Shown: positions 1 to 26,061 of the stretch, one piece after another
How the letters are laid out: each line of letters starts with the position of its first letter
Position numbering within the stretch: the first letter of the stretch is position 1
The notes under the pieces: model-generated
What the model was told of the DNA's origin: nothing
Database searches by the model: none
The model's input: the letters and a program-made list of their open reading frames with translations, nothing else
Source: a virus
IMG/VR virus record: IMGVR_UViG_3300013099_000077
Coordinates: 1 to 26,061 of that record
Direction: 5' to 3' (one strand)
DNA length: 26,061 bases
Program-made: the position numbers and the translations under genes

Positions 1-1
1 A

Positions 2-538
2 GATGATGAAAATGAAGAAAAACGTAAAAAATATCTAAACATTTTAGATACTGTTTTAGAACTTCATGAAGACGAAACTGGAATAATTCATACTGGTAAT
101 TTTAAAATTGCTGAATATTTAGTTAAACATTTAAGTACTCAACGTCGATTTAAAATTTATCATCATAATCCAGAATCTGGTAATGATAGGAATACTGTCA
201 TTGATATGTTTACTAGAGATAATAAACCTAGAATATTGATTAGTCCTAGTATTACTGAAGGTCTCGATTTAAAACATGATAAAGGTAGATTTGCTGTTAT
301 TGCTAAAATTCCTTATGGATATTTAGGTGATGCTTGGATAAAAAGACGTTTAGAAATATCTTCTGAATGGTATTCATGTGAAGCAGCTAAAGATATTATT
401 CAAGGCTGTGGAAGAATCGTAAGATCTTCTGACGATTATGGTACTACATATATCATTGATGAAAGTTGGAATTATTTTTATTATAAAAATAGTCATTTGT
501 TTCCAAAATGGTGGAAACAAGCATATACAAAAATTTAG
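2..538 (+). CDS. DinG/Rad3-like superfamily 2 helicase, C-terminal part (5' end outside window)
   Basis: The reading frame is open from the left edge to the stop, giving the last 178 residues of a longer protein. It shows the second helicase domain of the Rad3/XPD/DinG group: a motif V-like SITEGLDL at about residues 83-90 of the fragment, followed by a hydrophobic strand with a KIPY turn, and a motif VI-like QGCGRIVR at about 134-141. In this family the motif VI arginines contact ATP and couple hydrolysis to 5'-3' DNA unwinding. The Walker motifs and any iron-sulfur cysteines would lie upstream and cannot be checked. A likely role is phage DNA replication, repair or recombination. A different superfamily 2 helicase is possible, but the EGLD plus QGxGRxVR pairing favours the Rad3/DinG type. 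Confidence 0.75.
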   Translation, partial: DDENEEKRKKYLNILDTVLELHEDETGIIHTGNFKIAEYLVKHLSTQRRFKIYHHNPESGNDRNTVIDMFTRDNKPRILISPSITEGLDLKHDKGRFAVIAKIPYGYLGDAWIKRRLEISSEWYSCEAAKDIIQGCGRIVRSSDDYGTTYIIDESWNYFYYKNSHLFPKWWKQAYTKI

Positions 539-546
539 GAAATATT

Positions 547-762
547 ATGGGTGTTATGCCGTGTTCTAGAAAAGATTGTGATAACATATTATGTGACAGA
601 TATGCTACAGGATATGGTTATATTTGTAATATGTGTTTTGATGAAATGGTTGAAAAACAAACAGAAGATTCAGATTTTACAATAGGATCATTTCTATCTT
701 CAAGTAAACATGGTAAAGATTCAGAAATAGATTTAGAAAAAGTTTTTCCGATATCAAATTAA
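547..762 (+). CDS. Small cysteine-rich, probably zinc-binding phage protein (71 aa)
   Basis: The N-terminal half has six cysteines arranged as C-x4-C-x4-C, then about eleven residues on a C-x2-C (ICNMCF), which looks like a small treble-clef or ribbon zinc site. The rest is acidic and probably disordered. The start at 547 is preferred over an upstream ATG at 508 because AGGA lies 7 nt before it and because the 508 start would lie inside the helicase gene. Small proteins with a CDRY...YGYIC..C pattern seem familiar to me from T4-like phages, but no function is known to me. It follows the helicase by 8 nt and is probably cotranscribed with it. Confidence 0.65.
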   Translation: MGVMPCSRKDCDNILCDRYATGYGYICNMCFDEMVEKQTEDSDFTIGSFLSSSKHGKDSEIDLEKVFPISN

Positions 763-764
763 AT

Positions 765-793
765 GTATACTTTTATACTGGATATGATATAAT
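765..793 (+). promoter_or_regulatory. Early-type (sigma70-like) promoter
   Basis: A perfect extended -10 (TGATATAAT, with TATAAT at 788-793) lies 17 bp downstream of GTATAC (765-770). The same 12-base string ATATGATATAAT recurs upstream of the clamp loader gene at 11885-11896, also behind a GT(T)TATAC element. This resembles T4 early promoters, which have a GTTTAC-type -35 and an extended -10. It sits in a 160-nt gap and would drive the cluster of small genes that follows. Confidence 0.6.
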
Positions 794-823
794 AATTTTT
801 TGATACTAAATAAAGATTAAATC

Positions 824-886
824 ATGACTACATTTATATTAATTTTTGTTATTATCGGTTGCATTTGGCTATATTTTGTTAGTTAG
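824..886 (+). CDS. Possible tiny membrane peptide (20 aa)
   Basis: An ATG 31 nt after the -10 box of the early promoter opens a 20-residue frame that is almost entirely hydrophobic (Ile, Leu, Phe, Val and one Trp), enough for a single membrane span. The upstream region has only a weak ribosome binding site (AAAGATTAA). It may be a real small membrane peptide of the early region or a chance frame in AT-rich DNA. The position just behind a promoter and ahead of another membrane protein is the only supporting context. Confidence 0.25.
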   Translation: MTTFILIFVIIGCIWLYFVS

Positions 887-922
887 TATCATTTCATATA
901 ATAGTAAACAAAGGATAAAATT

Positions 923-1144
923 GTGGATACGTTTATATTTTTAATAACCTTTATATCGTTTTTTTGGGTAATATCATTTGTACCATATAACATAATGGTT
1001 ATGCTTAGATCTGTTATACATGATCGAGGATATACATATTCAATATATGATACTATATCTGGTATTACTATTGGTATATTGTTATTATATGGTTCTCCAT
1101 TTTTAACTGGTTTACATGAACTTAAAAGTTTTATAGGATATTAA
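923..1144 (+). CDS. Small membrane protein (73 aa), GTG start
   Basis: The frame starts with GTG, preceded at good distance by AAAGGATAAA, the ribosome binding site style of other genes here. Residues 3-22 and about 44-60 are strongly hydrophobic, separated by a basic stretch containing an Arg-Ser-Val-Ile-His-Asp-Arg segment, so two membrane spans with a positively charged loop are likely. No catalytic motif is visible and I do not recognise a family. It ends 1 nt before the next start and is part of the early small-gene run. Small inner-membrane proteins in such phage regions often modify host physiology, but nothing here shows that directly. Confidence 0.55.
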   Translation: MDTFIFLITFISFFWVISFVPYNIMVMLRSVIHDRGYTYSIYDTISGITIGILLLYGSPFLTGLHELKSFIGY

Positions 1145-1145
1145 C

Positions 1146-1349
1146 ATGTTAGAATATTCAAACGAAAAACCCACTGAACCTGGATTATATCTTTGGAAAG
1201 AAGAAGAAAATGGACGACCATTCCATATTCTTGCTTCTGTTAGAATTAAAGATGGGGTAGTATATGTTAATCTTTTATTAGATGTAGATCAATTCAAATT
1301 TGATCCAATGGATGAAACTGCTGATAGGTGGTGGTGTAAAGTAGCATGA
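1146..1349 (+). CDS. Conserved-looking small phage protein (67 aa)
   Basis: A short soluble protein whose N-terminal part carries a PTEPGLYLWK segment and whose C-terminus has paired tryptophans (DRWWCK). PGLY(L/W)W-type openings with a late Trp pair are common in small uncharacterised phage proteins that form a compact beta fold. The following gene repeats the theme (SGWYLYK and FWWLRV), so the two share a module. The stop overlaps the next start by 4 nt (ATGA), indicating translational coupling. No biochemical role can be assigned. Confidence 0.6.
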   Translation: MLEYSNEKPTEPGLYLWKEEENGRPFHILASVRIKDGVVYVNLLLDVDQFKFDPMDETADRWWCKVA

Positions 1350-1741
1350 TTAGAATAGGTGATAAATTACGATTAAAATTTGATATAGCTGGCCAAGGTA
1401 TTGTTGCTACAGAACATTTTGGACCTAGAATATTAGGTTATAGAAACTCAATTGTTGAAGTTATTGATTATGATAGTGGTACAAATTTTTATTCTGTTAT
1501 AGATGAAAAAAATACCAAAATGAATATATTGCCGCATCAATTTCAGCAAATATTTGTTATACCAGATTTTGAACAAATGTTACCATATCAGTCTGGTTGG
1601 TATCTATATAAAACTGCGTTTGATGTAAGTCCTACATATTGTAAATTAGATTTTAGAGATGGAGAATTGCAAATCGCTTCAGGTGATACGGGTTATCCAA
1701 TTGATAAAATGGGTAGTTTTTGGTGGCTACGAGTAGGATGA
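1346..1741 (+). CDS. Two-part small phage protein (131 aa), function unknown
   Basis: The first about 75 residues resemble a small beta-barrel-like segment beginning MIRIGDKLRLKFDI. The next gene also opens with a similar phrase (FVVGDHVRIKHDI). The second half, from about residue 80, repeats the module of the preceding gene: YQSGWYLYK near its start and GSFWWLRVG at its end. The gene thus looks like a fusion of the two neighbouring types. It overlaps both neighbours by 4 nt through ATGA junctions. I do not recognise an enzymatic motif; the assignment as a real gene rests on codon continuity, packing and the shared modules. Confidence 0.6.
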   Translation: MIRIGDKLRLKFDIAGQGIVATEHFGPRILGYRNSIVEVIDYDSGTNFYSVIDEKNTKMNILPHQFQQIFVIPDFEQMLPYQSGWYLYKTAFDVSPTYCKLDFRDGELQIASGDTGYPIDKMGSFWWLRVG

Positions 1742-1989
1742 TTAAATTTGTAGTAGGAGATCATGTTAGAATTAAACATGATATTAATGATGCGCCATCA
1801 GGAGATAGTCCTGGATGTTTATGTGCTAGAGCCGGCGATCTTTTAAGAGTTGCTAAAGTTAATGATGATGGTGTTATATATCCATTATATGTCGCACATT
1901 TTGGGGTTAAAGATAAAAGTTTTGGAGTTTATCCTTACGAAATTTACAAAGATATAAATAGTAATTTAAAACACAAAAGGATAAAATGA
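1738..1989 (+). CDS. Small phage protein sharing the GDxxRIKxDI module (83 aa)
   Basis: The ATG at 1738 is chosen over an upstream TTG at 1720 because it forms the same 4-nt ATGA overlap seen at the two preceding junctions. The N-terminus (VGDHVRIKHDI) matches the start of the previous protein (IGDKLRLKFDI), and the middle region with G-D-L-L-R-V-A-K-V looks like the strands of a small beta barrel (SH3-like or KOW-like) seen in proteins that regulate or bind nucleic acids. That fold guess is weak. The gene ends 4 nt into the next one, which has its own AAAAGGATAAA ribosome binding site. Confidence 0.55.
   Translation: MIKFVVGDHVRIKHDINDAPSGDSPGCLCARAGDLLRVAKVNDDGVIYPLYVAHFGVKDKSFGVYPYEIYKDINSNLKHKRIK
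1953..1960 (+). promoter_or_regulatory. Possible T4-type late promoter (weak)
   Basis: TATAAATA lies inside the end of the preceding gene, with a predicted start about 20 nt before the ATG at 1986. In DNA this AT-rich several copies are expected by chance per strand, so an intragenic copy alone is weak evidence. Confidence 0.2.
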
Positions 1990-2414
1990 AAACTTTTCAA
2001 AGGTTAATGGCTTTTAGCACAACATTAACTAAACTTGCTGCTCAGACACACTATTATGATTTTTCTAAAACATACAAAGTGGGTAGAATTCACATTGCTT
2101 ACTCAAATATGGAAAAACTGGTTAAAGAAGAACCAATTCAATTAGAATTGTTAACTCCAAGACAATTAAAAATTTTACAATTTGATTATAGTATCCAAAA
2201 TGGTTTATATATCATACCTTTATATTTAAGACATTTATTACCTGAAAATTTATATGTATATGAAAAATATACTAAAGAGAAAGGTTTAATTACAGATTTT
2301 GCAAATTTAAATAAAGTTGGAGTTATACCATATTCAATCGAATATAAACCAGAAGGTTTATCTGAAGGATTTTTCTTCTACTTAAGACATGGATATTTTC
2401 CAGATGATACATAA
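1986..2414 (+). CDS. Hypothetical phage protein (142 aa)
   Basis: Opens with a strong AAAAGGATAAA ribosome binding site 3 nt from ATG. The protein is soluble and mixed in charge, with a helical N-terminus, a central LLTPRQLKILQFDYSI segment and a conserved-looking C-terminal part rich in Tyr and Phe ending in FFFYLRHGYFPDD. I do not recognise the family and see no metal or nucleotide site. The next small gene begins 11 nt before its stop. It belongs to the same run of early-type small genes. Confidence 0.5.
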   Translation: MKTFQRLMAFSTTLTKLAAQTHYYDFSKTYKVGRIHIAYSNMEKLVKEEPIQLELLTPRQLKILQFDYSIQNGLYIIPLYLRHLLPENLYVYEKYTKEKGLITDFANLNKVGVIPYSIEYKPEGLSEGFFFYLRHGYFPDDT

Positions 2415-2559
2415 AGATTTAACACTAAACGAAATAAAAGCTGAAAAATGGCTTAAAGAAAACCACATTATGGTAACAAGAAATAATATCTCTAAACTTG
2501 CTCAATTGTTACATCAGCATGAAATAGAGATGATGGCTAAAATTACAACACACAAATAA
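2404..2559 (+). CDS. Hypothetical small protein (51 aa)
   Basis: A 51-residue frame starts at ATG 2404 inside the end of the preceding gene and ends 4 nt before the next start, filling what would otherwise be a 149-nt gap. The protein is amphipathic and predicted helical, with alternating Leu/Ile and Lys/Glu and a Q-L-L-H-Q-H stretch, and ends with a basic tail. No family is recognised. The fit between both neighbours and the helical pattern support it as a real gene; the ribosome binding site is weak. Confidence 0.45.
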   Translation: MIHKDLTLNEIKAEKWLKENHIMVTRNNISKLAQLLHQHEIEMMAKITTHK

Positions 2560-2563
2560 AATT

Positions 2564-2776
2564 ATGTCAGTTATACAGCGTGATCAATTAATACCGGGTT
2601 TTTATCATATTTATAATCAATTTGAAGATGAACCCGTTTTGGTTCAATATTATCATAATAGCGATGCTAGATCTTGGGGATTTGGATTTAATATTCATGA
2701 TGGATCTGGTTTTTTACCGATTTCAGATGTTTCTTTAGATACTATTATTAAAAAAGTAGAAATTAAAGAATTATGA
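2564..2776 (+). CDS. Hypothetical small phage protein (70 aa)
   Basis: A compact, probably beta-rich protein with the opening IPGFYHIYNQFEDEPVLVQY, which resembles the P-G-x-Y openings of the genes at 1146 and 1346, followed by a W-G-F-G-F strand. This suggests another member or distant relative of the same small-protein module. The stop overlaps the next gene by 4 nt (ATGA). No catalytic residues are apparent. Confidence 0.5.
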   Translation: MSVIQRDQLIPGFYHIYNQFEDEPVLVQYYHNSDARSWGFGFNIHDGSGFLPISDVSLDTIIKKVEIKEL

Positions 2777-3006
2777 TTAAAGAAATTGTTAATATTGATG
2801 GCAGTGTAATTGAAATCGAAGAGTTAGTTAGACCTACTTCAAATAGAGTAATTGGATATGGTACCTGGTTAACTCAAGGATCTGAAGAAAATCCTACTGA
2901 ATATTATATTGGATATCATGACTTAGATTTATATATTAAAGGTTTACAAAAAGCCCAAGCTGAAATAAAAACTTTAATGGATAAAAGAGAAAATGACTCC
3001 AATTGA
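2773..3006 (+). CDS. Hypothetical small phage protein (77 aa)
   Basis: Starts in a 4-nt ATGA overlap with the preceding gene. The first about 50 residues look like alternating strands (IKEIVNIDGSVIEIEEL; YYIGYHD), and the last 25 form a charged helix (Lys, Gln, Glu, Arg). Fold and function are unknown. The next gene starts 14 nt before its stop, in another frame. Position in an unbroken run of coupled genes is the main support. Confidence 0.5.
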   Translation: MIKEIVNIDGSVIEIEELVRPTSNRVIGYGTWLTQGSEENPTEYYIGYHDLDLYIKGLQKAQAEIKTLMDKRENDSN

Positions 3007-3232
3007 AGTATTTTATAAAATTTTTTTAGGATCTGAATTCGAAGGTTGTGTATTATCTGATAATGGAGAAGCCTGGTTAAGATGGGATATTGATGATTGT
3101 GATCCTAAAGAACAAAGCGACGAATATTATTTTTTAATGGATAGATTAAAAGATTTTGGAACAACAATAACAGAAGCCCAGATAGAACATGACTGTATAT
3201 CTGGAACATTAGCAATAATAAGTGAAAAATAA
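2993..3232 (+). CDS. Hypothetical acidic small phage protein (79 aa)
   Basis: The protein is strongly acidic, with an N-terminal helix (PIEVFYKIFLG), a central W-L-R-W-D-I-D-D-C-D segment and a C-terminal amphipathic part. Small acidic phage proteins sometimes act as DNA mimics or as inhibitors of host proteins, but nothing specific is visible. It overlaps the preceding gene by 14 nt and is followed after 2 nt by another short acidic gene. Confidence 0.5.
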   Translation: MTPIEVFYKIFLGSEFEGCVLSDNGEAWLRWDIDDCDPKEQSDEYYFLMDRLKDFGTTITEAQIEHDCISGTLAIISEK

Positions 3233-3234
3233 AA

Positions 3235-3381
3235 ATGGACAACATGGACGATGCGTGCAAAAATCTACAAGAAGTAGATATAGAACCAGAACAAAAAGAA
3301 TTTAATATACAAGAAAAATATTTTTTCTGTGATATAGAACATTCTAATTATTCGGAATCTTGGGTACTAAGCAATAATTAA
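3235..3381 (+). CDS. Hypothetical acidic small protein (48 aa), end of the plus-strand run
   Basis: A 48-residue acidic frame starts 2 nt after the preceding stop and ends exactly where the minus-strand tail gene region ends, with the two stop codons overlapping (3378-3381). It is rich in Asp and Glu, with a YFFCDIEH segment. No family is recognised. It fills the gap before the convergent gene without leaving a spacer or a visible terminator. Confidence 0.4.
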   Translation: MDNMDDACKNLQEVDIEPEQKEFNIQEKYFFCDIEHSNYSESWVLSNN

Positions 3382-3608
3382 TAAACTGGATTAGGTTTAT
3401 CCTTTTCTACATCAAGTCGTCTATCGATGAATGACGAGATTAAATCTCGTTCACCTGGTGTTCTAAACATCATATCATCATATGATAATGCACCCCTCAT
3501 AAAATAACACAGAGATATAACACTGTTAACTATATTTTCAGATTCTTTGGAAAGAGATTGAAACAATTCTGCTACTATTTCTTTATTACCTGAGCTTAGT
3601 TGCCGAAA
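3378..3608 (-). CDS. Probable -1 frameshift extension of the gp26-like tail protein
   Basis: This minus-strand frame is open across the end of the gp26-like gene but has no ATG or GTG start with a ribosome binding site. The first possible start is a TTG at 3564-3566 without one. Reading through a -1 slip at the T9 run (3606-3614), the fused protein would be about 351 residues: about 276 shared residues plus about 75 new ones. The extension contains YFMRGALSYDDMM and TPGERDLISSFIDRRL segments typical of helical tail-chaperone C-termini in T4-like phages. This parallels the G/GT arrangement in which a minor frameshifted product helps load the tape measure protein. The tape-measure-like gene is the divergent neighbour. 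Alternatively it could be a separately translated small gene starting at TTG. Confidence 0.65.
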   Translation of the reverse strand, partial: FRQLSSGNKEIVAELFQSLSKESENIVNSVISLCYFMRGALSYDDMMFRTPGERDLISSFIDRRLDVEKDKPNPVY

Positions 3609-4432
3609 AAAAAACTGATTGGATTGATTTCGCTTGTCACATCAACTTCTTTTTTACAATCTTTGCATACTATTGTAGTTTTGAAATCAGTGCCCCAATC
3701 AGCAATACCTTCAATAATTTCTTTTATTTCGGTTATTTGGATAGGATTTAAAATTGCAAGCCATTCAACTATCATTTTCTTATCAACAATTTCATCAACT
3801 GCATCTATCATAGAAGCAATACTATTTAAAATATCTTTAGCTAATTCTTCTTCATTCATTTCAGTATCATCTAATGCTGCTTGATAAATTTTTAAAGCTG
3901 GTAAAAATCTAGGCGGCGATATTTTAAGAATTTGATTATTTTTAAGAGTTCTAGTATAGTCAGTTGTAGTACTAGTTGGATCCATTTTAACTGTATTAGA
4001 TATAAATGCGTTCATATCTAATGTATAGTTATGAGATTTAGCTTTTTCACATGTGTGAATAAATTCAATTTCTGAAGTATTACCAAATGAAATCTTACGT
4101 AAAGCTGTTAATATAAAGTCAACATCTTTCGCTAATAATTCCATCGGTCTATTAATCTGAGGAATACACCTTTTAAATACTTCTTCAATGGCTGTACCAG
4201 AATATAATTTTTCAGGAGATTTTAAAATAATTTCATCCAATGTCACCATTGGCATTATATAAATTTCGCCATTTTCTACATCATCTGATACTTCACCATT
4301 TTTATAAAATAAACCTAATGAAGGTAGGGTGAACGTTTCGCCTGGTATTCTAGCTCGTTCTAATAAAGGATTTACTACTTTTATTTCTTTTACTTCTGGT
4401 ATTATTTTTTCTACTACTACATCATCTAACAT
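3596..4432 (-). CDS. T4 gp26-like baseplate/tail assembly protein (278 aa)
   Basis: The protein has the layout of the T4 base plate protein family (gp26/gp51 group): an N-terminal RIPGETFTLPSLGLFY segment with a G-E-x-Y-I-M-P-M-(V/T)-T strand near residues 80-90, a long helical middle, and a C-terminal CKDC motif (C256, C259) followed by NPISFF. The C-x2-C then P-x-x-FF ending is characteristic of these proteins, which help build the tail hub and load the tape measure. It is transcribed divergently from the tape-measure-like gene, behind its own late promoter (4466-4473, minus) and an AGGTT ribosome binding site. The gene ends on a T9 slippery run, so two products are likely. It is the only clear minus-strand gene in the window. 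Confidence 0.7.
   Translation of the reverse strand: MLDDVVVEKIIPEVKEIKVVNPLLERARIPGETFTLPSLGLFYKNGEVSDDVENGEIYIMPMVTLDEIILKSPEKLYSGTAIEEVFKRCIPQINRPMELLAKDVDFILTALRKISFGNTSEIEFIHTCEKAKSHNYTLDMNAFISNTVKMDPTSTTTDYTRTLKNNQILKISPPRFLPALKIYQAALDDTEMNEEELAKDILNSIASMIDAVDEIVDKKMIVEWLAILNPIQITEIKEIIEGIADWGTDFKTTIVCKDCKKEVDVTSEINPISFFFGN
3605..3614 (-). promoter_or_regulatory. Candidate -1 ribosomal frameshift slippery site
   Basis: On the minus strand the zero-frame codons are AGT TTT TTT TTC GGC AAC TAA, containing T TTT TTT and T TTT TTC heptamers that allow both tRNAs to re-pair after a -1 slip. The zero-frame stop follows two codons after the run, and the -1 frame then stays open for 75 codons. 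I did not find or rule out a stimulatory structure downstream. Confidence 0.6.
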
Positions 4433-4465
4433 TATTTTAACCTATAATATGGATATTATTACAAC

Positions 4466-4473
4466 TATTTATA
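4466..4473 (-). promoter_or_regulatory. T4-type late promoter, minus strand
   Basis: TATTTATA on the plus strand is TATAAATA on the minus strand. The predicted start is about 28 nt before the ATG of the gp26-like gene. It lies in the only divergent intergenic gap (4433-4534), together with a plus-strand copy at 4500-4507. Finding both orientations, each facing a structural gene within about 100 nt, is unlikely by chance. Confidence 0.6.
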
Positions 4474-4499
4474 ATGGTTACCAGTTAATGAACAATTGA

Positions 4500-4507
4500 T
4501 ATAAATA
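4500..4507 (+). promoter_or_regulatory. T4-type late promoter for the tape-measure-like gene
   Basis: A TATAAATA octamer sits in the divergent gap, with the predicted start about 22 nt before the ATG at 4535. It matches the consensus read by phage-modified RNA polymerase with the gp55-type sigma factor and sliding clamp in T4-like phages. It precedes a structural gene, as do those at 7130, 8800 and 14302. Confidence 0.65.
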
Positions 4508-4534
4508 AGTAAATAGATCAATGGATTCATAATC

Positions 4535-7129
4535 ATGGCTGAACTTACTGAAAAAAATATGAAACAATATGCAATGATATTCGCTGAAGCGTTGAAACGC
4601 CAAGGTGTAATGTCTGCTAATACTTCAACACTTGAAAATAAAGATGAAGTAGGTGTGCAACAGGATAATAGTTTTACAGAATATAAAGAAAGAAAAGCAT
4701 CACGTAAGTTATTAAAAGAAAATAATAAACTGTTAGATGAATATTTAGATATCCAAGAAGATATTAATAAAACGAAAGAAAATGAGAAAAAACATGCTAA
4801 GCGTCGCAAACAAATAGAAGATGAATTACAAGATGGTTCTATATTACTTGGAAAATCTTATCTTTCTGCTGCCAAAGCAATAAAACAAGGCGATCTTAAA
4901 CGTAAAGAAGTTAAAGCATTTACAGGCAGTGAAGATTTAGATAAATTATCTAAAGATTTTAGTGTTAAAATTGATGATGCTGGTAATGTGATGTCAGACT
5001 CTCTAATAGATTCAGCAGAAAATATTCACACTAAAACGAATAGAATGATTACTAAGCTTTATAGTATGATTAATACTAAAGCAATGTTAGCTGCTTCCTT
5101 CACTACATTTGTTAAAGAATTTCGTACTGGTTTAAAATATGGAGCTGATTTAACAAAAAATAATGCTGCTAGAGAATTTAATGCTTTAAAAATGGCAATA
5201 AGTCCTGCTGATCTGATAGAAATGGAAGCCAAGAATAAAAGATTAGTGAATGTTTTAGGTGGAGCAGCAGAATTTGAAAAAGTTATTACATCTGGCGTCG
5301 GATCAATGTTCAAGTTCTATGGATCCCAAGAAGAAGCCACACGAAGTACAACTCAAGCTTTACATGCATTATCGTTAGGTGGTATTAAACCAACTATGGA
5401 TATGATGGTTAACCAAAAAGGTGAACTATCAGAATTAAATAAAATGTTCCATAGTATTAGAGGTATAACAGGTCAAACGTTTGCTGAACAAAATGCTGCT
5501 ATGGAAGAGTATATTAAAAGCGATGTAGGTAAAACTAGATTAGCTGCAGCAAGCAATTCAGCAGAACGATTAGCACTAGTTCAAAGAAACATCAGACATA
5601 AAGAATTATATGCGTCACTTGGTTTAACAGCTGAACAAGCAACTCGAGTATCAGAAACTTTTAATAATATCGCTGGAATGGATCCAAAAGAAAGATTAAA
5701 AGAATCTTATAAAGCCCAAGCCATAGCTGGCGCAATGGGTATTGAAAATTCTCAATTGATTGGTGAAGTTATAAGAGCAGGCGGTACTGCAAATGTTAGT
5801 GCTGAAAAAGCTAAAGAATATGCTGATATTATGCAAAGTATTGGTAAAAAGCAAGCTGAGGCATTAACTGGTCAAGTAACTGCCGCTACATTAGTTACAG
5901 GTACATTCATGGGAATGTCACCAATATTACGAGAACAATCTAAAGCAGCAATGGACTTGTCTCTTGCTGATAAAGAAGCAGCTAAAGCGGCTAAAGCTAG
6001 AACTAAACAGGAATTAGCAGATTTAAAGGCTAGCCCTGGAGTCAAAGTTACAGCTGAATTGATTAGGTTAGGTGAAATTGCGGCTAATGGTGTTACAACA
6101 AATTCATTATTGCAATTAATATTAACTGGTATTGGAATTATGGCTGGTGGTGCTAGACTACTAGCTGGAGCAAAAGGTGTTGGCGGCATATTAAAAACAG
6201 CACTAGATTCTAAATCTAAAGGCATTAAAACTGATATCGGTAAGAATCTTGGTAAAGCAGGATTTAGTAAAATAAAGGATTTAGCTGCTAATGCTAAAGG
6301 TAATTTAGGTAAAGCAACTGGTGTTGCTGGTAAATATGGTTCTAAAGCTGTAGGTGTTCTAAAAGGAGCTGCCGGTATGGCTACTTCTGCCGGTGGACTT
6401 GCTGTAGCTGCTACTGCTGCCGCTGCAGGTGCCGCTGCATTTGGTGTACATCAGGCATATAAGGCCATTACTACTGGTACATCCGATGTTTATGAGATGT
6501 TAGGATCTGATATACAAAGTTCATTAGTAGATGGTATTGAAAATACTGTAAATTTTACTAAAGGTTTATTCGAAGATGAAAAAGAAGTAAAAGATAAGAA
6601 AAATAAGAAGGATATGAAACCTGAATATTTTGCAAAAACTATTGAAGGTATTAATAAAGTAAAAGATACTAAAAATACTAAATCTATGAAACCTGAATAT
6701 TTTGCAAAAACTATTGAAGGTATTAATAAAGTAAAAGATACTAAAAATACTAAATCTATGCAGCCTGAAAATTTAGTAAAAACTATTGAAGGTATTAGTA
6801 ATGTAAAAGATAAAACCACAACTAATAATTTTGTAAAACCAATTGATAAAACTAAACAACATGTATTAGATAAGAAAGATACTAGAAAGAAAACCGGCGA
6901 TAATAGCAAAATGATATTAATGCAAGAACAGATGATAGCATTACAACAACAAAATTCAGAATTAATGAAAATGACTAATGAAATATTAGAAAATAATTTT
7001 GAAAAAATGCATACAGCTAATAATAAATATTTGAAATCATCAAATGATATCAAAACAGTTTTGGAATCTAATATAGATGATGGATTAACATTAGGAAGTT
7101 TTGATGATAATTCATTCTCTTTCGTATAG
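4535..7129 (+). CDS. Tail tape-measure-like structural protein (864 aa)
   Basis: A long helical protein. The N-terminal about 110 residues are highly charged coiled coil. The middle is Ala-, Lys- and Glu-rich. Residues about 510-660 are dominated by Gly/Ala-rich hydrophobic stretches (for example around LILTGIGIMAGG and an Ala-rich run near 630-650), like the membrane-active segments of tape measure proteins that enter the cell with DNA. The C-terminal third is Lys/Asn-rich with three 24-residue tandem repeats. Length, composition and position next to the putative tail chaperone and directly before the portal support a tape measure role: setting tail length and helping DNA delivery. T4 gp29 is shorter (about 590 residues), so this is not a close relative. 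It could instead be another large internal virion protein. Confidence 0.6.
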   Translation: MAELTEKNMKQYAMIFAEALKRQGVMSANTSTLENKDEVGVQQDNSFTEYKERKASRKLLKENNKLLDEYLDIQEDINKTKENEKKHAKRRKQIEDELQDGSILLGKSYLSAAKAIKQGDLKRKEVKAFTGSEDLDKLSKDFSVKIDDAGNVMSDSLIDSAENIHTKTNRMITKLYSMINTKAMLAASFTTFVKEFRTGLKYGADLTKNNAAREFNALKMAISPADLIEMEAKNKRLVNVLGGAAEFEKVITSGVGSMFKFYGSQEEATRSTTQALHALSLGGIKPTMDMMVNQKGELSELNKMFHSIRGITGQTFAEQNAAMEEYIKSDVGKTRLAAASNSAERLALVQRNIRHKELYASLGLTAEQATRVSETFNNIAGMDPKERLKESYKAQAIAGAMGIENSQLIGEVIRAGGTANVSAEKAKEYADIMQSIGKKQAEALTGQVTAATLVTGTFMGMSPILREQSKAAMDLSLADKEAAKAAKARTKQELADLKASPGVKVTAELIRLGEIAANGVTTNSLLQLILTGIGIMAGGARLLAGAKGVGGILKTALDSKSKGIKTDIGKNLGKAGFSKIKDLAANAKGNLGKATGVAGKYGSKAVGVLKGAAGMATSAGGLAVAATAAAAGAAAFGVHQAYKAITTGTSDVYEMLGSDIQSSLVDGIENTVNFTKGLFEDEKEVKDKKNKKDMKPEYFAKTIEGINKVKDTKNTKSMKPEYFAKTIEGINKVKDTKNTKSMQPENLVKTIEGISNVKDKTTTNNFVKPIDKTKQHVLDKKDTRKKTGDNSKMILMQEQMIALQQQNSELMKMTNEILENNFEKMHTANNKYLKSSNDIKTVLESNIDDGLTLGSFDDNSFSFV
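6614..6829 (+). repeat. Three tandem 72-bp in-frame repeats in the tape-measure-like gene
   Basis: Units begin at 6614, 6686 and 6758, exactly 72 bp (24 codons) apart, each starting with ATG. The first two share almost identical DNA for the whole unit; the third has diverged (QPENLV in place of KPEYFA). Each encodes a KTIEGI core followed by a Lys/Asp/Thr-rich linker. Near-identity of two copies points to a recent duplication. Confidence 0.9.
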
Positions 7130-7137
7130 TATAAATA
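7130..7137 (+). promoter_or_regulatory. T4-type late promoter for the portal gene
   Basis: TATAAATAC lies in the 36-nt gap after the tape-measure-like gene, overlapping no coding sequence, with the predicted start about 23 nt before the portal ATG. The consensus octamer plus its intergenic position make it one of the strongest late promoter candidates here. Confidence 0.7.
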
Positions 7138-7165
7138 CACTAAAGAATTAAATGAGAAACAATAT

Positions 7166-8764
7166 ATGGCAAAGTGGACTAATTATTACAAACTGATTCA
7201 ACCAAATAATATTGATAGCACGCAGGTTAGTGATAATCAAGAAATTGGTACACCTAACTCCTACGGTAACTATAATTGGTATCACCGCGTCATTGCAGGA
7301 TCTGGATCTAGATTAACACGATACAGAGAATGGGATAATATGGATTCTGATATCGATATTTCTAGAGCTTTAGATCTTATCGCAGAAGAAATTACTGGTA
7401 ACTGTACTAAACATGATGATCCTATAGAATTAAATGTTATTGATCTAGATTATATGACTTCATCTGAAGTTAATACAGTGAAAACTGCATTAAGACATTG
7501 GTGTGAAATTCATAAATGGAAAAGTAAACTATTCAAAGTTTCTAGATATGTTGTCAAGTTTGGAGATTTATATTTCAAGAAAAAAGACTCATTATCAAAA
7601 TGGATATTCATTCATCCTAAAGATGTTACAGCAGCTATTGTAAATTCTGAAGATGTTACAGATGTTCAAGCATGGCAAGTTAAACAAAATATTTATGATG
7701 CTAAAAATGCACACGGTGTTCCAGTATCTGGTGTTTCAGGATTACAAGAAACTGAAATAATTCCAGTTGATGAAATGGTTAGATTTACTCTTAACGATGA
7801 TATGAGTGATGAAGCACCATTTGGAGAATCAGTTCTTAAACCTATCTATAAAACATTCAAACAAAAAGAATTATTAGAAGATGCTGTAATTATTTACAGA
7901 ATACAAAGAGCTCCAGAAAGAAGAGTATTTTATATTGATGTTGGTAAAATGCCACCAAACCGAGTTAAACAATATCTTGAACAGATTAAAAATGAAATCC
8001 GTCAAAAGAAAATTCCTACTCATAATGGTGCTAATTCTGAAATAGATTCAGTTTATAATCCACAGAATCAATCAGAAGATTATTTTCTAGCTCAAAAATC
8101 TGATGGTCGTGGTAGTAAAATTGAAACATTACCTGGTGGTCAATCAGTTGGTGAAATCTCTGATGTTGAATATTTTAGCGATAAAATGTTTAGAGGTTTA
8201 CGTATACCATTATCATATATGAAAGAAGGTGATACAGGCGGAGCATTATTTAGTGATGGGAAAGTAGGACAAGCATATATCACAGAATTAAGATTCTCGT
8301 TATATATTGAAAGACTTCAGGCATTACTTGAAGAAGTATTAGATAAAGAGTTTAAATCATATTTAAGATATATTGGTTTACGAGTAGACAATACTAAGTT
8401 TAATATAGTACTACCTGAACCATCTAACTTTGGTAAGTATAGAGAACAAGAAATGTATGCTGCATTATTAAGTTCTTACTCTGGTGCTGATGGTATCGAA
8501 TATCTATCTAAGAAATTTATCATGCAAAAATATTTACAATTATCTCATGACGAAATAATTGAAAATGAAAGAATGAAAATGGAAGAGATAGGAATTAATC
8601 CTGATAATTATAAACCGGAAGACCTTACTAAAATATATGCACCAGAACTTGGAGCTGATGATGGTTTTGGGGCTGAAGGTGGTATGATGGGCGGAGATGC
8701 TATGATACCAGGTGGAGAAGGCGGCGAAGAAGGTGGAGATGCCGAAGCTCCTGCTCCTGAATAA
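7166..8764 (+). CDS. Portal vertex protein (T4 gp20-like, 532 aa)
   Basis: Portal proteins form the dodecameric ring at the head vertex through which DNA is packaged and ejected, and T4 gp20 (524 residues) is very close in length. The N-terminal region has the typical RYREWDNMDSDIDISRALDL phrase at about residues 51-70, where the D-x-D-I-S-x-A-L-D-x-I-A-(D/E)-E signature of T4-like portals begins. The central part has an AQKSDGRGSKIETLPGGQ-like segment and RIPLSYMKEGDTGG at about 350-363, also family hallmarks. The last 40 residues are a Gly/Glu-rich disordered tail ending in alternating Ala-Pro. It has its own late promoter just upstream and a hairpin with another late promoter just downstream. 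Confidence 0.92.
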   Translation: MAKWTNYYKLIQPNNIDSTQVSDNQEIGTPNSYGNYNWYHRVIAGSGSRLTRYREWDNMDSDIDISRALDLIAEEITGNCTKHDDPIELNVIDLDYMTSSEVNTVKTALRHWCEIHKWKSKLFKVSRYVVKFGDLYFKKKDSLSKWIFIHPKDVTAAIVNSEDVTDVQAWQVKQNIYDAKNAHGVPVSGVSGLQETEIIPVDEMVRFTLNDDMSDEAPFGESVLKPIYKTFKQKELLEDAVIIYRIQRAPERRVFYIDVGKMPPNRVKQYLEQIKNEIRQKKIPTHNGANSEIDSVYNPQNQSEDYFLAQKSDGRGSKIETLPGGQSVGEISDVEYFSDKMFRGLRIPLSYMKEGDTGGALFSDGKVGQAYITELRFSLYIERLQALLEEVLDKEFKSYLRYIGLRVDNTKFNIVLPEPSNFGKYREQEMYAALLSSYSGADGIEYLSKKFIMQKYLQLSHDEIIENERMKMEEIGINPDNYKPEDLTKIYAPELGADDGFGAEGGMMGGDAMIPGGEGGEEGGDAEAPAPE

Positions 8765-8780
8765 TTAGTTTACAACATAG

Positions 8781-8813
8781 TCTCCGTATAATATTATTAT
8801 ATAAATACGGAGA
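8781..8813 (+). promoter_or_regulatory. Hairpin that would bury the ribosome binding site of the gene at 8823
   Basis: TCTCCGTAT (8781-8789) pairs perfectly with ATACGGAGA (8805-8813) around a 15-nt AT loop. The right arm holds GGAG (8809-8812), the only good ribosome binding site for the ATG at 8823. The late promoter TATAAATA (8800-8807) overlaps the loop and right arm. Transcripts entering from the portal gene would fold and hide GGAG, while transcripts from the late promoter would lack the left arm. T4 genes e, soc and 49 use this logic. It could alternatively serve as a weak terminator after the portal gene (a short T run follows). Confidence 0.6.
8800..8807 (+). promoter_or_regulatory. 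T4-type late promoter inside a hairpin
   Basis: TATAAATAC starts in the hairpin loop. With the usual -13 to -6 placement, transcription would begin near 8813, about 10 nt before the ATG and at or after the GGAG ribosome binding site, so the late mRNA could be nearly leaderless. Confidence 0.65.
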
Positions 8814-8822
8814 TTTAAATTA

Positions 8823-9311
8823 ATGATAATTTTTGACGAAAACATAGAACCATATATATTTGAAAATATATACACACCCACACATATAGAATTTTTTTAC
8901 ACTCTAAATTTAGAGATGGTAGATTTTACTCTTACTCCATTATTGGCGTTAGAAGAAGTTATTTGCCCAGCATTTTTGGTAGAATTTAATAATGATTTTA
9001 AGTTTTACTTACCAACAAGTTATTATGTTTTAGTATACTCCAAAGAAACTTCTCAATTGGATACGATTAAGATAGCTGATTTAACTAATTCAATATTCCC
9101 AATATTTACATACAATGGCAAAACTGATAAAATAGTAGAATCTTCTATACAAATATTAGATTATAAACCTGAACACAAGTTTGTAATACCATTCCTTAAT
9201 AAAAATCAATTTTTGTGTCATCCTGTTTCTCCATATACTTGGATAAATATTACCCCACATGATCAGTACAAGAAAATGGATAATTTAGTAATTGGAGATT
9301 TAATGATATGA
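8823..9311 (+). CDS. Unrecognised late protein after the portal gene (162 aa)
   Basis: A beta-rich soluble protein with many aromatic residues. Visible features are an N-terminal IFDENIEPYIFENIYTP segment, a central YYVLVYSKE strand, and a C-terminal stretch CHPVSPYTWINITPHDQYKK followed by IGDLM. No catalytic pattern is clear. It has its own late promoter and a hairpin-controlled ribosome binding site, and overlaps the next gene by 4 nt (ATGA), so it is probably a late head-region gene: a structural part or an assembly factor. I do not recognise the family. Confidence 0.6.
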   Translation: MIIFDENIEPYIFENIYTPTHIEFFYTLNLEMVDFTLTPLLALEEVICPAFLVEFNNDFKFYLPTSYYVLVYSKETSQLDTIKIADLTNSIFPIFTYNGKTDKIVESSIQILDYKPEHKFVIPFLNKNQFLCHPVSPYTWINITPHDQYKKMDNLVIGDLMI

Positions 9312-9889
9312 GTGACAATGAAATAGACACACTGATTGATCAAGCTAAAGATAATACTGAAAAATCATTAAAAAAATTTAATAGTGATGAAAATGGAAAT
9401 GATGTTCCGGTATCAAACATAGGTCAAAATGAAGACGAATTACCACAAGAATTTGTAGATCGTCAATTAGAAATAATAGATCACATGGCTACAGTCATGG
9501 AAACAAAAAAACCTAGAGCAAAAAGAATGAAAAAAATAAAAGCGAAAAAACGTACATTACAAGAATTTAAGAACTGGCTTGAAGGTTTACAAGAATTTCA
9601 GCCAGAAAATTGGGTTCCAACTAGTGACCAATGGGAACATATTAAGGCTAGTATAGCTGCAATAAAAGAACAAGATATTATAACAACAGAAATTAGTTCA
9701 ATAGAACGTCAACCAAGTATTATTCAATCACCATCTAGGCAATACGCTCAGCCTGTTCAATCTAGCTTAGATATGGCTCCTGTTACCAATGCTGCTGGTA
9801 ATGCTGCGCATATCGATATGAGAAATCCAACTGCTATTACACAAGACATTGATACATCAGATGGAAATTATACCTCAGATTTTGAATAG
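9308..9889 (+). CDS. Head-region phage protein with a conserved WLEG module (193 aa)
   Basis: The N-terminal 65 residues are charged and probably disordered. A very basic stretch (KPRAKRMKKIKAKKR) at about 69-83 leads into a compact core, EFKNWLEGLQEFQPENWVP...QWEHIKASIAAI, at about 86-120. The C-terminal 70 residues are Gln/Ser/Pro/Asn-rich and low in complexity. The WLEG...W.P...QW..I core seems familiar from uncharacterised proteins near head genes of T4-like phages. The basic patch could bind DNA or scaffold. It starts in an ATGA overlap with the previous gene and its end is overlapped by the DnaE-like gene. Confidence 0.6.
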   Translation: MSDNEIDTLIDQAKDNTEKSLKKFNSDENGNDVPVSNIGQNEDELPQEFVDRQLEIIDHMATVMETKKPRAKRMKKIKAKKRTLQEFKNWLEGLQEFQPENWVPTSDQWEHIKASIAAIKEQDIITTEISSIERQPSIIQSPSRQYAQPVQSSLDMAPVTNAAGNAAHIDMRNPTAITQDIDTSDGNYTSDFE

Positions 9890-10433
9890 TGGTACAGAAT
9901 TAAAAGACAGATTTTTAGTATATGATGGTGACTCAATATTAGAAGCTGATAAAATATTGGAAATGATATTAAGTGGTTCAAACATAGGTAATATTTTTAC
10001 AACTTCTATATCTCCTGATATAGACCAATATAATAAAACATCAGTTAATAAAATAACAACAAAATCTAAAGTTAAAGATTTTGATTTTACTTGGAATATA
10101 CCAGAAAAATATCAAAATATTAATGTATTACAATACGTTATAAATAAATATATAAACACACATGGAAATATTGATCAAGATCGATATAATCGAATATTAT
10201 ATGAAATGAAAAAATTTAAAAAATATGATTTGTATAATTTTTTAAGAACATTAATTTATATAGAAGAAGTATTCGAAGAACAAGATATAGTTAAAGGCGT
10301 AGGCAGAGGAAGTTCTGTCGCGTCATACGTATTGTATATCATCGGTATACACGCGATTGATTCGTATAAATATAATTTAGACTTTGATGAATTTATAAGA
10401 GAAGAGGAATTTAATAATGCCAAAAATAGTTAA
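9861..10433 (+). CDS. DnaE-like fragment: DNA polymerase III alpha GRGS-region protein (190 aa)
   Basis: The C-terminal 50 residues read like the palm-entry segment of bacterial DNA polymerase III alpha (DnaE). G-x-GRGSS at about 146-152 is followed by VASYVLYIIGI, then D-x-x-x-Y-x-L-x-F-x-x-FI, matching the family pattern GRGS(A/G)xxSLVAYxLxIxxxDPLxxxLxFERFL. In DnaE the catalytic aspartates come just after this, but here the protein ends about 10 residues later, so the active site is missing. The N-terminal 140 residues are mostly helical and show no PHP or other known domain. It may be a polymerase-derived binding module reused by phages. The ATG at 9861 is preferred over a TTG at 9849; it overlaps the preceding gene by 29 nt. 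Confidence 0.6.
   Translation: MEIIPQILNSGTELKDRFLVYDGDSILEADKILEMILSGSNIGNIFTTSISPDIDQYNKTSVNKITTKSKVKDFDFTWNIPEKYQNINVLQYVINKYINTHGNIDQDRYNRILYEMKKFKKYDLYNFLRTLIYIEEVFEEQDIVKGVGRGSSVASYVLYIIGIHAIDSYKYNLDFDEFIREEEFNNAKNS
10365..10372 (+). promoter_or_regulatory. Possible T4-type late promoter (weak)
   Basis: TATAAATA lies within the end of the DnaE-like gene, 44 nt before the ATG at 10417, which has a good GAGGAA ribosome binding site. It is intragenic, so chance occurrence is a serious alternative. Confidence 0.25.
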
Positions 10434-10710
10434 ATCTATAAAAGGTGCAATGGTAGATTTTGATATATTAAAAATTAAGCAAGAAATGGAATCTGCTCCA
10501 ACACCAATAGAAGTATCAGAACGCAAGCAATTTATTGATAATAAATTACAACGTAGAATTAGACGTGCTAAAACTGATATTGCTAACGCTAAGACCAAAA
10601 GGAATGGATTAGTTGATACTACTAAAGTAGAAGAACAAAAGGAAGAAGTAACTCCAACAAAAACTGTTAAACAGGTGAAAAAAGTAAATGATCAAGCCAC
10701 TGAGGGATAA
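10417..10710 (+). CDS. Small basic head-region phage protein (97 aa)
   Basis: The first about 60 residues form a likely folded and helical unit: an SIKGAMVDFDILKIKQEM opening, then P-T-P-I-x-V-x-E-R-K-x-F-I-D, then a basic R-R-I-R-R-A-K run. The C-terminal 35 residues are Lys/Glu/Thr/Val-rich and disordered. A similar short protein type (VDFDxLKIK...R+xFI+) seems familiar from T4-like phages near prohead genes, but I cannot name its role. The start has GAGGAA about 8 nt upstream. It overlaps the previous gene by 17 nt and the next by 23 nt. Confidence 0.6.
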   Translation: MPKIVKSIKGAMVDFDILKIKQEMESAPTPIEVSERKQFIDNKLQRRIRRAKTDIANAKTKRNGLVDTTKVEEQKEEVTPTKTVKQVKKVNDQATEG

Positions 10711-11008
10711 TGTTCTGTTTCAATTCCTTAACGAAACAGAAACAAGTTTAGGTAAATTTAAAGAAACAACTAGTTTTGGATTAGAAATCATATCGAAAGA
10801 TGCTGATGATTCTGCTAAAAAAGCTAGATGGGGTATAGTAACCAATATTGGTCCAGAAGTTAAAGAAGTTATTCAAGGAGATTATATCTTTATTGAGCCG
10901 CTTATGTGGACTGATTTTTTTAAACATGAAGGTATGAAATACTGGAAAACAGATGAAAGTAAAGTACTATTGATATCAAAAGAAATGCCGGAGATAGGCA
11001 TACTTTAA
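10688..11008 (+). CDS. GroES-like co-chaperonin (T4 gp31-type, 106 aa)
   Basis: The opening IKPLRDNVLFQF matches the first strand of GroES-type proteins (KPLxDRVLV). Later come WGIVTNIGPE at about 48-57, V-x-x-G-D-Y-I-F-I-E at about 62-71, and a Y-W-K-x-x-E-S-K-V-L-L-I closing strand, the order expected of the co-chaperonin beta barrel. The loop after residue 13 would be the mobile loop that docks on host GroEL. In T4, gp31 replaces GroES so that GroEL can fold the large capsid protein. Placement in the head-gene block fits that job. The length is close to T4 gp31 (111 residues). A different small-barrel protein cannot be excluded without a structure comparison. Confidence 0.7.
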   Translation: MIKPLRDNVLFQFLNETETSLGKFKETTSFGLEIISKDADDSAKKARWGIVTNIGPEVKEVIQGDYIFIEPLMWTDFFKHEGMKYWKTDESKVLLISKEMPEIGIL

Positions 11009-11032
11009 TAGTACGTTTTAAAAGGATTTAAA

Positions 11033-11863
11033 ATGATTTTTATAACAATTTTAATTTTAAGCGCATTGATAATATCAGGAGTAGCTGGATATTTTTCAAT
11101 ATACGGACTTGCTTCTATGTTCACTGGAGCATTTTGGCCTGTTGTAGTAATGGGTTCGTCACTTGAAATTGGTAAATTAGTTTCAGCATCATATGTTTAT
11201 AGATATTGGAAGAAAATAAACTTTCTTCTAAAATCTTATCTTATAAGTGCTATATTAATTTTAATGTTAATAACTTCAATGGGTATTTTTGGATTTTTAT
11301 CAGCTGCATATCAAGAAGACAGTATGCCATTGAAAGAAATGGAACAAACCATTGTATTATTAAAGTCTGAAAAAGAAGAAATTCTATTTAGAAAGCGTCA
11401 AATTGATGCTGATATTGCTTCTCTACCATCTAATTATATTTCAGGTAGAGAAAGATTAATGAAACAATATGGACCTGAAGTAAATAAAATCAATCTTAGA
11501 CTTGATAATATTGCTTCAGAAACTTTAACGTTATCTAAAACTAAATTAAATCAAGAAGCTCATACTGGTCCTATCATTTATATAGCCAAAGTATTTGATA
11601 AAGAAGTAGATGATGCTATTAAATATATGATTTTATTACTTGTTGTTGTTTTTGATCCTTTAGCTGTTATTTTAGTGATATCTGCTAATATTGCATTAAG
11701 AGATCATAAAGAAGCTAAACATGTTAAAGAAATTGTTGAAGTTGATGAGATTATAGAATATCCACAGAATGAAGGTTCTAGTATGGATGAAGAATCCCAT
11801 TCAGCAATACGACGCGTAGTAACAAAGAAACAAATCATAGATCAAGTTCGATCTAATCAATAA
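11033..11863 (+). CDS. Four-helix membrane protein with internal coiled coil (276 aa)
   Basis: Hydrophobic helices lie at about residues 2-22, 28-42, 65-92 and 196-222. Residues 97-170 between helices 3 and 4 are charged and likely coiled coil. The C-terminal 50 residues are acidic then basic and soluble. Segments such as GSSLEIGKLVSASYVYRYW, ITSMGIFGFLSAAYQ and VVVFDPLAVILVISANIAL look like a conserved membrane protein family I associate with T4-like and other large phages, of unknown function. The Asp-Pro in the last helix is a notable feature. It has a clear AAAAGGATTTAAA ribosome binding site and stands just before the early promoter of the clamp loader. Possible roles are in lysis timing, superinfection exclusion or envelope stress; none is shown. 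Confidence 0.65.
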   Translation: MIFITILILSALIISGVAGYFSIYGLASMFTGAFWPVVVMGSSLEIGKLVSASYVYRYWKKINFLLKSYLISAILILMLITSMGIFGFLSAAYQEDSMPLKEMEQTIVLLKSEKEEILFRKRQIDADIASLPSNYISGRERLMKQYGPEVNKINLRLDNIASETLTLSKTKLNQEAHTGPIIYIAKVFDKEVDDAIKYMILLLVVVFDPLAVILVISANIALRDHKEAKHVKEIVEVDEIIEYPQNEGSSMDEESHSAIRRVVTKKQIIDQVRSNQ

Positions 11864-11866
11864 AAA

Positions 11867-11896
11867 GTTTATACACTTACAACTATATGATATAAT
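11867..11896 (+). promoter_or_regulatory. Early-type promoter for the clamp loader block
   Basis: GTTTATAC (11867-11874) and the extended -10 TGATATAAT (TATAAT at 11891-11896) form a T4-early-like promoter. The 12-base -10 region is identical to that at 782-793. The predicted start is near 11903. It lies entirely in the gap before a replication gene, where an early promoter is expected. Confidence 0.65.
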
Positions 11897-11897
11897 T

Positions 11898-11922
11898 GAT
11901 TCTTTATTTATAATAAGGAATC
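11898..11922 (+). promoter_or_regulatory. Hairpin that would bury the clamp loader ribosome binding site
   Basis: GATTCTTTATT (11898-11908) pairs with AATAAGGAATC (11912-11922) around a TAT loop: 11 pairs, one of them G-T. The right arm contains the AAGGA ribosome binding site of the ATG at 11927. Transcripts starting at the early promoter (about 11903) would lack the outer five pairs and leave the site more open. Read-through transcripts would carry the full hairpin and be poorly translated. In T4, gene 44 is also under translational control (by RegA), though by a different mechanism. Confidence 0.55.
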
Positions 11923-11926
11923 TTTT

Positions 11927-12862
11927 ATGTCAGATCTAAAAAGTAAAGCTTGGGTTAAGAAATATAAACCTAAAGATTTATCTCAATATATTTTCCAAAG
12001 TGAAAAACATAAACAACTTATCCAGAATATTGTTGCTGATGATATGGCAGGTCATGTTATGCTATCAGGTATACAAGGAACTGGAAAAACGTCATTATCA
12101 GATATATTATTAACAGAATTGAATATTAATCCTGCTGATGTACTTAGAATTAAAGCTTCTGATGGTCATAAAATTGAAAATATTAGAACTACAATTTATG
12201 ATTTTATAACAATTGTTCCACATGGTGAATATAGAGTAGTTCAATTCGAAGAAATGGATGCGTTGAGCCATCCTGCTCAAATGAGTTTAAGAATGATGAT
12301 GGAAGATTGTATTGATTATGCAAAATTCATCTGTACTTGTAACTACATTCATAAAATTATCCCTGCTCTTAAATCTCGTTGTTTATATCAATTAGAATTC
12401 AAAGCTCCTGACAAAACTGCATTAACTAAACGCATCATCGAGATATTATTATCTGAAAAAATTAAATTTGATCCACAGATTATACTTAAATATGTTGATA
12501 TATGTTATCCTGATTTAAGGAAAGTGATACAGACGGTACAACAACACTGTGTTAATGGGGAATTATTAGATCCATCTTCTGATAGTAACAATGATGACTA
12601 CAAATTCAAATTTCTAGAATTGTTAGAAGCTGATGATTGGTCTGAAATTAGATCTATTATTTGTGCTCAAGTATCAAACGATGAGATTGGATCGGTTTAT
12701 AGATTCTTATATGAAAATCTAGACAAATCTAAAAGATTTCAAGCAAAAGATAAATGGGAAGCTGGTCAAGTAATGATAGCAGATTATCTCTACAAAGATT
12801 CATTAGTTGCCGATAGGGAGATTAACATAAGCGCATTATTCATAGACTTAGGTAGAATATAA
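11927..12862 (+). CDS. 44: DNA polymerase clamp loader large subunit (T4 gp44-like, 311 aa)
   Basis: An AAA+ ATPase of the sliding clamp loader. It opens with a WVKKYKPKDL segment typical of clamp loader ATPases. The Walker A motif GIQGTGKT is at residues 48-55, a Walker B-like VVQFEEMD at 104-111, and sensor 1 near TCNY (137-140). The SRC motif at 150-152 carries the arginine finger that acts on the neighbouring subunit. T4 gp44 is of similar length (319). The subunit works with gp62 to load the clamp for replication and, in T4-like phages, for late transcription. The usual Walker B Asp-Glu appears here as Glu-Glu. It is the first gene after the early promoter and hairpin, and shares one base (TAATG) with the next gene. 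Confidence 0.9.
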   Translation: MSDLKSKAWVKKYKPKDLSQYIFQSEKHKQLIQNIVADDMAGHVMLSGIQGTGKTSLSDILLTELNINPADVLRIKASDGHKIENIRTTIYDFITIVPHGEYRVVQFEEMDALSHPAQMSLRMMMEDCIDYAKFICTCNYIHKIIPALKSRCLYQLEFKAPDKTALTKRIIEILLSEKIKFDPQIILKYVDICYPDLRKVIQTVQQHCVNGELLDPSSDSNNDDYKFKFLELLEADDWSEIRSIICAQVSNDEIGSVYRFLYENLDKSKRFQAKDKWEAGQVMIADYLYKDSLVADREINISALFIDLGRI

Positions 12863-13188
12863 TGGATGAAGACCAAAAAAATGAAATCAATGCTATCAAT
12901 ATGATGGCACTGAAAAATGAAAAATTAAAATGGAATCGTTTGCATGATAAAATGCAAAAATATTTAGATAAAATTCGACCTCTTGAAGAACAAATATTAG
13001 ATATTCAAAAAAAGCGAGCTCCAATTATTGATGATATTGATTATCTTAGAATTGAAATGGTAGATACTTGCATTCATCCTAAAGATTTATTGATTCATAA
13101 TGGTGATCATATTTTATGTAAGTTCTGTAATAAAAAATTATCAATACCTCTGAAAAAAAGGACACCACATGGAATCGAAAAAATATAA
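12862..13188 (+). CDS. Coiled-coil plus zinc-knuckle phage protein (108 aa)
   Basis: The first about 65 residues form a long charged helix (Leu/Ile/Met repeats among Lys, Glu and Gln), likely a coiled-coil dimer. After this come C-I-H-P at about 70-73 and C-K-F-C at about 86-89; with the intervening histidines these could hold one zinc. The last residues are basic. The gene is inserted between the two clamp loader genes and is translationally coupled to both (TAATG with gp44; 20-nt overlap with the next). This suggests a replication-linked role, perhaps protein or DNA bridging. I do not recognise a named family. Confidence 0.6.
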   Translation: MDEDQKNEINAINMMALKNEKLKWNRLHDKMQKYLDKIRPLEEQILDIQKKRAPIIDDIDYLRIEMVDTCIHPKDLLIHNGDHILCKFCNKKLSIPLKKRTPHGIEKI

Positions 13189-13639
13189 ATTAGACATTTT
13201 TGAAGTTCTTAAAAAAATATCCAATTCAGATTTAAAATATTATGATTCTTTGGAAGAAGAACAACAAAAAGCGTTTGCTCCTTTGGTTATAATGAGATGG
13301 TTATCTAGTAATAATCCTTATGAAATATCAATGTTGAATCATTTGGTTAATAGATATGTATTTGAACTTGGTAAACATAAAGGTCTTCTTTATAATCTCA
13401 TGTCAATATGTACAATTCCAAATAGTCGATATAAGTGGATTAAGCGCCAAGCAAAGGATATAGCATTTCCAAAATCTACGAAAATGTTAGCAGAATATTT
13501 AGATATGAGTATACGTGAAACAAAAGATGTTTTACAATTTTATACGAATGATGATATGATTGAAATATGTAATGAAATGGGACTTCAAAAAGATGTTTTA
13601 GCTGATCTGAAAAAAGAATTGAAAAAAAGAAATGTCTGA
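13169..13639 (+). CDS. 62: Clamp loader small subunit (T4 gp62-like, 156 aa)
   Basis: The protein matches the T4 gp62 layout by eye. There is a helical N-terminus, then MRWLSSN...LNHLVNRY in place of gp62's VENALSQF...YAMN, then LLYNLMSI followed by RYKWIKR, which corresponds to the KRYGKWAK segment. The C-terminal helical part LLAxRYxV...YKSIL becomes MLAEYLDMS...VLQFY, ending in a Lys/Glu-rich tail. gp62 is the single non-ATPase subunit that completes the clamp loader with four gp44 subunits. T4 gp62 is 187 residues, so this one is short. A clear AAAAAGGA ribosome binding site precedes ATG 13169. Location one gene after gp44 supports the call. Confidence 0.72.
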   Translation: MESKKYKLDIFEVLKKISNSDLKYYDSLEEEQQKAFAPLVIMRWLSSNNPYEISMLNHLVNRYVFELGKHKGLLYNLMSICTIPNSRYKWIKRQAKDIAFPKSTKMLAEYLDMSIRETKDVLQFYTNDDMIEICNEMGLQKDVLADLKKELKKRNV

Positions 13640-14306
13640 ATGTGAGCACTGTCATACACAATATGTTAATGAAAGGTTTTTTATTAAACATGCATCTAAG
13701 TGTAAAGTTTTAGCCAAGAAAAATGAAGTTAAAAGTGTTATTGGTAGAAATGCTTTTGGATATTATAAAAAATATTTAGAAACTAAGAGATGTTATAATA
13801 CTGATATTGAAACATTTATGAGTTCAAAGTATTATACAAGCTTTATAAATTTTGCTAAATTTGCTATAGATAAACGAATTCCAGACATTCCAATATATTT
13901 AGAATTTGTTAATAGTAAACGAATATTGCCAACAGTTTGGTCTTCAAGTATTGTATATTCAGCTTATATAAAATATTTGGATACATTAGATCCTTTAAGA
14001 TCAGTTGGTGTTTCTATAGTATGTTTACAAAAATTATCTAAAATATTTGATTGTGATATTGAAGAAGTTTTACTTAAATTATACATAAATGAGATCATAG
14101 AATTACTCCAATCTAGACATTTATCTCCATGGTTTTTGTTGAATTCTGTTAGTATTAATAAGATATTAACTAATCCAAGTATAACCGAAAATCAACATAA
14201 AGTATTGGAAATGTTTATAAATCCATCAAAATGGCAAAAGAAATTTGATAAAAATCGCAAAGAAGTTGATGAAATTAAAAATTATTTAAAAGAATTAAAA
14301 TTATAA
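13632..14306 (+). CDS. Zinc-finger phage protein, function unknown (224 aa)
   Basis: Residues 4-23 form a C-x2-C...H-x3-C style finger (CEHC ... KHASKC), like a degenerate C2H2 domain. The remaining 200 residues are helical and basic, with an SSKYYTSFINFAKFAI segment, an ILPTVW segment and a final Lys-rich helix. Uncharacterised proteins with an N-terminal finger and a (S/K)YYxxFxxFAKF core seem familiar to me from large T4-like phages near replication genes. A DNA-binding role is plausible but not shown. It overlaps the gp62-like gene by 8 nt and ends inside the late promoter at 14302, so it closes the early block. Confidence 0.6.
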   Translation: MSECEHCHTQYVNERFFIKHASKCKVLAKKNEVKSVIGRNAFGYYKKYLETKRCYNTDIETFMSSKYYTSFINFAKFAIDKRIPDIPIYLEFVNSKRILPTVWSSSIVYSAYIKYLDTLDPLRSVGVSIVCLQKLSKIFDCDIEEVLLKLYINEIIELLQSRHLSPWFLLNSVSINKILTNPSITENQHKVLEMFINPSKWQKKFDKNRKEVDEIKNYLKELKL

Positions 14307-14309
14307 ATA
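14302..14309 (+). promoter_or_regulatory. T4-type late promoter for the fibre gene and probably the radical SAM block
   Basis: TATAAATA overlaps the stop of the preceding gene, with a predicted start about 28 nt before the fibre ATG, which has a strong AAAAAGGA ribosome binding site. No strong promoter or terminator is visible between the fibre gene and the radical SAM block, so late transcripts from here may continue into it. Confidence 0.6.
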
Positions 14310-14342
14310 AGGATAAATAACAATTTAAAAAGGATTTTATAG

Positions 14343-16028
14343 ATGGCTACAGTATATTCTATACAACATACAGATACGAATGAACCTTCATTTATTATCA
14401 ATCCATCTCAGATAGATGGTTTCGGTGGACCAAAATCTAATTCAAGCTTAGTATTACATGGTACTGGTAGATTAAAATATGGTGAAGCATTAAACGAAAA
14501 TTTCTTACATTTATTAGAAAACTTTTCTAGTCCAGCTAGAGCACTTCCATTAATAGTATCAATTCAAGGTGCTGATGATAATGGTGGAGCCGGTGTTGAT
14601 TATGTTGAAATTTTTGATGATAAAACAGATATTTTTATTAATGATTTTGAATTTCAAATAGTTGGTTCTACTAGTGCTATTAATGATAACAATTATTTAG
14701 TAGCATCTAGTTCTTATAATCAACCTCTAAATTTAACAACAATAATTTTACAAACTATATTACCAGATGCTCAAGCAGCATTTTTGGGAAATGTATCTTA
14801 TAATGTAGTAGAACCAGATCCATTGATGGTAGTTCCACCTTATAATTCTGGTCAATTATGGTTTAATAAAACAGATAGCGTATTATACATTTATAGAGAT
14901 ATTTCAGGTACTGGAACATTTCAATGGGATTATGCTGGTAGACTTGGAGTAACAGTTGAACCACCTACGTTCCCTCATGAAGGTGACTTGTGGTATGACC
15001 AAAGCGTACCTCAATTAAAAGTATATACTGGTGCTGCCTTTGTTAGTACTGCTGATCGATATGTTTTAAAAGGCGGCGATACAATTACTGTAAATGATAA
15101 TTCAGTTGGAGCTATTGGTAATGCGGCCGGAGTATTAACATTTACTAAAGACGATGGTGTTTCACCTTCTTTATATATTAATGAAGGTCATGGTGATATT
15201 AGTAAAGCTCCAGATTTTAGATCTACTGATGCTATATTAATGACAGCATCTGAAACTGTACACATTATAGCAGATTCTAATAATAATGGGACCGGCGGTT
15301 TCGTTGTAGGTAAAGGTGCAACCGATTTAGTTAGTTCAACTGATTTATTCCATGTATTAAATGATGGTACTATACAATCTGGTTTAATAACTGGATATGA
15401 AAGTTTAGTTTTATTTGATAATGTATTAACTAATAAAAAATATGTTGATGATTTTATCAATTCTTTATCTAGTGTTTATGTAGAAAAAGATGGTGATAGT
15501 ATAACTTCAGTATTACCCGCTATAGGTTTTGTTGGAAGAACAGATGGTGTTTTAAATTTTGATAATGTATTGTTCTTAAATGAAGGTAAAGGTACTGTTA
15601 TTGATGGGCCTGATATTAGAGGCACTGCAGCACTATTATTAACTGCTGATGAAAGCGTTTTAATACATATTGATGGAGACAATAATTCAACCGGTGGTTT
15701 CCATGTAGCAAAAGGTTCTTATAGTACTACTGGACATACTCCACTATTTAAAATTGAAAATGATGGTACTATACATTCAGATGTTACAAATTATGAAGCG
15801 TTATTAACCAATGGTAATGATATACCAAATAAACAATATGTAGATGATGAAATTGCTGCATTACAGGCAGCATTACTTGGAACTGGCGGCGGAACATTTG
15901 TTCATGCTAATCCAACTGTAGCAGTATCTGGAGATATAAGAGTCACAGGGACAGGAGCAACATTAGAAATTTTTATATATGGTAGTAGTACTTGGAATAA
16001 AGTATTCCCTGCTGTATACAGCACTTAA
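14343..16028 (+). CDS. Fibre-like virion structural protein with internal duplication (561 aa)
   Basis: The N-terminal region has a YSIQHTDTNEP opening and a KYGEALNENFLHLLENFSSP segment (about 45-64), a pattern I associate with fibre or whisker proteins of large T4-like phages. Two short repeats follow: SGQLWFNKTDSVLYIY at about 169-184 and EGDLWYDQSVPQLKVY at about 213-228, typical of phage fibre shafts. Residues about 240-371 and 379-503 are a large duplication sharing LNEG/INEG, TGGFxVxKG, NDGTI and KYVDD landmarks. The C-terminal 40 residues are short strands ending in a GSSTWNKVFP motif seen in fibre tips. It has its own late promoter and lies directly upstream of the radical SAM block. 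A role in host contact or neck decoration is inferred. Confidence 0.75.
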   Translation: MATVYSIQHTDTNEPSFIINPSQIDGFGGPKSNSSLVLHGTGRLKYGEALNENFLHLLENFSSPARALPLIVSIQGADDNGGAGVDYVEIFDDKTDIFINDFEFQIVGSTSAINDNNYLVASSSYNQPLNLTTIILQTILPDAQAAFLGNVSYNVVEPDPLMVVPPYNSGQLWFNKTDSVLYIYRDISGTGTFQWDYAGRLGVTVEPPTFPHEGDLWYDQSVPQLKVYTGAAFVSTADRYVLKGGDTITVNDNSVGAIGNAAGVLTFTKDDGVSPSLYINEGHGDISKAPDFRSTDAILMTASETVHIIADSNNNGTGGFVVGKGATDLVSSTDLFHVLNDGTIQSGLITGYESLVLFDNVLTNKKYVDDFINSLSSVYVEKDGDSITSVLPAIGFVGRTDGVLNFDNVLFLNEGKGTVIDGPDIRGTAALLLTADESVLIHIDGDNNSTGGFHVAKGSYSTTGHTPLFKIENDGTIHSDVTNYEALLTNGNDIPNKQYVDDEIAALQAALLGTGGGTFVHANPTVAVSGDIRVTGTGATLEIFIYGSSTWNKVFPAVYST

Positions 16029-16043
16029 TATTAATAATATAAT
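16014..16043 (+). promoter_or_regulatory. Weak candidate promoter ahead of the radical SAM block
   Basis: GTATAC (16014-16019) and TATAAT (16038-16043) resemble the two early-type promoters, but the spacing is 18 bp and there is no TG extension. It would begin about 32 nt before the first radical SAM gene. In such AT-rich DNA this may be chance. Confidence 0.2.
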
Positions 16044-16081
16044 AAAACATTATTGATAATTGAAAGAGAATAAAATTAAAT

Positions 16082-17146
16082 ATGCGTGAACTCATGTGTT
16101 ATCTAAAGACCACGGATACCTGCAATTTAAATTGTGCCCATTGTTTTACAAATGGGATAAATGGTAAAAAGGGTTGGTTCGATGTTCCAGCAACAATAGA
16201 TTTCTTTCAAAGACTGAAAAAATTTAATCCAGAACTTGATAATGGAAACATATCATTTCATGGCGGCGAACCTTTGATTGCACCAACTGAGTTACTATTT
16301 GAAACTTGGCATGGTGTTAAAGATTTGTGGGAAAATGTTTGGTGGTCTGTACAAACCAATTTAACGTTTTCCCTTAATTCCGGTAGGCTTGATGTACTCG
16401 AAAAGATTTGTGATAAATCTTGGGGTACATCATGGGATAAAAATATAAGATGGTCTAACCAGAAACAAGAAGATTTATGGGAAGATAATGTTAAACAGTT
16501 AGTAAAAGATGGTCATAATATTACTGTAATGGTAAGTGTTAGTAAAAGTATAGTTGAGATGGAACCTATAGATATTATTAACTATATTTCTAGCTTAGGT
16601 ATCAAACATATAAATTTTGAAAGAATTACAGGTAATGGTAACGCATTATTAAATAGTGGTATTATTCCACTTAATATAGAATTAGATGCTTGGTTCCATA
16701 AAATGTGGAAACAATCAATCGAACATAAAACATACGAATATATAGACAATATGTTTTTTGATTCTATATTAACAGAAGTAGTTCATTCTACTCATGCTGG
16801 TTGTAGATGTAGAATGTGCGAACAAAAGATTTTAACAATTAATGCTGATGGTACAATTGGTGGTTGTCCAAATGGTGCAGTTGATAAACAATTTGCCCAT
16901 ATAAATGATCATATGTATGATATATTATTTAGTCCACAGAGACTATGTAATATTCAATCTGAATTAATGAGACCTAAAGCATGTTATGAATGTCCAGTAT
17001 ATGATACATGCAATGGAGACTGTCATCAATTAGAATTTCAAGGTGATATATGTCCAGCGCCTAAATCAATGATGATAGATATGAATGAAAATAGAGATAT
17101 TGATCTGTTTAAAAAGTTTTTAAACGGATTTGTAGGACAGGAATAA
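16082..17146 (+). CDS. Radical SAM/SPASM enzyme, putative maturase of the CHSS-tail protein (354 aa)
   Basis: The C-x3-C-x2-C motif CNLNCAHC (C14, C18, C21) holds the [4Fe-4S] cluster that cleaves S-adenosylmethionine. A canonical HGGEP follows at about residue 60. The C-terminal part is a textbook SPASM domain: a first Cys, then G-x4-C (DGTIGGC), then C-x2-C-x5-C-x3-C (CYECPVYDTCNGDC) and a last Cys in DICPAPK, enough for two auxiliary clusters. Peptide-modifying enzymes of this type form thioether, carbon-carbon or other links on ribosomal peptides. HxsB of the His-Xaa-Ser system has this layout. The next gene, 10 nt away, ends in a His/Ser/Cys repeat, so it is the obvious substrate. Anaerobic sulfatase maturase-like activity is an alternative, though no sulfatase is seen. 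Confidence 0.9.
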   Translation: MRELMCYLKTTDTCNLNCAHCFTNGINGKKGWFDVPATIDFFQRLKKFNPELDNGNISFHGGEPLIAPTELLFETWHGVKDLWENVWWSVQTNLTFSLNSGRLDVLEKICDKSWGTSWDKNIRWSNQKQEDLWEDNVKQLVKDGHNITVMVSVSKSIVEMEPIDIINYISSLGIKHINFERITGNGNALLNSGIIPLNIELDAWFHKMWKQSIEHKTYEYIDNMFFDSILTEVVHSTHAGCRCRMCEQKILTINADGTIGGCPNGAVDKQFAHINDHMYDILFSPQRLCNIQSELMRPKACYECPVYDTCNGDCHQLEFQGDICPAPKSMMIDMNENRDIDLFKKFLNGFVGQE

Positions 17147-17156
17147 GGAACCTTAT

Positions 17157-17669
17157 ATGGCAAATGTAACTAAAGCCCAATTTATAAATGATTTAAACGC
17201 ATATTTACAAGCTTATGCAAATGCTAAGAAAAATGCTAATTCTACTGACGTTTCACGTTCAGGAAATGAAATTACGTTAACTAATTATCCAGCTGTTAGT
17301 ACTGGTGAATTATCAACTGTGACTGTTAGTGGACCAGATCTTCAAGCAGCTCTTGAAGAATTTACTAAACAATTTTCTAGAGTTAGACTTACTAAGTTTT
17401 ATAAAAACCAATATGGAACAAACGTATTCAAATATTCTAGATTTGCTAGAATTAATAATACACTTCCTGATGGTACTAGAAGTCAACCTTCTGCTTCAAC
17501 ATATAATAATATTCAACCTCTTGAAGATATTAATTTAACACGATATCATACAATTTTAAGCTCATTACAGACTACATTAAATATCAATGCTAATAATTTA
17601 TATAAGAATTATTATTATTGCCATAGCAGTTGTCATAGTAGCTGTCACGCATCTAGAGGTAGAAGATAA
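17157..17669 (+). CDS. Putative modified virion or RiPP-like substrate with CHSSCHSSCHAS tail (170 aa)
   Basis: The N-terminal about 75 residues form two helices around a short beta segment (ALEEFTKQF near 65-73). The middle is Asn/Ser/Thr-rich, with KFYKNQYGTNVFKYSRFARI at about 80-99. The end is a tyrosine cluster (YYY, 152-154) followed by C155-H-S-S, C159-H-S-S, C163-H-A-S and R-G-R-R. Three HxS triplets spaced by four residues recall HxsA, the His-Xaa-Ser repeat target of two radical SAM enzymes. The gene directly follows a SPASM enzyme, and a hairpin overlaps its stop. The long ordered body is unlike a typical leader peptide, so a structural protein with a modified tip is as likely as a released peptide. 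A strong AAGGAACC ribosome binding site precedes the ATG. Confidence 0.75.
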   Translation: MANVTKAQFINDLNAYLQAYANAKKNANSTDVSRSGNEITLTNYPAVSTGELSTVTVSGPDLQAALEEFTKQFSRVRLTKFYKNQYGTNVFKYSRFARINNTLPDGTRSQPSASTYNNIQPLEDINLTRYHTILSSLQTTLNINANNLYKNYYYCHSSCHSSCHASRGRR

Positions 17670-17683
17670 ACTAATTTAGTTTA
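17667..17683 (+). repeat. Inverted repeat at the end of the CHSS-tail gene
   Basis: TAAACTAA (17667-17674) and TTAGTTTA (17676-17683) are perfect inverted copies with one base between them. The repeat starts on the stop codon and runs into the AAGGATAA ribosome binding site of the next gene. An RNA hairpin could protect the 3' end of substrate mRNA or reduce downstream translation. The stem is AT-rich and therefore weak. Confidence 0.5.
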
Positions 17684-17694
17684 AGGATAAAAAA

Positions 17695-18648
17695 ATGTTC
17701 AATATTAAAAATAAAATATATGTAAAGCATATAGATAAGTTTCAACCACATGAAGGTGAGTTTATACTTTTAGATGGTGGTGAATTCGCAGATCTTTATT
17801 TCCCAGAAGACAGTAATTTCATATTCAGATATAATACATTAGCTGAAATGATGACAGAAAGATTTGATGATGATTATAGTAAGTTATGGGAATACATAGA
17901 CTCTATAGATAAATTAAGAATTTATATATCAGATATTAATGATTATGCTGCATTATTTCTATACACAATGAAAGAATTATGTGAAACCTTTGGTTATCTT
18001 ACTGATGATGTAATGTTCAAGATATTAGAAATGTATGAAGTCAGTGATTTTATTCAAGAAAATCGTGATATAAAATACAATACAATGACTGATATATACA
18101 GTGCCTTTCAAGCTACTGGAAAATTATTCAATGTTGGTAGTACTGCAGATATACCATTAGAATTTGTATTATTTATGTACAAAAATGGTAAAATAACTAA
18201 ACCAATAGCAAACTTAAAAATTGCTAATATGGTTGAACCTATGCTAACTGGATATATTGAAAGTCAGTTGGTTAAAGTTGTTGGTCTTATTACGAGTAAT
18301 TATGATGTAATAGAAGATTATTTACCTATATCTGGAATAACTGATCCTGGTAAACTTAAAACTGCTATTAATAATGATCCATTTCTTTGTAAATTAATGT
18401 GTGATTCTATCGTTGATGTTCATACAGATTTAGATAATATTATTGAATTATATTCTTTGGCTTATGCAAAAGAAATTGATACTATGGAAGACGATCATGT
18501 TACTGAATTAATGGTATTTGTAGAATTATTTAAAAATCCTGATATTGACCAATTCTTGGCTGACTTTGAATGTTTAAGTTGTTTAAGTTTTTTTAGTAGC
18601 CGTTATCTTAAATTTAATGATTTAATACTTAAAACCTATATGGTATAA
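17695..18648 (+). CDS. Unrecognised protein in the radical SAM block (317 aa)
   Basis: Opens with AAGGATAAAAAA before ATG. The first 45 residues are beta-like (EFILLDGGEFADLYFPEDSNFIF). The remainder is almost entirely helical, acidic and rich in Leu, Ile, Asp and Tyr, with no metal, nucleotide or membrane motif and only a few scattered cysteines (a CLSCL near 293-297). It sits immediately downstream of the putative substrate and 2 nt before the first of two paralogous block-specific proteins. Such placement fits a substrate-handling or scaffold protein for the modification enzymes, or a second virion protein. I do not recognise the family. Confidence 0.55.
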   Translation: MFNIKNKIYVKHIDKFQPHEGEFILLDGGEFADLYFPEDSNFIFRYNTLAEMMTERFDDDYSKLWEYIDSIDKLRIYISDINDYAALFLYTMKELCETFGYLTDDVMFKILEMYEVSDFIQENRDIKYNTMTDIYSAFQATGKLFNVGSTADIPLEFVLFMYKNGKITKPIANLKIANMVEPMLTGYIESQLVKVVGLITSNYDVIEDYLPISGITDPGKLKTAINNDPFLCKLMCDSIVDVHTDLDNIIELYSLAYAKEIDTMEDDHVTELMVFVELFKNPDIDQFLADFECLSCLSFFSSRYLKFNDLILKTYMV

Positions 18649-18650
18649 AA

Positions 18651-19394
18651 ATGACAGAACTTGTTAAAACTATTCTACCTTTATCTCCTTTAGATATGGT
18701 AGAATTTTTTAAAGATAAAGAAAAAATCTTTCTTATAGACTACGTTGAATCTAAGAAAGAAATGAGTGCTAAAAGTATTCTAATTTATTTATCAAACTTG
18801 CAGATTAACTGTGAGTTTGATTCTATAGATGCAGAATTAGTAACAGAATATCTATATCTTAAAGACTTATGTAATACTCCAGAACTTGATGTGTTTGTCG
18901 CAAACTTGGTATATTTTGACAAATATAATGAACCATATCTTGATACTCAATCATTTGCTGATTTTGGAGTAGAAGTTTTAAAAGAAAACGCAGAAGTTAT
19001 AAACTTTTATAAACGTATAATGGAATCTTCTACCTTGTATATTTTATCTAAAAACTTCGAAGAGTTAAAAGAAAATGAGTCAGAAGAACAATATCCAACA
19101 AGATCAGGATTCTGTTTTTTAAATTTATACAAAATACCAGACTTCTTAATTATGTTTTTAGCAGATATAAAACCATTAGAAGATCAAATATACTTTGATG
19201 AATATTTTGATAATGATAATTATATCTTTAAAGGTAAAAACTTATTTGAATATTTCGCCCATGACGATAATTTATTCTATAAATATCTTGTAAATCTTTC
19301 AAGAGTACAAGACTTTATTAAAGGTGATGAATCTGAAGAAAGTCTTGATGGCCTTAACAAAATGGTAGACATTTATACTGCACTTAATGACTAA
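18651..19394 (+). CDS. Radical SAM block accessory protein A, paralog of the gene at 20529 (247 aa)
   Basis: It begins with a TILPLSPLDMVEFF segment, then ILIYLSNLQINCEFDSIDAELVTEYLYL and VANLVYFDKYNEPYLD, and later an acidic helical C-terminus. The protein at 20529 matches in order: TLPLSPSTIAEY, ILNYLAHLKIPC, FDTIFLYEYI, ANVLYYQKYGVPYFDD, then FF(V)SYLAD, and FDEY followed by a Gly-Gly-(D/K) turn. The two are therefore paralogs, each placed directly before a radical SAM gene (here with a 1-nt TAATG overlap). This pairing suggests an adaptor that brings a substrate to its enzyme, but no known peptide-recognition domain (RRE) is evident by eye. Confidence 0.6.
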   Translation: MTELVKTILPLSPLDMVEFFKDKEKIFLIDYVESKKEMSAKSILIYLSNLQINCEFDSIDAELVTEYLYLKDLCNTPELDVFVANLVYFDKYNEPYLDTQSFADFGVEVLKENAEVINFYKRIMESSTLYILSKNFEELKENESEEQYPTRSGFCFLNLYKIPDFLIMFLADIKPLEDQIYFDEYFDNDNYIFKGKNLFEYFAHDDNLFYKYLVNLSRVQDFIKGDESEESLDGLNKMVDIYTALND

Positions 19395-20542
19395 TGGAAA
19401 TCAAAATTCCTGTCTCTTCTATATACAGAGATAAAAAAAATATAATCAATGTATACAACGACAAAAAACATTACGGTTATTACGATAATCGTGATGAAAA
19501 TGTCGACATCAAACAACTCTTAGAATCCAAACGACCCAACATTGCTGAAGTAGAACTTACACTATTTGAAAACTGTGATATCAATTGTGCGTTCTGTTAT
19601 CATGACAAAAAATCTACGGTAGGTTTAGAATTTGATGAAATGGTTGCTAAAATATCAATTATTGAAAAATTCTTTCAAGATAGACAAGGAACTGTAGATT
19701 TCATGCAAATCAATATTGTAGGCGGCGAACTGTTTCAAGATAATCTCATAGAAAAAGGATACTTAGATTATTATTATGATATATCTAAAAAAATAAGTGA
19801 GTTAGCTTACATGTATGATTATCATTTAGAAATAGTTTGGGTATCAAATTTCTTATTTAAAGATACTAAATCTATAAACGAATTTATTACTAAATTAAAT
19901 TATAATAATATTAAATCATCGTTAATAGTTTCATATGATTTTGAAGGTAGACCAACTAATAAAAAATATTTTGAAAATATTAAACGATTAGAAAAATATA
20001 TATCGTCTGTTAATGTTGTAGCTACCATTGATACAATAAATGATATGATGACTATGACCGATCCATTCTTTGATTATATTTACCGTACGTTCCCAGTGTA
20101 TATTGATGACTATATTCCTGATGATATTAGTAATAATCTAACGCCGCCTGATAGTGTGATGTTAAAATTTTATAAATTTTTGTTTAACAACTATCCAAAA
20201 GTTGTTAATATAGCAGAATTATTGGAAAATACTGAAAATCCGATGGGATGTTTATCACTAAACAAAATTACTATATTTCCAGATGATAGTGTTTCCAACT
20301 GTAAATGGGGTAGATATAAACCTGAAAATTTCGAAACATATAAAGATACTGAGGTTAATTACCAAGACAACGCACCACAAATGAAACGACATTTAGAACA
20401 TTTCAACTGTTTATCATGTGAATTTTATAAACGTTGTAAATTTAGATGCTATACTCAATGGGATTTTATAACACCTAATATCCATGATTATGATGGATGT
20501 TGGATTAAAACATTTTTTAAATACATAAATGAAAACGATTAA
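19394..20542 (+). CDS. Radical SAM/SPASM enzyme with N-terminal extension (382 aa)
   Basis: A 55-residue N-terminal region precedes the C-x3-C-x2-C motif CDINCAFC (C61, C65, C68). A GGE motif (IVGGELF) follows at about 114. The C-terminal domain is SPASM-like: GC...C about 15 residues apart (NPMGC to VSNC), then C-x2-C-x5-C-x3-C (CLSCEFYKRCKFRC) and a final Cys in DGCW, consistent with two auxiliary iron-sulfur clusters. The N-terminal extension, rich in Asp, Lys and Tyr, may bind substrate. It is coupled by TAATG to the accessory protein at 18651 and overlaps the second accessory gene by 14 nt. Reaction and substrate are unknown; modification of a ribosomal peptide or protein is the usual role of this subgroup. 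Confidence 0.88.
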   Translation: MEIKIPVSSIYRDKKNIINVYNDKKHYGYYDNRDENVDIKQLLESKRPNIAEVELTLFENCDINCAFCYHDKKSTVGLEFDEMVAKISIIEKFFQDRQGTVDFMQINIVGGELFQDNLIEKGYLDYYYDISKKISELAYMYDYHLEIVWVSNFLFKDTKSINEFITKLNYNNIKSSLIVSYDFEGRPTNKKYFENIKRLEKYISSVNVVATIDTINDMMTMTDPFFDYIYRTFPVYIDDYIPDDISNNLTPPDSVMLKFYKFLFNNYPKVVNIAELLENTENPMGCLSLNKITIFPDDSVSNCKWGRYKPENFETYKDTEVNYQDNAPQMKRHLEHFNCLSCEFYKRCKFRCYTQWDFITPNIHDYDGCWIKTFFKYINEND

Positions 20543-21176
20543 AAGTACTTTACCATTATCACCATCTACTATAGCTGAATATTGTTCACATAATGTTAAA
20601 GGTGAAACTATAGACGTCATATTTGATATATCAGATTGTAGAATGCTGAATCATCACATATTAAATTATTTAGCTCATTTAAAAATACCATGTACTGTCA
20701 TAGGATTTGATACAATATTCTTATATGAATACATTACAACTTCAAATTATTTGGGTAATACTAACCTAGCTAAACATCATGCTAATGTTCTTTATTATCA
20801 GAAGTATGGTGTACCATATTTTGATGATGTTCTTACAGAATTTAATTTAGAATCTTTAGACAGAATGGTTAAACTATCAACTGATATCATAGATTCATTA
20901 CCGTTATTTCTATTAGCATCATGTGAAAAATTAGAAATATCTGAAAATGATATTAAACATGGTAAGAATTATACTGGAGTTAATTTTGCCCATTTAGCTG
21001 AGTTTACAGAATTTTTTGTATCATATCTTGCTGATAATATATTTGTTATGTCAAATCAAAAATATTATAGTCACTTTTTTGATGAGTATATATATGGCGG
21101 CGATAAGTTAATCCAATCTTTTATAGATAATCCAGATAATCTATTATTGAAAATTTCAGGATTTGATAATGTCTAA
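20529..21176 (+). CDS. Radical SAM block accessory protein B, paralog of the gene at 18651 (215 aa)
   Basis: Shares the ordered landmarks described for the gene at 18651 (TLPLSP start; ILNYLAHL; LYEYI; ANVLYYQKYGVPYFDD; VSYLAD; FDEY), but is about 30 residues shorter, mainly at the C-terminus. It has no cysteine cluster, membrane segment or nucleotide site. It overlaps the SPASM gene upstream by 14 nt and the first tandem radical SAM gene downstream by 8 nt, so translation is coupled on both sides. The duplication of this protein alongside duplicated enzymes suggests one adaptor per enzyme type. Function is unknown. Confidence 0.6.
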   Translation: MKTIKSTLPLSPSTIAEYCSHNVKGETIDVIFDISDCRMLNHHILNYLAHLKIPCTVIGFDTIFLYEYITTSNYLGNTNLAKHHANVLYYQKYGVPYFDDVLTEFNLESLDRMVKLSTDIIDSLPLFLLASCEKLEISENDIKHGKNYTGVNFAHLAEFTEFFVSYLADNIFVMSNQKYYSHFFDEYIYGGDKLIQSFIDNPDNLLLKISGFDNV

Positions 21177-22263
21177 GAAATTAATTAATTCATATGCAGC
21201 CCATAAAGGTGGATCGAGATCACTGCGTGACTCCAGACAGATTTCTGTAGATTTAACATTAGATATATTAAATGGGTGCGAATATAACTGTGAAGGATGT
21301 TTCGTTTCTAAAAAGAATGAGTTTAATGAAGAAGATTTAGATATATTATTAGATTTAGTAGAACAGTGGGAAGAAGGTGGGTTCGACATTAATGAACTCT
21401 TCTTAGGTCCAACTGATATATTCAGTGCTGTAAATTTTGATGAGTTGGTTTTAAACCCAAAGTTTCAAAAGATTTGTTCATATTTTACATTCACTTGTAG
21501 TACAACATTATTAAATGATTATGATGAGATTAAGCGAAAGTATGATTTATTACATGAACATTGTTTATCAGATAAACATGATAGAGAATTTGAAATTTTT
21601 GTAGTGATAGACGATAAAAGATATTTGAATAATGATAGAGCTTATATGGACAAGTTTAATAAGAACTTAGAATTATTAGATTTGTATAATGTATTTTTTG
21701 TTCTTAATGTATATTCTGAATCTATGTTTGATGCCGTAGGTCTAGCTGAATTTAATGATAAAATCTTTAAAGATTATAATTCTAAAATCAGAGTAAACCC
21801 ATCATATCTTCGTGGAACTAGTGTAAATCATTTAAGAAAATATACAGAACTTCATAATAAATTAATAAATGACCAAGTAAATGATGATAATATAGGTCGA
21901 GTATTTATGAACATGATCGATATATACTTTGGAGCATTTACTTTTAATACATATTCATATAGAAACCATGAATTATATATTGCTCCTGTTATATATGAAG
22001 GAATACCCCAGGATTTTCCATTTTTTCAAGTAGATAAAATAAATGGAAAATATAATTTAGATACATTAGATAATGCTCAAAATAGACTTACAGTACAACA
22101 ATATGATTTTAGTAAGAAGACAGAAGAATGTGATAAATGCGAGTTTATAACATCATGTTCCAGTAGAAATGTATTGTCATATATGGAACACCGAAAATTA
22201 TATGATTGCTTTATGCCAAAGAATTTATTTAGAGATGCATCTAAAGTAATTGAATTAGAATAA
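21169..22263 (+). CDS. Radical SAM protein, tandem family member 1 (364 aa)
   Basis: CEYNCEGC (C37, C41, C44) is the cluster-binding C-x3-C-x2-C. Where most family members have GGE(P), this protein has LGPTDIFSA at about 79-87, a replacement shared with the next three genes. An RVNPSYLRG segment lies in the middle of the barrel. The tail has C-x2-C-x5-C-x16-C (CDKC...C...C then MPK), which could hold one auxiliary cluster; it looks like a reduced SPASM or twitch domain, with Asn where the fourth SPASM Cys would be. The start at 21169 (MSKK) is preferred over a TTG two codons upstream because an AGGA lies 8 nt before it. Its substrate is unknown; a phage protein from this block is the simplest guess. 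Confidence 0.85.
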   Translation: MSKKLINSYAAHKGGSRSLRDSRQISVDLTLDILNGCEYNCEGCFVSKKNEFNEEDLDILLDLVEQWEEGGFDINELFLGPTDIFSAVNFDELVLNPKFQKICSYFTFTCSTTLLNDYDEIKRKYDLLHEHCLSDKHDREFEIFVVIDDKRYLNNDRAYMDKFNKNLELLDLYNVFFVLNVYSESMFDAVGLAEFNDKIFKDYNSKIRVNPSYLRGTSVNHLRKYTELHNKLINDQVNDDNIGRVFMNMIDIYFGAFTFNTYSYRNHELYIAPVIYEGIPQDFPFFQVDKINGKYNLDTLDNAQNRLTVQQYDFSKKTEECDKCEFITSCSSRNVLSYMEHRKLYDCFMPKNLFRDASKVIELE

Positions 22264-22285
22264 ATAGTAGTAAAAGGAATATCAA

Positions 22286-23407
22286 ATGATAGAAGAAGAT
22301 TTATACGAAAAAATGTCAAACTCTGAAGTAAAAACAGTTTTTGATAATGATAAGATGGATTTTGTTATTAACTTAGAACTATTAAATGGATGTGCTCATG
22401 CATGTACAGGTTGCTTTGTTAATAGGAAAAATGAAATCGTTGCAACTGATGTTAAGAAAGCTTTAAAATTGGCCCAAGAATTAACTGAAAAAGGTCTTAG
22501 ATTTAGAGAAGTTATTATATCTCCTACAGATATTTTTAGCGCAACCAATACTAATGACATATTATTGAATGACGATTTTCAAGCAATGTTAAAATTGAAT
22601 GATAAAACCCGTATCACAACTACAGCAATGTTTAATGGTACTGATTTATCTGACGTTAAAAGAGTATTTGACATATTAGATAACCCTGATTATTTTAGAA
22701 CTAATATGATTATGGAATTCTTAGTTCCTATGGAAGCTGATAAAATTGTTGCTGATGATGCTGAATATTTTAACAAACATATGGAAATTATTAATTATTT
22801 TAAAGAATCTACTCCTAAAGTAGTTGATTGGTCATTTGTTGTAAACGTTCATCATGATGATATATTGATTGATAATTTTGAACAGATTACTGATACAGTT
22901 AGAGATAAGTATGAAGGTATTATTGAATTTTTACCATCATTCTTTAGAACTGGTAATACCGATTTAATTATCAAACATTTAGGACAATGGAAAGAATTCT
23001 TAAGCAATACAGTTAATAGAGATAATTATCAAAAATTGATGGTAACTATTGCAGATTTACATCACAACGGATTTAATACAATTGTAATGAATTATCGTAA
23101 AGGTAATCTTTATGTGTCTCCATTTATATATGAACAAATATTAATGGCAGATGAAGAAATGCTATTAGATGATAGTAATGTTGAAAAATTATTTGATAAA
23201 CTTGGTGAATTAACAGCAGATCAATATAGATATGCACATAAGACTGAAGAATGTGGAACTTGCGAATATTTTAGTACATGTGTTGGTCGTAATGTATTAT
23301 CATTTATGGAATCTAAAGGCATAACCCAATGTATTTATCCTAAAGATGTATTAGATTTATATTCTAAAAATACTACACAATCTCCAAGACTGGAACGCTG
23401 TCAATAA
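22286..23407 (+). CDS. Radical SAM protein, tandem family member 2 (373 aa)
   Basis: Same layout as its neighbours: CAHACTGC (C36, C40, C43), ISPTDIFSA at about 78-86 in place of GGE, an EFLPSFFRTG segment near residue 210, and a CGTC-x5-C-x16-C tail followed by IYPK. It has the best ribosome binding site of the four (AAAAGGAATATCAA) and the only real gap (22 nt) before it, so translation can restart here within the operon. Its C-terminus is about 10 residues longer than the others, with a Ser/Arg-rich end. It shares one base with the next gene (TAATG). Confidence 0.85.
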   Translation: MIEEDLYEKMSNSEVKTVFDNDKMDFVINLELLNGCAHACTGCFVNRKNEIVATDVKKALKLAQELTEKGLRFREVIISPTDIFSATNTNDILLNDDFQAMLKLNDKTRITTTAMFNGTDLSDVKRVFDILDNPDYFRTNMIMEFLVPMEADKIVADDAEYFNKHMEIINYFKESTPKVVDWSFVVNVHHDDILIDNFEQITDTVRDKYEGIIEFLPSFFRTGNTDLIIKHLGQWKEFLSNTVNRDNYQKLMVTIADLHHNGFNTIVMNYRKGNLYVSPFIYEQILMADEEMLLDDSNVEKLFDKLGELTADQYRYAHKTEECGTCEYFSTCVGRNVLSFMESKGITQCIYPKDVLDLYSKNTTQSPRLERCQ

Positions 23408-24507
23408 TGATTATAAACGATGTTTATGGGGCAATGAACAATTCTGAATGCATCGGTGAAAATATCGCTAATGCTTCAGAGTTTAGAGTACGTATTAATG
23501 CCGAATTCCTAAATGGATGTGAATTTGATTGTGCGGGTTGCTTTGTAAAACGGAAAAATGCTTATAATAACGATGATATGGATATATTAGTCGATACTAT
23601 AAACAAATTTAGAAATACTGGACACACATTTGATGAAATCATTTTGGGACCTACTGATTTCTTTGCTGCTTACAACTCTGTTAATATTATTAGCGATAAA
23701 CGGTTCACCGATATTTTTAAAACTGGTGATGTGGTTTTAACCTTATTATCAACAATGCAAAGTTCTGATGATGATATAATAAGATTGATTAAACAATTTA
23801 ATAAAGTTTTTACATCAGAAAAAATGGAAGTTGAAGTATTAATCCCAATAGATATTAAAAAATTACACAAGGATGATCATGATTATATTGAAAATTTAAA
23901 AAGTAAAATAAAATTATTAGATTATTTTGATGCTAAAGTAGATTATGCTTTACAATTAAATATTAGAGACTTAGATTCTGAAATAGAAGACTTTGATATT
24001 GTTAAAATTACTAAACTAGTTAGAGATGAATTTGGAACTATCCTAGAATTCAATCCATCATTCATGAGATCTGGTAATATTGATAATGTTATCAATACTT
24101 TAGGAAAATGGAACACAATGTTAGAACGTTGTCTTAATGAAGATAACAAAGATTCAGTGACATTGACTATATCTAATAAGTACCACGCTGGTAATAATGA
24201 AAGAACTTTTACTTTTAAGAATGGATTCTTGTATAGTACTCCTTTTATATATGAGAATGTTGTTTCTTTAAAACCTTCTTTTGTTATAGATAGGCCAGAA
24301 TCACTTTATGAAATCGATGATATAAATTTATATGATGTTGAATCTAATATAGATCAATATAAGTATGTTAATAAAACTGATGATTGCGAAAATTGTCAAC
24401 ATGTTGCTTCATGTATATCTAAATTAGTATTAAAATATATGGAAGTAAATCAAATTACCCAATGTCTTTTATCTAGGAAAAGTATAGAATTATATGATAA
24501 TCAATAA
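23407..24507 (+). CDS. Radical SAM protein, tandem family member 3 (366 aa)
   Basis: CEFDCAGC (C38, C42, C45) is followed by LGPTDFFAA, the family replacement for GGE, and by EFNPSFMRSG in the barrel. The tail is CENC-x5-C-x16-C, but the SRNV stretch conserved in the other three reads SKLV here and the MPK/YPK end is LSRK, so this is the most diverged tail. N-terminal residues 1-30 differ among the four and may set substrate choice. It begins within the previous stop (TAATG) and is overlapped for 14 nt by the next gene. All cluster cysteines are present, so activity is expected. Confidence 0.85.
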   Translation: MIINDVYGAMNNSECIGENIANASEFRVRINAEFLNGCEFDCAGCFVKRKNAYNNDDMDILVDTINKFRNTGHTFDEIILGPTDFFAAYNSVNIISDKRFTDIFKTGDVVLTLLSTMQSSDDDIIRLIKQFNKVFTSEKMEVEVLIPIDIKKLHKDDHDYIENLKSKIKLLDYFDAKVDYALQLNIRDLDSEIEDFDIVKITKLVRDEFGTILEFNPSFMRSGNIDNVINTLGKWNTMLERCLNEDNKDSVTLTISNKYHAGNNERTFTFKNGFLYSTPFIYENVVSLKPSFVIDRPESLYEIDDINLYDVESNIDQYKYVNKTDDCENCQHVASCISKLVLKYMEVNQITQCLLSRKSIELYDNQ

Positions 24508-25570
24508 TGGCATTTCAATTGAAGAACGTAGAACTGCCACTAATAGTAACTCTTTAATAGATAGTGACAGAGTTACAGTTAGTATCCAAACAGAATTCTT
24601 GGATAGTTGTGCCTTCAATTGTGAAGGCTGTTTTGTCAAACGTAGAAATACTTTCACAGACCAGGAATTAATCGATCTAAAAAAATTCATAACAAAATTT
24701 GACGATAAATATGAGTTAAATGAACTTGTATTATCTCCTACTGATATGTTTGGAGCTAGTAATACATTCCAAATTATTTCAAATCCTATATTCATATCCT
24801 TATTTGAACATTTCAACGCATTAACCTTTAATAGTACTTTACTATCAGAACCTTCTCATGTTAAATCTATTATGGATTTTATTCGAGAAAATTATCCTGA
24901 AGATGTTTATTACGAAATGTTTGTAGTTTTGGATATAGAAAAATTTATTGCTAAAGATAAAGAATACCTTGAAAGATTGGAAACAAATTTAAGTCAATTA
25001 ACAGATGTTAATATTATCTTTGTTTATAATATTCATTCTAGTGATATGTTTAACAATGTAGATATTGCATCTATATCTAAAGAAGTTAATGACAGATATA
25101 ATTCTCATTTTAGGATGAATCCTTCATTCTTTAGATCTCAAAAGAAAAGTCTAATAATAGATGCCTTAGATAAATGGAAAGATAGATTAGGTAAAATATA
25201 TAATGATGTCAATGTTAAAGACATGTTATTTAATATGATCGATCCTTATTTTGGCAGCAATACTTATATTACGATGACTTTTAAAAATGGTAAATTATAT
25301 CGTAATCCTTATTTGTATGATTTTATATTCGATAATTCTAAAAATGTTTCAATGGAAGTTGAATCATTATCTATAGAAGAATTATCAGATTTAAATCAAT
25401 CCTTAGAACTAGAACAATATGAGTATTCAAGAGATTTAGTTTGTGATACTTGTCCATTTTTATCCTCATGTGTCAGTCGAAATGTAATCATGTATATGAA
25501 AAATAACGATATAAAAGAGTGTTTATTGCCGAAAGATATAATGTTAAAGGCTAATCTTAAATGGAATTAA
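24494..25570 (+). CDS. Radical SAM protein, tandem family member 4 (358 aa)
   Basis: CAFNCEGC (C39, C43, C46), LSPTDMFGA in place of GGE, RMNPSFFRS in the barrel, and a CDTC-x5-C-x16-C tail ending LLPK place it firmly in the tandem family. The N-terminal MIIN start repeats that of member 3, which suggests that members 3 and 4 arose from the more recent duplication, although overall divergence is large. It starts 14 nt inside member 3 and ends 10 nt inside the next, different, radical SAM gene. Confidence 0.85.
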   Translation: MIINNGISIEERRTATNSNSLIDSDRVTVSIQTEFLDSCAFNCEGCFVKRRNTFTDQELIDLKKFITKFDDKYELNELVLSPTDMFGASNTFQIISNPIFISLFEHFNALTFNSTLLSEPSHVKSIMDFIRENYPEDVYYEMFVVLDIEKFIAKDKEYLERLETNLSQLTDVNIIFVYNIHSSDMFNNVDIASISKEVNDRYNSHFRMNPSFFRSQKKSLIIDALDKWKDRLGKIYNDVNVKDMLFNMIDPYFGSNTYITMTFKNGKLYRNPYLYDFIFDNSKNVSMEVESLSIEELSDLNQSLELEQYEYSRDLVCDTCPFLSSCVSRNVIMYMKNNDIKECLLPKDIMLKANLKWN

Positions 25571-26061
25571 TCTTAAAGATTTCAGAAATATGTGACTGGT
25601 CCTGTAGTTTTTGTTCATCAAGTGATATTGCTAATACTAAACGAGATGTATTAGATTTAGATCATGTCAAACGATTTTTAAAACGATTTCCTGAAACCAA
25701 TACTATCATCATAAATGGAGGCGAACCTTTAATGGTTAAACCTTCATATTATTGGGAATTATTAGATCATTTAGATGAAATAAATTCTCAATCAAACATT
25801 TCTTTTACCTCAAATCTTTGGAATTTTTATAATCATCCTGAAAAATGGATAGACATATTCAAACATCCTAGAGTAGGTGTGACTACATCATTTAATTATG
25901 GAAATACTAGGACAATTGCTAAAGATGTACCATATACTGAGAAGATGTTTTGGAAAGTATCTGATAAATTTTTAGAATTAGTAGGATATAGACCTGATTT
26001 TATTTCTGTAGTTAATGAAGAAAACTATGAAAATTGTATTGACAATGTTAGATTAGCTGAA
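25561..26061 (+). CDS. Radical SAM enzyme, N-terminal part (3' end outside window)
   Basis: An ATG at 25561, inside the end of the preceding gene, opens a frame that runs off the right edge after 167 codons. CDWSCSFC (C11, C15, C18) begins almost at the N-terminus, and a canonical INGGEPL lies at about 52-58, followed by a TSNLWNF strand at about 84-90. It thus belongs to the classical GGEP type like the enzymes at 16082 and 19394, and not to the PTD family before it. Whether a SPASM domain follows cannot be seen. The modification block therefore extends beyond this window. Confidence 0.85.
   Translation, partial: MELILKISEICDWSCSFCSSSDIANTKRDVLDLDHVKRFLKRFPETNTIIINGGEPLMVKPSYYWELLDHLDEINSQSNISFTSNLWNFYNHPEKWIDIFKHPRVGVTTSFNYGNTRTIAKDVPYTEKMFWKVSDKFLELVGYRPDFISVVNEENYENCIDNVRLAE

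Follow-up and report, generated by a model that had tools for sequence, protein, structure and literature searches.

Radical SAM gene cassettes beside phage fibre genes accompany a Cys-His-tailed protein and suggest a virion protein maturation system

Radical enzymes are known to modify bacterial peptides as well as some enzymes. In the bacterial His-Xaa-Ser (Hxs) system, a protein with a C-terminal His-x-Ser-containing repeat (HxsA) is encoded beside at least two radical SAM enzymes (rSAMs), HxsB and HxsC. The SPASM maturases of ranthipeptides and sactipeptides include PapB and CteB, both of which form thioethers at Cys, and anaerobic sulfatase maturases form a further group. Among phages, Campylobacter phages CP220 and CPt10 carry 11-12 rSAM genes, partly clustered, for which a function in host metabolism was proposed by the authors (PMC2853527). 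‘Fe-S oxidoreductase / radical SAM’ genes of the Ralstonia/Burkholderia jumbo phages FLC6 and S13 are listed singly, and the accessible parts of the two reports draw no link to the tail protein described below (PMC8066314, PMC11898562). Our search of the open-access literature found no description of viruses using such modification on their own particles, of the tail letters described below, or of viral RiPPs.

The DNA analyzed here (the window, 26,061 nt) is a fragment of ~26 kb from a large T4-type phage. ORF calling and translation revealed eleven closely packed plus-strand genes from 16082 to the window end, directly downstream of a fibre-like gene:

14343–16028, plus strand: fibre-like virion structural gene, 561 aa; PHROG 15511 (9e-14) and PHROG 14394 ‘virion structural protein’ (6e-5)
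16082–17146, plus strand: rSAM1, radical SAM/SPASM, 354 aa; PHROG 1802 (2e-50), SPASM (7e-6)
17157–17669, plus strand: tail-bearing protein, candidate substrate, 170 aa; C-terminus CHSSCHSSCHASRGRR, the tail near-invariant in relatives
17619–17666, plus strand: codons of the CHxSCHxSCHxSRxRR tail, residues 155-170; C155, H156, C159, H160 and H164 invariant in 61 sequences
17695–18648, plus strand: cassette protein, 317 aa; no family match; look-alikes with an MFHLFNKVY-type N-terminus in the same place elsewhere (by eye)
18651–19394, plus strand: alpha/beta-then-helical partner, PHROG 20767 (1e-19), 247 aa; homologues after the tail gene in most loci
19394–20542, plus strand: rSAM2, radical SAM with C-terminal SPASM-like cysteines, 382 aa; PHROG 1802 (3e-28), SPASM (0.002)
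20529–21176, plus strand: second PHROG 20767 protein (1e-9), 215 aa; 25% identical to the 18651 product
21163–22263, plus strand: rSAM, PHROG 31457 paralogue A (2.7e-17), 366 aa, TTG start; CEYNCEGC
22286–23407, plus strand: rSAM, PHROG 31457 paralogue B (3.4e-17), 373 aa; Pfam Radical_SAM (7e-5); CAHACTGC
23407–24507, plus strand: rSAM, PHROG 31457 paralogue C (5.4e-19), 366 aa; CEFDCAGC
24494–25570, plus strand: rSAM, PHROG 31457 paralogue D (1.3e-14), 358 aa; CAFNCEGC
25561–26061, plus strand: rSAM3, radical SAM, 167 aa seen, cut by the window end; Pfam Radical_SAM (4e-10), above cut-off

The original prediction, made from the letters of this DNA, had counted ten consecutive genes, one fewer than the ORF calls, in which 25561 is the truncated last member. 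Its junction range, from 14-nt overlaps to 25-nt gaps, was reproduced on recomputation (in order +10, +25, +2, -1, -14, -14, +22, -1, -14 and -10 nt). The block is far beyond chance, because it is conserved across many other phages. The upstream gene, described as fibre-like and late-promoted, is fibre-like by its PHROG matches, and its N-terminus resembles (by eye) that of gp176 of phage Atu_ph07, which precedes the cassette there. A T4-late-like TATAAATA is present at 14302, 41 nt ahead of the gene, but at 29% G+C octamers of this kind occur often. As predicted, no strong terminator was seen between the fibre gene and the block: a single weak hairpin (16010-16023) is present where the fibre gene ends. 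The 2 terminator-like sites detected in the region do not exceed the 2.1 expected from shuffled sequence, so a single transcript across the block appears plausible.

Seven of the encoded proteins (16082, 19394, 21163, 22286, 23407, 24494 and 25561) carry the C-x3-C-x2-C motif near the N-terminus and, judged by motif and profile matches, belong to the radical SAM superfamily. The prediction of seven such proteins of at least two types was borne out, with four families distinguished: 16082; 19394; the four PHROG 31457 paralogues, with pairwise identities of 26-32%; and 25561. Pfam Radical_SAM and Fer4_12 and the NCBIfam peptide-maturase models agree. Both 16082 and 19394 match PHROG 1802, yet they are clearly distinct. 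Matches to Pfam Radical_SAM are weaker (E 9e-6 to 0.03) for 16082, 21163, 22286 and 23407; 19394 is placed in the superfamily through PHROG 1802, and 24494 through PHROG 31457 and Fer4_12. The motif is kept in 558 of 561 rSAM homologues and in all 103 complete homologues of rSAM2. The SPASM match of 16082, at 26.4 bits, falls just short of the cut-off (27), although the cysteines are conserved, and that of 19394 scores 18 bits; as SPASM-type cysteines, the PHROG 31457 family has only a short CX2C..C.

The best NCBIfam matches of rSAM1 are PapB and anaerobic sulfatase maturase (4e-11; 42.8 bits, cut-off 340), and its closest solved structures include CteB and anSME. For rSAM3 the best is the peptide-modifying rSAM TIGR04083 (6e-10), followed by HxsC (1e-8), both below cut-off. 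No window rSAM scored above the curated cut-off of any NCBIfam maturase family (PapB, YhhB, DynA, HxsB, HxsC and others), so the reaction cannot be assigned a name. Assignment to a cofactor or nucleotide pathway, the outcome that would have spoken against a virion role, was not obtained; most of the nearest models and solved structures are those of SPASM enzymes that mature peptides or proteins (PapB, anaerobic sulfatase maturase, DynA, CteB), with every score well short of the family cut-off. A match of 24494 to NrdG, the anaerobic ribonucleotide reductase activase, was rejected (17.1 bits, cut-off 126; no NrdD in the window), as was a viperin-like antiviral role: the NCBIfam viperin matches of several enzymes (1e-7 to 2e-5) lie below cut-off and reflect general rSAM similarity.

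The locus resembles the SPASM and sulfatase maturases in the nearest models and solved structures of rSAM1 and in the apparent domain plan of this enzyme, but its scores fall far short of their cut-offs, and its candidate substrate, unlike a short precursor peptide, is folded and has 120-300 aa. It resembles the Hxs system in its C-terminal repeat protein beside several rSAMs and in the weak likeness of rSAM3 to HxsC. The cassette repeat, however, has a period of four with a Cys before each His, the tail protein matches no HxsA, rSAM3 reaches only 34.3 bits against the HxsC cut-off of 267.9, and the five rSAM families found across cassettes are phage-carried beside fibre genes. The HxsA, HxsB and HxsC models do not place it in the His-Xaa-Ser system.

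The tail forms the last 16 residues of the 17157 product and is almost unchanging across cassettes, with columns of ~4.2 bits (4.2-4.3 at Cys, His and Arg) vs ~1.2 for the rest of the protein. Relatives are 17-31% identical to the window protein overall and carry (CH-x-S/N)2-5 repeats after a folded body domain of 100-300 aa. The 17157 product matched no NCBIfam family, and tblastn gave no match in cultured phages. An AF2 model, from alignments built without rows from annotated phage records, reached a pLDDT of 83; a fold search revealed no convincing solved (PDB) fold, and BFVD fold matches include an Atu_ph07 protein of 296 aa, the same size as gp170. Two families of tail-bearing proteins (type-1 and type-2) accompany the rSAMs, and with the tail removed they show no relation detectable by profile comparison (hhalign probability 2.8%).

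Because the body evolves too quickly and the tail has too few residues for tblastn, contigs were screened for a DNA pattern of the tail, whether or not an rSAM gene was present. The pattern was found at an ORF end in 118 viral contigs, all of which carry rSAM genes: cassette rSAMs in the fetched stretch for 111, and Pfam rSAM genes elsewhere on the contig for the other 7. A stop codon directly follows the tail in 146 of 147 matches. In bacterial genomes, cassette rSAMs were present at 12/13 tail loci vs 0/18 chance matches (p=9e-8). In the search from rSAM1, a tail protein was detected at 56 of the 67 loci with room for it (directly downstream in 44), and five of the remaining 11 have a tail pair elsewhere on the contig; in large genomes the main rSAM1 has one or two tail genes next to it. 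The repeat-tailed candidate substrate singled out in the original prediction therefore accompanies the enzymes almost without exception, the opposite of enzymes occurring without a conserved neighbour. As in RiPP-type systems, a conserved candidate precursor is encoded together with putative maturases.

The gene-order comparison proposed at the outset showed the same cassette beside fibre or baseplate genes, with fibre and baseplate-wedge genes upstream, in jumbo phages of Agrobacterium, Sinorhizobium, Burkholderia and Pseudomonas, and the cassette is also present in hundreds of viral contigs. FLC6 and S13 (loci L001 and L005) carry it, and the rSAM1 proteins of five cultured jumbo phages share 35-45% identity with that of the window; searches with rSAM1 and rSAM4 gave no match in any Campylobacter phage record. 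Cassettes contain up to nine rSAMs, many with JmjC/cupin and 2OG-Fe(II) oxygenase genes and some with oxygenase, DHFR-like and tryptophan halogenase genes; the window fragment has no cupin/JmjC gene. The module is found both in T4-portal phages and in those having a phiKZ-type spike, two sets that do not overlap, and hence in at least two unrelated lineages. A shared late block could be part of the cause of the close linkage, but the unrelated lineages and a second, rearranged layout make this less likely.

Mass spectrometry of virions had been named as the decisive check. For Atu_ph07, the accessible part of the published account defines by this method a virion gene cluster of CDS 170-215 (PMC6102473); by the cluster limits and gene-number matching, the tail protein, gp170, is its first gene. 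A location in the virus particle is thus strongly suggested, and the modification itself we infer.

We consider it likely that the cassette is a phage-encoded, RiPP-like protein-maturation system acting on the CHxS-repeat tail of a virion protein, an interpretation that builds on the virion protein modification system suggested in the original prediction and is supported by the enzyme-tail association and the fibre/baseplate setting. In this pathway, rSAM1 and the other rSAMs would act in succession on the (CH-x-S/N)2-5 tail. The products at Cys, His or Ser would probably be thioether or carbon-carbon crosslinks, or changes of a similar kind, and the JmjC/cupin and 2OG-Fe(II) oxygenases present in many relatives may add hydroxylations. 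PHROG 20767 and 17695-type proteins could be non-catalytic partners, for example in substrate presentation. The matured protein would be built into the virion, most likely in the baseplate/fibre region whose genes adjoin, where the modified tail could provide a stable, or metal- or surface-binding, tip.

The peptides of mycofactocin and PQQ are consumed in biosynthesis, and the tail protein could likewise be a scaffold for a small molecule or cofactor later released, the virion protein not being the end product. The many enzymes per short motif and the oxygenases, DHFR-like genes and tryptophan halogenases of some cassettes would suit such a role, which we nevertheless regard as unlikely given the folded body encoded in a fibre/baseplate block, the position of gp170 at the edge of the virion cluster and the lack of any recognized protease or release gene. 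It is similarly improbable that the tail binds metal as a tip without modification and that the rSAMs target a neighbouring fibre or other virion protein: Cys-His repeats are good metal ligands without modification and a fibre gene directly precedes rSAM1, but fibre proteins vary widely among cassettes while the tail is near-invariant, and both tail families, despite bodies with no detectable relation, travel with the enzymes.

Auxiliary metabolic genes, with rSAMs boosting host metabolism, Fe-S chemistry or DNA repair during infection, are the published reading for the Campylobacter phages (PMC2853527), Pseudomonas phage DT01 (PMC8541153) and a marine T4-like genome with 12 rSAM genes (PMC5332604). 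We judge this very improbable here, as it offers no reason why unrelated phages should keep these enzymes next to a repeat-tailed protein in their fibre/baseplate blocks, and the closest enzyme families are mostly peptide or protein maturases.

Tail maturation would mean that chemistry now annotated as host metabolism is present in several cultured jumbo phages and hundreds of uncultured ones, that the five enzyme families are a source of new peptide-modifying chemistry, and that the modified tail is a new element of the structures by which phages attach to or enter cells. Extending this reading, we tentatively propose a widespread, unrecognized viral post-translational modification system common to unrelated lineages, in which five to nine rSAMs and oxygenases may turn a (CHxS)n virion tail into a new crosslinked or metal-binding tip for adsorption or cell entry. 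The modification question is directly testable by mass spectrometry in the Atu_ph07 and FLC6/S13 systems.

For the PHROG 20767 partner encoded at 18651, a fold search gave no convincing solved (PDB) fold; its AF2 model reached a pLDDT of 85.

ORF calling placed eleven plus-strand genes between 16082 and the end of the window, their junctions ranging from a 14-nt overlap to a 25-nt gap; the original prediction had counted ten consecutive genes, and its tight spacing was confirmed. Its seven C-x3-C-x2-C radical SAM (rSAM) proteins of at least two types were also recovered (7 of the 11 products). Profile searches assigned the 16082 (rSAM1, 2e-50) and 19394 (rSAM2, 3e-28) products to PHROG 1802, and those of 21163, 22286, 23407 and 24494, which share only 26-32% pairwise identity, to PHROG 31457; the 25561 product (rSAM3) is an rSAM of another type, distinct from both. 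The record, from an IMG/VR-type virus, is a fragment of 26 kb; PHROG searches also identified in it a T4-like portal (PHROG 213, 4e-94), a clamp loader and baseplate hub genes. By gene content, the window is assigned to a large T4-type virus. An 864-aa ORF at 4535-7129, flanked by the portal gene and by a baseplate-hub-like gene on the minus strand, had no match in the PHROG search.

A tblastn search of cultured phages with rSAM1 matched seven records:

Agrobacterium phage Atu_ph07 (record present twice)
Sinorhizobium phage Phosso
Burkholderia phages SURPRISE13, FLC6 and FLC8
Pseudomonas phage DT01

Gene order beside fibre genes, proposed earlier as a check, was kept in the five phages inspected: a fibre-like or virion structural gene, in some cases followed by short genes, then a cupin/JmjC gene, rSAM1 and a gene for a small hypothetical protein. 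The C-termini of these proteins are CHSSCHTSCHGSRGRR, CHSSCHASCHNSRSRR, CHTSCHASCHSSRSRR, CHTSCHTSCHSARGRR and CHSSCHTSCHGSRGRR, and that of the 170-aa 17157 product of the window is CHSSCHSSCHASRGRR; excluding this Cys-His repeat tail (CHxSCHxSCHxSRxRR), the small proteins are ~22-25% identical to the window protein. Variably present 3' of the tail gene are a PHROG 20767 protein, a protein resembling the 17695 product, further rSAMs and 2OG-Fe(II) oxygenases, the last of these in several phages. The SURPRISE13 cassette includes two neighbouring dihydrofolate-reductase genes (L001:18391-19568), as does that of FLC6 (L005), and a 222,888-bp contig (L111, IMGVR_UViG_2706796094_000001) carries a cassette close to that of FLC6 and SURPRISE13.

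Viral contigs were scanned with a degenerate DNA pattern for the tail, requiring neither an rSAM gene nor a stop codon. Among the matches listed, a stop codon directly followed the tail in 146 of 147, the remaining reading running past its contig end. The tail lies at an ORF end in at least 118 viral loci; cassette rSAMs were found in the fetched stretch of 111 of the 118 among the matches listed, and Pfam rSAM genes occur on all seven other contigs. The same scan of 84,980 bacterial and archaeal genomes returned 31 stretches, with cassette rSAMs at 12 of 13 loci where the tail ends an ORF versus 0 of 18 where it does not (p = 9e-8). Each of the 12 belongs to a metagenome-assembled or binned genome and is probably a phage contig inside a bin (L208, L212, L217, L220, L221, L229, L230, L232 and L235-L238). 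Across 18 large phage genomes or contigs, each containing a main rSAM1, tail-like sites of three or more Cys-His repeats occur only beside the cassette, where each locus has one or two tail genes.

The converse scan, with an rSAM1 alignment, confirmed 365 relatives in viral contigs, of which 80 loci were examined, so that tails were found without selecting on the tail. The possibility, raised with the original prediction, that relatives carry these enzymes without a conserved neighbouring substrate was contradicted: a tail protein is present in 56 of the 67 loci with at least 900 nt downstream, directly downstream of rSAM1 in 44. Among the 11 exceptions, five longer contigs have a tail-gene pair elsewhere, one has a CHSSCHSSCH-type run in an ORF truncated by the edge of its contig, and the others are short or stop too soon. 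Tails in this set have 2-5 repeats of (CH-x-S/N) and end in R-x-R-R or S-I/L, with CHSSCHSSHSSRNRR as a less common form. Each rarer ending has a single origin on the rSAM1 tree, as co-inheritance would also produce. The tail of L017 has five repeat units, and the L200 protein (7832-8515) contains a duplicated tail block (...CHSSCHDSCHSNVVCHSSCHDSCHSARGRR).

In 135 representatives ending in RxRR, most chosen via the tail pattern, the tail Cys, His and Arg columns reach 4.2-4.3 bits and the Ser columns 3.7-4.0, against ~1.2 for typical body columns; the rSAM1-anchored set has the same repeat. We infer that the cassette enzymes are under selection for activity, since C-x3-C-x2-C is retained in 558 of 561 complete rSAM homologues.

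The cassette occurs in two layouts. Type 1 runs fibre, JmjC/cupin, rSAM1, tail protein (170-300 aa), PHROG 20767, 17695-type protein, rSAM2, PHROG 31457 rSAMs, rSAM3 and rSAM4. Type 2 has a tandem pair of ~126-140-aa tail proteins, then PHROG 20767 and up to five PHROG 31457 rSAMs, with rSAM1-rSAM3-rSAM4 close by, in several genomes on the opposite strand. The tail is common to both, despite differing bodies between which hhalign detected no relation (probability 2.8%). One 151-kb viral contig (L140) carries both, at 29125-30738 and 48460-59767, each with its own rSAM1. Of 19 records, 10, including the window, have a T4-type portal, and a homologue of the SURPRISE13 central spike is found in seven others; two have neither and none has both. 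In the literature, FLC6 and related Ralstonia phages are assigned to the phiKZ group (PMC8066314, PMC5468394), and Atu_ph07 has been grouped with Rak2-like phages (PMC6102473). The cassette is thus judged not to be confined to one virus lineage; the portal/spike split and the literature placement indicate that it moves as a unit.

Across diverse contigs, the genes just 5' of the cassette belong to tail fibre and baseplate-wedge families. Mass spectrometry of Atu_ph07 virions identified 131 proteins, most of which fall into three clusters; CDS 170-215 is one of them (PMC6102473). Checking the numbering, we found that gp215 is the major capsid protein and that gp198 is the portal; gp170 is therefore AUZ94952, the tail protein ending in CHSSCHASCHNSRSRR. 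Because the cluster begins exactly at gp170, its limits and the gene numbering strongly suggest that gp170 was detected in virions. The Atu_ph07 rSAM enzymes gp168 and gp165 fall outside the cluster.

The best models for rSAM1 were PapB and anaerobic sulfatase maturase (4e-11, below cut-off), its solved relatives including CteB and anSME; rSAM3 resembles TIGR04083, MoaA, HxsC and DynA. The families nearest these two enzymes act mostly on peptides or proteins. JmjC/cupin genes adjoin rSAM1, and 2OG oxygenases lie in the neighbourhood. In the most economical reading, cassette enzymes would modify the CHxS units of a virion protein one after another, plausibly yielding thioether or C-C crosslinks and hydroxylation; metal binding may be another outcome. 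Some cassettes may also involve halogenation: L022 (4381-7519) encodes two neighbouring flavin-dependent tryptophan-halogenase-type proteins (Pfam 1e-103 and 5e-107), L033 (4392-7548) has a similar pair, judged by eye, and in both the pair lies with 2OG oxygenases directly 5' of rSAM1.

Repeat-tailed precursors with rSAM maturases are known in principle from bacteria; phage use of this principle on a particle protein appears to be new. We found no paper in the open-access literature that describes this tail or ties rSAM enzymes of phages to a virion protein. Published accounts relate these rSAM genes to host metabolism, to Fe-S chemistry or to DNA repair, or mention them one by one. The marine T4-like genome TARA_ERS488813_N000010, whose 12 rSAM genes were interpreted as Fe-S metabolism (PMC5332604), may carry this cassette.

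Follow-up and report, generated by a model that had tools for sequence, protein, structure and literature searches.

The DNA examined here (the window) is a 26,061-nucleotide stretch from a virus, IMG/VR record IMGVR_UViG_3300013099_000077, taken over its full length. It contains a gene cluster in which a fibre-like virion gene is followed by a radical SAM (rSAM) gene, rSAM A, and then, 10 bases after the rSAM A stop codon, by an open reading frame whose product ends in a repeated Cys-His tail. Further downstream lie an uncharacterised gene, two phrog_20767 genes, rSAM B, four paralogous rSAM C genes and rSAM D. Judged by their CxxxCxxC motifs, seven rSAM genes are thus present in 10 kb; the four tandem rSAM C genes give only very weak Radical_SAM scores. 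The features are collected in Table 1.

Table 1. Features of the window. Counts out of 46 refer to the long loci that were fetched with rSAM A.
Position	Strand	Feature	Basis
14343..16028	+	Upstream virion/fibre-like protein, 561 aa	phrog_14394 (virion structural protein) E 6e-5, and phrog_15511; relatives in 30 of 46 loci
16082..17146	+	rSAM A, radical SAM/SPASM enzyme, proposed tail-modifying enzyme	CNLNCAHC motif and SPASM region; phrog_1802 radical SAM E 2e-50
17157..17669	+	Tail-bearing protein, 170 aa, proposed substrate; fast-evolving body (predicted helices, beta-hairpin, helix, strand) plus tail	ORF; phrog_35144, unknown function
17619..17666	+	C-terminal tail CHSS-CHSS-CHAS-RGRR, three Cys-His-x-x units, proposed modification site	Residues C155-R170 of the ORF
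17695..18648	+	Uncharacterised cluster protein, 317 aa	Relatives in 19 of 46 loci
18651..19394	+	Uncharacterised cluster protein (phrog_20767), possible partner, recognition or chaperone protein	phrog_20767 E 1.3e-19; relatives in 42 of 46 loci
19394..20542	+	rSAM B	CDINCAFC motif; phrog_1802 radical SAM E 3e-28; relatives in 35 of 46 loci
20529..21176	+	Second phrog_20767 protein	E 1.1e-9
21163..22263	+	rSAM C1	CEYNCEGC motif; phrog_31457 E 2.7e-17
22286..23407	+	rSAM C2	CAHACTGC motif; Radical_SAM E 6.9e-5
23407..24507	+	rSAM C3	CEFDCAGC motif; paralogue of C1/C2 by sequence
24494..25570	+	rSAM C4	CAFNCEGC motif; paralogue of C1/C2 by sequence
25561..26061	+	rSAM D, cut by the window end	Radical_SAM 40.5 bits, above gathering; relatives in 24 of 46 loci

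The tail-bearing protein ends YYYCHSSCHSSCHAS-RGRR-stop, directly after the residues NYYY. The codons of the tail read TGC CAT AGC AGT / TGT CAT AGT AGC / TGT CAC GCA TCT / AGA GGT AGA AGA, followed by TAA, and the description of the tail in the initial annotation is confirmed exactly. The different codons used by the three units had been taken as a sign of selection on the amino acid pattern rather than of a fresh DNA duplication, and this argument also holds: over 145 distinct tails, most of them fetched by a pattern that fixes Cys and His, Cys is encoded by TGT 231 times and TGC 204 times, and His by CAT 236 times and CAC 199 times. A recent duplication was rejected on this basis. The Tyr cluster that precedes the tail is particular to this protein, as relatives have VDF, LDY, LTV, NTI and so on at this place.

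To identify relatives in cultured phages, we used rSAM A as a tblastn query. Seven records representing six jumbo phages on four host genera were found, with 36-45% identity: Atu_ph07 (Agrobacterium), Phosso (Sinorhizobium), SURPRISE13, FLC6 and FLC8 (Burkholderia) and pPa_SNUABM_DT01 (Pseudomonas). In all six the gene directly after the enzyme ends in the tail, as CHSSCHASCHNSRSRR, CHTSCHASCHSSRSRR, CHSSCHTSCHGSRGRR (three phages) and CHTSCHTSCHSARGRR; these genes had been annotated as hypothetical proteins. Each genome has exactly one such site and none for the reversed pattern. The enzyme was the working bait, since tblastn of the phage collection with the substrate, or with 30-residue pieces of the tail, gave nothing useful, partly because of divergence and of the low-complexity filter. 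Two dihydrofolate-reductase-like genes lie inside the rSAM cluster of Burkholderia phages (L005:14391-15568 and L006:14304-15517; L numbers denote the loci fetched in this analysis).

Environmental relatives were first fetched with a degenerate DNA pattern for the tail, which matched at least 119 stretches in viral_contigs. In these and the cultured-phage loci, 150 ORFs (122 distinct, complete ones) end in CHxS-CHxS-CHxS-R(G/S/A)RR-stop, apart from a few with Ala or Asn at the fourth position. A simpler pattern read backwards gave no match in the same 22 records in which the forward pattern found the tails, and a chance origin was rejected. Conservation measured on the pattern-fetched set is partly by construction, because the pattern fixes Cys, His and Arg. 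Among the hits in bacterial genomes, some are chance matches in GC-rich or repetitive frames (L129, L131, L134, L138, L142, L143), and most others look like phage contigs binned into MAGs. The latter probably include L132, L133, L135 and L145 (genome_contigs), which carry the tail plus rSAM A on contigs binned as Rickettsiales, Bdellovibrionaceae, Bacteroidetes and one further bacterium.

A less biased set was obtained by fetching 80 loci, out of 365 relatives among viral stretches, with rSAM A alone. Of these, 50 have a tail gene within 60 bp (49 matched by the tail expression, and L157, whose five-unit tail escapes it) and 12 more have one within 2.6 kb. Of the remaining 18, five lie in records that carry a pair of tails elsewhere, and 13 end close to the enzyme or are short fragments; one of these 13, L197, has the repeat adjacent in a longer protein. 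All 29 distinct three-unit tails in these loci keep Cys and His at all six positions, whereas the fourth position of a unit is mostly Ser but can also be Asn, Gln, Lys, Val or Ala. The expression used to find these tails itself asks for CH..CH..(C)H, but reading of the genes left over showed no other tail form. Some loci have CHSxCHSSHSSRNRR, in which the third Cys is missing, and one clade ends CHSNCHGSCHGS(I/L) without RGRR. The conserved element is therefore the Cys-His pair at period 4, and not H-x-S or RGRR.

The number of units also varies. Tails with two Cys-containing units plus one without, with three units and with five units (L157) were observed, and L123 (7832-8515) has a greatly extended tail with more than a dozen Cys-His units separated by VPV or VV spacers, still ending in ARGRR. 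In L197 (6051-7289; record 3300038433_001472) the tail protein has CHSSCHSSCHSSCHWA followed by Hint/intein-like domains (Hom_end_hint E 2e-15) in place of RGRR, reaching the end of the record; autoprocessing might release or cap the tail. A second class consists of tandem pairs of about 127 aa proteins, both with the tail, usually several kb from rSAM A (L009, L019, L024, L025, L052 and others).

The initial annotation had proposed that the tail is a modification site for the rSAM A enzyme, and had set as tests its conservation relative to the body, its co-occurrence with the enzyme and, as a refutation, the same tail in genomes lacking any radical SAM gene. In 127 of 127 close pairs (98 distinct enzymes) the enzyme gene comes first; these pairs were pooled from both fetches and are related by descent, so they do not represent 127 independent events. 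Where two enzymes share 38-45% identity, their bodies share 19-21% and their tails 82%. In an alignment of 79 substrates the only invariant columns are C155, H156, C159, H160 and H164, with C163, S166, P45 and R77 nearly so, although profile iteration with the tail masked still joins most bodies into one divergent homologous family. Of 39 records in which the tail had no adjacent enzyme in the fetched stretch, 31 carry rSAM A or a weaker relative elsewhere, and the other eight, which lack it, are pieces of 5.6-38.7 kb. Within the limits of fragmentary records, the refuting condition was thus looked for and not found, and both supporting conditions are fulfilled, with co-occurrence in both directions.

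The structure of the tail protein was predicted with AlphaFold (pLDDT 79.8, pTM 0.72). The model has helix 6-27, helix 59-73, a hairpin at 76-98, helix 127-146 and strand 148-155, with the tail at low confidence; as AlphaFold does not model covalent changes, the tail geometry says nothing about modification. The model of the smaller tandem-class protein keeps helix, hairpin, helix and tail, and gave no clear match in fold searches. For the window protein, the best viral matches are members of the same family plus three long uncharacterised proteins of Myoviridae sp. ctijX18 (BFVD A0A8S5USJ8, A0A8S5USJ7 and A0A8S5USV2; 504-660 aa, best E 2e-4 to the body fold), which are perhaps larger members of the family. 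The best PDB match has E 0.2, and the best VIA match is TssK (Z 4.6, rmsd 5.8 over 110 residues), too weak to use.

To investigate where the protein may act, we compared the cluster with published virion data. The Atu_ph07 study reports 131 particle proteins by mass spectrometry, most of them encoded in CDS 31-76, 170-215 and 284-329 (PMC6102473). With the numbering checked by the portal (198) and the prohead core (204), the tail protein is CDS 170, the first of its cluster. This position suggests that it was detected in the particles, a step that is inferred from the cluster limits alone. Pelagimyophages carry rSAM cassettes in their host recognition cluster (PMC7029224). A constant tip on a fast-changing body would fit an attachment protein, and the fibre-tip position suggested in the initial annotation is plausible but uncertain.

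The sequence of rSAM A places it in the broad group of radical SAM/SPASM peptide or protein maturases. It has the CxxxCxxC motif, the rSAM relationship and the C-terminal SPASM cysteines, with invariant cysteines among its relatives, although the window copy scores just below cut-off with both the SPASM model (26.4 of 27 bits) and Radical_SAM (26.5 of 29.5 bits). Curated maturase models are matched almost equally, with PapB at 42.8, AnSME at 42.7, YhhB at 40.2 and DynA at 38.9 bits against cut-offs of 340-450, and this does not choose among thioether, cyclophane, formylglycine or other products. In many relatives (26 of 46 loci) a cupin/JmjC-like gene lies directly before rSAM A, with JmjC_2 and Cupin_2 above gathering in several (L003:7421-8005, L005:7448-7984, L007:7477-7983, and L170:4003-4993, the last with a 2OG-Fe(II) oxygenase as well). 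This gene is absent from the window. Some JmjC_2 enzymes hydroxylate His or Arg, and it may add a hydroxylation in those phages.

Taken together, these results indicate that the rSAM A gene and the tail gene form an enzyme-substrate cassette of large tailed phages, a reading in which we have fairly good confidence. What the analysis establishes is that the Cys-His-x-x repeat is under strong purifying selection, that the rest of the protein diverges fast, and that the enzyme gene sits directly upstream in most phages that have the tail. The remainder is inference: that rSAM A, with its cysteine pattern for auxiliary iron-sulphur clusters, acts after translation on the Cys and/or His side chains of each unit, probably forming a carbon-sulphur or carbon-carbon cross-link within or between units; that the body serves for recognition and attachment; that the product is part of the virion near the tail fibres, where its modified end would help host attachment or make the tip rigid or metal-binding; and that further rSAM, cupin/2OG and phrog_20767 proteins of the cluster probably add to, or chaperone, the same modification. 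The variable number of units is as expected for a repeated modified core and unlike a plain tag. That Cys and His are both fixed makes a Cys-His linkage or a Cys-based thioether, in our judgement, somewhat more likely than an H-x-S cyclophane. Adjacency and conservation do not prove catalysis, no reaction can be transferred from models whose cut-offs are missed so widely, another of the seven rSAM genes could be the one that acts on the tail, and in the tandem-pair class the substrate genes lie kilobases from the enzyme. The interpretation of the initial annotation is thus partly supported: its core idea, a modification site for the neighbouring radical SAM enzyme, is strongly supported as a genetic link, whereas the kinship with HxsA that it drew from the H-x-S spacing is not supported, and the cross-link or metal site that it proposed for Cys plus His stays a hypothesis.

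Of the alternatives, a three-residue cyclophane (triceptide), in which each His-x-Ser is an aromatic-X-X3 unit with the His ring joined to the beta carbon of the fourth-position residue and Cys has a separate role, survives best, but we consider it unlikely; as it is one chemical version of the preferred reading, our confidence in the two overlaps. The H-x-S spacing fits and is present in most units, the fourth position accepts mainly Ser, then Asn, Gln, Lys, Ala and Val, and the enzyme also scores with the cyclophane makers YhhB, DynA, FxsB and AmcB. However, this reading does not explain Cys, which is as constant as His, all cut-offs are missed (YhhB 40.2 of 445 bits, FxsB 28.7 of 370 bits), and the same enzyme scores equally with thioether and sulfatase maturases. 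A plain metal site, in which unmodified Cys-His units bind zinc, iron or copper, for example along the axis of an oligomeric fibre tip, while the neighbouring rSAM enzymes act on something else, is more doubtful. The invariant residues are common metal ligands, His-x-His iron sites occur in phage tips, and the low confidence of the tail model is as for a part that needs a ligand, but a metal site does not explain the enzyme gene directly upstream in all close pairs or the near-complete co-occurrence. Equally doubtful is a phage-borne RiPP, cut from the body and released to act on the host or on competing phages. A C-terminal core behind a longer N-terminal part is the RiPP layout, and the Hint/intein-like domains of L197 could release the repeat; against this, the gene sits at the end of a virion gene cluster in Atu_ph07 and beside fibre-like genes, and no protease or exporter was identified in the window's cluster. 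That the constant tail is only a tag recruiting the enzyme to the variable body is very unlikely, since unit number varies up to many copies, RGRR can be replaced by a single Ile or Leu in one clade, the fixed residues are the reactive ones, and the body has no conserved site of its own apart from the nearly invariant P45 and R77.

Hundreds of large bacterial viruses carry a particle-gene-cluster protein that ends in a strictly conserved Cys-His repeat, with the gene for a radical enzyme directly beside it. These viruses probably rebuild the tip of one of their own proteins with radical chemistry. Radical SAM genes in jumbo phages have been noted as scattered annotations or as possible Fe-S metabolism (PMC5332604, PMC8066314, PMC11898562), with no substrate proposed that we could find, and literature searches for the tail and for radical SAM RiPP-type modification in jumbo phages, covering open papers only and hence not proof of absence, found no description. 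Here a specific target and specific residues are proposed, in phages that can be cultured on laboratory hosts. If correct, this would be a ribosomal-peptide-style modification on a virus particle, a handle on how these phages hold on to hosts, and a new repeat-directed enzyme with a short, perhaps transferable target sequence, and it would make a large set of unknown phage genes testable at once. A bolder possibility, which we hold only tentatively, is a categorically new use of radical SAM chemistry, in which tailed phages across distant jumbo and marine lineages cross-link or otherwise rebuild the Cys-His repeat of a virion host-recognition protein with their own multi-enzyme cluster, giving an adhesin tip that cannot be made from the twenty amino acids.

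Radical SAM maturation of a repeated C-terminal core is itself known; what is unusual here is its proposed occurrence on a phage protein of 120-360 aa and across very different phage lineages. The His-Xaa-Ser system shares repeated H-x-S near a C terminus and more than one rSAM enzyme in the cluster, and rSAM D scores with HxsC and other rSAM A members with HxsB, but every cut-off is missed (HxsC 34.3 of 267.9 bits for rSAM D; HxsB touched only weakly by 5 of 6 rSAM A members), no HxsA-type match was found, and no substrate matches an NCBIfam target model significantly. In addition, Cys before each His is nearly invariant, whereas Ser is replaceable. The CXXX-repeat target family and its maturase (TIGR04115) share Cys at every fourth residue and a radical SAM maturase; only Atu_ph07 rSAM B was listed with this model, at 18.2 of 350 bits, the model is not among the 25 best listed for rSAM A, and in the phage protein His follows each Cys. 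The FibroRumin system (TIGR04135/TIGR04136) also has a Cys-rich rSAM target, and 3 of 79 substrates touch the target model at best E 0.012 while rSAM A touches the maturase at 2e-4; neither match is near the curated cut-off, and hosts and gene context differ. The anaerobic sulfatase maturase (AnSME, TIGR03942) is a joint best curated match with full-length alignment, at 42.7 of 349 bits, but the substrate lacks the CxPxR-type motif. The PapB/CteB/SCIFF ranthipeptide and sactipeptide systems (NF047865, TIGR03974) likewise place an rSAM/SPASM enzyme next to a Cys-rich C-terminal core, with PapB the other joint best curated match of rSAM A, at 42.8 bits against a cut-off of 340, and entry 5wgg (CteB) its best solved relative; the substrate here differs in being a 120-360 aa protein in phages, with Cys-His pairs at period 4, and not a short peptide.
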